DNA from: Gongronella butleri
Lineage: Eukaryota; Mucoromycota; Mucoromycetes; Mucorales; Cunninghamellaceae
Assembly (NCBI GenBank): GCA_025201375.1
Contig: JAIWZP010000001.1
Location: 124,001 to 188,000, forward strand
Length of the DNA: 64,000 bases
Reading direction: 5' to 3'
The position numbers and the translations under genes were made by a program. The notes beneath the pieces were generated by a model. That model had not been told where the DNA came from and made no database searches. It worked only from the letters and a program-made list of their open reading frames with translations. Positions 1-64,000 of this stretch are shown here, one piece after another (within the stretch, counting starts at the first letter, position 1; each line of letters begins with the position of its first letter).

Positions 1-2
1 GC

Positions 3-1115
<1,113 letters not shown>

Positions 1116-1243
1116 AGTTGTGCTCCTTTGCCATTCCATACCCTGCTACTCCTTCCCCTCTTCCTATTTTTCCCTCCATTTCATTTTATGGTCCCCGCCA
1201 TTTCTTTGTCCCACTGTTTCCCGCTTTCAATTCTGCACCAGCT

Positions 1244-1249
1244 AATAAA
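1244..1249 (+). terminator. poly(A) signal of SMC5
   Basis: A canonical AATAAA lies about 130 nt after the SMC5 stop, in a pyrimidine-rich 3' UTR. Confidence 0.6.
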
Positions 1250-1389
1250 AGACAAAACAAAAAAAATCAGACGTTTCATACTATTATATGCTTTTGTACG
1301 TAGTGTTTTCTTGCCTGGACCCGATATTTCGAATCTAAGAGCACCTTAATAAGGGCCGCGCTCATCATGGGTATCTGACGATAACAATT

Positions 1390-3070
1390 TTTGCCAGCGT
1401 TTTCTAGGAACATTTTCTACAGCGTAAAAAATCTCAATTTTTGATAGATAAATTCGTGCTCCCCGTTTACAGAAAAGCTCAAAGGCTGTTTTTGTGCACA
1501 TGACTTGGGTCCAGTTGTGGTGTGAGTTTCGGGGCGTATTATATAGAACAAACGTGGTCAAATCGCGCTTTGTAAAAAAGAGGATTCTGTGAATGCCTTT
1601 TAAGCGGGGGCTTTTTGGAAATCGATGAAATTTTGCCATGTGCGTGTATGTCAGCATCGTAGCATCTGAGTGCACTTGATTTTGCCTGTTCATCGCGTTC
1701 CATTGGCGAGTAATCGTTGATTACTTTGATTTTGATTAAATATCGCTCGTGCTCGACATTTTTGTTATTATATCGACTTGAATTTTTTTCAGTAACAGGG
1801 GAGCGAATTGCATTTCAACTTTGCTGCTTGGTTCAAAGTGCTCCAATTGCGTAAAGCAATTTAATCCAAGAAAAGCCAACTCAGTCTTAGATTTTCGTTT
1901 CTTGTTCTCCTTTTGAATTATTAAGACCATTTGAAATCAGATGCACAGGATGGTAAGCATTGCCATCTTAATCGTTGCAGCCTGTAGTAAAGCTGTACAA
2001 TGGCATGGAAGACATTTGTAATACACCATCAAGAAAATAACACGTCTACGTGATTTCATGAGCTTCTTGTGATCCAAATCTCTCGAAACCAAAACTAGTG
2101 CGAAGAGAAGGTTGTAGTGCACACTTTTTCATTATTGAACCAAGCGCAACAGCGCCTATAAAATACTGCAAGTGCAGAAAAAAAGACGTGTTTATGGGTT
2201 TTTACCATTTTGATCGCTTTTCTTCAAGGCTATCTTGCCGGCAACTTACGGCGCACGTGAAGAACGGTGTCAGTCGTAATTTTGTGGCCTGCGCCATTGT
2301 CTAGAAACAAAGGCAAGTGGCAGAAAACATGATTTTGCGAAAAAGACGTTATGTTTTCTCCATTTTTTTTCTAGGCGTCGTAATGCTTTGCTTAATAACG
2401 AAAAAGTGTACATGACAACGTGGTCTACGCACTGAGATTGGTTTCGAGAGATTTGGATCACAGCAAGCTCATGAAATCGCGCAAAAGTGTTATTCTTTCT
2501 TGGCGGTCTTGTACAAATGTCTTCCACGCCATTGTACAGCTTTGCTGCAGGCTGCAAAGTTGAAGATGGCAACGCGTACGCTCATGTACACCTGGTTTCA
2601 AATAGAACTATTAAGGCAAAGGAAACGTAAGAAACGAAAAACTAAGGGTTAGTTTGATTATTTTGAATTAAATTGTTTTGCGCCATTGGAGCACCGTGAA
2701 CCAAGCAGCAAAGTTGAAATGCGTTTCGCTCCCCTATAGCTGACAAAATATCAAGTCGATCTAATAACAAAAATGTCGAGAACGAGCGATATTTAGTCAA
2801 AATCAAAGTAACCAACGATTACTCGCCATTGGAACGCGATAAACGGACAAAACCAAGGGCACTCAGATGCTACGATGCTGACATACACGCACATGGCAAA
2901 ATTTCACCGATTTCGAAAAAGCCCCCGCTTAAAAGGCATTCACAGAATCCTCTTTTTTACAAAGCGCGATTTGAACGTGTTTGTTTTATAGAATACGCCC
3001 CGAAACTCACATTACAACTGGACCCAATCATCGTGCACATCATGAGCCCTCAAGCTCAGTTTTACGCCAG
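1390..3070. repeat. Foldback (long inverted repeat) element A
   Basis: Two arms of about 0.7 kb, roughly 1495-2165 and 2385-3047, are inverted copies of each other, about 90% identical by eye. For example, the stretch around 1600 that reads AAGCGGGGGCTTTTTGGAAA returns near 2920 as its complement (TTTTCGAAAAAGCCCCCGCTT). A spacer of about 200 bp separates the arms. Weaker similarity to the outer end of element B extends out to about 1390. No long protein is encoded. Elements B and C have the same design. Rejected alternatives are given elsewhere. Confidence 0.85.
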
Positions 3071-3309
3071 AAAGATGGCGGTCAATTTAGAAAAGAGTGA
3101 AATTGTGTGTATCTTGGTCGTTTTGCTGATTCCTACATTTTTAACAATGTCTTTTTTGCATTCATCGAGTAATGACAAGAGTTCTCGTTTGAATGAGCCT
3201 ACCGCGGACGTTCTTCGATCAATCTAAGGCTCGAATGACGATGATTGTTGTATTTTTCATGTTGTATCACTGATGTGTTCTCAAAAATGATGCTGCACGC
3301 CAAATTTTC

Positions 3310-3315
3310 TTTATT
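3310..3315 (-). terminator. poly(A) signal of the subtilase gene
   Basis: AATAAA on the minus strand about 100 nt after the subtilase stop. Confidence 0.5.
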
Positions 3316-3415
3316 GATAACAAAGTACAAGAGAAGGAAAGATGCCAGAAACAAATTAAATTAAAACGAGAGAGAGAGGGGGTGTCAGAAACGAGAAAAG
3401 AAAGAAAAATGAAAC

Positions 3416-6400
3416 TTAGAGCACGTTGATGCCGGGTGAGATCCACGTGTCGTAATTGCTTGGGTCATTTTCGTCGCCAAAGACGCGCAAGGCGGCAATC
3501 TTGAGACGGTAGGTGCCTGCGGGCAGTCGTTTTCCGATGCTTTCAGGCGACACGCCCCCAGAAGCGGTCCATTCCACCTTATCGGGCTCCGCTTCCGCCT
3601 CGTCGCGACCATCGCCACCTTGGTCAGGCATTGGGTTCGCTGCTGATTGCTTGCTGTGGCTCTTAATGAGGCTGTAAGGATGGAAATGGCTGCTTGAGCC
3701 CGTGGATGTGCTCAAAGCCTGTTGCTTGGTATCGACCACATTGCCAAACCACGTGAGCACAAACATATCGGATGGGTCGGCAAGGTCATTGCGGCCGACA
3801 TAGCGCGTGTAGCCACCTGGCACCCAGCCGAGCGTGTGGTCATTGTCTTCCGCGTCGACGACGGTAACCTCGACGACGGGCGACGCTTGGATCATCTGCA
3901 ATCGCATGTGTGTGGGGTCATGCACGCCCACGACGGGCTTGAGCACCGCCGGCATCGTGTCGTTTATCAGGAGCACCGGAAGCGCGCTCAAATCGGCGGT
4001 CAATCCCGCGTACGGCACGAGGATTTGCTCGCCACGCGTATCCTTTGTCAATTGGATGAACCCCGAGTAAATGGATGGCGCGACAAGATCCGCCGTTGCT
4101 GGCGGTTGAATCACCACCGACACGTTGGCACTTTCGCCCGCGCGAAGCTTGAGCGTCGTTTCGGGCAATTGCACCGTGGCCAGGCCTTTGGCTTGCGCCA
4201 GCCGAATTGGCTTGGTCAACGGAGCAAATGGTGTGATATCGGCATATCCTTGCACAGTCGTGGCGGGCGTGTGAGCAAACGAGTATTCAGCATCCGTTCG
4301 ATCCTTGTTGATCACCTCAAACGTATACACGTAGTCCTGAGCCGCATGCGCTATGTCTCTCAGCTCCAATTTCTCAGGGTGGATGCTCGTCGTGCTCGTG
4401 ATCGCTTGGTACACATCCACCATGCCCGCGCCCTGACGAGCAACCGACTCGAATGCCGCCGTGTCGTCCAATTGCGTCACAAGACGCGCATTGTTGATCA
4501 AACGCGTGCGCAATTCCTCTGTCGAGATGCTGCGGCCGCCACCGCGCGATTGGTGGATCAATGCCACCATCCCCGCCACCATGGGACTGGCCATGCTCGT
4601 GCCACTATTCAAAACAAGATCGAATCAGCGCGTTTTTTTTTTTTTTTTTTTTTTTTTGTCAATTGTCATTTTTTTCTTTTTTATCTTTACCTGAGCGTCG
4701 CATAGCTGCCCATTGGCACAGGATACGTAGAGTAAATCAGACCACCTGGCGCACTAACGTCTGGCTTCATGCTGAGATCGGGCCCAAGGCCCCATGAGCT
4801 GAAAGAGCTGATTTTGCCTAGGAGAAAAAAAAAAAAAGAAAATGTGAGCGGGCAGTGATTTTTTTTTTGGGTGAGTTCATGCTTTACCAGACGTCGGTGT
4901 CTCAAAGCTTGTGTCACCCTGATCGAATGTGGCCGGGACAAGCTTCTTTTGGGCGAGCTCGAATAGTCGCGAGCCATCCTTGTCGGTGATGCCGCCGAAT
5001 GGAATGGTGATGGCTGGATCGGACGCGGAAGGCGTAAAAAAGCCAGGATTGTTATTGTAGACGAGCACGCCGATGGCGCCAGCTGCTTGCGCATTCTTGA
5101 TCTTGTCGGCAAACACGCATCCACCGCGCGCGACAAGCGCGACCATACCTTGCAGCTTGGCCGGCGTCGTCGAAGGCTTGCATCCATCCGCAGGCGACAG
5201 GAATTCCGTCGACATGGGCACAATGGGCGTGTCGTTTATTTGGAACGGCTTGCCGCTGCTCGTCGCGTACCCAATTGGAGTGTCGTCGCTCCCTAATCGG
5301 ATCGTGTGCGCCAACACGTTGGAATTGTCCACACTTGCAATTGACAGCGCATGTTTGCCAAGCGACGGCGCGCCAACCTCGTAAATGCCCTTTTCGCCTT
5401 CATTTCCAGCTGCTGCAACCACCGACATTCCGCGTAGCGCCAATTCGTCTGCCAGCCGCGAGGCAGGCGATTCTGGCCACCCAACATCGCCCAGAGACAA
5501 GTTGATGATGTCCATGCCGTCCTCAAATGCTTGCTCCATCGCCTTCATAATCACATCATCGGCACTGCTGCCATTACATCCAAAGATACGATATGCACCC
5601 AGGATGGCTGACCATTGAAAATAAAAATCAGCAAAAAAAAGGTGGTGACTTTTTTTTTTTTTCCTATTTTGACGATTTTACCTTCCGGCGCGACGCCTGT
5701 AAAGTTTTTTTCAACGTCATTGGCGCCGACAATGCCTATAAAAAAAGGTGTAAGCGGCACAAGGAGTAAATATTGCCTTGAAATTTACCTGCAACATGCG
5801 TGCCATGGCCATTGCACGTGTCGCGAGGATCATTGTCGCCCGTGGGTGCATTCTCACCAGAGTAATTGTCGCCCACAAAATCGTAGCCAAACGCCACGCG
5901 ACAGTCAGGGCCAAAGCAGCCGCCAAGCGCGGGATGAGTGTAGTCAACACCTACAATTTGTCAAAAAAAATAGGTAAAATGAGCTTTTGCCATCGTTTGG
6001 GCCATTTGCCGCAAGGAATTTTACCTGTGTCAATGATGCCCACCTTGATGTTCGCACCTGTCAAGCTGGGTTTGAAAAAAGTTATTCACCGACGCGTTCC
6101 GGAAATGACCAATTTCTCTCTTTTGTCATTTTTTCTTACTTGAGTTCTTGCCGCGCGCGATTGACGCCGATTTTGTCATAATAATTGAAGAGCGATGGGA
6201 CAACCTCGTTAGGCGTAGCCTCATTGACCGTCACCTTGGGCCGCGCGACGGAACGCTACGTGACAAATACAAGAAAAAATGAAAACAGAGGTTGAGTCGC
6301 GCCTTTTTTTTTTTTTTTTTTTTTGGTCATGGGAAAAAACATACGACGGGCCAGACGCGCTTGTAGCTATTGACATTGGCAAGAAAGTTTTGGCTGTCTT

Positions 6401-6662
6401 GGTCAGAGGCAAAAGAGACGGACACGGCATTCATGTGTTTAAACTCGTGGCGCACTTGATGCGCAATGTTGAGCGCGTCGAGCTCATCGTAAAAGGAGGT
6501 GCGGCGCTTGTGCAAGGCGCGGTGGATTGGCTGGCCGGCCGTGTGCTCAGGCATCTCATCCAGCTGCACAATGTAGGCATTTGGCACAAACACATCTTCG
6601 GTGCGCGCCAGCACCGCAAGAAATTGCGAGCACACGAGGAACAGAGAGATCAAATTGAACAT
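3416..6662 (-). CDS. Secreted subtilisin-like serine protease (peptidase S8) with PA domain
   Basis: This is an extracellular endopeptidase of the S8A family, 908 residues in eight exons: 6662-6345, 6255-6140, 6065-6025, 5950-5789, 5735-5682, 5607-4888, 4817-4691 and 4604-3416. It begins with a signal peptide ([19 protein letters not shown]), followed by an I9-type propeptide of about 90 residues. The catalytic triad is visible: Asp about 157 (VGIIDTG), His about 207 (NGHGTHVAG) and Ser about 516 (SGTSMASP). The oxyanion Asn lies in AAAGNEG. A protease-associated domain is inserted between His and Ser (around [15 protein letters not shown]). A C-terminal region of about 300 residues resembles the Fn3-like extension of C5a-peptidase/Vpr-type fungal subtilases. 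All triad residues are present, so it is probably active. The junction CTC-AG|T GGC restores the Ser motif exactly. Confidence 0.93.
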
Positions 6663-7089
6663 GACGTGGCGCTGCGTGATGACAAGGACGAAATTTGATG
6701 AGCACAGTGAGGGAGGGCGTATTTAAATTAGAAAGTGGAGGCAGCTTGTGATGAGCAGAGAGTAAAAAGTGGAGAAAGATGATAAAAGTGCACCGTGTAC
6801 AGGGAACGAAGGATTTGTTCTTTATCAAGTAGGCGTATGATGCCTAGGGGAAAATGATAAAACCAATTCGGCAACAAACATGGCGCAGTTGAGGCGGAAA
6901 AGGGCGGAAAAAGGCGGGCCCCCGCCTTTTACCCCACCGATTGCCCGAGTTTTTGGATTTCGAAATACACAACAACAAACAAATCGCGTAAAAACGCAAT
7001 AAAAGTGTATGAATGAGAGGGGGGTATAGTGAGCAAAAAGAGTGAAAAGAACAAAAGCTGGTGTACAAGAAGCATGAGATGAGCAAATT
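6663..7089. other. Intergenic, subtilase promoter side
   Basis: No gene seen. An AT-rich TATA-like stretch (TTTAAATA on the minus strand, near 6720) lies about 60 nt upstream of the subtilase ATG. The rest serves as the dynactin p25 3' flank. Confidence 0.4.
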
Positions 7090-8034
7090 CTAATCCAATG
7101 GCGTGAACTTGGCATAATAGTCCTTGGTCTTGTTCTCCGACAGCTCTTGAGTGCATTCAGGCAGCTCGTCCTGGTACGATCCTGATCGAAAATATGAAAA
7201 AAAAATTCGCGAGACATGAGAAGCCTGTTTCATGTCATTTTTCTGTGCTCGTCCTCACCTGGGGATCCCGCGTAGACCGAAAAGGAAGGCACCACCGTGT
7301 TCGGTGCAATCACCGTGTTATCCATGATGCAGCAGCAGTCTTTGATAATGGCAAAGCGACCCTAAATCATTTAACACGCGTCAGTTTGCCCCAAAGCCGT
7401 TTTTCTTGCTGTGCCATTAAACTTACAATGATGCAATTCTTGCCAATGGTGACGTGGGAGCCAATTGTAGCCGCCTCGATGATACTTCCCTCGCCAATTG
7501 TCACATGATCGCCGATCTTCATCGGATAATAGCTAAAAATACTAAAAAACAAAGAAAAAAACAAGGTGAGTGGGCCATTGGCGCCACTTTTTTTTTTTTT
7601 TCTTGATGAACACGCTTGCCACTCACCCCTTATACGTCTTGTAGGGCGGGCGGATGATCGACTTTTGTGACAGCAAGCAATAGCGGCCGATGGCAATCAC
7701 AACGGCGTGTCCGCCGCCCGTGCGCCGCAAGTCGCCCCGGATAACACAGTCTGTCTGGATAATTGTCTAAAAAACAATCGAGTCAGCTATATCCTCCCAT
7801 CCATTTTGGCCTACACGCGTGTGTTTTTTTGTGGAGTAACCTTTGAAAACACTCACCTTGCCACCAAGGATGATATTCTGGCTGCCACAGATGACCGACT
7901 TGCGACTCACTTTGTTGCCTGTGTCCTTTGCGATCAAGAAAATGAGAAATTGCACTTTTAAGCTTGTCAGCTGCTACTTTTCTTACTGTCTCGATATATT
8001 CGGCTCGGTTGTAGTAGACAATAGGCTGTTCCAT
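7090..8034 (-). CDS. DCTN5: Dynactin subunit 5 (p25)
   Basis: p25 is a pointed-end subunit of dynactin, the dynein cofactor, and is used for cargo (early endosome) attachment. The 185-residue protein is built from six exons: 8034-7987, 7925-7857, 7766-7627, 7532-7427, 7361-7259 and 7181-7090. It follows the family from end to end: N-terminal [10 protein letters not shown], then [21 protein letters not shown], a left-handed beta-helix of hexapeptide repeats ([20 protein letters not shown], then [10 protein letters not shown]), and the C-terminal ELPECTQEL followed by a Tyr-Tyr-x-Lys-Phe segment. The length matches the usual 180-190 residues. The exon 2 acceptor was placed at 7926/7927 because it restores DTGNKVS and total phase. 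Identification is firm. Confidence 0.94.
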
Positions 8035-8209
8035 GGGAAGAATCAAAGATGGAGGAGGCAAAAAAGCAAAAAAAGGCACCGCGCGCCCCAATTCATGGAG
8101 ACAAAGGCTGACGCGCCGGTATTCAAGTTCCGACAACGGCCTCCATCTGGGCTTTTTTTTTTCGTTTTCTTTCGCACACAAATTTGCCGTCTCTACACGT
8201 TTTCTTTGT

Positions 8210-8480
8210 AGTGCTTCGATACTGCACTTGCAATAGGCTGTGGTGCACCCAAGCATGGTCATCTGCTGGGCGTGGGACTGGCACCGCGGGAAGGAGTCTA
8301 TCCGAGAAAGCCCACAGCCGATTTGCTTGCGCTTTGCACCCTGCATGAATCAGTAACCACTGTCGTTGATGATCACGCTGTGGTGAACGCTGCCAGTGGC
8401 ATCCTTGATGTGCTTCTCTCTTGGGCTGATTCACTATTGCAGGGTGCCAAGAACAAAATGCAAGATAAGCCTTTTTTCCT
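8210..8480. repeat. Direct repeat unit D, copy 1 (8.2 kb)
   Basis: About 260 bp match 18790-19060 at roughly 85% by eye, in the same orientation. An open frame runs through both copies on the plus strand (shared YPRKPTADLLALCTLH) and another on the minus strand (MQGAKRKQIGCGLSRI). I do not recognise either product. It is probably part of the larger duplicated segment that includes foldback element B. Confidence 0.75.
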
Positions 8481-8947
8481 CACATTTTCTAACATCTGTT
8501 TTTTTTTTTTTTTTTTTTTCGGGGTGGCGCTGATCAATGACAATCTCCTCATTCTACTGACTGTGAACGACAAGATCTTGCCCGCCAAATCATGACCATG
8601 ATCTACGAAGTATTATCTGTAATGCGCAGCTGGGCAGATTTCATCGGGTTTCGAAAGAACACACGTTCAGTGCTTGCGCTTTAATCCATTTGCAGCAAAA
8701 CATAATTGATGAACACACTCGCCTCGGCCTTTGTGCATTTTCAACTGCTGTTTACATTGCATATTTCTGAATTGATCCTGTCAAATAAAAAACTCGTCGT
8801 ATCCACTCTGAATTTTCCAATCGAGCATTAAAGCGTGTCCACTCGTTTACCGGTGTCCCATCTGAGATAAATTGTTTACCTTGCTAAATATAGCTCAGGC
8901 TGCGAGTCCGTGTGTAAAATGGTGATGATGATTTGATACAGTATGAA

Positions 8948-11045
8948 AATGTCGCGTTCCCGGCATGCATCCAAGATTAAGAGAAGATACGTATGAAGAA
9001 CATGACCATGGGCCTGGTGCTCGGTGGATTTCGCTATCAGTTGTGTTGTAAAAAGGGAAACAAATCGCGCTTTACTAGTAAATAATGTTAAAAGTGACAG
9101 TGTGGCCGGGTTCTTGGAGAATCTAACAGCATATTGGAAAGCCAGGGCCATTCTGAACTTGTCTACACAATTTTACTGCTTCAGCGGGATCGACACAAAG
9201 CTTGTAATTCCCTGATAAGTCGCAATTGCACTCAAAAACCAGTTTTGAACAAATAATTTCATGCTTCCAATGTTGCAAAGAAAATTAGAGCAGCTTTGAT
9301 GGGAACAGCATGAAGCCACGTTCAAGGTGAATTTCAAGATATCTTGTATTGAACAAACGCGGTCAAATCGCACTTTGTATAAAATAGGATTCTGTGAATG
9401 CCTTTAAGCGGGGGATTTTTGAAACCTGGTGAAATTTTGCCACGCCCGTGTGCATCAGTCTCGTGGCTCGTCAATCAATTAATTTTGCCACTGCAGCGCG
9501 TTCCAATTGCGAGTAATTGCCTATTAACGTGTTTTTGGCTAACTATCGTTCGCTCTCAAAATTTTTGTTATTCGATCAGCTTGAAATTTTGCCAAAACCG
9601 CACTGGACTTTATTGCACTTCACTTTTGCTACTTGGATCAAGGAGGACCTTCAGGGGAGTAAAAACAAATAGGCTCATAAAAGGCAAATTAATTCCAGCT
9701 TTTGTACGGTAAGCCTTGATTTCATTAGTTGAGCCATTTAAAACCAGATGCACGGGATGATACGCGTGGCTAGCTACAACTTTGACGTCTTTAGCTGCTT
9801 GGTGCAATGGCTTGGACTATCGTCGCATTGGACCAATAAATAAAGACAGCAATTTAACGTGTTTTTATGAGCCTATTTTAATTCAAATACCTCGAAACCA
9901 ATATCAATATGCAAAGCGCAATGTGTTATACAGTATACTTTTACCTTATGAAGAGAAGATCCACGGGGCCTATAAAAAGCAAAGAGGAAAAATGCAAGAC
10001 CGTGTTTTTGGATTTTTGCCTCTTTGCGCGCTTTTCTTCAATAAGATATTGCTAGAAACTCATTGCGTGCGTAAAGCACGATACCAGGCGCAATTTCGTA
10101 GTATTCGCCATTGCGTAGGCACAAAGATTAGTGATAGAAAATACGGATTTTACAAAAACAATGCGTTTCCGGTCTCCTTTTTTTTTTCCCGACCCCGTAG
10201 CGCCTTGTGACTTGATAATGAAAAATGTGCAACGCAGCGTGATTTACATGTTGAGATTGGTTTCGAGAGAATTGGATCACAATAGACTCGAGAAAACACA
10301 TGTTAAGTTGTTATTTTACTTATTGGTTAAGTACAACTATCTCCCATGCCGTTGCAGCGCTTTGCAACAGGCGGCAAAATTGTAGCTGGCATTGCAGAAA
10401 ACCTCGTGCACCTGGTTTCAAATGATTCAGGTGATGCAAAGGACACACAACAAATAAAGAACTGTGATTATTCTGTTTTTCTTAGATTAGCTTTTTCTTA
10501 ATGCATCTGAGCACCTTGATTCAAGCAGCAAAGTCGAAATACATTCCGATCTCGTGTAGCTGACAAAGTTTCATGCTGATCGAAGAGCGGAAATATCGAG
10601 AACGATCGATATTTTTTTTTGAAAATCACGGTATTCCACGATTCCTCGCCATTGAGACAAGCTGCTTTGGCAAATTAAGCGGATTAGCGAGCCACGTTGC
10701 TTACGCAAATGGGCGTGGCAAAATTTCACCGTGTTTCAAAAGCCCCCGCTTAAAAGGCATTCACAGAGTCATCTTTTTTACAAAGCGCGATTTGACCGCG
10801 TTTGCTCAATACTTTGTGCCCTGAAAATCACCCTTCAACTTTCCCCATGCTATGTGCACAAAAAACAGCTCTCGAGGTTTTCTGTATACTGGGAAAACGA
10901 ATTTATTTGTTAAAATTGAGTTTTTTTATTTTATTTATTTTTACTGAATTACAACTTTTCAAGACACAATGCTATGTAACTGTACCTACTGCAGATAAAG
11001 TACCGTGATATCGACAAAATTGCTGTAGAAATGTTTCTGAAATAC
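8948..11045. repeat. Foldback element B with left extension
   Basis: The left part (8948-9440) is a near copy of 19790-20280, with landmarks such as GTCGCGTTCCCGGCATGCAT. The arms (about 9340-9900 and 10230-10870) are inverted copies of each other and match arms A and C, but are more diverged. The right end (about 10850-11045) is the complement of the left end of element A (about 1390-1500). No intact coding region was found. The stretch 8481-8947 shows nothing recognisable except a T-tract near 8500. Confidence 0.78.
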
Positions 11046-11191
11046 TTGCATTCCAATATTTTGTTTATTTCTCTACGCACCCATTAAAAATGCCATTTTA
11101 ATAATAATTTATGCAGACTCTTGGGCGACAAAAAGAACTCTTTTGCCCACCCCCAAGTGCGTCATTTCCCTAGTGATCAACGCTCGATTTA

Positions 11192-13210
11192 TTACATTAT
11201 AAGGATTCTGTCTATTAATGCCATTTTTTTGTAGTATGCCTTCGTATTTTCAAAATTGCTGATTTCAACCTCCGGCTCTTGATGCTGCTGCAGTCGCTTC
11301 TTTTTCTTGCTGCCAAGATCGTCGTCGATATACATGTGGCTCACACCATCTATAATCAGTAGATCCATGCGATGCAGTTCCGCCAAGCGGTTGCGCAACA
11401 TCTGTTCAAACGAGATGATAACTAGCGAGATGCGGTGAGCACATTGCGCACTGTTCTACGCGATGACCACTTACCGATATCATCGTAGACTTCGATGGTG
11501 CGCGGCGGCCGACGGACCAATCCCTGGAATTTGGGCTCATCAATGTACCTGTCAAAGTTCTCGGCAAAGTAATTGATGCACCAATACTCCATACGATCAA
11601 TATTGAGCTCCTGGCTAACCTTCAATAAAAGGTAAATGTCGACAGGGGGCTCCTTTGAACCCGTCAATACGTCGGCAGCCAACAGTTTGAGACGATCTAT
11701 CAGCAAAAAGTCAGCCCCCAGCAGCACGTCATATGCCAAATCGGAGGTAATGGCCGCGTGATCTGTGTAGAGAAATTTAAGAACCTTAACAATAAAATAG
11801 ACGCGTTAAAAAGGGACCGAATATTTCCAGGCGGGCGCGTTTCCTTACGCATTCAAAGACATCCGATGGGAAATCAGAGTGGATGACAGGTAGATCAAGC
11901 GTGGTGATGGTGTCGTACTGGATTTTCGAGGTTTTGGTCGCGGAGTCTGCAAACGCGCCTTGGAAAAAGCCCTTGAAATAGTGCGATCGACACAGCACGG
12001 CTTTGTGACACGGGAACATGAGCTGCTCTTCTGTCAGGTACACGGCTATATCCGCAAAAAGGGCGTTGGGGCCTTCCAAATTCGTCGCATTTTTGAGCCA
12101 GTCGGTAAAACGTGCCTGCTGTTCGCCCGTGTCGTTGCTGCTTTTTTCATCTGCGGCCGCTGCATCGTCGGGAGTCGGCTCGATATATAATTTCTCCACG
12201 GCCCACTCGCCATCGCCAATGGGATCCACATAGGCTGCGCACACGAGGAGTCGCTTTACAAACAAATCCATGTCGTGACGCAAAATGCTTAGATCACGCA
12301 CGTTGTTTTTGCGCCGCATGGAATGGCGCGACGTGTCGCCGGCTGCGAGTTCATTGCCACAGCGCCGTTCCAGACCATCCATGTTCATGTCTAGCGCTGC
12401 AGCTCCAAGGTTGGCCAGTACATGCACTTCAATGTCGCCCAATTGGCCTGTGTACAGGAACCGCAGCAGCGCGCTAAACGTGTCCTTGTCGACTGACAGC
12501 GTATCGAGCAGAATTTCAGGTTGATCGCGCCACTTGTCGCTCTGCAGCAAGGTCTTGAAATAGCCGGAACGTGCTGCAAGCATGAAGCGATGCGCCGAAA
12601 ATGACCATGTCGCGCCCGAGCCAAAGGTAAAGCGCACGTCTTCAAAGGGATGCTCCTGCAGCAGCTCATTGAGGTACGACGCAAAGGGCTGATTCTTGTT
12701 GATACCATTGACACTCTTGTAGGACATTAGCAGACGCCGAATGTCAAGATTCAATGCATTGTCAAAACACCGCATTCTATCATGTGAATCATCATAGTAA
12801 AGATAAGAAAAGCGTCAGCCCAAACACAGATGCCATCCCAATACATATGAGTGTGTCACATAATACCCAATCGAGGTATCCGGGTCATAGTTGCAGCCAT
12901 TCTGCAGCAAAAACTCGGCCACACGATAATGGCCACAGAGGCCTATCATAAAAAGCGTGAATTTCGAGAAGTATCGATGCCATGCCCACTTACATGCCCA
13001 GTACAAGGCGCTGCAATTCCACACATCCACGTCGTTGACAGGTGCACCATAGTCGTTTACAAGGTGATCCACCTTTTTCAAGTTGCCATCCTTGCAGGCC
13101 TCGCACAAGTCATAAAACAGGCTATTGTCGGCATTGGGATCTAAGGATTCAAAGGTGAAATCCAAGGGCACGTTTCTACTCTTGATGAAATTGGTATTGG
13201 TCCCAGTCAT
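11192..13210 (-). CDS. ABTB1: Ankyrin repeat and double BTB/POZ protein (ABTB1/BPOZ, YIL001W-like)
   Basis: A 586-residue protein from five exons: 13210-12994, 12942-12867, 12776-11849, 11784-11475 and 11421-11192. Order: N-terminal ankyrin repeats (FYDLCEACKDGNLKKVDHLV, then CGHYRVAEFLLQNG), a first BTB domain (DVRFTF followed by SAHRFMLAARSGYFKTLL), a long linker, a second BTB domain (DIAVYLTEEQLMFPCHKAVL) with a BACK-like tail, and a Lys-rich C-terminus (GSKKKKRLQQ). This architecture is that of animal ABTB1/BPOZ and yeast YIL001W. These are thought to act as Cullin-3-type adaptors or in eEF1A turnover. The first exon start is the only upstream ATG in frame before the ankyrin repeats. The function is inferred from family. 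Confidence 0.88.
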
Positions 13211-13752
13211 GTGGGAGGGTAAGGTATACAGTAGGTTAAGGTGGCAGACAAATCACAGAGGGAAAATGAGAGCAAGGCTGCAAAGGGACGAGACGTCCAA
13301 GATGGGGAAAAAGGGGTCTATCGGACCTGAGGGCGGTATTTAAAAAAACAGGGGTGGTCTTTGGAACCCAACACAGCAAAAAAAAACTCGCTGAGGGTTG
13401 CCTTTAATGGGCCAAGGAAGAATTGATTGGGCGAATTTCCGGAAGATGCTATTGTGACAAAGATGTGCGACGCGTTTTCTCTTTTGTTTCTCCGTTTAAA
13501 AAGCAGTGGCACAGTAAAACGATCCTCATGGAAGAAGATATTCATGCGCTGCTGTTCTATTCAAGCTTCCAAGATAGCCATGATATTTGAGGATCATTTT
13601 TGGAGTGGATGAGAGCTGTGGATTTTGAGAAAGAAAAAAAAAGGGCGGGGGAGGTGATCTAAAATGAGACTTGATAAAAAAAAGGGAGCGAGCGGGGATT
13701 TGAGTTTTCCCTGTTCTTCCCCATTCCTTCTTGTTTATCCCAACACGCAGCG
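13211..13752. other. Intergenic between ABTB1 and the Fanzor gene
   Basis: This serves as the shared 5' flank of two divergent genes. I see purine-rich runs (13620-13690) and no TATA box, repeat or transposon end that I can support. Confidence 0.4.
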
Positions 13753-16700
13753 ATGCCGTTTTTTTCCATTGTAAAGGAGAAACTTGACGCAAAGGCACGT
13801 GCAGCACAACAGGAAGAACAGGGCGAGGAAGGTGAGGAAGGTGAGACGGCAGCGACGGCGGCTCGCGTCGAGCAGCAAGACGGGGAGGCACCGACTGGAG
13901 GACAACAAAGTGACGGCCAAGGACAAGTCGCGGCGGACGACGCCGCTGGAGCGACAACAGAGCAAATTCAAGCAGCATCCGAGGCCGGTACATCCAGCGA
14001 TGCTAGTGGTAAGCTAAAAAGAGCAGAAAGACGCGTCGCTAAAGAGCAGCCCTCTCACTTTTTTTTTAAAATCTTAGCCAAGCGCCAAAAAAAGGGCAAG
14101 GGACGGATGACCGCCAAACGCCGACAAAACAAGGACGAGAAGGAAAAAAAGATCAGCGCCAAGGAAGAATTTGCGGCGGCGACCAAGGCAAGTTCTGCGG
14201 CTGTACAAAATCCTTGTCCTCGATGCAAGAGCGCGGCTGCCCGGCTGGATGACGAGGCGACGGCACTGATCGAGGGACATGCGGACCCCGTTGCTGCTCA
14301 AGACGATCCTGAGGTGGAGCGCCTCCGTGCCGAGGCCAAGGCGCGCCTTGAATTGGCATACACCCACGCAAGACCTACGAATCAGCTCTGCCCAGATTAC
14401 ATCAAACGCAAGTCGGTGAAAACAAAGGAGCGCCTTGGCAAGACGCGTCGAACGACAATCAAGCATGGTCTGGCCTCTCTATTGAGCAGTGACATTACCG
14501 ACGACGATCAGCGCATCCTCCTGGATGGCATCCACAACATCGTCACATTCAATCGACATCTCGCCATCAATGCCATTCTGTTCACTCAGAAATACGTCGT
14601 CGACATCCTCCACAGCGGTGGCCACGTCCCACGTGCCCTGTTTACACAGGCGTTTTTCATTGCAGTGTTTCAGCTGATTCTTGGTAATCCAGTCTCCAAC
14701 AAGGCCCTCTTTGCGGACAACGACACGCGCACGGCCTTTTTACAAGCATTCGATCAATTCAAAATCGAGCATCCGCAAATCCACATGAACAAGCTGGTTG
14801 GTGTGAACGGCAAGCCCAATGGATTCGCAACCGTCACGGGCTACACGGCGATACAATTGGCGACAATGATGAAGAACCATGTGGTCGAAAACTTTGAGAT
14901 TTTCTTCATGCGTTACCTGGCCGCAAAGTTTGCGATGGATCATCCCGTAAGTTCATGAACAGGCCGCATCTCCACAGGATTGCTCACTTTCTTGTGGGGG
15001 TTTTCCTTTTTTTTCTTTTTTTTTTTCTTTTAGGACCTCAAGCCGCATCATTGCCGCTCTTATGCCATGTATGCGTATGACAAGGTGTGCAAAGACGAGC
15101 TGTTTCCGCCAGAGCTGCCCGACTACAAGAAGATGAAGGCGGAGCAAAAAGAGCAGCTGAAGAACGACGCGGACGATCTGGCGCAACACGCTGAAGGCAA
15201 ATTGGCGCGGGTGGGCGATTTTGTCTTAGAAGAAAAGGCTCATATTGCCGAGGCCTCGCGCACGCGGCAAGAAGCCAATGATCGAGCGCGCGACATGTCC
15301 CTGGCCAACCGCAACGCGATCATTGCCGCTTTGACGTTTAGCTCGACCAGTCGCACCGTCGTGGCCGAGTCATCTGCTGCCGGTGCCGCGCAAGAAGCAG
15401 CATTGCAAGCCACCCAAGAAGCTGCCATTGCCGCCCAAGAAGCTACCATTGCCGCGCAAGAAGCCGCCATCATTCAAGGTGATGCCCTGCAAGCCGCCGC
15501 ATTGCAATCCGCACGTGATCAAGCGGCCGAATTGCACGCTGCCGCCGCCGAGGCACAAGTCGCCGCCATGGCTCAAGCACAAGAGACAGAATTTGCCGGC
15601 AACGTGGCCGCGACGATGCACATTGCCGCGCGCAACACCCACGCGACATACAATGCCTGCGCTCATGCGGCCAACAGCCATCATGCAAATGTGATACCAT
15701 CATTGGCCGCAGCTGCAAGTGCTGCGCATGCCGCCTTGGGCCAAGCACCCGCCGCCATGACCGCCATCGCACAAGAGTCGTTTCGGCAAGCAGACCAGGC
15801 ATATCGTGACGCATTGAATTATTCAGCAGTGCTTGTGGCCACCGTCGAAAATGCACAGCGTAACGCAGACGCGTCTCACCAACTTGCCCAGCAAGCCGCG
15901 CAAAATCACGCCACAGCAATCGCCTTGTCCACAGCCAAGAACGCCGACGCCGAGGCTGCCGCTGCAGACGCCTCAGCCGCAGACGCTCAAGTCGCAAGCA
16001 TCATGGCCGCCATGGCCGCTGCCAATGACGACAACAACAACAACGACAATGGCGACGACGACGAAGACCATCCAATGGAAATCGAGCCTTTGGACGACGA
16101 CGACGTTTCCATGATGCATGCATCGGATGCCATGTCCACGAGCACCGTCGGCGCGGCAGCCATGGCACAACTCCACGTCTCCCACAATGCGTCCGTCACA
16201 ACAGCAACATTGACAAAATACCCGCATTTCTTCATCAAAGTTCTCTACGACGCCCTCAAGGAGATCGAAGCCTGGAACGATGACAATGCTGCAAGACCCG
16301 CGCAAGTCGCCACCGAGGCAACCTTTCCTTGGACCAAGCATCAATTGGAAGAAAAGGTGCCAGCCTGGGAAGACCTCAATTACCGCCGCCGATCGCGTTT
16401 GACCCGCATCATCACAAAAATCATCAATGACAAGGACCACTCGCTTGACATCACGCGCCTGCCATACCAAAAACAATTGGACGACCAAGAATCCCAAGAT
16501 GCAATCAAGGACATTGTCACGGAAACCAAGCACAAGATCAAAAACAACACCTTCATGCCCGAAATCTACATCGCCCGCCCAGCCATCCGTCTTTTTTCCG
16601 TGGTTCCCAGCCTTTCCTTCAGATTGCGCTACATCCATTGGTCCCATGAGAGCCTTTTGGGCCTTTTGACCTTTTTGGGCCTCACAAAGTACAAACAGGG

Positions 16701-17666
16701 CACGACATCAGCGCCTGACGACGGCTCGGTGCATCCTATCTTTGACCGACTCTTCAATTGGACCAAAATTCGAAAGTAAAAGATGAAAAAAGAGCCAAAA
16801 AAAAAAAAAAAAAAGAGAATGAGGCTGACCTTTTTTTTTTTTTTTCCAGACCCAAGCAAGCCGTGTTTGACAATGCGCTGGCAACTGACGGCTTGGCTCT
16901 ATCCCTGTATTACCGCATCCCAATCACCGGCAAGGCCCCTCCGCAGCTGACTCTAGACGACATTGAGCCCGAAGATCTCCAACACTGCCATGTTTGGGGC
17001 GTGGATCCGGGCGTGACTGAAGTGTTTGTGGCAGTCGATGGATCTAGCCAGGACGACAACATCTATGGCCCCACGCACCCAACATTGCCGCCGCGGCCCC
17101 CCTCTGTTCGCCATCGAGTCCGGTCTGCCTCAGTGCGGCCGCTCAAGCATGGTGCGGCGTCGAATCAGGCAAGATCGCCGTCAATACCGCGCCATCAATC
17201 CCACCGCCACGTCGAGAAAGGGCAACGGCACCAAGTCCGACGCTTTTCTGCGCACGAATTTGATCATGTGGCCGGCATCAAGCGATCCAATGCAAAAATC
17301 AAGACTTGGAAGGCCAATGATATCGACCGAGAGGGCTCGACCATCACCCACCTGGAATCCCAGCTGGCCAGCGCCAAGACGTCGATGCCCAGCAGAATGG
17401 CGCAGCATATTGAAAGCGTCCTGGCTGCCCTGCCTCGCCTCATGGCACATTACGCCCTTGCACATCAAGGCTTGCGATTTTTCAACTATCAAGGCAGGCA
17501 AAGAGCAACAGAAGAAATGGTCAGAATCCTTTGCCACGGTGGCAGCAAATATCAGCCCAAAGACACCACGGGGCAGCCGCCCGGAGATCAAAACGGTGCG
17601 AGGTAAGGAGGAGACAACGAGCGACCGACCCTGTCCCGAGAATCTTGCCATTAAGCATCATCCCCA

Positions 17667-17699
<33 letters not shown>

Positions 17700-18336
17700 G
17701 CATAGCAGGCAGACGGCATCCATGGTTTACCAAGACCTCAAGTAAGAAAGCAGGAGCAACAGCAAGAGCAACAGCCAGGTTGGTCACGAGAAACATTCAA
17801 TTGATTGTCTTTTTTTTTTTTTTTTGTCATCATCCAGGTGGCGCAAAGCACCAAACAGGCGCTTATTTGGGAAATGCCCTCTGATTTGCATCGGCGACGC
17901 GCAATTCCGGCGCATGAATTGGCGCGGCAAGCCAAGTGGACGCCCTGCGCGGCTCCGACGCGCCCTGGCCCTTGCCCAACGCGAGTGTCGACTGCTCGTC
18001 GTACAAGTACCCGAGTCATACACCAGCAAGACATGCTCATCTTGTGGTCGCCGATCCCTCACGAATGTGACAAAGCGTGACAGCGGCGTTGACAATTTCA
18101 AGCTGCACGGCGCGCTCACCTGTACCTGGTGCGCGCGGATTTGGCAGCGGGATGTCAATGCTGCGCGGAACATCCGTGCCATCGCCCTCATGAACATCAA
18201 TGGTCGCAATCTCCCCGCCTTGGACCCAGACAACAAGGACTCGCGCCCCGCCGTCTTCACAAAGGCTTACGATGAACCCGACCCCCAACAACCCCCCTTC
18301 CATTGGCTGCCAAAAAAGCAGACCATGATTGCATAA
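13753..18336 (+). CDS. Fanzor (eukaryotic TnpB-like, RNA-guided RuvC endonuclease)
   Basis: Fanzors are eukaryotic relatives of IS200/IS605 TnpB that cut DNA guided by a transposon-encoded omega RNA. My model is five exons: 13753-14008, 14078-14946, 15034-16775, 16850-17602 and 17838-18336. They give one continuous frame of 1372 residues. N-terminus: acidic Gln/Glu-rich segment (1-85), basic NLS-like segment (about 87-110), lone CPRC (132-135), then a helical region (about 150-385). Residues about 488-704 are an Ala/Gln-rich insertion followed by an Asp/Asn-rich stretch (to about 735). Catalytic part: RuvC-I VWGVDPGV (Asp1008), RRFSAHEFDHVAGIKRSN, CIGDAQF (Asp1227), ESYTSKTCSSCG (Glu1266, Cys1273/1276), LTCTWC (Cys1302/1305) and RDVNAARNI (Asp1312). 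This fits the Fanzor signature Asp, about 260 residues, TSxx, C4 zinc finger, RD. The exon 4-5 join is inferred: AG|G restores the frame across a 235-nt intron. Activity is unproven. Confidence 0.9.
15388..15475 (+). repeat. 21-bp tandem repeat within the Fanzor coding sequence
   Basis: About four degenerate units of 21 bp (type GCCGCCCAAGAAGCTGCCAT) encode AAQEAAI-like heptads. They form the start of the Ala/Gln-rich insertion, which continues in less regular form to about 16020. Confidence 0.75.
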
Positions 18337-18560
18337 TGATCGCCAGGTTATTGGTAAGCACGGACAAAGAAGGCAGTCGTGAAATGGGGAGCATAGCAGT
18401 CGTTTTGCAGACATGTGGTTGGTCACTGACTTTTGCTTTTTTTTTTTTTTTTTTTTTTTGCAGTGCAAGTACGGTCCTTTGATTTCCCCCCCCCACCACC
18501 CCAACCATGGAGAAAAAAAAATTTTTTTTTTTAAGTAACATTACATGTTAATAAATTTAT
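18337..18560 (+). other. Fanzor 3' flank: probable 3' UTR intron and poly(A) signal
   Basis: After the stop, a GTAAGC donor near 18354 and a T22-GCAG acceptor near 18462 look like a 3' UTR intron. A C-run, an A9/T10 palindrome and an AATAAA at 18550-18555 follow. In characterised Fanzor and TnpB loci the guide (omega) RNA overlaps or follows the 3' end of the gene, so this segment is the place to look for it. I see no guide-scaffold structure that I could defend. Confidence 0.45.
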
Positions 18561-18789
18561 AATCCTCCGGGATTACTCGACATGGGTTTTTGGTCAACAC
18601 CAAAACGCGTCTGGCCCCTTTTGACCGCGTTTTGCCCTGTAAATTTGCCTCCCACATCAACATCAGCCCTTATGCTATCGCTACAATCTTTTCCCAGTTT
18701 CACATAGGCCACCTTTTGCTGGGAGGCTCCCCGAGAATGTGTTCAAATGTTCCCAAAACTGGACCAGTTGATGATGGACATCGGTGTCG

Positions 18790-19060
18790 CCTCTACACTG
18801 TTTTCTTTGCATTGCTTGAATGTTGCGCTTGCAATGGGCTATGATGCATCCAAGCATGGTCATCTGCTGAGCGTAGGACTGGCACCGTGGGAAGGAGACT
18901 ATCCGAGAAAGCCCACAGCCGATTTGCTTGCGCTTTGCACCCTGCATAAATCAGAAGCCATTGCCGTTGATGATCACGGTGTGGTGAACGCTGCCAGCAC
19001 GGCGTCCTTGATGCTTACCTCTTGGGCTGATTCACGATTGCAGGGTGCATAAGAACAAAT
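18790..19060. repeat. Direct repeat unit D, copy 2 (18.9 kb)
   Basis: Same orientation as 8210-8480 and about 85% identical by eye. The plus frame is open from 18747 and shares YPRKPTADLLALCTLH and DDHGVVNAAS with copy 1. Product not recognised. Confidence 0.75.
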
Positions 19061-19789
19061 GCAAGGTAAGTCTTTTTCCTCACCTTTTCTGACTTTTTTT
19101 TTTCCTGCACGTCTGATGCTCAATCAAAGGGATCTACACTGTGACCAAGTTTCGCGGATATCCGAGGACCTCAATTTCAAATTCTTCGACGCGGCCCCGT
19201 TTCGCCTATTTTTGAAAAAACAGTCCAGGTTACTCAAATCAGCGTTTACAGCCGTGAAACTGGTCTCATTTGAGCCCTACTCGCCGCGTACTCTTCTTAT
19301 AGTGGCCTATCTCTTTTTTTTTTTTTTAACCTCCCCCTGCCTCTTCCACACAAATGCATGACTGAAAATACACAATAATAAAGAGAGGGATAATAACGGA
19401 ACACTATCGATCAGAATTTAAGGCCGCATGGATGTTGAAAATGAAATGCATGCTGTTGCTGCTGCTTCCTAAAATGCCTGAGGGTCCCATCTTCTGTGCT
19501 TTTTGCTTGACAGACCTCTTAGCTGCACAAGCTGTTTCCAGAAGCGGATCAACACATCCAACCCTGTCGCTTGCATTATGTGAACCACGTGGATTTGACT
19601 GTGTGTGAGGCGATTATTCAGCTTCTTCACATTTTGAACAACATTATCGCTTGGAATTCCTAGCAAATACTATTCAGCTGAACTGAGCACACCATCTACT
19701 ACAAAAATGCTGCATACAAGAGACCTCTAAATTGCTTATGGTGTCTGAAAAGCTGCTGTTGAGTGTAAAACACAATTTTCAAGCAAATA

Positions 19790-21730
19790 ATGTCGCATTC
19801 CCGGCATGCATCCAAGATGAAGGGAGGGCATGATGAACATGGCTAGAGGGCATGGTGCATGGTGGATTTCGCTACTGTATCAGTTGTATTGTAAAAAGGG
19901 AAACAAATCGCGCTTTACTAGTACATAATGTTAAAAATGACAGTGTGGCCGGGTCGTTGGAGAACCTAACAGCATATTGGAACGCCAGTGCCATTCTGAA
20001 CTTGTCTGCACAATTTTACTGCTTTAGCGGGATCGACACAAAGCCTGTAGTGCCCTGATAAGTCGCAATTGCGCTCAAAAACCAGTTTTGCACAAACAAT
20101 TTCATGCTTCCAATGTTGCAATAGAAATTTAGAGCAGCTTTGATGGGCATAGCATGAAGACACATTCAAGGTGAATTTAAAGACATCTTGTATTGAACAA
20201 ACGCGGTCGGATCGCGCTTTGTTAAAAAGAGGATTTTGTGAATGCCATTTAAGCGGGAACTTTTTGGAATTAGATCAAATTTTGCTATGTACGTGTATTT
20301 CAGCATCGTAGCATCTGAATGCACTTGGTTTTGTCTCACCATTGTGTCCAAATGGCGAATAATCGATGATTTTCATGATTTTGACTAAATATCGCTCGTT
20401 CTCAATGTTTGTATTATTTGATCAGCTTGAAACTTTGTCAGCTACACGGTAACGAATTGCACTTCAACTTCGCTGATTGATTCAAGGTGCCCCAATGGAG
20501 TAAAACAATTTAATCCAAAAAAAGAAGACTCATTCTTGGGTTTTCGTTTCTTTTTCTCCTTTTGAATTATTAAAGCCATTTGAAATCAAATGCACAGGAT
20601 GGTACGCATTGCCATCTTAATCTTTGGTGCCTACAGCAAAGCTGCACAATGGCGTGGAAGACATTTGTACTACACCATGAAGAAAAATATTACTTTTACC
20701 TGATTTCATGAGCTTGTTGCGATCCAAATCTCTCAAAACCAAAACCAGTGAGTGGAGAAGTTGCAGTGTACACTTTTTCATTATTGAACCAAGCGCAACA
20801 GGGCCTAGAAAATATTGTAGGTGGAGAAGAATAGTCGCGTTTCTGAGTTTTACCATTGCGATCGCTTTTCTTCAAGGTAATTTTGCCGGCAACTCACAGC
20901 GCGCGTAAATAACGGTATTAGTCGCAACTTTGTAGCTTTACCGTGGCCTAGAAACAAAGGCAAGAGATATAAAATATGATCTTTGCGAAAAAGGCGCCAT
21001 GTTTTCTCGATTGTTTTCTTCTAGGCGTTGTAGCGCTTGGCTTAATAATGAAAAAGTGTACAGGACAACGTGTTCTACGTATTGATATTGATTTCAGAAG
21101 ATTTGGATCACAACAAGCTCATGAAGTTACACAAAAAGTGGAATTTTTTCTTGACGGTCAGGTACAAATGTCTTCCACAGCATTGTACAGTTTTGCTGCA
21201 GACAGCAAAGTTGAAGATGGCAACGTGTACCCACCTGTGCACTTGGTTTCAAATGGAACTATTAACGCAAAGGAACCGCAAGATGCAAAAAACTAAGAAT
21301 TAGTTCGCGTTTTTTGAATTAAATTGTTTTACGCCATCAGAGGACCTTGAGCCAAGCAGCAAAGCTAAAATACAATTCGCTACCGTGTAGCTGACAAAAT
21401 ATCAAGTGGATCGAATAAGAAAAATGTTGAGAATAAGCGATATTTAGTCAAAATCCCGTTAAACAACGATTACTCACCATTGGAACACGATGTTGGGACA
21501 AAACCAAGTGCATTCAGATGATACGATGCTGCCATACACGCACATGACAAAATTTCACCGACTTTCAACAAGCCCCCGCTTAAATGGCATTCACAAAATC
21601 CTCTTTTTTGCAAAGCGCGATTTGACCGCGTTTGTTCAATACATTGTAAATCTACAGCACAGCTGGACCCAAATCTTTTCCACAAAATGAGCCCTCAAGC
21701 TCAGCTTTACACCAGATACAGCACGTAGTG
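19790..21730. repeat. Foldback element C with left extension
   Basis: The left extension (19790-20160) repeats 8948-9300. The arms (about 20170-20860 and 21030-21680) are inverted copies of each other and resemble element A closely (AAGCGGG core near 20255 and its complement near 21580). The right end shares ATGAGCCCTCAAGCTCAG with the right end of element A (3042 and 21688). No intact protein is encoded. The stretch 19061-19789 holds nothing I recognise. Confidence 0.82.
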
Positions 21731-21999
21731 TGTAAAAAAAGATGTTTTTGCGTGCATTTTGATTATTTTCCGATGGTTTTATAGATAACAAAGCTATTTG
21801 CTTGTTCAAAGAGTAACTGTAAGCTTGCGCGTTCGAATGAGCCCGCCGCCGGAGCTCTGTGGGCATTGGATGGCGCGCAATGGCGATTATAATAAAACAC
21901 TAATTTTCCAAGGGGTGCAGTCGAAGATTTCAAAATGAAGAAACGCTGGCTCTCAGATCGCCACGCCATTCAGCCACACGGAAAGTCACCTGTGTTTAC

Positions 22000-22570
22000 C
22001 GGCAGAAATGCAATAAACACCGAACACTGATTCACTGGCTTTCGCGCAAAGCGCAAAAAGCTGTATATTTTCAGTCCTAGGCAATGTCAACGAGAAATGC
22101 ATGCTTCGAGCAACATGCACCATCAGAAAGAGCATGGCTCACTGCGTACATGGGCATCGGTGGTCGTTGAAAAATGTATTTTTTGGCACTTTTGGCGCGA
22201 TTTAAATCTCATAGACATTTTTGACGCGTGATAAACCGCGTCTGACCTCGACTTTGACGCGTGACGCGTCTGTTTCTAATAGCATCTATGCACCCGGAGA
22301 GTATCTTGCTAGTGGACGCGTCAGCGCGGCTCTTTGGGCGCGTTTTAGCCGTGCAATTCGACATTGAAATTAAATCTAAAATGTCTCATTGTTCGTCACC
22401 GAGCACATGCACATTGCTCTTTTTTGGCTCAATTCGTGGTTTCTCTGTTTGATGCATCTTGTGTACAAGTTTGGATGAATTCTGGCGACCTGATTTTTTG
22501 ATATTGAAATTGGGGGCGAGTCACGACAAATTTTGATTTGTGCGTGAAGCGCCTCAACTGCCTGCAATAG
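22000..22570 (+). repeat. Dispersed repeat family 2, diverged copy (22 kb)
   Basis: Matches 37930-38300 and the complement of 52480-52800 in blocks: CATCAGA-AGA-ATGGCTC, then a GACGCGT-rich stretch (22220-22350) and GTGGACGCGTCAGCGC. The frame ILLVDASAR is shared with the copy at 52.6 kb. Roughly 65-70% identity by eye. Confidence 0.6.
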
Positions 22571-22878
22571 GTGAAAATTTGATTGAGGGCAACAAAAAGG
22601 AACGTCTATGGAGCTTCTCCAGTCGTTTTTTTGTGCTTCCAGGTTATAGATTTGAAGGATTTCAGTGAAAAAGAGCGTAAATAATGCGTTTCGCTCGATT
22701 GAAGCCTACCGCAAAGAGCTGGATGGCGCGCAATTGGCTTCTTTTCGGACTCAGCATAAGCCTGGCAAGGAAGTTGAACAATTCAAAGAGCGCTATCGCT
22801 CTTTCAAAAGCGAAAGCAATCACTTTTGCGTTTGTTTTCGTCTGTTTTTGCCTGTTTCTTTTCCTTTCTTCACAGACC

Positions 22879-25330
22879 ATGGCAACAGCAAGCGAGCAGG
22901 CGATGCCCATGGACGTGGATCAGCCACAGGGCAGCAACGGTGTTGCTGGCCTCATCTATCCTCCCCCTGATGTGCGAAGTAAGTGACCATTTGGCGGGTT
23001 TTGCTTTGCTTTTATATCTCATCGATCTTTTTTTTTTTTTGTTCTGATGTCTTGCAGAGAAAGTGGACAAGGTGGCCGAGTTGCTATGGAACAAGGGACC
23101 GAACCTCGAGGAGCGCATTCGCGAAAACGAGAAGCACAACCCCATTTTTAGCTTCCTCAACCCGACAGACCCGTTCCACGCCTATTACCAATATAGACTG
23201 CGGCAAGCGCGTGATGCAGCCGAGAGTAAGCAAACTTTTCATTGACCAATTTGCACAGGCTCACCTTCGTTTTTTTTTTTTTAAAAAAAAAAAAAATTAG
23301 ATGGCACCTCGTCTGAAATGACGGCAGCAGGCATTAGCAGCAGTCTCAAAAACGAAAAGGCGGCCGAGACGGTGGAAGAAGCGGCGGTTGCGCCGCCCGA
23401 GCCGCCAGCCTACGATTTCTCGGTGCCGATGCCTGCCATGTCGGCCAAGGATCTGGATGTGATCAAGCTGACGGCGCGCTTTGCTGCGCGCAATGGACGC
23501 CAATTCATCCACCAACTTGCTCAACGCGAGTCGCGCAACTATCAATTCGACTTTTTGCGGCCGAGCCACAGCTTATTCCCCTTTTTTACCGAGCTCATCC
23601 GCCAATATTCCAAGGTGCTCGTGCCTTCGGACACCATCGACGCCGATCTGCACCGCAAGCAGAGCAAATCCAAGATGATCGAGCTCATTCGCGAACGCGT
23701 CGAATTCACGATCTGGGATGCGCAGGAAAAGAAGAAACAAGAGGAAGAAAACGAAAAAGAGCGACGTAAGCAAAAGCAAAAAAGGGGGCTCAAAGCAATC
23801 CCAATTGACAGGCAAACTCACCGTGTCTCCCCTTTTTTTTGGTATTTTCCCCATTCAGTGGCGTACGCGAGCATCGAGTGGCACGACTTTGTCGTGGTCG
23901 AGTCGATCGAATTCACAGCCGAGGACGAAAAGAACACGTTGCCCACACCAATGAGCTTGACCGACCTCGAGAGCATGTCCTTGGCGCAAAAGCGCATGGC
24001 CGCCATCGCAGGCTCCTTGGATTTGCCCGATTTTGCCGCCTATGTAAGTGAAAAAAGGAGCCAAAAGGGGGCAAACACGTCTCATTTCTTCTTTTTTTTT
24101 TTTTTTTCCAGGAAAAGAAGCTGCAAGAGGAATTGGGCGAGCCCGAGGCGGCTGCAGAGCAAGAGGCACCGGCTGTGCAGGCGCCTGTGCAACCGCAACC
24201 GGTGGATATCAATGCGCCAATCAAGATCCGTACAGATTACAAGCCCAAGATCCTTGGACAACAGGCACGTGTGGTCCAGGAAGCGCAGATCTGTCCCAGG
24301 TGTGGCGAGGCGATCCCGGCCAACGAATTCGAGGAGCACATGCGCATCGAGCTGCTGGATCCCAAGTGGAAAGAGCAAAAGATGGCGGCCGAAGCCAAAC
24401 ACAAGGGCACCAACCTGCTGCAGACTGGCGACGACATTGCACGAAACCTCAAAACCTTGTCGAGTTATCGCACAGACATCTTTGGTGGCGACGAGGTCGC
24501 GGGAATCGGCCAAAAACGCGAAAAGACCGCGGCAGCCTCGACTTCTGCGCCTTCTGTGCCCATTTCCGCGCCTGTCTCACATGCAGAGTATGTTCCAATG
24601 ACCCATTGAAATGATCCTGACGTTTATCTCATTTGCTTTTCTTTTTTTTTTTTAATTTGTAGCACGGCGTTTGCCAACCAATTGCCCATGGAAGTGCCTG
24701 CGACACGCAAAGCGCCGCCAACAGACATGGAGATGGACGGCATGCCCAAGCGACAGCGCATGGATGAGATGGCTCCGCCTCCCATGCATGCTGTACCACC
24801 ACCAGCCATGCCACCAGTTGTTCCGCCAGCCATGCCACCGGTTGTCCCGCCAGCCATGCCGCCTTTAATGCCGCCCCACGTACCACCTGTGCCACACGCC
24901 GCAGCTTCACATCACCCCATGTCCGTCAACATGCAATGGACGCCCGAGTCCGCCCAACCTGTAAGTCATTGCCATTCTCCTCCCCCCTTTTTTTCGATGC
25001 GTTTAGTCAATTGGGATTGCATTTTTCTCACCCTTTTTTCTTTTATTTTTTTTTCCGCAGTCGACTATTTACTTGCAGATTCAGACCATCGAGTACCCTG
25101 AGAAACCTGAATGGCACTTGGATGGATCCATGTTCACGGTGGACGATTTGTCGATGACGACGCTCGTGACAACGGTCAAAGATCGCATCGCCGCGCAAAT
25201 TAACATGCCTGCCAGCCGGCAGAAGCTGATGCTGCAAAACAAGGTGATGACCAATACAAAGGATCTGGGCTTTTATGGCTGCCGCAATGGTATCACCTTG
25301 ACACTCGGCGTGAAAGACAGAAAGAAATAA
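22879..25330 (+). CDS. SF3A1: Splicing factor 3A subunit 1 (SF3A1/Prp21)
   Basis: This is a subunit of the SF3a complex of the U2 snRNP, needed for pre-spliceosome assembly in the nucleus. The 653-residue protein is in seven exons: 22879-22978, 23058-23225, 23301-23765, 23859-24043, 24112-24587, 24663-24960 and 25061-25330. Order: SURP1 (VAELLWNKGPNLEERI followed by NPIFSFLNPTDPFHAYYQY), SURP2 (TARFAARNGRQFIHQLAQRE), a charged EKKKQEEENEKER helix, the CPRCGEAIPANEFEEHMRIE zinc-finger-like segment with LLDPKW, a Pro/Met-rich linker with MPPVVPPA repeats, and a C-terminal ubiquitin-like domain (DRIAAQINMPASRQKLML). This order and length are typical of SF3A1. An acceptor-like TTTCTTCACAG directly before the ATG suggests a 5' UTR intron. 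Confidence 0.95.
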
Positions 25331-25634
25331 AAAAATCCCCCTCCATTTTCTCTTTTTCTTTTTTTTTTTTTTAACTGACAAATCAAGCGGCGTAGCATAA
25401 ACGAAAAGAGCTGTTTGCCCAAAACAACATCAAAAAATCAGCCCAGCGGAGTGCTATTTTTGTGGTCGCTTGGATAGTTCTCCCTTTTTTTTCATTCTGT
25501 TTCGCTTTCTTTTTCGTTTTTTTTTTGCTTTTCGTTGGTGAATCGCTCTTGTTTCCACCTGTTTTCTCATCTTTCTTTGTACTTGTGATCCCTGTCTCTT
25601 TTTTCCTCTTTTCACACCCTTTAAACGTACGACC
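25331..25634. other. Intergenic between SF3A1 and the Ariadne gene
   Basis: Short spacer between two tandem genes, with T-rich tracts upstream of the next ATG. No distinct regulatory motif is supported. Confidence 0.4.
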
Positions 25635-28155
25635 ATGGCCTCTGAAAGCGACTTTGACGATGATATTATGGTAAGACGCTTCTTTTTTTTCTCGGTCCTG
25701 CAACAATTACACCCTTAACGTCTTTTTTCTTTCTATTTTTTCTTTTTGCGTTTCTGTGCCTGCAGCTCGACTCGGACGATATCATGGACGAAGACTCGGA
25801 CTTTTCCAACTCGCTGAGCGTGTCCGGTAAGCATTTCGAGGCGATTACAGCCCATTGAGGGGCGCGCGTGACGCCCCTCGCCTTGTGGGAGAGCTGTGCG
25901 GCGCGGTCTGTGTGTGGGTGATGCTGTGAACATGTGAGACGGGCGGACTGCCAATGGCACGACTCTTTGGGTGTTTGGCATGAAAAAGATGAGAATGGAT
26001 TCATCCACAGATGTTGATGGCAAGAGAGGGGAGGGAAAGAGGGCGACGAGCCCAGCACCATGAAAAAAAAAGACAATGAGAAGAGAAAAAAAAGGAGAGG
26101 ATTAGGCGGGTGACACGCATGCGATGCGTGAATGGGTGATGCCAATGAAACCTTATGATTTTCGCGAACTTTCAAGAATTGTTGCTCATTTTTCCTTGCT
26201 CTCTCTTTTTTTTTTTTTTCCTTAGACAATGATGCGGACGACATGGCGTTTGACGGCGCGTTCACAGACAAGCCCGGTCGCAAGGCCTACGACGTGGAAT
26301 TCTCCGTTCAAACCGTCGACAATCTGATGGCCAGCCAAAACAAGGAAATCCAGCAAGTGACCACCATCCTAGGTAGGCTCCAATCGGTTTACCCGGACCA
26401 AGGGGTGTGCGAGAGGTCTGCAGGGAGGCCGGCGCACCAGGAGAAAAAAAGGGCCAAAAAGAGGAATCTCAGGGGATTCGGCACGAAAAAAAGAAAGAAA
26501 AAAAAAAGCGCGCGAGATCGATCGAGAACGAGAAAAAAAAAAGACGCGTGCTTTTGCGCGTCCAATGGCATCATGTCAAGAATTGACACCTTTTTTTCCT
26601 TTTTTTTTTTTTTTTCTTTTGGTCAGGTCTTCAACCCAAGGATGCCGCGACTTTGCTGCGCTATTTCCGCTGGAACAAGGAAAAGTTGTTTGAGCGATAC
26701 ATGGACGAATCGGACAAGGTGCTTAGTGATGCAGGCGTGTCTCTCGGTGAGCATGTAAATACGGTTGTGCTTGCGCAGGACTTGCCCAAGGAATTGCAGC
26801 CGTTTATGTGCGAGATTTGCTGCGACGACGATCCGGAGATGGAAACGGCGACCGTGGCGTGCGGCCACCGGTTCTGCCTCGCTTGCTACAACCAGTATCT
26901 GACACAGAAGATCAAGGACGGCGAGAGCCGGCGGATAGAATGTCCCCAAGATAGGTGCAATGTGATTGTCGACGAGGCGACCGTCCAGCGCATTGTCGAT
27001 CCCGCCACCATGTCTCGCTATAGGGAGCTGCTCAATCGCACGTTTGTCGACGACAATGACTTTTTGCGCTGGTGCCCCGCGCCCGATTGCGAGTATGCCG
27101 TCGAATGCCACGTCCCGAGCACGTCGCTGTCGTCCATCGTGCCCACCGTCACCTGCCGCTGTGGCGACGTCTTCTGCTTTGGCTGCGGCCTCCCCGACCA
27201 CCAGCCCGCCATCTGCGTCATCGTCAAAAAGTGGCTCAAAAAGTGCGAAGACGACTCGGAAACAGCCAATTGGATCTCGGCACATACTAAAGAGTGCCCA
27301 CGATGCCATTCCACCATTGAAAAGAACGGCGGTTGCAACCACATGACCTGCCGCAAGTGCCGCCACGAATTTTGCTGGGTCTGCATGGGTAATTACAAGA
27401 AAAAGAAAAAAAAACGAAAAACAAAAAACAAAAAAAAGAACAAAAAGATATTTTTTTCTTGCTTGCCGAATTCTCACCCTCCGTTTTTGATTTCCCAGGG
27501 CCCTGGTCTGAGCATGGGACCTCTTGGTATAATTGCAATCGCTTTGACGAGCGCAGCAGCTCGAGCGCCAGGGACAACCAGACGCAATCTCGACTATCCT
27601 TGGAGAGGTATCTTCACGTAAGTGTTTTTTAAGGCATTGGCGACGTGACGCGACGCGTCGAGGGGGGCGTGAACGAAAACACGCGTCGCTCACGTTTTTT
27701 TTCCTTTTTTCCCTCGCTAGTATTATAACCGATACGCAAATCACGAGCAATCGGCCAAGTTGGACCAAGATTTGTACCAAAAGACGGAACGCAAGATGGA
27801 AGAAATGCAGCAGACAAGCGACCTGTCGTGGATCGAAGTTCAATTCCTCAAGACGGCCGTGGATGTGACGGTGCAGTGTCGCATGACGCTAAAGTGGACG
27901 TACGCGTTTGCGTTTTACCTGTCAAAGACCAACGAGACCGCGCTTTTTGAGGACAACCAGCGCGACCTCGAGATGGCCACCGAGCAGCTGTCTGAGCTCC
28001 TCGAGAAGCCGCTGGAGCGCGAGAAGATTGCGCAATTGCGTCAAGCCGTCCTCGACAAATCCGTCTACGTCAAGCAACGCCGTGAGGTCTTGCTTGAAGA
28101 TACCGCCAAGGGCTTGCTCGAGGGCAGATGGTCCTTTATCGTAGATATCAAATGA
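25635..28155 (+). CDS. ARI1: Ariadne-type RBR E3 ubiquitin ligase (ARIH1/Ari1-like)
   Basis: An RBR ligase takes ubiquitin from an E2 onto its own RING2 cysteine before transfer to substrate. The 519-residue protein is in six exons: 25635-25670, 25766-25826, 26226-26372, 26627-27388, 27499-27617 and 27721-28155. Order: acidic N-terminus (DDDIMLDSDDIMDEDSD), UBA-like segment (LQPKDAATLLRYFRWNKEKL), RING1 from about 141 (CEICCDDD, then CGHRFCLACYNQYL), IBR (CRCGDVFCFGCG), RING2 (CPRCHSTIEKNGGCNHMTC) with catalytic Cys about 318, and a helical Ariadne domain (RYANHEQSAKLDQDLY). The 399-nt second intron is the longest I see in the window. The family is firm; the gene name follows the animal and yeast usage. 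Confidence 0.95.
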
Positions 28156-28356
28156 GCCCAATTGGAGGTTCTTTTGCAACCCCCTCTTTTGCTCCCCATT
28201 GGTTTTTTTCCCTCTTTTTTTCTTTTTCTTTTCCTCGTTTCAAGCACAATGGATGCCCTTTCTTTCCCCAATTGGCCTTCCTCATCCTTTTAGCTCATCG
28301 TAGTCTTTACCCTAGTTGCTTAACCCCCTTTCCCCCATTCCTCGTCAAATGTGTTC

Positions 28357-28362
28357 AATAAA
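28357..28362 (+). terminator. poly(A) signal of the Ariadne gene
   Basis: AATAAA about 200 nt after the stop, in a T/C-rich 3' UTR. Confidence 0.55.
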
Positions 28363-28853
28363 CAAATGTGTTGACACCCTTTTTTTTTCGCCTTTTTGCC
28401 CGTGATCCACGGGGACAATTGAACGAACGGGCGGCCAAGGCACACCACATTCCTAATTCGGCTAGCATCTTGGCCAAAGTTGAGTTGTGTGCGTGCGTGC
28501 CAATGGCCGAATTAAAAAAAAAGTGCTGCATTTCACAAACCAGATAAATGAGCCAATTTTCGTTCCATTGGACAAGGTTTCCGAGCCTGAGTCTCGTTCT
28601 TTTTTGTGTGAGCCTGGGGTCTTTTTATTGCTACTGTGTCTCGGCAACTGTAAAACAAAAAGTACAAGAAATACACTAGAACATGAAGAAAAAGATTACA
28701 AAGGAGGTGAGAAAAAAGCAAAAAAGAGAATGGAATGGGGCAAGGCAGAGGAAAAAAGGGCGCGTGCAAATCCTTTGCGGGGATTCGTGAAAAGTGAGGA
28801 AAGTCATAACGGGTGGGGGAGGAATTGCAAAAAAAAAAGATCCATTTTGACGA
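28363..28853. other. Intergenic, convergent 3' flanks
   Basis: Lies between the Ariadne gene (+) and the Thr/His-rich gene (-). A-rich; no gene, RNA or repeat recognised. Confidence 0.4.
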
Positions 28854-30478
28854 TTATTCATGGATCCTCTGAAGAGGAGGAGGTCCTGAGCGATTGGAGC
28901 CATCGGATGGGTTGCGATGCAGCTCATTGTTTCCTGTGGATCGACCGGAGGCGCTGGAGAGTTTGCTACGCAGGGATGAGGAGCGAGGCAGCTTTGCGAC
29001 AACTGATGAAACGATGCCGAGGAAGCTCTGTGTGCGCCAGCGCGTATTGACCTCCTCGTCATCGGCGCCAAGCGCATTGTTGTGCTGCTTTTTGCGGTGA
29101 TTGTGCACGAGGAGGCCGGCGAGGGCAATGGCGGCAACACCAGCGACGGCGACACCGAGGCCGATGCCAATATTGCGATTGGTCGTGCCCTGGCTGTCGG
29201 AAGGCGTCATGGACGACACATTGTTGCTGCCACCACCATTGCCGGAGCCGCTGGAGGACCCTCCAGCCATCGTGCCGGACGATGAGGCCGATGCCGTCGA
29301 TGGTGCCTGGTCGGTCACGCTGTCCGTCTCTGTGTCGCTGCTGGCGGGGTCGGGCGTCGGTGTGGGCGCGACTGTTGGCGTGTTTTCCGTGGTCGTTGTC
29401 ATTGTCGGCGCGACGGGTGTCGTGTCAGGCGCATTGGTCGTGGCTTTCGCGGTTTCAGACTCGTGCGTTGCGCGATGCGCCGTGGTCGTCATCTTTGTAT
29501 GCGTCGAATGCGTCGCATGGCTCTTTGCAGGGCTGTGCGTTGCATGATGCGTGTGTTTCACGGTCGTTGTCGTGTGTTTTGTCGCGTGATGACGCGTCGA
29601 CGTCGACGTTCCGTGCGAATGACGCGTCGTCGTGGTCGTGCCGTGCGTGTGCCCGTGCTTGGACGTGGTCGTTGTCGATTTGGCCGTTGCATGGTGATGG
29701 GGCTTCGATTTGGTCGTGGGAGACGCATAGTGAGACGAATGACGCGTTGTCGCGCGCGTGGACGTCGCAGACGCGTGTCTTGAGTGCGTGGTGTGCGTGG
29801 TGTGGTGGTGCGACGCGTGGGAGGAGCGCGCCGTGGTCGTGGACTTGTGATGGTGCGATTTTGTCGTGGTCATGGTGATTGCGATGGGACTTTTTGTCGC
29901 AGGGACGTACACAGTGGTGACATGGCATGCCGTCAGCGTCGATTCACCCACCGTCGCATTGTGGCATGAAAGAGTCGTCGTGTCGTGGCCGGGGATCCAT
30001 GTCCAGGAGATGGTGGTGGAAGGAGTCGGCGTCGTGGATGAATGGGTGGTCTTAGTCGTAGTCGTGGTCGTGGTGGAAGAGAGCGTCGTAGAGGAGGTCG
30101 TGGTGTTTTTAGAGCGGGGATGGGATGGCGAATGAGCCGTCAAAGAACGAGCGTGGAGTGCGGGGCCTGTAAAAATTAAAAAAAAAAAAAAAGCGTGAGC
30201 CGTGTTAATTGTGCCACTACCATGCTTTTTTTTTGACAACGAGGACAGCTGATTCTTGTTTTCTTACGTTGAACATAAGCATTACGTTCTACAGGGGTGG
30301 TATGAAAAAAAGGAGGTGCAAAAAAAAAAAAAAAAAAAACAAGGAGGTGTGAGCCTTTTCGAAGCAAATTGGAGGCTCAATTGCCTCTCGGGTCGTCTTT
30401 TGCGTTACCTGTTCGTGTTGGTAGGCCGTGAACCACTAGCAACACGAAGCTGATCAATAGAAAGTAACGTATGTTCAT
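28854..30478 (-). CDS. Thr/Ser/His-rich single-pass surface protein (unrecognised)
   Basis: A 467-residue protein from three exons: 30478-30409, 30288-30268 (a 21-nt micro-exon) and 30166-28854. The joined N-terminus is a signal peptide (MNIRYFLLISFVLLVVHG) that runs through LPTRTERNAYVQRPALHAR with correct phase. An extracellular stalk of about 320 residues, almost only Thr, Ser, His, Ala and Lys, follows and is probably heavily O-glycosylated. Then comes one membrane helix (IGIGLGVAVAGVAAIALAGL), a basic stop-transfer (HNHRKK) and a cytoplasmic tail of about 90 residues with a Ser-rich basic patch. The layout resembles fungal Mid2/Wsc-type wall sensors, but no cysteine-rich WSC domain is present. 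The His content is exceptional and could bind metal; this is inference. No specific family is recognised. Confidence 0.8.
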
Positions 30479-31266
30479 CAATACGCATGAAAAACGAGTG
30501 TACTGGGGGGAGGGACAAAGTAAATAAGCAAAAGAAGAAAAAAAAAAACTGGAGAGAAAAGGAAAAGGAAGAGGATCAAGACGGTGTGCAAAAAAAAAGG
30601 ATGGCAAAAAGCCCAATTCCAGGTGCCACAAGCGAATATGGTCCCCAAATTCGCGTGTGTAACCTCTTTCCATTTCTATAGCAGGGCCAGTCGCCAATGC
30701 TATTTTTGGATCTGTCAGGGACAATGAGAAAAGGCCAGGTCCAGCCCCAGCCAATCGATTTTAGGCACCAAGGAAGCCATGGGCGCTCATTTTTCATTTT
30801 TTTTTTTTTGTAGTTTTTTGGCCATCATTTGCCATTGGCAGCACAAACTTGATTGCGCGCGTGGTTTCTGTGCTTCTCACGCACACAGCAAGGAAAGGGG
30901 GCGGATCCGTTTTTGCTTTATTCGGGGCGACACAAAAAACATTTGTCAAACAATCGTCAGGAACACAGTGTCTGGCCCTCTATTTTATTGATTTCACGTC
31001 CAGATCAGAAAGCTTTTCCAAACATGGGCAAATTCAAGTGGCAGAAAATCCCCTAAAAGCAAAAGCGGGCGTCCCATCGGCCCAGCCTTGGTCCCGGTCG
31101 AAAATAACGATCGACCCGAAAAAAAAAAAAAATTGAAAATCGCCTCTATGAATGGGCGAGGGCCCACGAATTGAGTCTTTAGCACGAGGAACCAGCGCGC
31201 CCTGTTTGTTTTATTTGATTGTATTTGCTTGGCAGAATAAAAAAAGAAAATCTGAAAGTGCGACAT
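30479..31266. other. Intergenic
   Basis: Promoter side of the Thr/His-rich gene and 3' flank of the next. A-rich runs and scattered short ORFs only; nothing that I can support as a gene. Confidence 0.4.
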
Positions 31267-32665
31267 TTACACGCGTTGCTTGTTGGCCATGGCTCTGCGC
31301 ACCTTGCGGCGAAGGGCGGAAGCGATGTGCGAAGGCAATCCAGAGCTAGCATGGGCGCCGTGCGAAGGGCGCGTGTGATTGGATGGGTGCGTGACATTGA
31401 ATTTGCCATGATGATGCTTTTCTTGGCCGAGGTGCAAGCCATTGTTGCCGTGGTGCGTGGCATTGTTGCCGTGGTGCGTGACATTGTTGCCGTGGTGCGT
31501 GGCATTGAATTTGCCATGATGTTGCTTTTCTTGGCCGAGGTGCAAGCCATTGTTGCCGTGGTGCGTGGCATTGAATTTGCCAAGATCGCGCTTTTCTTGG
31601 CCGAGGTGCAAGCCATTGTTGCCGTGGTGCGAGCCATTGTGGCCGTGATGCGTCTGATTGTGGTCCGGGTGACGCGTCTCATTGAGCGCCGGCTGCGTGT
31701 GATTGAATTTGCCATGATGATGCTTTTCTTGGCCGAGGTGCAAGCCATTGTTGCCGTGATGCGAGCCATTGTGGCCGTGATGTTGCTTTTCTTGGCCGAG
31801 GTGCAAGCCATTGTTGCCGTGGTGCGTGCCTGAAGGCAGACTAGTCGGCAGGACCGTGGGCACTTGCGTTGGCTTGCCAGTGGACACCTGCGTCGGCTTG
31901 AGAGTGGGCATGTGCGACAAAGTCTCGATGCCACCGGCCAGGCTCGTGGAAATGGTGGCGGACGCCTGGTGCGTGGTCGTCGTCGTTGCCTGGTGCGTCG
32001 TGGACGACGCATTGTGCTTGGTCGTCGCGGAAGTCGTCGTCGACGACGTGCCATTGCCGCCCTCACCGCCCGAGTAGATGCCCGCACAGTTCGAGTAGTC
32101 GGCTGGCGACCACGATGCCGCAGACGCGTCATATTCTTGGCCAAAAAGATCCTTGAAAGACGGCGAGCTCATCTGTACATCATAATTGGGAAAAAAAATA
32201 CACGAAAAAATGAGTGACATGCGTGATTTTTGTTGGTTTTTTTCTTTTCTTTTTCTTTTTCTTTTTCTTTTTTTTTTTTTTTTTTGTGCAACTCACGTCC
32301 AGACCCTGGCCACCCAAGTCGACAGCAAGCACATACACGAATTTGCTCGGATCAGCAGTGTTGACCACCTTGATGCACTTGTTGCAATCGGTCGTTGAAT
32401 CAAGATTCTCCACCGCCGTGATGCGCGTCAAATCCAGCGTCGCGTACGGCATCCCGCACGCAGGAGGATTGTTGGCAAGCGCACTGACCGCTAGAAATGC
32501 ACATAAAAATTAAAGAAAATGGCGTCAATGGCTGTCAATTGCTTTTTTAAAAAGAGGATTCTTACGCAGCGCTTGGTAATCATTGGGCGTGATCTTCGCG
32601 CTGCCAGTGAGCGAGGCGCGCACCACCATGGCCGTGAGCAAGAGACTACCGGCAGTGTATTTCAT
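31267..32665 (-). CDS. Secreted double-psi beta-barrel (RlpA/barwin-like) protein with His-rich tandem repeats
   Basis: A 399-residue protein from three exons: 32665-32566, 32490-32297 and 32172-31267. It has an N-terminal signal peptide (MKYTAGSLLLTAMVVRASL). A DPBB domain of about 90 residues follows (CGMPYATLDL, CNKCIKVVN, LAVDLGGQGLDVMSSPSFKD, LFG), of the type found in fungal expansin-like and barwin-like secreted proteins. Next is a Thr-rich linker, then a C-terminal region built from five copies of HHGNNGLHLGQEK with HHGKFN-type spacers. About ten N-glycosylation sequons (NGS, NHT, NET, NQT, NAT, NVT) recur with the repeats. The tail is basic (RRKVRRAMANKQRV) and there is no GPI signal. 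Probably wall- or matrix-associated. The repeat role is unknown. Confidence 0.85.
31430..31830 (-). repeat. Tandem coding repeats in the DPBB protein gene
   Basis: Five near-identical copies of the segment that encodes NNGLHLGQEK, plus shorter HHGNN units. On the plus strand they read TGGCCGAGGTGCAAGCCATT followed by GTTGCCG. Spacing varies, and all units stay in frame. Confidence 0.9.
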
Positions 32666-32722
32666 CTTGGGTTTTGATATAATGAAAAAGTAAAATGCAT
32701 CGACCATCCACAAAGATCTTGC

Positions 32723-32732
32723 TTTTTTATAT
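32723..32732 (-). promoter_or_regulatory. TATA box of the DPBB gene
   Basis: ATATAAAAAA on the minus strand, about 60 nt upstream of the ATG. Confidence 0.5.
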
Positions 32733-32936
32733 GTCGCTGTGGGGAATTAACCTCTTTTGGCAAGGCGCGAGATCAATGACCACAAAGAGCGAGCTCTCAA
32801 ATCGAACAATAATGAGGCAAGACTCCGATCCAAATGTCAAAAAGTGCTTTATTTTCGAATTGCGCAGCGACCACAGGGGCCATTCAATCAAATGTGTTCT
32901 GTGTGGGCAACGTAGGCGGGTCTGAGATTTTTCACA

Positions 32937-33514
32937 TCAAAAAAAATTAAGGAGCCACCAAATAAACCTTGTCCAGATCCAGACGCGGGGTCGCAGCGTA
33001 TCCCAATATTCAATTTCGTCGCCGTCAGACTCCTCCAGCTGTTCAAAATGGCCATCGGCATCCCAATCTTCAATTTCATCGTTGTCGGACACGTCCAGCT
33101 GTTCAAGAGGGCCTTGCTGTTCATTGTTCGTGCGCAAGAACTGGACCCAGCGGCTGTGGATGCAATTGGCATCGATGCACACTCGGCACCACCGGTCATC
33201 TGAGGACGCCGGCCAAGGTTGACAAGGTGCCTTGCTACCTTGTGCGCGCCATTGGGTCACACGATCAGTGAGCAGCGCTGAGATGTAAAACAAATGAACT
33301 CTGTCTAGAAGAAAAGAAAAAAAAAGACTCAGTAGTCGTAAATTGGCTTCATATTGCGCCCAACGCCTTGGTACCCACCTTCCATCCTTTTCCTTTTTTT
33401 AAAAAGATGCGATTTGCTTGCCTTCTGGCCTCTTGACAGCGTTATATAGACCATCATCAACAGGTTGCCATAACAAGCGAATAAAAGAAATGCTTTGGCC
33501 CTTGCAAGTGCCAT
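32937..33514 (-). CDS. Small secretory or membrane protein, hypothetical
   Basis: Two exons, 33514-33379 and 33304-32937, joined in phase (GAA G|AC AGA), give 167 residues. The N-terminus is hydrophobic and signal-anchor-like (KAFLLFACYGNLLMMVYITL). The second half contains a Cys-bearing segment (CRVCIDANC) and a duplicated acidic unit (EQLDVSDNDEIEDWDADG and EQLEESDGDEIEYWD). The tail is Trp/Phe-rich (IWTRFIWWLLNFF). Splice sites (GTGGGT donor, TTCTTCTAG acceptor) are good, but there is no recognisable family. A random ORF join cannot be excluded. Confidence 0.4.
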
Positions 33515-35219
33515 TGACAGCCAATTTAGAATGACAGGGGCAACTGCGTTGCCTCCAATGCCTCCTGAAAGCCGTCTCTCTTGCCTACGTATTCAGGGGT
33601 GGAGGTCAGAAAATCGCCGGAGTACGATTTTGGCCGTGTTTTTTCATTTGTATCTAGTTCAAATGATCCAATTTCCGTGCGACGTCAAGTTGGCGGTATA
33701 GAAAATAAAAACAGAGATGAACATTCACTCGCCTCCTTTTTTATTTTTCATGCGTGACGCAATTCAGAAAAGGGAGAAGGGCGAATTGCCTCATTTCAGC
33801 GATTCTATTTGTTTTTGTCGATCATCCGCTTTGGTCCTCGCCTCGTGGGCATGCAAGGCGATGAATTCGCCATAAAAAGAAAAAGACAAGGGGGCGAGAC
33901 GTGTCGTGCCATCTTGCTGGCACTCAGTGGTACGCTCCCGTACAATGGGTGTGGGCATTGACCTTGGCACGCTGTGCGACGGGGCGCCCTTTTCATTGTT
34001 TTTGACATCTCGTTGTCATCTTCTTGGTTCCACAAGAGTCACTTGGCCAAATTTGGTAATAGGTCAAGTGAGAATGGGCACGCATAGACGCGTTTTTTTA
34101 CTGAAAATTGGGGCTCGATTCGTATTCCCACACGAACAAGACGCGATGTCACCGCGAAACTTGGCATGATTATAGCCCTGCAAATTCTCTACATGCTACG
34201 ATGGTCCATGGCGCATGTCAACTACAATTCCTGGCGTCAATTGCACAGTAAACTGACAAATTTCGGCTATTTCGCCATTTTCTGTGGGGCAACACGTCAG
34301 ATACTTGAAAAATGGTATTGTTGTTAGCAAAAGGACTGACATGTGCGTCTTTTTGACCTCCAAAATGCAAGAGCTTTCATCATCTTTGATCACAGATTCA
34401 TTTGAGGTGACTTGCGCGTCGATACGCTGGGCTATTGTCGCCTACGCCACCAGTATGGACAAAACCTTGCCCCTTTTTTTTGCTGGACAGGTTCCCTGGG
34501 TCTTACTCATTGGGTCCTATATTTGAGCTAGGAAATTCTAAACACAAAAAGCCGACGTTGTCAAGTTTTTCCAGAGATCGGATCACTCAGTCCTAAGAAA
34601 TTGTATTTTGCGTAAAAATCTGGGCCAAATCAGGATCAAAACGACCTTTAAAGGATAACTTGCCTAAAACTGGACGCGATATCCCCAAACCACAAGCGCT
34701 TTTACCGCGTTTGTCCGCTAATCCATTTGATGTGACTCTTGTGTCGGGGCACTCAGCCTTTGCAGTGGTACGAGTCCAAATGGTGTGGAGTTTACACTCT
34801 TCCTATGAAACTGGCGCTTCATCAGAAACTCGCCCATCTGGCCCCAAACTTGAATCAGTTGATGGTAACCCCGATTCTCTAGCGCTGTTAATTTTTTTCG
34901 CGAATCGGATCACTCAGTCGCGAGAAATCTCGATATTCGTGCTTGCCAGCGAAAACCGATAGGCAAATAATATTTTACGCGTTTCTCCTGATGGGCCTAA
35001 CCATATGGCTTCAAATTTATACTAGTGGATACTCGACTCAAAGCCGATGATTCCAGGTTTTTCCAGAATCGGATGCTGATGGGTCGTGGAGTTTTGTTGC
35101 TGAATGACACGAAAAAGCAAATTGATCACGAGAATATGATAAAATCGCGTCACGCTTGCGAGGAATTTGAATTAAAAATTAACTATTATGGTGCATTGCA
35201 TGCTCCAGAATGAATCACT
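33515..35219. other. Gene-poor region with repeat debris
   Basis: No coding region supported. The motif TCGGATCACTCAGTC occurs twice (near 34575 and 34910), which points to local duplication. 34660-34745 resembles 38755-38825 (ACCGCG followed by ATCCATTTGA). 34770-34880 is a fragment of repeat family 2. Confidence 0.45.
34760..34880 (+). repeat. Dispersed repeat family 2, short fragment (34.8 kb)
   Basis: The plus frame reads YTLPMKLALHQKLAH followed by LAPNLNQLM. It aligns with LYELLLETVAPSDSLEK / MAPNLNQMM at 52.2 kb and LLLKPVAHNASLNK / VPNLNQVM at 38.6 kb. Confidence 0.5.
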
Positions 35220-37055
35220 TTATTCTACCCAACGCACTGGTATTTTGAAATAAGAAGATGCGGCGTCACCTTCGCCATAAACAGACTTTTCGCGCGGTGG
35301 CAGCACGCCTCCTCGTAAATTAGTCTATCAAGAGAAATAGTGAGTCCATTGGCCTAGCCAAGCAAGCGCTGCACGCCTGACAATCGAGATCAACTTTACC
35401 TGCAAAGAAGGGTGAATGAATCGCGGCGCCCGCAATTGGCTGTCACGCGCTTGTCTCAGTGCCGTGTACTCTTCCAACGACTTGGATTCGTCAATCATCT
35501 TGTTCACCTTCTTGTGTGTTCCTAAGGACACCATGTAATCGTACTAAAAAAACACACAGAGAGAGAGAGGGACGTCAGAATTGCACAGGACGACCACTTA
35601 TGAGACGTACCGATCGGCCACTGGGCGGGTAGTCGTGGCCCACATACACCCTGGTATCGTCAGGCCACGTGTTATACATCTTGTGGATGCTGTTGTACAG
35701 GTCTGAGGCGCTGCCTCCAGGGAAATCACAGCGTGCCGTGCCAATGTCAGGCTAAAAACACGAAAAAAGGGGCGAAATGAGATACGTTTTGCCCATTGGG
35801 GGGAGGGAACTCACCATAAACAGCGTGTCGCCCACAAAGGCCGCATCGCCAATGCGATAGGAAAGACAGGCGGGGGTGTGACCGGGCGTCGCAATGATCG
35901 AGCACTGGATATCCTTGCCGAGCGTCCAAGTCGAGCTCTCGCTCACAAGCTCGTCGAATTGATTGTCGTTCAAATGCATCTCTTCAGGGCTCAGATTGTA
36001 CTTCTTCGCAAACGTGTCTTGAACCTTGGTCACATCCTTGCCAATATAGAATTTTGGCTGAAAAATACGAAAAACGCGTCAATTTATGCGTCCGTCCTTT
36101 TGATACGCACGCAATGCCGCGCTAATAACGAACCTTTGTCTCCAATTGCGACTTTAGATACATGGCCGCCGTCAGGTGGTCCTAATTGGGACAAAAAGAT
36201 GGCATCAATGCGAGTTTTTTTCTTTTTGTTGAGATTTACGGCGTGCACATGGGTGTCGATGATTTTGGTGACGCGCAAATCATGCTCCTTGACAAAGTCC
36301 AGGATGGCATTCGCGGTCTTTGGGTGCACGACGCCACCCAGGGGATCGTAATCGAGCACGGCATCCATGATGTATGCCTCACGGCTATCTGCAGAGCGCA
36401 AAAAAAGGACTACGTCAGCCGTTTCAAGGACAATTGAAATGGATTCAAGTCTCTTACCAAGGTCCGCGACAATGTATTGGGCCGTCTCGGTCTCGCGCTC
36501 GAGAATCGGGTGGACCCAAGGTGAATGATTGTTTTTGAAAGCCTCGACCGGGAGATTGTCCTGCTTCCATTGCGTGAAACCGCCTTCCACGTTGAACACC
36601 TTATCATAGCCAAGGTCTGTGGCAATTTGCGCCGCCTTGGCACTGCGTCGGCCGGACGCACAGTGGAAAATCAGCTACATTTCGTGCAAAAATAAAAAAA
36701 AAAAAAGAGGGTCGTGAGCAAATGCTGGTCAATCACGGGCCAAAAAAGTAAAAAAGAGGCAGGTTACCTTCTTGGAGCGATCAAGATCGCGCAAGACAGT
36801 CTGGAAGAGCGCGGGCTGCTCTTCCGCCACGTGATAGGGGATGTTCAATGCGCCTTGGATGCGGCCATGCTCCTCAATTTCATTGTGGTTGCGCACGTCG
36901 ACGAGCTGGACAGCCTCCTTGCTGAACGCCAAGGGCGGCGCCTGTGTAAGCTCCGTGTGAAGCTGCTGGGGCGTGATATTCGCAAACATGGTTGAATAAA
37001 ACCGCGGAGAAGAGAAACGAGGAAGAGAAAGACGACAACTCAAGGCGCGCAGCAT
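35220..37055 (-). CDS. Mitochondrial rhodanese-persulfide dioxygenase fusion (ETHE1-like)
   Basis: A 444-residue protein from eight exons: 37055-36768, 36674-36458, 36388-36240, 36181-36134, 36057-35815, 35751-35611, 35543-35400 and 35324-35220. I chose the upstream ATG because it adds an Arg/Ser-rich mitochondrial presequence ([20 protein letters not shown]). An ATG at 36989 is the alternative start. N-terminal rhodanese/DUF442-like domain with active-site loop [11 protein letters not shown], then a metallo-beta-lactamase domain with [19 protein letters not shown] and VGDTLF, and a C-terminal [15 protein letters not shown]. Persulfide dioxygenases oxidise glutathione persulfide to sulfite in sulfide detoxification; rhodaneses move sulfane sulfur. 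Both activities on one chain suggest channelling. The fusion is a direct reading of one splice-continuous frame. Confidence 0.9.
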
Positions 37056-37235
37056 GAGAGTGGAGGCAAGAAACAAGGGAAAAAGACGTCTTTTAACACA
37101 AAAATGGTGCAAGCATGAAAGACAAGATCAAAAAAGGTAAGAGGGGCAAGGGTGGCCCAGCATCATGCCAGGCCCTGCCTGCCAATCAAATTGCACCCCG
37201 CCGGGTTTCACAAGTCGTCAGCACACATCACCCCA

Positions 37236-37243
37236 CTTTTATA
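37236..37243 (-). promoter_or_regulatory. TATA-like box upstream of the persulfide dioxygenase gene
   Basis: TATAAAAG on the minus strand, about 180 nt before the chosen ATG. Confidence 0.4.
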
Positions 37244-37839
37244 CCATTTTTCGCGCGCCGTTCGTCATGCCGCGTCATGCAGCATAATCGACACCGTGGA
37301 AAAATACTCAAGGCTGTGCGCCACAGCGCGTCACGTTCACCAATCACGAAAAATCACACACAAATGCCATTGCTTGCCGCCTTTGGCAATCCACATCATC
37401 CAGGCCATTGCAGAGTCCTTGTTCATCGGAGGCGCTTGCTCACTTTGAGCTAAACAGGCCGGATTCTCGTGTATCATAGGAGACTTTTTTTTTTGTTTTT
37501 TTTTTCTGCATCTTGGCCACCACACGTCGCTGTTTTTATATACAATTATCATGGATGAAAATGCAATCATTTTTGTCGCCATGCTGCATAAAAACAAAGG
37601 TAATTGATTATGCCGTTTCCCAGTATTTACCCCTTGGCGCTGTTTTTATTGTATTTTGACTGTTTTTCGATGGAGACGCAGTCCACGGAGAAATCGATTC
37701 CCTCGGCATGAACTCCCATCATTTCTCGTTTACAAGTGAGCTCACCCGCAGTACATTAAGATCGCTAGATGGCGCGCTATGACAAGTTTCCAAAACCACC
37801 GATTTTTAAAGGAGTGGAGTCGAGAAATTTAGGACGTCA
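37244..37839. other. Intergenic
   Basis: No gene recognised. A T-rich tract lies at 37486-37505. Confidence 0.4.
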
Positions 37840-38750
37840 GGTCGCCGCGATATTCAACCACGTGGTAAACACGCCTAATGAACGGATACAAATGATAAAA
37901 AAACAGGAGTCCATAGCTGGGTTTCGCGCAAGTAGCGAAATGCTGCGATTTTTCACCCAAGTACATTTCGACGAAAAATGCCTGTTTCTCCGACAAACGC
38001 ACATCATCAGAGAGAGAATGGCTCGACGCATACGATGGTGCCGATGATCACTAACAAAAAAAAGTGATTTTTTGTCATTTTTGACGCGGTTTCAAAATCA
38101 TAGGGCTTCTTTGACGCGCGTTAAAACCGCGTCAGACGTCGAGGTAGACGCGCCTGTTTCTAATCGTATTCATGCTGCTGGATACTTTCTTGTTGATGGA
38201 CGCGTCAGTGTGCCGTAAAAGACGCGTTTCTCCTTTGCGATTAGTATTCCAAGTTTCATCATAAAATAGGGCATTGCTCGTCAATGAGAAGATGGATCGC
38301 ATTCTTTTTTCGCAATTTCCGTGATTTCTCCACTCTCTTTCCCTGGTGTGTAAGTTTTGTGCAATTCCGGAGATCCATTTTTTCATTTGGTCTGTGGACG
38401 TCCCGGCACGACGAAATCTTGATTTGCGTGTCGCGCGCTCCCAAGGAATTGTGGTCGCCGAAAGTCGCGTCCCACTCAGCCTTTTTACTGGCCGCTTCCC
38501 ATTGTGATGCATTTCGAGATATTCTAAGTGCCTGGTTTGGTGAGTGGCAATATGATTTGCTTTTAAAACCAGTCGCGCATAATGCTTCTCTCAATAAACT
38601 TGTTAAAGCGGTCCCAAATTTGAATCAGGTGATGCTAGAGACAAATCGACGACAATACCAAACTATCCCGGTGATCGGCCGGCGTAAAACCATGACAGGC
38701 ATCAAGAAATCACGGTAAAACGAGCCTTTGTTGGCCAAGTCGCCGAGATC
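37840..38750 (+). repeat. Dispersed repeat family 2, long copy (38 kb)
   Basis: About 0.8-0.9 kb matches the reverse complement of 52100-53060 in long blocks, including GACGCGCGTTAAAACCGCGT, the sequence around CGACGAAATCTTGATTTGCG and CCAAATTTGAATCA. An open frame 38284-38718 has peptide blocks shared with the 52 kb copy. No known transposase domain was recognised. Confidence 0.75.
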
Positions 38751-39202
38751 ACAACAAAATAATGTCGGATAACAAGCACTCTTGACCGCGCCATCTCACT
38801 GATCCATTTGAACCCTGATGCGCTTTGATTGTCTCTCTCCTCGCCGAAAAAATGGCTTCTCTAGAACGTCCAGCGCGCTAAATTGTTAATTCTTAAGATC
38901 CAACTAATCAATTGGCGTGATGTTTTGTCGCACTGTGTGATTCCATGGTCACGCTGCATGCCTCCAATGTTTTTAATCATCGCGAGGCATCCAATTCTTT
39001 GCAATTGCCTATAAACTACAAAATCCAATGCAATACCTTTTTTTTGACGCCTTGCGCCATTGTGGGCGCAAATATGACAGTAAAAGAACAACCAGATGCG
39101 ATGCACGTGTGCTGGGTTTGAAAAAAGTCGAAATCCATGGACAAAAAAGTAGCAACGAGCGCGTTTTCCCTTTTTTTTCTTTCACACGACCCACTTTCCG
39201 TT
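38751..39202. other. Intergenic, EBP promoter side
   Basis: Nothing beyond repeat debris at the left edge (see 33515-35219). No TATA box that I can defend. Confidence 0.35.
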
Positions 39203-40102
39203 ATGTTTATCGACCCCGCGCTTATTGACCAAGTGACCATCAACAGTCTGCTTGCTGTTGTGGCGATTCTCGTTGTCTCACTCCTGGCGTCGCGTGCGCT
39301 GCTGCCGTCTGCTGCCACACGCACTGACCACGCGTCGTTTGTTTGGTTTACCTTTGACGCCCTGATCCACGCTATTTTTGAGGGCTCTTTTGTCTATAAC
39401 AGCACATTTGGACGCACAGTCAATAGTGGCAAAAACATGTTTGCCTTGCTGTGTAAGCGTTTGCCCGAAAAAAAAAAAACACGAAAAATACAGCCTTTGT
39501 GCTCCTTTTTCCTTTTGCTGACCCTACCCCCCTTTTTTTTCTGTCTCTTTTTGGTGATTTCAGGGCAAGAGTATGCCAAGGCTGACGAGCGCTGGGGCAC
39601 CGCGGATCCCACGATCGTGTCCATCGAGATTATGACTGTTTTCGTCGACACCGCGATTTGCCTGCTTGTTTTGCGCCAATTGATCAAGAACGACCCCTCG
39701 CGACACTTTTGGATCGTCGTCGTCAGTCTCATCGAAATCGTTGGCGGCTGGATGACTTTTGCCCCCGAGGTAAATAAAAAAAATGAAAAAAACGACGCGT
39801 TGCTAAAAAAAATGAATGGCGATTGATCTGCTTCTTTTTTTTTTTTTTTTTGCTTTTGTAGTGGCTTACGGGCTCCCCGTACCTGAACACGCACGTCTGG
39901 CTGTGGAATTACGTGTACCTCTGGGTAAGTTGAGCACGCGACGCGTCAAAAGCTGGCAAATGACGCTGATCTCTGAAAATTGCACCTTTTGTTCGGTTTC
40001 TAGTTCTTCAATGGCCTGTGGGTGGTGATTCCTGTTGCCTTGATTGCCGATTCATACAAGCAGATTATGCAGGGTCTCCATGCCAAGAGCAAAACAGCCT
40101 AA
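39203..40102 (+). CDS. EBP: Sterol delta8-delta7 isomerase, EBP type (EXPERA domain)
   Basis: A 205-residue protein from four exons: 39203-39452, 39564-39769, 39862-39924 and 40004-40102. It matches emopamil-binding protein, an ER membrane enzyme that shifts the sterol B-ring double bond from C8 to C7. Visible: a first membrane helix (TINSLLAVVAILVVSLLASR), the FDALIHAIFEGSFV helix with the catalytic His/Glu pattern, the loop WQEYAKADERWGTADPTIV, helices around VSIEIMTVFVDTAICLLVL and VVSLIEIVGGW, and the C-terminal WLWNYVYLWFFNGLWVVIP. Most ascomycete yeasts use the unrelated ERG2 for this step, so an EBP-type enzyme here is notable but not unique among fungi. The tail HAKSKTA is a possible ER-retention end. 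Confidence 0.92.
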
Positions 40103-40356
40103 ATGACTCGATTTTCCAGCATTTCCCCAGGTTTTCCCCAACTTTTTTTTTTTCCATTCCCAAGAAATTCAGGTGCCCAATGACACCTTTCTGTCTCTCT
40201 GTCTCTCCCCGTCTGTTCTTTGTAGTATCTTGAATATAAAAAAGCCAATTGAATCATGCGAAAAGTGAGAGACCTTTATTAAAAAGAGGAATATGGATGA
40301 AATTATACAAATTAAGAGGTACAAAAAGCAATGGAGGTGTTTTGTCGGGGTGTTAC
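40103..40356. other. Convergent intergenic spacer, EBP and OSCA genes
   Basis: Shared 3' flank. T-rich after the EBP stop; short A-rich stretch (ATATAAAAAAG near 40237). No gene. Confidence 0.4.
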
Positions 40357-43300
40357 TCAAGGCGCGTGATACGCGTCTCGATGAACGGGCAGGTGATCCA
40401 GCTCAATTGCGTCCAAGTTATTAGAATGTTGATGCTGCGTTTGCGCCTGATGGTCTGAATAGCCGCTGGCGGACAGTTGGCTGTTGCTGTCGTCGTCCAA
40501 CATCATCAGGGGGCGTGTCGCCGCATATGGGTCGTGTGGCGTGGACGATGGGTGCGAGAGGGACGCATTGCGCTGTGGCGCAATAAAACCAAAGACGCTT
40601 CTGCGTTGTTGCTGCGGCGTGTATGTGTTTGGTGGTGGTGTCGCCACGTGGAGCGCGTCAAAGTGCGGATCGTGGCCAGCCGACAGCCCGCTATCAATAT
40701 TCGTCGCAATCTCCTGGTCCTTGGCATTGCCGTCGTCGTCTTGCTCGAATTTATAATAGCCAGCAAGGCCCTCGGTGCAGTCGTCATTCTCCAATTCGTC
40801 TTCACGGATGCTCTGGAACGGAAGACCTCGACCGCCAGGCATCTGCAGCATGGACACGTGCCGCACGCTCTTTTGACGTGTCAATTTGCTCGTCATCACC
40901 TTTTGCTGGGTCTGGCTGCTCGTGCCATATACCGCAGGAAGAAGATGGCGCACCTAAACAATGATGAAACGCGTCGCATGAGTCAATTGACACGCACTTA
41001 TTACTTTTTTTTGCTTGTTTTTACCTTGTCATGAACCATTGGCACGGGCAACTCGGAAAAAAAGACAGGATCGCCATACCGCTGCTGAATCTTGGGTGCA
41101 GCGGGCTGCCAGAGCGCAGGCAAGCTTGTCGCGCCTTCAAAATGCGGATCCTGGTACTCGGGCTGCGATGGATACCTTGAGCCAACGTGCAATTCGTCCA
41201 CATTCGACTGGTTTGGCGAATCGCGCGATTGGATGTAGTACACATGAGGGTCTAGCTTGCGCAGGCAGTACATTTTGAACAGCACGGTGATGATGGGCAA
41301 CGGCACACACACGTAGGCTGGTAGCTCGGCCGATTTGAGCTTGAGAATGCCAATCATGACGACCTGAAACAAGAGCACAGACACAATCAAGCGATTGAAC
41401 AAGATACGCCACATCTGGCCACCCGTCTCGGTGCGTGTCACAAACACGTACCTAGACAAAGAAAAACAGGACGGTCATTCACCATCCAAAAAGAAAAAAA
41501 AGGGGGGAAGCGTGCATTGGTCTTACATTAAAAGATACTTGAACACAATTGTGGCCAGAATAAAGTAGATCAGTGTGAATGGCAGCACCAGCGGCGAGAT
41601 GACAGAGTAAATCAGACCGACCGTGAAGAAAAAAATGAGCAGATTGAAAAAGATCGGGTAGTCAAATTGCGACGGACGCGTCAATTCTTGATTAAAATCG
41701 TAAAAAGACGCGTCAATTCAAGCTCATTGTCCTCAGATCACGTGTCACTCTTTTTTTTACCTTGCAATTGCCTCGGACTGGGATTCATGAGCCATTTTCT
41801 AAATCAAGAAACGAATGTAAACTCTTGAAAAGAAGCGATTTTCGACGTTTCATTGTAAAACGCGCGTCCAATGGGCTTTTTTGATGTCTTACGTCAGCGT
41901 GATGGAGATTAGAACAAAGAGTTGCGCAAGATCAATGATCACACCAAGACTCTTGAGGGTCACATAGCTGAGCCAATAAGTCGAAACGTCTAAATATCCA
42001 AAAAAAAAAAAAAAAAAAAGAAAAGAAAAAAGGTGAGACGGCATATGACGTGATCATCGCTTTTTTTTTTTTTACCATTGAGATTCTTGGCCACTTGCGC
42101 CAGGTTCGAGCCCATGGACTCGAAAAATTGGGCCGGTGTCAAGGAATCTGAGCCCTGGGCGGCGGACTTGATCTGCGTGTACATTTGTATGAGCGTGGAC
42201 GCGATGGTGAAGACCAGCAGGATGTTGACAATGAAAAACGTGTATAGCTTGGCAAAGACCTGGCGGTCGAGGCTTGTTTCCGTGAGCGAGCCTTGGTGCT
42301 GCGAAAGGAGCCGCATGATGCGCGGCAAAATCAAGAAAAAGATGGCCATGACAATGGGCGTGAACCAGTAGCTGAGCAGCGCGATGAAACTCCGGTTCTG
42401 CTTGATGAACGCGTCGGAATTGGGGAACAGACGAATGAATTCCTTGACATTGGACGACGCAGATAAAAAGCTGGACGGAATGAACCAGAAAAAGACAAAC
42501 AGGTAGTAAATGACCGACACAACAAGTCGCTTGGAATTGCGCACGTGCTCATTGAGCGCCAAATTTGACCACAGAATGTCCTTTGGCTGCGGCGCAAGCT
42601 CGACACGCGGCTGCGCGCCCTTGATCAGACGTGACGGCAGTCTGAGTAGCGGAGATGACGACGACGACAGGTGTTTTGCCGTATCGTGCGCCCATTCCAC
42701 TTTGGCAAACGAGATCCACCCGTAATTAGTCGGCTTGTTCGAGTAGATGTGCATGCGCATCTCCTCAATGTCGCGCACAAGCACCTGAATCCGCTCGGTA
42801 TAGTGATCAATCGCGTCCACTTTGCGTCCACCGCAACACCACCAGCCTCCCAGTCGCACCAATGGCCGAGCGCGATTCTGGAGACCTTGGCCATCTGTCA
42901 AACAAACAAGGGCTCATGATGAGAAACGAGCCATTTTTTGTCGATTTTCTTGTTTTTTTTCCATATTTTTCTTTCTTTTTTTCTTCTCACCTCGCAGATA
43001 GGAAGAGAGGACGATTTCCAATTTGCGGACAAGCTGTTCATGCTCCTGGACGGCCTTGGCCAGTTTGTCATTGCGACGGCCAATGCAAATCTGCTCAAAT
43101 GGGTATTTGAGCCGCATGCTGCTGATCCACTCGGCAAGGCCCTCGTCGGATTGCATGGCGGATGGCACGTTGAAGATGATGAGCGTGCGCGCGTGCGCAG
43201 ACCGTTGGTATTCGTAGCTGTGGAAGTATTGCTGGCGGAACGCGACATAGCGATGATAATGGCGGAAGAGATGCCAATAGATGATGAGCGAAAACGACCA

Positions 43301-44035
43301 CGTGCCAATGCTGTGCACCCAAAACCAATTGAGATTCGCTTTGGATTTGACCAAATTGATGGTCGAAATGGATAAAAAATCGACACCCACCTCGGGTGGC
43401 CACGTCTATGTCCAAAAAACAGAGCGTCAATTGCGCCCTTTGCCCCTCTTTTTTCTTTCTTTCTTTCTTTTTTTTATTTACCCCCGTAAAGCGCGTGGCG
43501 ATGATATTGAGAGGCATGATCACGCACAAGCCAAAGCCGGTCATAATGAGCATGAGCTGGCGAAGCATGCGGATGAATTGGATGAATTGAACCGCGTCGT
43601 AGCCAATTTTCTCCAAAAGCACGTCGTCACTGGTCCGAATAATCACTTTACACCATGCAAACCAGCCTTTGCCAATGTCTGGCGGCCGCGTACTAGAGAA
43701 AAAAAACAAAAAAAGGTGAGCGGCCCTTTTATGCGCTGCGCGCCACAGCGACGCGTCTTTATTTTTTTACGTTTTGTTGGCATATTTGGACCGAGGTGCG
43801 TAGACCACTAGAAAAAAGAGACAGAAAAACAACAGTGAGCAATGTGTGAAAGAAGCCGCTGGTCTTTTGAGACCAAGCAGACCAGGCACTTGCTCGTGTT
43901 GTTTGGACGCAGCACACTAAACGCGAGTAAAACGGCTATAGCTATGCCGACGTTAATAGCCAGCTGCGTCCCCATGCCCTGCAGGGTAATGCTCGAGCCA
44001 GTCTGGTTCTGCACTATGTTGCTCAAGTCGGACAT
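40357..44035 (-). CDS. OSCA/CSC1/TMEM63-family cation channel (RSN1_7TM)
   Basis: A 980-residue polytopic membrane protein, related to hyperosmolality-gated calcium-permeable channels. Ten exons: 44035-43894, 43807-43771, 43692-43482, 43405-42991, 42894-42076, 41989-41893, 41798-41761, 41686-41527, 41451-41025 and 40953-40357. Landmarks in order: first helix (INVGIAIAVLLAFSVLRP), VYAPRSKYA, LSISTINL, the cytosolic RRM-like loop (ARTLIIFNVPSAM), WISFAKVEWAHDTAKHL, PKDILWSNLALNEHVR, then the 7TM core (FFWFIPSSFL, SYWFTPIVMAIFFLILP, QLFVLISITL, TKWLMNPSPRQLQELTRPSQ, YSVISPLVLPFTLIYF) and a long hydrophilic C-tail. The first intron needs a GC donor (ACGA|GCAAGT) to keep frame. An acceptor-like TTTTTTTAG before the ATG suggests a 5' UTR intron. 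Confidence 0.92.
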
Positions 44036-46309
44036 TCCGCTCAAGAAGGCAGCAGATCTAAAAAAAAAAAAAAAAAAAAGCAAAAAAAAAGAAAGACACA
44101 AAGAAAAAGAAAGAAAAAGAAATGAGTTGCCGATCAGAAATGAGGGGCGACCAGAATGAATTTGTACCTGCAATAGTTCAATCTCCGTTCATTTTCGTGT
44201 CACCCTTTGGCTGTCACGCTTTCTGACACAATGACCAACACCCGGGAAACAAAGAGAATTCGAAAAAAGAGAGCACCCGCCTTTTTTTTTTTTTAGCTGC
44301 TTCCTTTTTTGTATACCCAGGCCATTTCTGTCCTCGGGCAGGATAAAAGTGTACCAGGAATGCCAATGGCCTTTCCACAAACAGGATTTACACCCAAAGA
44401 GGATTTACATCAGTCAAAAGCATTCAAATGGGCCGTTCTGACACAACCATACGATGCTAAGCCGGTATTTCATCGAAAGCTACCGTCTTGATTTGCGCAT
44501 TTCAAGGTAAAGAACGGGCCAAAAGGCACAAGTTTGGAGAGGAGTCGTGTTTTTGTAAAATAGTCGTGGACAAAAACCAGGTTAAAGTGCCAAAAATTGG
44601 CAATAGACAAACGATAGCTGTCTGGTTGCAAAAAGTAAAAGGCAAAAGGATTACGAAAGAAAAGGACAAAAGAGGGCGAAACAAGCACATTTCAATTTTT
44701 ACGCACAAACTCACACAATCATAGACAAGCACGAAATTTCATGTACTGCGTGTTTACAAATGGAAATATAGGAAGCAGGCGTTCGTTTGCGAGCACCGTG
44801 GTGTCTCGGGGTGCGTAATTGGGCGAGCAATGCGTGTTTGAAATTTCACCGAAGAGCGCGACGATTTCTTGCAGAAAATCGATCCATTCCTCAGATCAGC
44901 CACAAACTTGGAGCGTCAGTGCGCCACAGAGGATGGTAACGGCGAGGCAAGTTTTAGGCAATTCTACTTTGTAGATCATGAGAAAATCCAGGTTTAATGA
45001 GCTGGCGACCTTGATTTCAAATGCGCATCGTTCGACGAGGGAGCGAGTGAGAATCGAACCCTTGACGTTTTCACGAAGAGAATCATCCAAAATGTCATGT
45101 GTGTGCATTGCGTGGTGCAGTGATTATGTACGATGCCGAGTATCGACGCGTCTAAAATTACCTTTAAAAGAACGCGGTTTTGACGCGTCGCCATTCTCGC
45201 GCAAATCGTGTTTTTTTTGTGATCACCGACATCCATGTGTGCGCATGGACCATATGCGCGAGATATATCTTTTTCAGGCCGCTAAAGGCACGTCGTTGAT
45301 TCTTGGCATTGGATTGAAAATGCAGTGTTTTTAGTGCTCTTTTGTTGATTTTCTTGCCGACCGTCATAATGATGGCCGGCGCTCCATGATAATAAATGAT
45401 GAGGCAAAGGAAGGTCTTGCTACCCTCCGAGTTTCGTGGCGATCCATCGTCATTTTCGATTTTCCGAAATTTGGCTAGGGGGTCATCCATGGATTTTGTC
45501 CATTTTTGATTTCGGCTGCTAGCTTGCCATCTAACGATCACAGTGCCGTAAGAGTGGGCTCAAATGAAAGCCTGTCGCGACCACTCCAGCACGGCGCGCG
45601 AACCAGCCAATAGGCTTTGAGGATGTGCTTAAAAAAAGCCAAACTTGCTGTTTTCGGCCTTTGTGTATTTTACTCTGGTCTATGCATGGTGCTGCAGTAT
45701 AAAACCAATATCATTCAAGAGCCGTGAGGCTTTATTATCACCGATAGGCGCACGGCAGCTCGATGTGCCTTGCTCTTCCTCGAGCAATTCGCGAATTGTC
45801 GAATAAAACCCCTGGCTTTGGCGTGGCTGTTTTTCAATCGCCGTTCATTTTCGTATCACCATCCGCTTGAACGCAAGAAATGAATGAAAGCTACCCCCTG
45901 GCCGTTTTTTTTTCAGGCGGCGGCGAGCTGTGCGCCCCTTTTTTTCCATTTTGTCTCCTTTTTTTCTGTTTCCTCGTTCATCCACGTTTGTCACACGTCT
46001 CTTTTGCAAGGCAAGGTGCGCCACAACTGCGGCGGGCACTGACTCATTGACGACTGTTTGACTCATGCAAACCCGACTGCGGTCCCCAGCCCTGGTAGTG
46101 TTTTTGTGCGACAGAATGGGCTTTTTTTGCCATGCGCCACCCAATGCAGAAGCTTGGATTCTGCTTGGCTCTTTGTGCGACAAGGAAAGTCCATGGCGCA
46201 AGGCTCAAAGTGAGTATAAATGGGCGGGTGAGAAAAGACAATGGCCTGATTTTCTTTTCAATTGTTCCCCAGTTTCCTTTTTTTTATTTTTTTTTCTCCC
46301 AAAAAAATC
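44036..46309. other. Gene-poor intergenic region
   Basis: No gene supported in about 2.3 kb. 45130-45260 holds a short minus-orientation piece of repeat family 2 (GTGATCACCGACATCCATGT, cf. 52770). The rest is unique-looking, with short ORFs only. A probable promoter of the next gene lies at its right edge. Confidence 0.45.
46215..46220 (+). promoter_or_regulatory. TATA box of the DUF2828 gene
   Basis: TATAAA (in GTGAGTATAAATGG), 90 nt upstream of the ATG at 46310. Confidence 0.5.
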
Positions 46310-48547
46310 ATGTCCTTTGAGACTTTTCCTGCCTCGCTGCCCTTCATTGCTTCTTTGCATGATCAGGCACAGCTGGATGCCGACATTGATGTGTTGTCAG
46401 CCAAGGTTACCCAGGGCACGATGAAATCCCAGTCCAAGCAAGTGCAAAAAGTGGAAACGCAGGCATTCATGGCGGCATTGGAGCAAATCAGCAACCTGAC
46501 GTTGACGGAGAATGGCGCGGTGGCTCTTTCGACGACGGGGCACCCTTGTGTCGATTTGTACGCGACAATGACCACGGGCAAGGCCGATACCGACATGCTT
46601 GAAGCTGCGTACCGCCACGACGCGCTGACGACGCTCAAGCTGCTGTTCCACTGCCGCTCCATCCACAGCGGCAAACGCAACAAATTCACATTTTACTCGG
46701 GCTTCTTTTGGCTGCTCAAGCACCATCCAAAGACAGCACTCAAGAATCTGGAGGTGCTGGTCAAGGGCACGATCCCCAATCGCCCGGTGACGGATGACGA
46801 CGCGCTCGAGGCCGATGGATGGGATAATCTGATGGATATCGACGCGCCTGAAAAGCAAGACACGCCCAAAAAGACGTTGCATTATATGTCGCATGGTTAT
46901 TGGAAGGATCTGCTCCATCTATTGTCAGCCTATTGCTTGCGCGAGGCCTTTGAAGACCGCTATTCGTGCATGAATCACCCTCGACAGATCAAAGACAAGC
47001 TTGTTCGCAATGCGCGCAATCGCCGCCGCCGACGCAATCGCCTGCAACGCCAAAAAATGGCCCGACGCTACGGAATTACGGGCGACAACTATGCGCACGA
47101 CGTTGAGGAGCAGGTGAAGAACAACGAGGCCAAGGAAGTCGCCAAATGGGAGCGGTACAGCAAGCGTCAAGACCGCCGCGATCGTGTCGTCCAATTGCTC
47201 GAAAAGGATCTTTTGTACCGATGTCTGCATATGACGGTGGCAAGACTGTTTGCCGATCAGCTTGAAAAAGACCTGATTATTGCCAAGGAGGAGAAATTGC
47301 GCAAGAGCAGCGCCATCACACTCGCCAACAAGCTCAGCTTTGCCGCAAAGTGGGCTCCGTCGCTCGCGTCTGCCCATGACAAGTATTCGTTGATTGCCAC
47401 ATCCATTGCCGAGCGTCTGTTCATCAAGGACGTCCAATTGGCAAAAGACGCGTCGCGACGCGCCCATCGTCTCAATGACGCGCGTGAATTGTACCGCCGA
47501 CGCGTCATCAGCCCCTTGCGCAAGTTTTTGGACGTTCCCGAGCGCAAAATGTCGCAAGGCCAGTGGAACAAGATCGATTTTGGCCGCGTGCCTGCCATCA
47601 GCCACATGCGCAATGCCGAGCACTTTATCAAGTACGCCAAACCCGAATACACCGACTTCATGCTCAAAGTCCAGCAAGGTCGCGCCAAGGTCGCCGGTGC
47701 CACGCTCGGCCCGCACGAATTTGTCGAACGCGTTTTTAATTTGGGTGGTAAAAATGTTGACCTTGATCGCATGCTCATCAATGGCCAATGGTCATCGTAC
47801 ATTTCCGCCTTGAAGGATGCCGCGGGCCCCGACAATTTGCTGCACAATTCGCTCGCCGTGTGCGACGTGTCTGGATCGATGAAATACACCGAGGATCCCA
47901 AGATTATTCCATTGCACGCGGCCATTGGCTTGTCGCTCACCTTGATGAACCTTGCCGCGCCGCCTTTTAATGGCAAATTCATCACATTCTCAAAGGATCC
48001 TCGCGTCGTGTCCGTGGACGTGACGCAGCCGTTTTCCCAGCAAGTGCGCGATGTGCGCAAATCGCCCATCGGCTACTCGACTGATTTGTTCGCCGTGTTT
48101 GTCCGCCTGCTTCTGCCCATGGCCGTCAAGCACAAGCTCAAGCAAGAAGACATGGTCAAGCGCCTCTTTGTGTTCACCGACATGCAATTCGACGACAATC
48201 GCAAGTGCGGCAAGTACGCTGACGAATTCAACACGCTTTGGGACGACGTCATCAAGGCCTATAGCGTCTATGGCTATGAACCGCCCGAGGTCGTCTGGTG
48301 GAACTTGGCCGTGCGCAAGACAACCTTTGCAGCGCAAGCCGCACATGATACCCCCGGCATGGCCACCATTGCAGGCTGCTCGCCCAACATGTTCAAGACA
48401 TTTATGCAAGGCAACGACATGGCATCCACTGGAGACAAGTCGCAAAAGGACAACAAACAAGAACCCGCCGATCAAATGACCCCTGAACAAGTCATGAACA
48501 AGGATCTCTCCAACGTCAGCTTCTCTGAGCTTCGTGTCTATGATTAA
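46310..48547 (+). CDS. DUF2828 protein with C-terminal VWA-like domain (intronless)
   Basis: A single exon encodes 745 residues, unlike the split genes around it. The N-terminal two-thirds match the DUF2828 family: HPCVDLYATMT, then DALTTLKLLFHCRSIHSGK and the block FYSGFFWLLKHHPKTALKNL. A basic helical insert with RNARNRRRRRNRLQRQK follows. The C-terminal third is VWA/TROVE-like with a MIDAS start (LAVCDVSGSM), FITFSKDPRVVSV and LFVFTDMQFDDN. DUF2828 proteins occur in fungi, plants and giant viruses. Molecular function is unknown; relatives with TROVE/VWA folds bind RNA. The start at 46310 is the ATG that follows the A-rich leader. An in-frame upstream extension exists but is Phe/Pro-rich leader sequence. 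The lack of introns could reflect retrocopying or transfer. Confidence 0.9.
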   Translation: MSFETFPASLPFIASLHDQAQLDADIDVLSAKVTQGTMKSQSKQVQKVETQAFMAALEQISNLTLTENGAVALSTTGHPCVDLYATMTTGKADTDMLEAAYRHDALTTLKLLFHCRSIHSGKRNKFTFYSGFFWLLKHHPKTALKNLEVLVKGTIPNRPVTDDDALEADGWDNLMDIDAPEKQDTPKKTLHYMSHGYWKDLLHLLSAYCLREAFEDRYSCMNHPRQIKDKLVRNARNRRRRRNRLQRQKMARRYGITGDNYAHDVEEQVKNNEAKEVAKWERYSKRQDRRDRVVQLLEKDLLYRCLHMTVARLFADQLEKDLIIAKEEKLRKSSAITLANKLSFAAKWAPSLASAHDKYSLIATSIAERLFIKDVQLAKDASRRAHRLNDARELYRRRVISPLRKFLDVPERKMSQGQWNKIDFGRVPAISHMRNAEHFIKYAKPEYTDFMLKVQQGRAKVAGATLGPHEFVERVFNLGGKNVDLDRMLINGQWSSYISALKDAAGPDNLLHNSLAVCDVSGSMKYTEDPKIIPLHAAIGLSLTLMNLAAPPFNGKFITFSKDPRVVSVDVTQPFSQQVRDVRKSPIGYSTDLFAVFVRLLLPMAVKHKLKQEDMVKRLFVFTDMQFDDNRKCGKYADEFNTLWDDVIKAYSVYGYEPPEVVWWNLAVRKTTFAAQAAHDTPGMATIAGCSPNMFKTFMQGNDMASTGDKSQKDNKQEPADQMTPEQVMNKDLSNVSFSELRVYD

Positions 48548-48568
48548 ATACGCGTCTTTAGTTTGAAT

Positions 48569-48574
48569 AATAAA
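48569..48574 (+). terminator. poly(A) signal of the DUF2828 gene
   Basis: AATAAA (in GAATAATAAAAATAAT) about 20 nt after the stop. Confidence 0.5.
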
Positions 48575-49654
48575 AATAATATGGGCAGATTTTGTTAAAA
48601 ATGGATCAAAAATGAGTAAACGCGTGAATTATCATACCATAGTTTGTGCTATTGTTTTAAAATACGTGCATTCTCTGGGAAGAAGAAAAAAAAGAGCACC
48701 CTTTGATTTGCTGCAAGTTGAATCCGCAAATGACAAGTAAAATACGAAAAAAAACAAGGATTTGCCGTGTTTGCGAATAATTTGACGTTTTGGCGAAACC
48801 GAGCTCTGTCGAACTTGAACGGAGCAATAGACCACGTTTGTAACGATCCATTCAATCAAATCTGAACCTTTTCGGTCGACAAGAGGGGCAGAAAATCAAT
48901 AAAACCACATATTTTTGGGCTTTTTGTTCTCATTCAAGCCACTGTCCGAATCGAATCAGCCATTGCGTGCCGCCCTGGAGGCCTTGCTCGCGGACGCCAC
49001 CAATGTAAAGCGGCATCCATCGTCGTTCGACGCCGACCTTGGTAAATGGCCAGTGTCAAAAGGTAGGAATGCACGGGAAGAAAAGCTGCCCCACGCGCAT
49101 TTCTTTTTTTCTTTGATTTATTTTAAAACCGTGCTCCGTGCTCATCAACAAAGTTGTTTTTATACATTTAGAGCGTGAATGAGTCAACGTGAGCAACAAA
49201 GTTGAAAAACAAGAGCGGCCATAATACCTGTTCACACGGGCATTGAATGCATGACAGGGTCTGTGCGCAAGCGATTTGTCAAATTCTTTGTTTTTGATTG
49301 GCCGAGCGGATTTTTGACCTCGAGTCCTTTGCCCGAGCCAAGGAGGCGCTTGGAAGGAGCCACTTTTGCCGATGGTCGGAAAGCATGATCATGAGACAGA
49401 AACGATAAAAGTGTATTTTTTGAAGCACCGTGCATGAGCCACTAATACATGCAACCTCTATTACTACGTGCATAAGCGACGACACAGCAAAAAGCTGGGT
49501 CAGTCTGACTTTTTTATCGGCGATGGCGGACAAGGGGAGTTGCCCGGAAAAATCTAAATTGCGCCTTTTTCTTTTTTTTTTTCTTTTTCTTTCTTTTTGC
49601 TAATTTCTTCCTCCTCGCACCCCCTATTTTTTTATTTTCTTGTGATTGATAAAG
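48575..49654. other. Intergenic
   Basis: About 1.1 kb without a supportable gene; several short ORFs on both strands with no domain content. A pyrimidine-rich tract (49560-49640) precedes the next ATG. Confidence 0.4.
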
Positions 49655-50686
49655 ATGGGTGATCGATTGCAAGAAACGACACCTCTCTTGGGAGGCAAGC
49701 AACCTGCGGCGACAATGTATATTGATGAAACGCCGAGCCCCGACGATCCTGAGCGCATTTCCATCCTGACGTCTCGTTCGCCCTCGAGCCTCAACAGCGT
49801 CAGCACGCAATCTGACACCGTCGAGGACACGAGTGATGATGACATTGTGGCGACGCGGCTGAACGGCGTCAGTCTGTCCACCATTTTGCTCGGGTAAGAC
49901 TGAAAAACTTGCAGAAAAAAAAAGAAAAAACGGACGTGCAGCTCCCCTTGAATTTGCCAGGCTCACAGGGATGGAGTTTGGTCCGCCCTTGTGTCTTGTG
50001 TGACCTTGCAATGCTCATCGAATTTCATTTTTAATTGGGAAAAAAAAAGTATGTTTGTTGGTGTCACGCTGTCAGCTCTGGACGTGTCGATTGTTGCCAC
50101 CATTTACACGACCATTGGCACCGAATTCAAGAGGTAAAGGAGGCAAAAACGCATGTAAAGGATTGCCCAGATAAACCCTGACCTTTTTGGCCCCAAAATG
50201 ACCCATTAGATCCAACGAGATTATCTGGATTGGTACCGTGTACATGCTGAGTTACACGGCCCTGCAGCCTCTCTATGGCCGCATCTCGGACATCTTTGTA
50301 AGCGGGGCGAACCGCGACGGGGAACGCGCACAACCCCGAGAAACGCGCACAACCCCGAGAGCTGACTTTGTTTTTTGGTTTCTCAGGGGCGCAAAAATGC
50401 CATTGTGTTCGCTGCGGTGCTTTTCTTTGTGGGCTCGCTTTTGTGTGGCGCGGCCACGAATCTCTGGTTCCTTGTGGTCGCGCGCGCCATTGCCGGCATG
50501 GGCGGCGGCGGCATCAACACCTTGACATCCATTCTTGTCAGCGATCTTGTGCCATTGCGTGAGCGCGGCACATACCAAGGCTATAGCAACATTGCGTACA
50601 GCGTCGGCAGCGTCGTTGGTGCACCCCTGGGTGGTATGGATTTCACAACAAAAAAAAAGCAAGTTTTGCCATTTTTACCAAATTTT

Positions 50687-50723
<37 letters not shown>

Positions 50724-51939
50724 GGTTTGCTGACAGACACGCTTAGTTGGCGCTGGTGCTTTTACATCAATTTGCCGCTGCTGTGCGTGACGATGTATGT
50801 GGCTTTGTACAAGCTGACGAATTTCAACCTCAAGGAGCAAATGGAGGCTGGCGAGACATTTGACCTATGGAAGCGTTTGAAGCAAGTGGATTATGCCGGT
50901 GCATTGACGGTGGTGCTTGCCGTGGTGTCGTTTTTGCTGGCGACGTCCATGGGCGGCAACATTGTGCCGTGGTCGCATCCACTTGTTGTCGCGGGCATTG
51001 TGACGGCCGTGGTGCTTGCCGTGCTGTTTTGCTTTGTGGAGAAGAATTGGGCGCTGAACCCATTGATGCCGTGGTCCATCATCTCCAGCCGCACACCGCT
51101 GGCATGCGCATCCGTCAACTTTTGGCTCGTCATGGCCACACAATCGACCATTTACTTGATTCCGCTGTTTTTCCAGGTGATTCTCGGCTACAGCCCGACA
51201 AAGGGCGGCCTCTACTACTTGCCAAAGGTCGGCGCCATCTCCATTGGCTCGCTGTACGCTGGAAAGTACATGTCGCGCACAGGTGAATACCAAAAACTGA
51301 CGATTGTCGGCTCCTTGATCGCCTTGTGCTCCATGATTGGCTACACATGCTGGCACCCCGAGTCCCACTTTGTCTTTTTGGTGCTTCCCACCTTGATGGA
51401 CGGCTTCTCGCTCGGTCTCGTCCTGACCACCACCCTCATTGCCATGCTCTCGTGCGTCGGACCCAAGGGTAAGGACAAAAGAACTCGTTTTCAAGTGGAA
51501 TCTCACCCCTTTTTTTTCTTTGCAATGGGCAGAAATGGCGACCATCACGTCCATGTCCTACTTGTTCCGCAGTGCCGGCGGTGTGATTGGCATCAGTGTG
51601 ACATCGGCCATCTTCCAGGGCAAGGTCAAATCATTGCTGGCCGAGCGCATCACGGGCCCGGATGCGGAAAAGGTAAGTGGGCATGCGTTTTTTTGAACGT
51701 GTGTATGAGATTAAAACCACGCCATTTCTTTTTTTTTTCACTAGTATATTGAGATTGCACGCAAGTCGATGAACGATATCCGTGTTTTGCTGCCTGACGA
51801 TGTCCTCCAGGTGGTTCTTGAGACTTACCAGTTGGCGCTGCGCTACGCCTTTGGTGCGTGCATCTTCATTGCTGCCATGCAGTTCATTTCCACGCTGTTC
51901 ATCCAGCGCTTCGAGCTGCAAACCAAGATCAAAAAGTAG
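49655..51939 (+). CDS. MFS transporter, DHA2 family (14 membrane helices)
   Basis: A 578-residue proton antiporter-type carrier from seven exons: 49655-49893, 50050-50133, 50210-50297, 50387-50633, 50725-51468, 51533-51672 and 51745-51939. A hydrophilic N-terminus of about 80 residues carries an ETTPLLGG motif (possible dileucine sorting signal). It is followed by motif D1 (LSALDVSIVATIYTTIGTEF), motif A (GRISDIFGRKNAI), motif B (LVVARAIAGMGGGGINTL) and motif C (SVGSVVGAPLGGLLTD), which mark drug:H+ antiporter-2 proteins. The yeast Vba vacuolar basic amino-acid carriers belong to this family and often carry such N-terminal dileucines, so a vacuolar role is plausible. The substrate cannot be told from sequence. 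Confidence 0.92.
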
Positions 51940-51945
51940 TTTTCT

Positions 51946-51980
<35 letters not shown>

Positions 51981-52099
51981 TTTATTTTCGCGTGACGATT
52001 GTACTTTTTATCCCGTCTTCCTCCATGTTCACGATTCACCCATAGACCATACCAATATTTACAGAATATTTAAAATAAAACAAAAAGATGGCGCCTTGT
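51940..52099. other. 3' flank of the MFS gene with long T-tract
   Basis: A pure T run of about 27 at 51951-51977 follows the stop; AAAATAAAACA near 52073 could serve as poly(A) signal. Confidence 0.4.
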
Positions 52100-53060
52100 T
52101 TTTTAAAAAAAGAAAAAATTCAATCCATTTTACCGCGCAGAGTCCAGTGGTCCGTTTACCTGGCAAGTTGAACATTGTTGCCCCAACCATCATTTGATTC
52201 AAATTTGGGGCCATTTGGGGCCGTTTCTCCAGAGAATCACTAGGAGCGACTGTTTCCAAAAGCAACTCATATAGCCACTCGTCAAACCAGGCACCAGGGT
52301 GCCCCGGAACACGTCGTAACGTGAAATAACCAGCTAGAAACCCGGGGGGACACAATTTGAGCAAGTCAAAAGTCGTTCGGAACACGCGACACGCAAATCA
52401 AGATTTCGTCGTGTCGAGGCGCCCGAGGAAAAATTTAAAAATGGGTCTCCGGAATTGCGCCAAACGTACACACAAGAGAAATGGAATGGAGAAACCACTG
52501 AAAATGCGAAACAGGAGTGCGGTCCATATGCTCGTTGACGAGCAATGCGCGATTTTGGATAAAACTTACATGCTATTTGCATAGGAAAAACGCGTCTTTT
52601 ACGGCGCGCTGACGCGTCCACCAGTAAGAGAGAATTCAGGGGCATGAATTCGATTAGAAACAGACGCGTCTACCTTGACGTCTGACGCGGTTTTAACACG
52701 CGTCAAAGACACCTATGATATTTAAACCGCTTCAAAAATGCCAAAAGATCAATTTTTTTTGTGATCACCGATGTCCACGTATACAGCGACCCATTCTCTT
52801 TCGGGTGATGTTTATTTCGTGGAGGTGCAAGTATTTTTCGTTGAGTTGCCCTTGAGGTGAAAATTTGCAGCTCTTCGCGTTTTACGCAGAAACCAGTCGA
52901 TAAAACTGCGTTTTTTATTTGACTTTCGTTGGTGAATGAGACATGCGTACCATGTGGTCGAATGGTGTGGCGATCTGATGTCCTTAATTTGAGCATTTTC
53001 AAATCCTCGACTGCACCCATTGGCAAATCCGTGATTTTCGAAAATGGTGATCACGCGGCA
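52100..53060 (-). repeat. Dispersed repeat family 2, long copy (52.6 kb, inverted)
   Basis: Reverse complement of the 37.8-38.7 kb copy. The minus-strand frames 52645-52334 and 52385-52059 contain NLDLRVAC, AWFDEWLYELLLETVA and APNLNQMM, which align with the counterpart peptides at 38.3-38.65 kb. Confidence 0.75.
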
Positions 53061-53790
53061 TCCAGTTATCTTAAACACCCGTGGTTTGGCTCATTTGAAC
53101 AATAAAAGTTTAAATTACACGTTCAAGGAGTAAAAATTCCCTGTGATTGAATCCTTTTCGAGAAATAGCATAAATGCAGCCTTGCATTTGCGATTTTCTC
53201 AGCAACAAGCTCAACATGATGTGGGCTAGAACAAGCGTGCATGTTAAACTTGTTTTTGGAAACAAGTTGACACTTGTCAACTTGTGCAAAAAGTTGACGA
53301 TTGGTGAAGCAACACACGTATTTTAAACAAATTCGTCCAAGGTTCACATGATGTTGAAACAATTGGCATTTCTGTCAAGTTAAACGCATGATTAGAGTAG
53401 CGACAACTTTTAATTGACAACAAAAAGGAGAGAGGGTATACAGTGGGGCCTCATCTTGGCTAAAAGACGGGTGCCTTTGAAGGAGGGCGGGATTAGTTAC
53501 ACAGAAATTCTTGTTATGCGACAAGAGGGAGGTAAAAAATATAGTTCAGGGGGGAGAGGGGGACGATCAAACAAGAAAAAAATTACACAAAAATTGGGTT
53601 AAACAGGGAGAAAAAGGTAAAAAGCGGAAAAAGAGAGAAGAAGAAAAAAGGAGAAAGGGAGTGCCGTGAGCTTGCCAATTGTCATTGTTTTTCGCGTCTC
53701 CTTGATCTGGCCAGCAAACAGGAATTGTAAAAAAAGAGCGTGCTAGTACCCGCTTTGCTATATGGCAGGATGCAAGGTGGTGGGGTTGAT
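53061..53790. other. Intergenic
   Basis: No gene recognised. Purine-rich stretch at 53560-53660, which would be the 3' flank of the kinase gene. Confidence 0.4.
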
Positions 53791-55512
53791 TTAGACAATG
53801 GGCAAATCCAGTGCCAGAGCGGCTGCCGTGGGCGTCGACGCGTCGGCGATGCTCAATTTGCGTGGTGCGGAGGCGAATAGGCCTTGTTTCTTGCTTGTCA
53901 ACTCGGACAGGGTCGAGGAGCACTCGGATGACGACTGCGACGACGAAGAAGATAGGGAAAACGACGGCGACATGATTGGCGTGCGATTGCCCGAGGATGA
54001 ATTGTTGGCGGACGACGCAGTGTCAGCCAGTGTGATGGACACGCGTGATGTGCGACGCGTGTGTGTATTTTTGGGTGGCGTGATGGGCGATTTGGGCATG
54101 GGCGGTAGGTCATCCACGTAATAATCGTCAATGTATGTCAGCAGTGTGTCCTTCCATGACTTTGTCCATTGCATTTGCGTCGCTGGTTGCTGCTGCTGCT
54201 TGCGCGATGAGCGAGGGGATGCAGTGTCAGTGGAGGAAGGCGGTGGTGTGACAGGTTGACAAGGAGGCGGAGAGGGAGGTGCGATTTGGCGGCGCGCTGG
54301 GTGTTGTCTTGTTTGTTTGAGGGAGGTGGCCGACGAGGAGTTGATGGAGGACACGGAGGACGAGAACAAGGGGGCATTGGACGAAGAAGAGGGAGGTGTG
54401 GGCGGCCGCGCCGTGTTGGCGGCCGCAGGCGAGGCATTGGCCGCTTTGGACGACGAAAAGAGCGAAGCCAGTGGATTCTTTCGCAACGAGCCGAAATGAC
54501 GGAGCGTCGTTGGCGCGGGGGGAGGAGGCAAAGGCGCAGGTGCCGCGGCATTGCGTGTAAACGATTGGCACTTTTGGATTTTCAGGCGAAGTTCTGGCAA
54601 TGAGATGCGCAGGGCCGGATCCAGGCAAAAAATCCGGCACAGAATCGCATCCAGTTCTTCGGAGATCTTGGGGAGAATGCGCCGGAAGAAATGCTTGGGA
54701 TTCTGAACAAACGCGGCAAATGTCGCGTCATCCATATTGGCTTGCTTCCATGGGTTACGCCCCGTGGTGAAATTCACAAGAATCACGCCAAGCGACCAAA
54801 TGTCATTCTTTTGTGTGCTGTAACCTTTGATACGCTGATTGTTGCGGACCATTCCACTCTGACACTCTTTTTTTTAAAAAAAATTATAATAAAAATAAAA
54901 AAATTAGCCATCACGATCCCCCCCTTTTTTTTGATCTCATCCCCCAACATTACCAGGCGAGAAATAAAAGGTGGAGCCAAAGCCGAATTCTGTCGAGACG
55001 GATTGCGTGGTTGCCAAGCCAAAATCGGCGAGTTTGACGCGCCAATTGGGGAACATGAGGATGTTTTCAGGCTTGAGATCGCGGTGCGCGACGCCGTGCT
55101 GATGGCAATATTCCACGGCGTCGAGAATCTGCAAAAAGATGTAGCGGATCGCGTCGTCGTTGCCTACGAGGCCGTGGACAGGGTGTGTGATGCCGGCAAA
55201 GAGATCGCCGCCGGGCGCGTACTCGAGGACCATAAACGTATAGCCGTCGTGCTTGACGACCTTTTCAAACGACAGGATATTGTCGTGATCAGCCAATTGG
55301 GCGTGGATGTCGACCTCACTTCGGCTGACCTTGGTGTTGGACAGCAATTTGGCCGCGTACTTTTTGTGCGGCTTGCGTGTGTGCTGCGCAAGATACACAA
55401 TGCCGTACGCACCGACGCCCAGAATCGACATGAGCTTGATACGCCCATTGTCAATGCAAGTGCCCAAAATCGACGGCGGATCGATACAATGGCTGTTTGT
55501 CTTGGCTGGCAT
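53791..55512 (-). CDS. Ran1/Pat1-Ksp1-type serine/threonine kinase
   Basis: A 544-residue kinase from two exons: 55512-54954 and 54866-53791. The catalytic domain occupies the first 290 residues: Gly loop LGVGAYGIVYLA, VAIK-type lysine KYAAKLL, catalytic loop HRDLKPENIL, DFGLATT, and the P+1 segment FGSTFYFSPECQ. The last is the GS-FYxSPECQ form typical of the fungal Ran1/Ksp1/Sks1/Vhs1 group, which regulates meiosis, filamentation or nutrient responses. The acceptor AAAG|AGTGTCAG was chosen because it restores SPECQ. The C-terminal 250 residues are Pro/Ser-rich and disordered (for example APAPLPPPPAP), with a DDYYVDDLPPMPKSP motif. The member of the group cannot be fixed. Confidence 0.9.
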
Positions 55513-55568
55513 CCGGTGAAATTGGCGTGTGTAAGAAAAAAAATGGGATGAAAAGGGGAGAAAGGGAA

Positions 55569-55590
55569 AGAGAGAGAGAGAGAGAGAGAG
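55569..55590. repeat. (GA)n microsatellite
   Basis: Eleven GA units in the kinase 5' leader. Confidence 0.9.
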
Positions 55591-55623
55591 GGAGGGGAGG
55601 CGGCTTCCATTTGGTGGCCATAC

Positions 55624-55631
55624 TTATATAG
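55624..55631 (-). promoter_or_regulatory. TATA box of the Ran1-type kinase gene
   Basis: CTATATAAG on the minus strand, about 115 nt upstream of the ATG, beyond the GA microsatellite. Confidence 0.5.
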
Positions 55632-56436
55632 GGCTCCGTAAAAGAAAAAAAAAAAGGAGTCGCGACAAAGAGAACGACATTTTGCGTGTGAGTGATAAGG
55701 AGTGTGCCCTACCAATGACTTGGCCAAGGTTGTCCATCACAAACAAGCCGTATTTGGGCACGGTGAGGCCCCCCTTTTTCTTGTCAAACCTGACAATGGT
55801 AAAAAAAAAAAAAAAAAAAAAAAAAGGGCGACTCCTTGAACAATGAGAATGCTTGGAGGTCAATCTGGCAAGAGTGATGCGGGGTCGCTTTTTCCTGCGA
55901 GGTGCGAGCGGCAGAATCAAGGTGCAGATCAAAAAAGTGCGCTCGCCATGAGAATAAAAAAGGCAATTTCCAAAAATAACAAGGAAGACCATGCAAATCA
56001 AGCAAGCACATCTATGCGCATGGTGCATCACCCTTGTTGGATGGTGCTGCACACATGGCTATCAAACCTGAATGACCTGGCACGATGAGCAACATGCCAA
56101 AGATAACGATGTGCAGCCCAAAACGCGAAAAAACACACTATTTTATGCTTTTTATTGGGAATTCGGACGAGAAAAAGAAGATGCAATGGACCGTCAAGAA
56201 GAAATAAGGGGGCAAGAAAGAAAGGGGCGCGCGTGTGAGAGTGAGAGAATCAGTGTGGGCGAAACAAAAGAGAAAAAAAAAAGGCCAATCCTAATGAGAA
56301 GCCCAAAAAAAAGGGGGGGAGTGAGGGTGCACAAAGAGGGAGAGATCAAGTTGACAGGGAGTGGGCTCTGGAAAGAAGGAGGATGGAAAAGACACAGACA
56401 ATCAGACGGAAAGGGAGAAAAAGATCGGGTGGCAGC
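55632..56436. other. Intergenic with one orphan exon-like segment
   Basis: On the minus strand about 55795-55714 is an open segment bounded by an acceptor (CATTGTCAG) and a donor (GTAGGG). It reads FDKKKGGLTVPKYGLF and VMDNLGQVIG. I cannot attach it to a gene. The rest is A/G-rich sequence without features. Confidence 0.35.
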
Positions 56437-57171
56437 TTAGTCCGCAATTTCCCCATCTTCTAGGTCCTCTTGTGCGGTGTTTGAGGCAGAAGGTGGAGGC
56501 TGGACGGCTTGATTGTCTTCCTCGCTGTCGGTATCCATGGTCATTTTCTTGGGCTGCTGTCCTGAGGAGCCGCCGGGGCTTTGTCCTACACGTAAAAAAA
56601 AAGGGGGAGTATAAGCTTGCTGTCATTTACTCTAAAATGGATCGTGCCCCATCAGCGCGCATCGGAAATCGCGCATTGTCGCTCTTTTTTTTCTCCCCCT
56701 TGATCTAGCCCCTCTTTTTCTTTACCGTACCTTGAGCCGCAGGCGTGTCGACGTCCATCTGATCTTGCTGGACATTCCTGTCGGATTCCTTGCGATCGCT
56801 CTCTTGCAATGCGGCAGCAATCTGCATTTCTTCATCCTCGGTCACGCTCACAGACGACGACGGCACGTCCAGGGTCATGGGTTCCACCTTTTTGGTCTCG
56901 TCGTCGACGTAATCGCGCTGATTCTTGCTTGCATGATCTGTGTCACCCTCGCCTTCATCGGAGTCGTAGAATTCATTCTCGGGCACCACGCGCTTGTCCC
57001 ACAGGCGCTCTAAAAAAATAAAATGACAAATGAGCGCGTTTTTTTCTATAAAAACGCGTGCACGACGCGTCTTTTTTTCTTTTCTTGGTGCTTCGTACGA
57101 GGTTTGCGATCATCTGGGTCGTCGGCATCCTCGTCTTCCGACATGTCGTGATCACGCGGCACCTCTGTGAA

Positions 57172-57202
<31 letters not shown>

Positions 57203-59012
57203 TGGGTCAATGCATTGGATATACAACAGCAGCATGTCTCTCTCCTCAATTCAATTTACCTTGCATCTGTACGCTCGGAGCAAACAATGTTCGTGATAAA
57301 TTCTCAAATACTTGCATCCTAATGACAAAAAAAAGATGAATTAATGTCATCTGCGGCCTGTTGCATAAATGGGTCGGCATTTTACTTGATCTTTTCCAGG
57401 TATTCAGGAGTATTCATGTTTTCCATGTTGCTCGGACGCACATCCAAGGCGTAGTCGGGGCCAAAGTACTCGTAGTAGTCATTGTAAGGAATGTCTGTTT
57501 GGGTGGGAAAAAAAAAAAAGAGAGGAGAAAAAAAGGGAGAAAGGTAAGAATAGACGCATTAGATGCATGCTGCACCCTCTTTCCAAAAGGCTTACCTGGG
57601 CCGATCTCCTCGCCAACAACCACACCAGTCTCATAGGCCCATGCACGAGCCACATTGCGCATTGTGTAACCACCGCCACCAAGGACAAGCGTGGGCAGGT
57701 TGAATTTTTTGACATATTGGACGCAATTGGCGTGGCCCTTCATCGACAGGTTGAAGCAGCCTAGCTTGTCGCCACTCAGCGAGTCACCGCCGCATTGCAG
57801 CACAATCGCCGATGGGCGATACCACTCAATCACTTTGTCAATCACCTGGCAAAAGAGCAAAAACAATAAAATAACGCGCATGTGAGTTGCTACGCGTCTT
57901 TTCATTGGTCCACCCATCCGCGCGCCACTATGAAAATCATTGCTTACAGGCTCAAACACGGATTTGTAGCTGTCGTCGTCAATGCCATCGCGCAGCGGAA
58001 AGTTGACACTATAGTATTTGCCCTTATCCACGCCGACATCCTAGAAAAAAAGAAAAACAATGGCAATGAGACCTTGGCCAATTGCTCTATTTTTTTTTTT
58101 TTTTTTTGCTTTTTTTTACTTACTTTGATGTCACCGGTGCCTGGGAAAAACTCGCCGTATTTGTGGAAACTGACGGTCATGACGCGATCGGTGGTATAAA
58201 AGGCCTCTTCGACGCCGTCGCCGTGATGAACGTCAATGTCTATGTACAGGACGCGTGCATAGTAGCGCAGCAGCTCGAGGATACCGAGCACAATGTCATT
58301 GACATAGCAAAAGCCCGAGGCTTCCGACTTTTTCGCGTGATGCAGGCCACCGGCCCAATTGATCGCAATGTCGCAGAGTCCCCTGTTCAGGCGAGCCGCA
58401 CCCTCTAGAGAAAAAGGAAGACATGAGCCCCTGTTGCCATGGTCATTGCGAAAAAAAAAAAAATGACGTTGTTTACCCATGGATCCACCGGCACTGAGGC
58501 CACAATACTCAAAAAGGCCCTCAAACACAGGCGAATCGTCACCAACATTGACTAGAAACAACAAAAAACAGACAGAATGAGCATGTCGTGCTGCGCAATG
58601 GATCATGGCATACATTTGGCTTGCTCTTTTTGATAGTGTTCCATGTTTTCAGGCGTGACGCGCGACAAAAAGTCAATGTATTCGTCCGTATGGAATTGCG
58701 TCATTTCCCAATTGTTGGCAGGCTTAGCTCGCTGCAAAGGGATGATAAATAAGAAGCGTTAAGCGCAAAAAAAATGCCATGAAAATCTACTTACAAACAC
58801 CTCCAGTTTGCGATACAGACGATAATTCATAACAAGGCCGTGAGTCATGCGGATACGGTGGGGACGCATGGGATGGCCAGGGCCGTAGTGATAATTGCCC
58901 ACGTTGGCTACAAAAAAAAAAAAGACATTCATGAGACGCGTCAAAGGCGCGACAAAGGGCTGTTTTTACCATCGTAAAAATAACAAACACGTTTCTTTTG
59001 CTCGGACGTCAT
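56437..59012 (-). CDS. RPD3: Class I histone deacetylase (Rpd3/HDAC1-like)
   Basis: A zinc-dependent lysine deacetylase, catalytic subunit of Sin3/NuRD-type corepressors. 544 residues in twelve exons: 59012-58970, 58907-58795, 58731-58614, 58551-58477, 58404-58124, 58040-57948, 57845-57596, 57494-57386, 57318-57260, 57164-57099, 57009-56731 and 56585-56437. N-terminus [20 protein letters not shown]; active-site block [20 protein letters not shown]; zinc ligands in [17 protein letters not shown]; then [30 protein letters not shown] and [19 protein letters not shown]. All catalytic residues are present. After the core a long acidic tail (about 150 residues, [11 protein letters not shown] and [10 protein letters not shown]) replaces the shorter Rpd3 tail. 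The first exon lies 188 bp from the divergent gene at 59201. Confidence 0.95.
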
Positions 59013-59200
59013 ACTTGTTACAAAAAAAGAGAGAAAAAAAAAGGGCGAAAGAAAGAGAAATGGACGCCGAAAAAAAAAAACAAATTCCCTCCCCCTTCGA
59101 TTGAGTCTCCGCCCGCGCCTCTCTTCCTCGTTCCTCTTTTTTTCTTTTTCACGTTCGTTTTTCCTCGAATCTCTTTCTTTGTATATGCCACCATAGTCAT
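59013..59200. other. Bidirectional intergenic spacer, HDAC and hypothetical gene
   Basis: 188 bp separate the two divergent start codons, so the promoters must overlap. Alternating A-rich and C/T-rich stretches; no clear TATA box. Confidence 0.4.
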
Positions 59201-60575
59201 ATGCATCGTCCGACTGACCTCAACTTGTCGCCTGTGAAATACCACGTAAGCGTGTCAATCTTTTGATTTCTTGCTGGGCAGGCACTCATTTTACATTTTT
59301 CTTCATTTAAGCAAGAGAAAGGCACTGGTGACTTGACAGACGTTGACCATACCGAGGCACCACCATTCAGTGGACACCGCGCGGGTACGAGGGAGGCGTT
59401 GACATGGACGCGCCTGCCATTGGACTGATTTTCACTCATTTTTTCTCATTTTTTTTTGCATTTTTCATCAAAGATTCGCCACCACGGCCCCTCAAGCGCG
59501 CGTATCAACTAGAGGACACGGACGACCGACCCGCCGTGCGCATCCGCTCGCGTGCAGATGCGTGGGTGCGTCCCAGCCGCATTGACAGCAGCCCACGTGC
59601 CTCGGAAGACGACGAAATGTCAAAATCACCACCATTACACGCTCGCCTGCCGTCCACCGAGCCGACGTCTCATAACACGATCTTTCCACACGATGACACG
59701 GGCGATACTAACCCGCACCTCGCTGCCTATGCCGCCAAAGTCCAGCCTCATCGTGTCGGCACGCCATTTGCCTATGAAGTTCACGAAGATGCGCGCCCAG
59801 ACATCGACATGCTACAGCTGCCACCCATTCAATTGCCGGACTCGTCAACTGTTTTGGGGAAATTCCTATGGGAAACTTGCCGGTAAGCCAAAAAGAAAAT
59901 GAAAAACGAAAAAAAGAAGTGGGAAAACAAAAGAAAAGAAAAAAAAAAACACGGGTGACGCGGTCGGACTGACGCAGTCGCTCGTTGTAGAGACCTGGCC
60001 GGCAATCGCAAATTCATGCACCAACACCTCGATATGATACCCAATACCATGTACAGCACGCTGCAAGACTCGATTGGTGCCATGATCAACTCAATCACAA
60101 AGGACACCGAGGACAGGTACAATCACACCCGTTTGTACTGGACATTGCAGCGCAACCAAGAAGAGCGGATGGCGCAGATCAAACGCAAGGTCATCGACGC
60201 GTGCATGACTTGCACCAGGCGCATCAGGAATAATCAGAAAGCCGAGATCGAGTTGCTCAAGTTCCAGTCAAAGCTGGATGGCATGAAGCCCAGGCTCAAT
60301 TCCATTGCCAAGACAGCCATGGAAGTCTATGAAAGCGAGACTCAGCTGGTAATAATTTGTCCGGACCCCCTCTTTTTTTTCGCCCATCTCATTTTTTTTT
60401 TTTTTTGACGCAGGAGTTTGACCGGCAAGTGGGCATCTACACATTCAATTCCATTGCAAATCCGTCTTCTTCAAACCTGGAATTCATAAAGCGCCTCAAG
60501 CGGTTGTTCCCACGTCCAGTGCGGCCTCTCAAGCACGAAAAAAAACCCAAGCTCTTCAATCGCTCCTTTTACTGA
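59201..60575 (+). CDS. Unrecognised protein, helical C-terminal half
   Basis: Five exons (59201-59245, 59312-59384, 59474-59882, 59991-60348 and 60414-60575) join in phase to 348 residues. The N-terminal half is polar and probably disordered (MHRPTDLNLSPVKYH, SPPRPLKRAYQLEDTDD). Residues about 150-300 are predicted helical by composition: NTMYSTLQDSIGAMINSI, RLYWTLQRNQEERMAQIKR, and KAEIELLKFQSKLDGMKP. The tail is basic (RLKRLFPRPVRPLKHEKKP). I recognise no family. Five clean splice junctions and an uninterrupted frame make the gene real. The helical, charged pattern would suit a coiled-coil scaffold or DNA-repair accessory factor, but this is a guess. Confidence 0.75.
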
Positions 60576-60638
60576 TTTGTCGACCATCCCCCTTCCCTTT
60601 GTGTCCATTTAACAATGATGATCCTACTATTTTTTTTT

Positions 60639-62134
60639 TTAATTTGTACGAGAACATGTTATGCTCAATGATGTACATTGGTCGGTATTTGTGGGTGTGA
60701 CAGGCGAAGCAAGCGAAAATGGCGTGTGACAGCCGCCACTCTCGGGCCAGTAAGGTGAAAAGTTGGAGAGATCAGGCTCTGTGGGCCCGACGCGCTTTGG
60801 CACACATGGTGGCCTTGCTACATTCATGTGGGTTCATGAGAAAACGCGATTTCGCCTTTTTGTGGTTGTTTTGGCTTACTGCAGTTGAGTTTGTCCCATT
60901 GGATGCCGTGAAAAAAAGGATGCGCTTTTGCTTGATCCAATGTCCATCGATGTGCACGCGTCACCACGAGCCTGTGCTTAGAGAATGAGTAAAAAAAAAA
61001 CACGAAAAAATCATGTTTTATGATAAATTACTTGTGAACGAGATCCTGCGCGGCATCCGACACCGGCACAGGGAAAGCGAGACACGCGTCCTTGGCGCTG
61101 TCATACTTTAGGATACGACGATACGTATCAAACTCGCTCTTTTCGCTGTAAAAGGGCGGCGATCCTTGAAGCATCTCGTAAAGCACGACACCCAGCGCCC
61201 ACACATCCACCTCGGTGCCCAATGTGTGATGCGGGCTGCCTTCCATGGACTGAAGCACCTCAGGCGATACATAGTCACATGTGCCTACCATTGCTGGCTG
61301 TGGATTCTGAGTAATTCCAATCGAATGCACGTGTCAGTTGCGTCCTTTGTCTTTTCCTTCCCTTCCTTGCTTTTTTTTTTTTTACGAATTCACCTTTGTG
61401 CTTTCATCAATACGCAGACATGTGCCAAAATCAGTGAGATGGACGTGCCCTGAGGCATCCAGCAGGATGTTTTGCGGTTTGATGTCACGATGGATAAATC
61501 CCAGGTCATGCAGCGCGTGAATGGCAACAAGGAGCTCGGCCGCGTAAAACCGTGCGTCGAGCTCCGCCAGGCGCAAATTGGCCTGCCGATTGAGCAAGCT
61601 AAACATGTCGCCCCCGCTCAAATACGTCATCAAGATGTAAACGTGGTCACAGTCTTCAAATGCGCCGAGAAACGCAGGCCCGTGGCTATACCGCGACAGC
61701 ACCTGGACCTCCAGCTGCCAACACACGTCGCGCTGATGCTTGGCCATCACTTTGAGCGCATGCACGCGCGCTTGGTGGTGCAAACGCACCAGGTACACGC
61801 ATCCATGCAGCCCTTGCGACAATGGACGGAGCACGGCGACATCGTCAAGGCAGAGAGCACCTTGAATGCACGTGTCGCATATCAAAAATGAAGCACATTC
61901 GTTCATGATTGATTGTTTCTTACTCGAAAGACCGCATGGTGTTACTGGCGATGCGCATCCTCCAGCTTTCTCTTCCGTGAACGACATGTGATGACCAGTT
62001 GGAAGAAAGAGAGAACTTGCTTGCTTGTGTTGTTGCGCCTTTTGCACCCGACTGTGTCCGCTGATGATGAGCGCGTCGGAAAATAAGGCCCCCCATGGTG
62101 GATTGTCCCGAATTATGATAACGTCGTGTGTCAT
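60639..62134 (-). CDS. AGC-type serine/threonine kinase, PDK1-like
   Basis: A 428-residue kinase from four exons: 62134-61394, 61306-61032, 60971-60880 and 60817-60639. Motifs: degenerate Gly loop LSQGLHGCVYLV, Lys in VHALKVM, HRDIKPQNIL, DFGTCL, activation segment MVGTCDYVSPEVL, VDVWALGVVLYEML and GSPPFYSE. The stop directly after DLVHK is only apparent. The donor CACAA|GTAATT and acceptor GCACAG extend the frame to DLVHKLVVTRAHRWTLDQ and AKAHPFFHGIQWDKL, the usual kinase end. A fourth exon adds RPPCVPKRVGPTEPDL. DFGTxxR and this tail resemble PDK1. The upstream 70 residues before MNECASFL are in frame but not conserved-looking, so the start could lie at about 61908. Confidence 0.82.
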
Positions 62135-63098
62135 ATTTTCTCTTCTTGGCGCACCCCTGATGCCCTGAACTTGCTTAATTCTCTAATGAATGAGCAGCAT
62201 TTCTCTTGGCAAGGGCGCAGCAAGGCGCAGCATTACTGTATTATCATACAAAGCGGTACTGTACAAGCTGGCAACCCCGCCCCCCCTGGGTGGGACTAGG
62301 GTTGTCTATTGAGCAAAAAAGCAAGACGAGAACCGCCCTAGCTACTGTATGATATCTCGATCTCGATTGATAATTTCTGTGACTGTGAACAACAACGAGA
62401 AGAATGAGCTCAATCTGCCAGGCACGCCAATTATTGTGGGGTGCTAGGCGCGTCAATGCACACTGTGTGCATTGTAGACAGGAGGGCGCCGCACCAACGT
62501 GCCTAGCGCTTGAGCTCAGACCGAGCTGAGAGTCCGGTGGTGTCGGCCGGTGAATCTGCAAAACACCCATTTTTTCGCCTTTAATAAAATCCCACCACCT
62601 TGTTTATAGGTGCTTTCTTCTCTTGCATCATCTTCAGGACCCAGCGCATTTTTTGCGTTTCCCTGTGATGCCGGGCCGCATTTGCCGACGATGAACATTA
62701 ATTGTGAGAATCTTGGGCATGCTTCTGCATATTTCCGGGTAACCGCATACCACTCGGCCGTTGTCCCAAATCCCTCGTATCATACCGTAAAACAACAATA
62801 TGTTGAGAAAAAAAAAAGAGAGTAAGAAAAAGGGATACATGGTTCAAAATGCCGATTTTTTATACATGAAAATCAGTAGCAAGTCACTTTTAGCCATCGG
62901 CGCCGTCGCGCCACGAAAACAAATGACACGAAAAAATACTTTTGGTAGGTCGCGTCTGGTGGGATCATATGATTGACGCGGGGATTGATCTGACGAAATC
63001 GCTCGTCATGATTGACGCGGCGTTCAAAGATCAAAAGGATTCTCGAGACTCGTTTTTTTTTTTTTTTGTTTTTCTTTTCTTTTCTTCACTTATATTAC
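62135..63098. other. Divergent intergenic region
   Basis: About 1 kb between the AGC kinase and the last gene. No coding region supported. GC-rich stretch with a C-run at 62278-62287; the motif ATGATTGACGCGG occurs twice (62969 and 63008); T-tract at 63053-63067 before the next ATG. Confidence 0.4.
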
Positions 63099-63702
63099 AT
63101 GTCAGCACATAGCAAGTCCGAGGGCAAGAATAAAACAACTTTGACGTCCAACAAGGACTCGATCAAAAAAGATGGTGATAATTGCCCCCATTGTGGCGCC
63201 GCAATCAAGCAGAAAAAGAAAGATGCAGGCCGGGAAAATGGCGAGCCGCGGGTCGTGACAAACTACCCCTTTCGCCCCTCCTTATATGATCTCCAATTCA
63301 GCAATCCCGTCCGTTTGCTGAAATTTGACATCAGTGTAAGCCATTGCGCAAAATAAGACAAGGCTTCTTCATCTGCTTTTATTTTTGTAGAACCGGTTGC
63401 GCTTGCACGAGACGCGAGCCGCGAAAAAATTCGGCCTCGCGCGCTCGTGGAACCTAAGTGCTCTAATGTACGACGAGCGCAACAGGGCCACGCAAACCCA
63501 TTTGCGAAAAAAGCTCATGAAGGATTTTGGCGACCATCCGGTTGTCAATGGTTCCAAGCCATCCAGACGCGATCGCGACAATTACCGCTCGTTCGTGTTG
63601 AAATTGATCAAGGGCAAGTTGCGAGCGCGTCTGAACTACTTGAAAAGAGCGGCAAAGGTAGCCGCTGACACCGCTGTCGCTGTCAAGGAAGAAACGGCGT
63701 AG
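63099..63702 (+). CDS. Small basic protein with a CPHC motif, unrecognised
   Basis: Two exons, 63099-63335 and 63391-63702, give 182 residues in phase (AGT|AAC). The N-terminus is Lys/Ser-rich with NCPHCGAAIKQKKKD, a single CxxC zinc-knuckle-like pair. The middle has NYPFRPSLYDLQFSNPVRLL. The C-terminal half is Arg/Lys-rich and helical (RLHETRAAKKFGLARSWNL, RKKLMKDFGDHP, LKLIKGKLRARLNYLKRA). A nucleic-acid-binding role is possible from charge alone. AATAAA follows at 63751. No known family was recognised. Confidence 0.65.
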
Positions 63703-63750
63703 AAGGCAGAATACAATTTGCCATATGTCTTGCGCGACTTTTGTGCAAAC

Positions 63751-63756
63751 AATAAA
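63751..63756 (+). terminator. poly(A) signal of the last gene
   Basis: AATAAA (CAATAAACAATG) about 50 nt after the stop. Confidence 0.6.
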
Positions 63757-63932
63757 CAATGTTTGTATAATGCACCCCGACTTGAAGCGCAAGCTCAAGC
63801 GCGTCGCGCCTGGGCGGTCAAGTTTTTATGCCAAGAAAAGAGTTTTTAATTCATACGATGAAACCTACTAGAAAAGAGATCCGCGACGCGACGCAATGGT
63901 TAAACATACAGCTAAAAAGAAGAGAAGAGAAG

Positions 63933-63936
<4 letters not shown>

Positions 63937-63967
<31 letters not shown>
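63937..63967. repeat. (GA)n microsatellite
   Basis: About 15 GA units near the window end, interrupted at GCGA. Confidence 0.9.
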
Positions 63968-63976
<9 letters not shown>

Positions 63977-64000
63977 CCAAATTGAAGTGCTGGGAGAGAG

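Follow-up and report, generated by a model that had tools for sequence, protein, structure and literature searches.

How does a transposon that carries an RNA-guided nuclease reconcile two uses of the same nucleotides? In Fanzor and TnpB elements the guide scaffold must end where the host flank starts, yet that same DNA is the transposon end recognised by the transposase. Published Fanzor1s are thought to take the repeat into the scaffold, according to the account that we draw on (PMC10711439). A family of elements in Gongronella butleri points to another route, excision of the repeat as an intron, or at the very least to elements with an inbuilt choice of making mRNA or guide. If splicing does attach the guide to its scaffold, eukaryotes would here have a solution of their own to the conflict between transposon ends and guide RNAs. 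The copy analysed lies in a stretch of 64,000 nucleotides, hereafter the window, and belongs to an intact, apparently selected and very long Fanzor1 lineage of this soil fungus (Mucorales). Related copies are given L numbers and families are given letters.

The nuclease itself is of an already known kind: the window gene is a Fanzor1 nuclease gene, predicted by homology to be RNA-guided. The preliminary description had called it a Fanzor, which holds, and it is of the Fanzor1 type by its DPG motif and a glutamate six residues ahead of the first CxxC. The DPG and the shift of the glutamate to before the zinc finger are described as distinguishing Fanzors from typical TnpBs (PMC10711439); here VDPGV is present and E1266-SYTSKT-C1273 leaves a gap of 6, features that are invariant among five aligned sequences. 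The protein also matches a published Fanzor1 pattern, D-X(125,275)-[TS][TS]-X-X-C4-X(5,50)-RD (PMC3627910), with 260 residues from D1008 to TS, the C4 present and 6 residues between its last Cys and the Asp of RD. The zinc-finger domain PF07282 is recognised in the last exon (49.9 bits, cut-off 26.3, E=3.5e-13). A profile of nine relatives, built without the window protein, placed SpuFz1 of Spizellomyces punctatus (8gkh, 3.6e-7) and GtFz1 of Guillardia theta (9cer, 4.7e-7) first of 22 in the PDB. Searched alone, the window sequence gives weak matches: GtFz1 comes first at 0.013 for the RuvC part and third (0.009) for the last exon, behind 9j09 Transposase (0.0028) and Cas12m. The RuvC Asp, shifted glutamate, C4 zinc finger and RD/RN are common to SpuFz1, GtFz1 and the window protein, and SpuFz1 likewise sits in a transposon with terminal inverted repeats (TIRs). 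Unlike either, the window gene has several introns and a transposon end resembling a splice acceptor, and its product is about twice the length of the SPu-1 protein, reported as 633 aa in a single frame (PMC3627910).

The coding part comprises the following features.

13753 to 14008, forward strand: Fanzor exon 1; joined in frame, deposited protein P0001 concordant.
14078 to 14946, forward strand: Fanzor exon 2; joined in frame, deposited protein P0001 concordant.
15034 to 16775, forward strand: Fanzor exon 3; holds an Ala-rich variable block at about 15200-16000.
16850 to 17602, forward strand: Fanzor exon 4; RuvC begins, with catalytic D1008 at 17004-17006; missing from the deposited model.
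17709 to 17741, forward strand: candidate mini-exon of 33 bp; both joins in frame, part of a 1383-codon model.
17838 to 18336, forward strand: last coding exon; E1266, C4 zinc finger, D1312, stop TAA, and PF07282 as above.

Much of what had been read from the letters stands: five exons of the window copy join into one open frame of 1372 codons, free of stops and frameshifts and closed by TAA at 18334-18336, and the residues named beforehand are present (D1008; E1266, 18013-18015; C1273; C1302; D1312, 18151-18153). The extent 13753 to 18336 and the count of four introns are right for the coding part; the feature is larger, a transposon spanning 13372-18465, and one further intron beyond the stop codon, at 18354-18463, had been overlooked. 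An alternative in-frame model takes in the mini-exon (17709-17741) and has 1383 codons; in L016 a 3-bp insertion in that region leaves the frame intact. L013 and L016, two close copies, keep the whole frame with identical exon borders and zero internal stops; family C keeps frame and borders as far as its own stop, and family B, with borders transferred by alignment and not refitted, gives no clean frame (stops: L014, 1; L015, 9). The frame is not a chance one, because it holds the PF07282 match, because the same frames are kept exon by exon in L009-L012 at 31-52% identity, and because full-length proteins of Hesseltinella vesiculosa match it (P0002 and P0003, of similar length at 1246 and 1180 aa, identical at 31-32% of positions across 62% of the region searched). 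BC940DRAFT_599, the deposited protein of this gene (P0001, 956 aa), has the same introns 1 and 2 and runs into a stop within intron 3, so that the RuvC part is absent. Both deposited models found, P0001 and P0004, lack the catalytic half and a Pfam label, and surveys of annotated proteins could therefore overlook the lineage.

The suggestion that the gene may still be selected also gains support, since outside the variable block the three near copies give dN/dS of 0.32-0.40, and comparisons between families give 0.17-0.19. Values of 0.2-0.4 outside this one block point to purifying selection. For the RuvC exons alone, family A gives 0.31-0.56 on 7-10 synonymous changes, a weaker signal than the 0.21 of B and the 0.23 of C.

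The borders of the element are as follows.

13369 to 13371, no strand: left target site duplication CAA, 3 bp, equal to 18466-18468.
13372 to 18465, forward strand: whole transposon of about 5.1 kb with CAC.../...GTG ends; identity to L013/L016 ends at the borders and the flanks differ.
13372 to 13386, forward strand: left terminal inverted repeat CACAGCAAAAAAAAA, complementary to the right end TTTTTTTTTGCAGTG with one mismatch.
18451 to 18465, reverse strand: right terminal inverted repeat, ...GCAGTG on the forward strand; includes the predicted 3' splice site, TG at 18464-18465 being the would-be first exonic bases.
18466 to 18468, no strand: right target site duplication CAA; host flank follows, where a guide would start.

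L013 and L016 are 94.6-94.8% identical to the window element, and there are many diverged relatives besides; against these two, alignment fixes the right border to within the T tract, and the exact base comes from the common GCAGTG. Across copies the left end reads CAC[A/T]G or CACTTC... and the right end ...[CT]AGTG. The CAC repeat is carried by seven of the nine left ends compared, family C having a different left end, and left ends of L009, L010, L012 and L020 were searched for and not found. Matching duplications flank L015 (GAT), L017 (ATA) and L018 (AGA) as well, and none was found at L013, L016 or L014, so that a 3-bp match is seen in 4/7 copies with CAC left ends. CACTA (EnSpm) DNA transposons have CACTA or CACTG ends and make a 3-bp duplication. 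Their transposase domain PF02992 was not found in the element, where among four long frames searched with Pfam PF07282 alone exceeds its cut-off; PF02992 has nine matches elsewhere in the genome, and the 7.8 kb round one such gene held no repeat matching the element ends. By its sequence, the element is a non-autonomous DNA transposon in which Fanzor is the sole gene recognised, and it would be moved in trans by a transposase.

What, then, happens at the right end? Three features lie between the stop codon and the repeat.

18337 to 18353, forward strand: 17 nt of 3' UTR closing the last Fanzor exon, whose tip may form a hairpin abutting the donor, the hairpin being suggestive only.
18354 to 18463, forward strand: predicted terminal spliceosomal intron; donor GTAAGC, branch-point-like CTGAC at 18426-18430, T tract, AG at 18462-18463.
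18386 to 18396, forward strand: GGGGAGCATAG motif within the terminal intron; near right ends only in the loci searched, in 6/12 copies.

We give an even chance to the reading that the right transposon end doubles as the predicted 3' splice site of an intron starting 17 nt past the stop. A transposon end built as a splice site would be new, its function being putative. Evidence for it comes from both sides of the intron: (i), the donor: in 9/9 lineages whose stop codon could be read, a GTAAG follows at 20-71 nt from that codon's first base, compared with 3.7% of the window's 75-nt stretches that hold one; (ii), the acceptor: an AG at the border, a pyrimidine tract and CTNAY are found together at 14/14 located right ends, and only 4/133 YAGTG sites in the window have both tract and CTNAY. 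In a shuffle test of the donor in seven lineages, with a matrix built from the coding donors of the same elements (families A-C), single p values range from 0.0035 to 0.51 (below 0.05 in 3/7) and combine to 1.7e-4. For families A-D (9/14 right ends) the border was placed within a few bases by pairwise alignment and the exact base then taken from the common terminal sequence; the AG of the other five (L009, L010, L012, L020, L058) is not independent evidence, because these ends were located by T tract and [CT]AGTG. L011, L019 and L021 keep the donor, and an intact right end was not found for them. Roughly half of the lineages have a weak hairpin or none ahead of the donor, and the hairpin ranks weakly when compared with coding positions.

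Could CACTG/CACTA ends that carry A/T tracts produce the resemblance to a splice site incidentally, the donors having arisen by chance? The repeat itself provides the T tract, as well as the AG in its CACTG and CACTA forms, and left ends read outwards carry the AG in three of nine cases. The same left ends nevertheless have neither branch point (0/9) nor GTAAG on that strand within 250 nt (0/9), and the donor is kept in all nine lineages even though little of the UTR can be aligned well from one lineage to another, which makes this explanation improbable. We consider even less probable an introner-like removal of the whole element from host transcripts, in which a host donor would be joined to the element's own acceptor. 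TIR introners likewise have a splice site within the terminal repeat, and published TIR-element introners include some with a 3' splice site only (PMC9860276). As described there, however, they make introns in genes and are excised whole, with a median family length of 30-654 nt (PMC9860276). Such removal would leave the element's own donor past the stop codon unaccounted for, and where a gene could be assigned to an insertion, the element sits upstream of its start codon and not within a coding exon. GT[AG]AG donors in the first 400 nt number none in the window copy, L022 and L017, and three in L014.

If the right end is a 3' splice site, host splicing would join the Fanzor 3' exon and TG to host DNA past the insertion. 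This would cut the transposon end out of the RNA and bring the host flank up against a scaffold that lies 5' of the donor; the same splicing would also give the Fanzor mRNA a host exon and poly(A) site. In known omega RNAs the guide comes from the host flank. We infer that terminal-intron splicing occurs and serves the Fanzor system, and we put forward, as a tentative and on balance doubtful proposal, that guide RNAs in these fungi may be built by the spliceosome, pre-mRNA splicing attaching the nuclease guide to its scaffold. Every new insertion would then automatically give a scaffold joined to its own flank. Synonymous constraint would be expected in the last 97 codons if a scaffold overlapped the coding end. 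In family A none of these 97 codons has a synonymous change in any of three pairs, and 18068-18350 is nearly change-free among the three near copies; families B (7/94 versus 74/971) and C (2/93 versus 39/1003) have no clear constraint there, and an overlap of the guide scaffold with the coding end was rejected as a general rule.

The conserved GGGGAGCATAG motif offers a counterpoint: it lies inside the terminal intron and could be the scaffold proper, rather than sequence upstream of the donor. Splicing and guide production would then compete, the scaffold being the terminal intron region, with its GGGGAGCATAG and inverted repeat, in transcripts that stay unspliced and continue into the flank, and spliced RNA yielding protein. 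In two published accounts, Fanzor1 omega RNA extends through the terminal repeat (PMC10432273; PMC10711439), and the restriction of GGGGAGCATAG to Fanzor right ends fits too: a stricter pattern with ATTGG downstream, outside which the window copy itself falls, occurs four times in the 33-Mb genome, always at the right end of some other Fanzor copy (control, 0). Within families, gaps aside, the intron is also about as conserved as the last coding exon (A 96-99%, B 94%, C 98%). Against such competition, a T tract that varies in length (GCAG is preceded by 23 T in the window copy and by 13 and 14 in its near copies) would adjoin the guide, and in most of seven lineages the intron folds no better than shuffled sequence (z -2.15 to 1.28), leaving this reading possible rather than likely. 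As a transposase site at both ends GGGGAGCATAG was rejected: in 12 copies, searched on both strands across the sequence retrieved for each as far as its right end, it occurs near the right end only (6).

The surroundings of the copies speak for the terminal intron too, and also suit a rival view of its use. In 8/14 cases a same-strand host start codon lies 82-206 nt beyond the right end, and six of the neighbouring gene pieces match Pfam DnaJ, Spt4, TCP-1, CTNNBL, RPC82-HTH or UEV, three of them below the curated cut-off. The terminal intron might serve only to acquire an exon and poly(A) site from the host, or to lend the host gene a usable 5' leader, without involvement of a guide, and copies would on that account persist just upstream of host genes. 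The window copy, which has no AATAAA from stop to right end, agrees with this; on the other side, families D and E and L009, L019 and L058 have an AATAAA-like string immediately 5' of the donor, left ends lie near divergent starts in 3/9 (by eye), and promoter targeting alone may account for the position. Mere borrowing is accordingly a possibility that we hold with reserve, to the same degree as competition between splicing and guide production. A bias in insertion orientation was not upheld: left ends also face starts, and the claim is therefore limited to promoter nearness.

IStrons, some of which carry TnpB, likewise combine intron and transposon. In them a group I intron and an IS unite splicing and mobility in one unit (PMC4227781); theirs is a bacterial self-splicing intron, whereas the window element has a short predicted spliceosomal intron at one end, and no group I intron was found in the window by Rfam, which gave no match at gathering thresholds there, including 17700-18900. 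The SfAV Fanzor1 is described as a non-autonomous TIR element with Fanzor1 alone and short duplications; TIR and duplication are predicted parts of its reRNA scaffold (PMC10711439), whereas in the window element the TIR would leave as intron. The Mucorales elements ROr-4, PBl-3 and MCi-4 are likewise presented as Fanzor1s in TIR elements with no transposase of their own; they have MuDr-type repeats and 9-bp duplications (PMC3627910), in place of the CAC...GTG ends and 3 bp of the window element. Further Fanzor-like copies (L024-L027) belong to other or degenerate groups.

The five-exon gene proposed in the preliminary description proves real: the exons listed here join into a stop-free frame of 1372 codons, and an extra 33-bp exon (17709-17741) is also in frame, providing an alternative model of 1383 codons.

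Exons of the Fanzor gene, all part of the open 1372-codon join
13753-14008, plus strand: exon 1
14078-14946, plus strand: exon 2
15034-16775, plus strand: exon 3
16850-17602, plus strand: exon 4
17838-18336, plus strand: last coding exon

L013 and L016, the closest copies among the other Fanzor-like loci of the genome (L-numbers), preserve the complete frame with identical exon borders. Between these copies and the window, introns 1, 2, 3 and 5 vary in length by amounts that three does not divide, and the exons nevertheless remain in phase (intron 4 happens to vary by multiples of three). The odd-looking frame after the DPG motif is found again in the diverged copies L009, L010, L012 and L017. 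The closest database protein is P0001 (956 aa, 'hypothetical protein BC940DRAFT_599 [Gongronella butleri]'), the deposited model of which contains the same introns 1 and 2 as first described and then runs on to a stop codon within intron 3, losing the RuvC domain and the zinc finger. The P0004 model ends at the same place; both may do so because the intron 3 donor is GTAAAA (families A and B, listed below). The full-length Hesseltinella vesiculosa relatives P0002 and P0003 continue through this junction, as do the metagenomic P0005 and P0006. P0002 and P0003, annotated Fanzors, are closely similar and have differing C-terminal tails, which could mark the site of a 3' intron or flank join.

The assignment to Fanzor stands. 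The protein carries D1008 within VDPGV, E1266 six residues before C1273, the C4 finger and RD; a DPG motif with a shifted glutamate before the zinc finger is named as a Fanzor mark in PMC10711439. E1266 is thus present as claimed, but as the alternative glutamate instead of the one canonical in TnpB. The PF07282 match reaches 49.9 bits, and when a profile of nine relatives, the window protein itself left out, was searched against the PDB, SpuFz1 (3.6e-7) and GtFz1 (4.7e-7) ranked above 20 other matched chains. The window's own sequence gives a weak PDB signal, and with the last exon the Transposase 9j09 (0.0028) and a Cas12m outrank GtFz1 (0.009). That the nuclease is of a known kind is well supported; Gongronella belongs to the Mucorales, in which Fanzor1 proteins are already known from Rhizopus, Phycomyces and Mucor (PMC3627910).

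A genome search gave 20 PF07282 matches, 19 above the cut-off, and a protein search gave 26, some very weak. Comparison of the window with the other 19 PF07282 loci yielded the following families, the remaining loci being singles.

Families of Fanzor-like loci
Family A: window, L013, L016; about 95% identity across 5.1 kb
Family B: L014, L015; 90% identity
Family C: L022, L023; 97% identity
Family D: L017, L018; 98% identity
Family E: L012, L020; 92% identity across 1.5 kb
Family F: L026, L027; 93% identity, a different Fanzor-like group

Placed where the near copies cease to match, the borders of the window element are 13372-18465, with termini CACAGCAAAAAAAAA and TTTTTTTTTGCAGTG and the three bases CAA directly outside each. 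Matching 3-bp flanks are also seen in L015 (GAT), L017 (ATA) and L018 (AGA), and not in L013, L016 (CAG/CAA) or L014; family C has a left end of another kind, and the left ends of L009, L010, L012 and L020 were looked for and not found. In its ends and duplication the window element resembles CACTA transposons; our search of the open-access literature found nothing on Fanzor with CACTA. No transposase was recognised within the element. PF02992 has nine matches elsewhere in the genome, and a search of 7.8 kb around one of these genes found no repeat matching the Fanzor element ends. Transposase_21 genes on contigs C53, C62, C98 and C31 form pairs 99.7-99.8% identical across 2.7-2.9 kb, which either transposed very recently or represent haplotypes that were assembled separately. 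Separate insertions share the bases just beyond the left end (GCGTC in L013/L016, GCTTC in L017/L018), preceding the presumed duplication, which could be a target preference or a TAM. The two family F copies (L026 3330-6741, L027 3696-7110, gene-strand orientation) carry another Fanzor-like gene, distinct from the first, which is a single long frame containing stop codons and lacks the CAC ends of families A, B and D.

The suggestion that the gene is under selection is borne out by dN/dS values of 0.17-0.40 outside a variable block: 0.32, 0.40 and 0.34 for the three family A pairs, 0.30 for B, 0.22 for C, and 0.17 (window-L014) and 0.19 (window-L022) between families. For the RuvC exons alone, ratios are 0.21 (B), 0.23 (C) and 0.14 and 0.17 between families; in family A the signal is weak because changes are few (0.56, 0.54 and 0.31, each on 7-10 synonymous changes). 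These ratios point to purifying selection having preserved the Fanzor protein. The variable block, Ala-rich and in exon 3 (15200-16000), has a dS of 0.23-0.32 versus 0.04-0.05 elsewhere among the family A near copies (5-8 times more) and, between window and L014, 0.35 versus 1.10 in the rest, which looks like recombination or gene conversion between families.

The transposon end itself is the predicted splice acceptor of an intron that opens after the stop codon (18354-18463 in the window), a prediction strongly supported at the sequence level. A donor follows the stop in every readable lineage.

Donor distance from the first base of the stop codon
Family A, 20 nt; B, 35; C, 31; E, 71
Family D, 65 nt, with a second donor at 166-169
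L009, 45 nt; L010, 25; L011, 27; L019, 31

GTAAG is preserved in 13 of 15 copies (exceptions L022, GTAAAC, and L020, GTAAAA) and occurs in 3.7% of 75-nt stretches of the window. Scored with a nine-position matrix from 14 coding donors of families A-C against dinucleotide shuffles, seven lineages had p values between 0.0035 and 0.51, of which three were under 0.05; the combined p is 1.7e-4. The right end would be the partner acceptor, running from a CTNAY site that resembles a branch point through a T tract to AG, with TG (GT in L014) and the flank beyond. Site, tract and AG are found at 14/14 located right ends, nine with borders from alignment and five found by motif, versus 4/133 YAGTG sites in the window. 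Were this splice-like end a by-product of the terminal repeat, both ends should look alike, making the left ends the best control; a CAC repeat lies on seven of nine, and read outwards they show AG in 3/9, a branch point in 0/9 and GTAAG within 250 nt in 0/9. The degraded copy L058 matches this pattern (donor, motif, CTGAC, T tract, CCCAG/TG border after AG); the broken copy L021 keeps the donor, but its end reads GCTG. An AATAAA-like string lies immediately 5' of the donor in the 3' UTRs of D, E, L009, L019 and L058, where poly(A) addition and splicing could be mutually exclusive.

Described Fanzor1 omega RNAs extend through the right end, the flank being the guide (PMC10432273; PMC10711439). 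Splicing would remove 18354-18463 and leave the flank two bases past the exon tip. The boldest reading, which we think rather unlikely, is a guide joined to its scaffold by splicing. A hairpin abutting the donor at the exon tip is possible in A, B (L015), C, E and L009 (p 0.001-0.061, 1000 shuffles), weak in L018, L019 and L011 (p 0.126-0.80) and absent in L010, L058 and L021. Fisher's p is 7e-4 across 11 lineages, and of the coding donors taken as controls 0/15 fall below p 0.2; the hairpin's rank among positions within each lineage's own coding end is only 0.05 to 1.0 (nine lineages). We regard the hairpin at the donor as suggestive. Alternatively, splicing could compete with guide formation, which would be favoured if GGGGAGCATAG, within the terminal intron of 6/12 copies, were a scaffold core inside the intron. 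With a downstream ATTGG it has four exact genome matches, all at Fanzor right ends (reversed-pattern control, 0), the window copy not fitting this spacing. Neither a spliced Fanzor guide nor a splice-site transposon end appeared among the open-access matches listed for Fanzor + intron and splicing + transposon (titles and abstract openings, mostly outside the subscription literature), and the word 'intron' is absent from the main text of PMC10432273, PMC11423790, PMC10711439 and PMC3627910.

Beyond the right end, a same-strand start codon lies 82-206 nt into the flank in 8/14 copies (p=4e-6 at an assumed chance rate of 8% of positions, for about 11,000 genes). Pfam names six of these eight genes (DnaJ, Spt4, TCP-1, CTNNBL, RPC82 HTH and UEV), three with scores under its curated cut-off, and has no match for two. 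By eye, among frames in 900 nt, the gene beyond the L017 right end runs in the opposite direction with its end towards the element, and no clear gene follows in the window, L009, L010, L022 or L023. Left ends face divergent starts, again by eye, in 3/9 (window, L015, L016). Elsewhere in the window, at 31179-32292 on the minus strand, long ORFs encode a repeated, His- and Asn-rich GNNGLHLGQEK-type unit.

Follow-up and report, generated by a model that had tools for sequence, protein, structure and literature searches.

The window analysed here, a 64,000-nucleotide stretch of DNA from Gongronella butleri, contains a 5.1-kb CACTA-ended element with one gene, predicted to encode a Fanzor1 that is likely an RNA-guided DNA nuclease using a guide from the right end of the element, a reading to which we give a probability of about 0.75. 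The element has defined ends and a target duplication and exists in further copies, and the open frame of its gene is akin to Fanzor1 and under purifying selection in the pairs tested. Kinship and selection suggest that the encoded Fanzor would be active as a nuclease, and that its guide RNA would be made from the right end together with the adjoining flank. The sequence-only reading had taken the gene as the unit; the gene is real, but the biological unit is larger and comprises the whole element (Table 1).

Table 1. Features of the element and its gene, with positions in the window.
Feature	Position	Strand	Basis or remark
Left target duplication (TSD) CAA, 3 bp	13369..13371	.	Equals 18466-18468
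Whole mobile element, 5094 bp, CACAGC...GCAGTG	13372..18465	+	Block common to two copies of ~95% identity has its limits about here; flanks differ
Left terminal inverted repeat CACAGCAAAAAAAAA	13372..13386	+	14/15 bases complementary to right end
Exon 1	13753..14008	+	Rebuilt frame, copy alignment; same in public model P0001
Exon 2	14078..14946	+	Rebuilt frame, copy alignment; same in P0001
Exon 3	15034..16775	+	Contains Ala/Gln-rich insertion; rebuilt frame, copy alignment
Ala/Gln-rich insertion codons	15289..16203	+	Residues ~461-765; alignment with relatives
Exon 4	16850..17602	+	RuvC-I, D1008 codon 17004-17006; rebuilt frame, copy alignment
Possible small additional in-frame exon of 36 nt	17706..17741	+	Multiple of 3 in W, L009-L012
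Last coding exon	17838..18336	+	E1266 (18013-18015), C4 zinc ribbon, D1312 (18151-18153), stop; PF07282
Expected omega RNA scaffold region	18337..18465	+	Analogy with SpuFz1 (PMC10432273, excerpts); without fold support
Predicted terminal intron GTAAGC...CTGAC...T-tract...GCAG	18354..18463	+	Same layout in 13/16 loci
Right terminal inverted repeat TTTTTTTTTGCAGTG	18451..18465	+	Contains predicted 3' splice site CAG|TG
Right target duplication (TSD) CAA, 3 bp	18466..18468	.	Equals 13369-13371; L009, L010 right flanks also CAA
Expected guide, host flank starting with target duplication	18466..18485	+	Suggested by SpuFz1 layout (PMC10432273, excerpts)

Gene structure and Fanzor1 identity

We rebuilt the frame of the gene copy in the window (W) and compared it with its close copies (W and L009-L014, n=7). 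The five exons join into one open frame of exactly 1372 codons, as had been claimed, with D1008 (in VWGVDPGV, the DPG motif at RuvC-I), E1266 (in VPESYTSK) and D1312 (in RDVNAARN) at their claimed positions and with the C4 zinc ribbon followed by RD; the last exon matches PF07282 (Cas12f1-like TNB) at E 2.8e-13. The full frame is also open in six of the seven close copies. In the alignment the splice borders of W are kept in the six other copies of the same genome, with T-rich stretches preceding the AG. The possible extra exon also fits, lying between plausible splice sites in W and L009-L012 and missing in L013 and L014. Because this in-frame piece is common to five of seven copies, a gene of six exons and 1384 codons is equally likely. 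Intron 1 is open in frame, and its retention is therefore possible.

Among database proteins the closest is P0001, a G. butleri hypothetical protein of 956 residues with no Pfam domain listed. It is identical to residues 1-956 of our model, through the first two introns, and stops at the start of intron 3, so that the nuclease half is missing from the public model; one missed intron in a gene model can hide the nuclease half in this way.

The earlier assignment to Fanzor was supported, and we regard the identity as Fanzor1 as close to certain on the basis of motifs, sequence profile and the fold of a relative. Known Fanzor1 structures ranked first in the profile comparison, narrowly, their lead over Fanzor2 and Cas12f/TnpB by sequence alone being one to two orders of magnitude only. 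By fold, using the predicted structure of a relative, Fanzor1 ranked first clearly, but the geometry of the triad is not visible because the model is poor (mean pLDDT 60.7, pTM 0.43), is that of a relative, and aligns at an rmsd of 13.8-17.7. The best match was not a Fanzor2 structure; Fanzor1 is the closest in both sequence and fold. A mark of Fanzor1 is Ealt, a catalytic glutamate six residues before the first zinc cysteine (PMC10711439, excerpts), and here E1266 is separated from that cysteine by SYTSKT and aligns with E541 of SpuFz1, as D1312 does with D606.

Another property remarked on in the sequence-only reading is the unusual length of the protein, and 1372 residues indeed stand against 600-700 in most Fanzor1 (PMC11423790, excerpts). 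Two insertions account for part of this surplus. An Ala/Gln-rich one at residues ~461-765 consists of 40% Ala plus Gln and is absent from the aligned Absidia and Syncephalastrum relatives; compared with PpFz1 of Parasitella parasitica, as described in excerpts of PMC11423790, these ~300 residues are extra. A second insertion lies inside RuvC after the DPG strand (residues ~1023-1082). Fanzor-like proteins of Hesseltinella vesiculosa and Absidia cylindrospora (P0004-P0006, P0008, P0009) resemble the G. butleri protein in DPG, relocated glutamate, zinc ribbon and RD, but are without an Ala/Gln-rich insertion of this kind, and in those of Hesseltinella the WRK motif is preceded by a long insertion of another sort. 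Between W and L009 the Ala-rich part has a dS of 0.30, higher than the 0-0.11 of eight other segments, while between W and L012 it has a dS of 0.37, lower than the 0.90-1.45 found elsewhere (one segment being saturated). This unevenness suggests that the Ala-rich part was exchanged between subfamilies.

In excerpts of PMC10432273, SpuFz1 of Spizellomyces punctatus likewise has the Fanzor1 fold, the relocated glutamate and a gene placed between inverted repeats; unlike the G. butleri gene, it has 638 residues, a single ORF and a 2.1-kb locus.

Copies, selection and element ends

A 152-residue piece of exon 2 has 16 matches in the G. butleri genome. A different search of the genome gave 19 matches, one of them the window; we fetched the regions of 15 others, so that the set used below has 16 loci including W, the three weakest matches (C55:48605, C66:13792, C1:9385) being left out. 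Two further copies, on C71 and C75, have 94.6 and 94.8% identity to the window over one sharp block, and their flanks differ. The mobility of the element is well supported.

The earlier suggestion that selection may be ongoing was borne out by purifying selection in five tested pairs. Outside the Ala-rich part, pN/pS was 0.43 for W-L009, 0.32 for W-L010, 0.29 for L009-L010, 0.29 for W-L012 and 0.25 for L013-L014, with a significantly lower nonsynonymous rate in every pair (Fisher p 3e-4 to 3e-101). This selection between recent copies, with the triad D, E, D kept in all six full-frame close copies, argues against the nuclease being a non-working passenger whose copies spread only because a CACTA transposase recognises their ends. 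That explanation would account for L011, which has no full frame (best model 895 codons), for the internal stops of L020 and L021, and for the Q that replaces the relocated glutamate in L021; we consider it unlikely.

Fungal EnSpm elements are recognised by CAC..GTG ends and a 3-bp duplication (PMC12730594, excerpts), and the W element has both. A perfect 3-bp duplication flanks four of the seven elements for which both ends were found (W CAA, L011 GAT, L022 ATA, L023 AGA). Two of these, L022 and L023, are a distant Fanzor pair, with 26-37% protein identity to W and 98% DNA identity to each other, and have the same ends as the W element (CAC...GTG). L009 and L010 have CAG on the left and CAA on the right (1 mismatch), and since W has the same CAA in its right flank as these two, the match of the two W duplications could partly be shared sequence. 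L012 has both ends but no target duplication, and L013 and L014 have in common another left border, which lacks a duplication. A search of the older copies L016, L017, L018, L020 and L021 gave no convincing left end; right ends read CTAGTG in L016, L018 and L020 and TTTAGTG in L017, that is, CACTA in reverse. An empty site was looked for in the case of the W insertion and was not found.

None of the nine Transposase_21 matches in the genome (eight above cut-off) lies inside the W element, which can therefore be no more than a non-autonomous element whose ends are of the CACTA type. One Transposase_21 element has the ends CACTGGAG...CTCCAGTG (also given as CACTGGAGAAAG...TTTCTCCAGTG), the duplication TTG and near-identical copies; two others, L107 and L110, start with CACCGGGG, their right ends not being found. 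A genome search that skipped very common words turned up neither a MITE nor a ghost element nor an autonomous partner with the same internal ends; besides Fanzor copies, it returned only short matches of 30-35 bases at the T-run. The terminal-repeat word CACTGCAAAAAAAA was counted 40 times, against 4 for its reversed control, and among these hits only L010 has a nearby forward-reverse pair. Rfam at gathering threshold and ARAGORN reported nothing on the window. Among viral contigs, five stretches fitted the pattern and none was confirmed.

These results also bear on the superfamily. Canonical Harbinger elements likewise give 3-bp duplications (PMC12730594, excerpts), and no internal DNA is held in common with a possible autonomous partner, both of which would fit an origin in another such superfamily, for example PIF/Harbinger. 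However, the CAC..GTG ends are those of a Transposase_21 element of the same genome, and the right ends of L016, L017, L018 and L020 end in TAGTG, so that, on a transposase search that covered Transposase_21, we rate this origin as distinctly improbable. That the gene is instead a settled host gene, immobile now and with a role unrelated to transposons, is very improbable, since its purifying selection and its length with several introns would agree with such a role but three ~95% copies with sharp common borders and different flanks, and 16 loci of very different divergence, would not.

Several known systems resemble the element in part. The Mucorales elements ROr-4, PBl-3 and MCi-4 of Bao and Jurka (PMC3627910, excerpts) also carry Fanzor1 on transposase-less DNA transposons, but have MuDr-type ends and 9-bp duplications instead of CACTA-type ends and 3 bp. 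The fungal EnSpm/CACTA elements in excerpts of PMC12730594 share the CAC..GTG ends and 3-bp duplication, but carry a transposase and TET/JBP where the G. butleri element carries a Fanzor and no Transposase_21. SpuFz1 has 134 ghost elements (PMC10432273, excerpts), whereas none was found here. As far as our literature search goes, a CACTA-type element carrying a Fanzor is a new association: we did not find a link between Fanzor and CACTA, and the co-mention of Fanzor and EnSpm concerned different repeats.

Predicted terminal intron and guide region

Downstream of the stop codon we predict a further intron of 110 bases, which begins after 17 bases and stops 2 nt short of the element's end, its 3' splice site being the right end of the transposon. 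A donor follows the stop in all 16 Fanzor loci (GTAAG in 14, GTAAA in 2), and donor, branch-like CTNA(C/T) and final YAG(TG) occur together in 13 of them, which, the loci being related, are not independent events. L015 and L021 are without acceptor; no right end was seen in L019, for which 160 bases after the stop were used in the count. Dinucleotide shuffles that kept the last 8 bases gave the full layout in 0-6% per locus. In two controls, no GTAAG lay in the 300 nt next to the right end of the Transposase_21 element L111, and a single GTAAG was counted over the left noncoding parts of four elements together. AG|TG is part of every CACT end, so evidence of selection can come only from the donor, the branch and the tract. 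In maize, dSpm insertions are spliced at their own termini. Among the matches listed for Fanzor with intron or splice, no title concerned a terminal intron in Fanzor, and the excerpts of PMC10432273 mention none for SpuFz1.

The same stretch is where the guide RNA would be expected. In SpuFz1 a 75-nt omega RNA scaffold lies between the stop codon and the right end, and the guide extends 14-15 nt into the flank (PMC10432273, excerpts). We found no unusually stable RNA fold at the 3' end in four single sequences (z-scores 0.15, 0.96, 0.39 and 0.74) and no conserved one (consensus energy -5.86, two-sided changes in 2 of 21 pairs). Since the predicted intron covers the guide-scaffold stretch, splicing would remove the scaffold, and splicing and guide RNA would be exclusive for any one transcript. 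We put forward, as a reading less likely than not, a splicing switch in which the guide scaffold is the last Fanzor intron and the right end its 3' splice site, with the left-only motif GCKTC as candidate TAM.

Another way to view the conserved bases is that the terminal intron is not spliced, and that GTAAG, ATTGG..CTNAC and the right end are kept as omega RNA scaffold or transposase site, a view to which we give somewhat less than even odds. CACT ends bring AG|TG with them, the ATTGG block is more conserved than an intron requires, and in excerpts of PMC10432273 the SpuFz1 omega RNA occupies the same stretch and that of GtFz1 overlaps the coding end. Against this, conservation of all three core splice signals and of a T-tract contrasts with divergence of the rest, the layout is like that of the gene's own introns, the L111 right end has no such donor, and none of the four right-end sequences folds better than its shuffles.

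As to the candidate TAM, L009 and L010 have GCGTC, and L022 and L023 GCTTC, in the 5 bp that immediately precede the duplication; the other elements differ there (W GAACC, L011 CACGC, L012 TCTTT). When the 3-bp duplication is added to make an 8-mer, L009 and L010 are identical throughout (8 of 8) and L022 and L023 differ at one position (7 of 8); random pairs of 8-mers reach 7 or more matches in 0.07% of draws. On the right side, inspection by eye shows no similar agreement once the CAA that W, L009 and L010 have there is set aside. SpuFz1 has CATA as its TAM and a conserved CA on the upstream side of its left end (PMC10432273, excerpts), and on this precedent the left-only GCKTC, present in four of seven elements, those four being two pairs of close copies, hints weakly at a TAM.

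Proposed maintenance of the element and implications

In the most likely account, the element is a non-autonomous CACTA-ended transposon whose full-length Fanzor1 is under selection; the element would be mobilised in trans, and guided cutting of empty sites would preserve it. Having no CACTA-type transposase of its own, it would be moved in trans by such a transposase, present in the same genome on recently copied elements. TnpB has been proposed to cut the empty site after excision, leading to restoration of the element. By the same logic, once the element has been excised, the Fanzor would be guided by the target duplication and the right flank to cut the empty site, and would so favour restoration of the element. 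Splicing would give an mRNA that lacks the guide scaffold, and a transcript left unspliced could act as the guide RNA.

With its CACTA-type ends, the element would extend by one the list of superfamilies in which capture of Fanzor is known. To our knowledge, the balance of Fanzor protein and guide RNA in eukaryotic transposons is an open matter, and a conserved predicted intron at the same place as the guide region is one concrete answer that can be tested. For TnpB, the title of a reference cited in PMC11423790 (excerpts) states that it processes its own mRNA into guide RNA. If the splicing switch is true, the spliced product would be a nuclease mRNA joined to host sequence and the transcript that kept its intron would be the guide RNA, the right end would be transposase site, splice site and guide-RNA border at once, and any one transcript could yield either enzyme or guide, not both.

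Elements of the same genome

Transposase_21, the CACTA-type transposase, is carried in the same genome by CACTA-type elements with near-identical copies (loci L111, 766-9740, L112 and L114; L107-L110), and the element at L111 ends in CACTGGAG...CTCCAGTG with a duplication of TTG. In the pair of Fanzor loci L013 and L014, the right end is as usual and the left border differs, reading TAACGATAAAA...; no duplication was found at this pair.

Repeats and neighbouring genes

Within the roughly 1.5-kb repeat family, the copy at 20.2-21.7 kb carries inverted arms, which are about 620 bp long. Kin of the second repeat family lie near five other Fanzor copies (L013, L014, L016, L018 and L021), and the 18785-19103 copy of the direct repeat lies just outside the Fanzor element. 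The BTB/ankyrin frames are read away from that element.

Features of the window and of the L013/L014 pair
Feature	Position	Strand or remark
Repeat of roughly 1.5 kb (n=3)	1539-3071, 9344-10840, 20188-21716	
Second repeat family	21867-22540, 37756-38634, 52188-53074	both orientations occur
Direct repeat	8185-8503, 18785-19103	86% identity
Subtilase with PA domain	4877-5677	minus
BTB domain and ankyrin repeats, adjoining frames	11786-13252	minus
IBR ubiquitin ligase, Ariadne-type	26587-27621	plus
Fanzor pair	L013 2663-7555, L014 2452-7373	97%; coordinates in the gene's direction for both

AATAAA beside the predicted donor

In five of the other Fanzor loci (L016, L018, L019, L022 and L023), the predicted terminal-intron donor GTAAG, 3' of the stop codon, is immediately preceded by AATAAA. 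Because the two motifs abut, the 5' splice site and the polyadenylation signal may compete in these copies.
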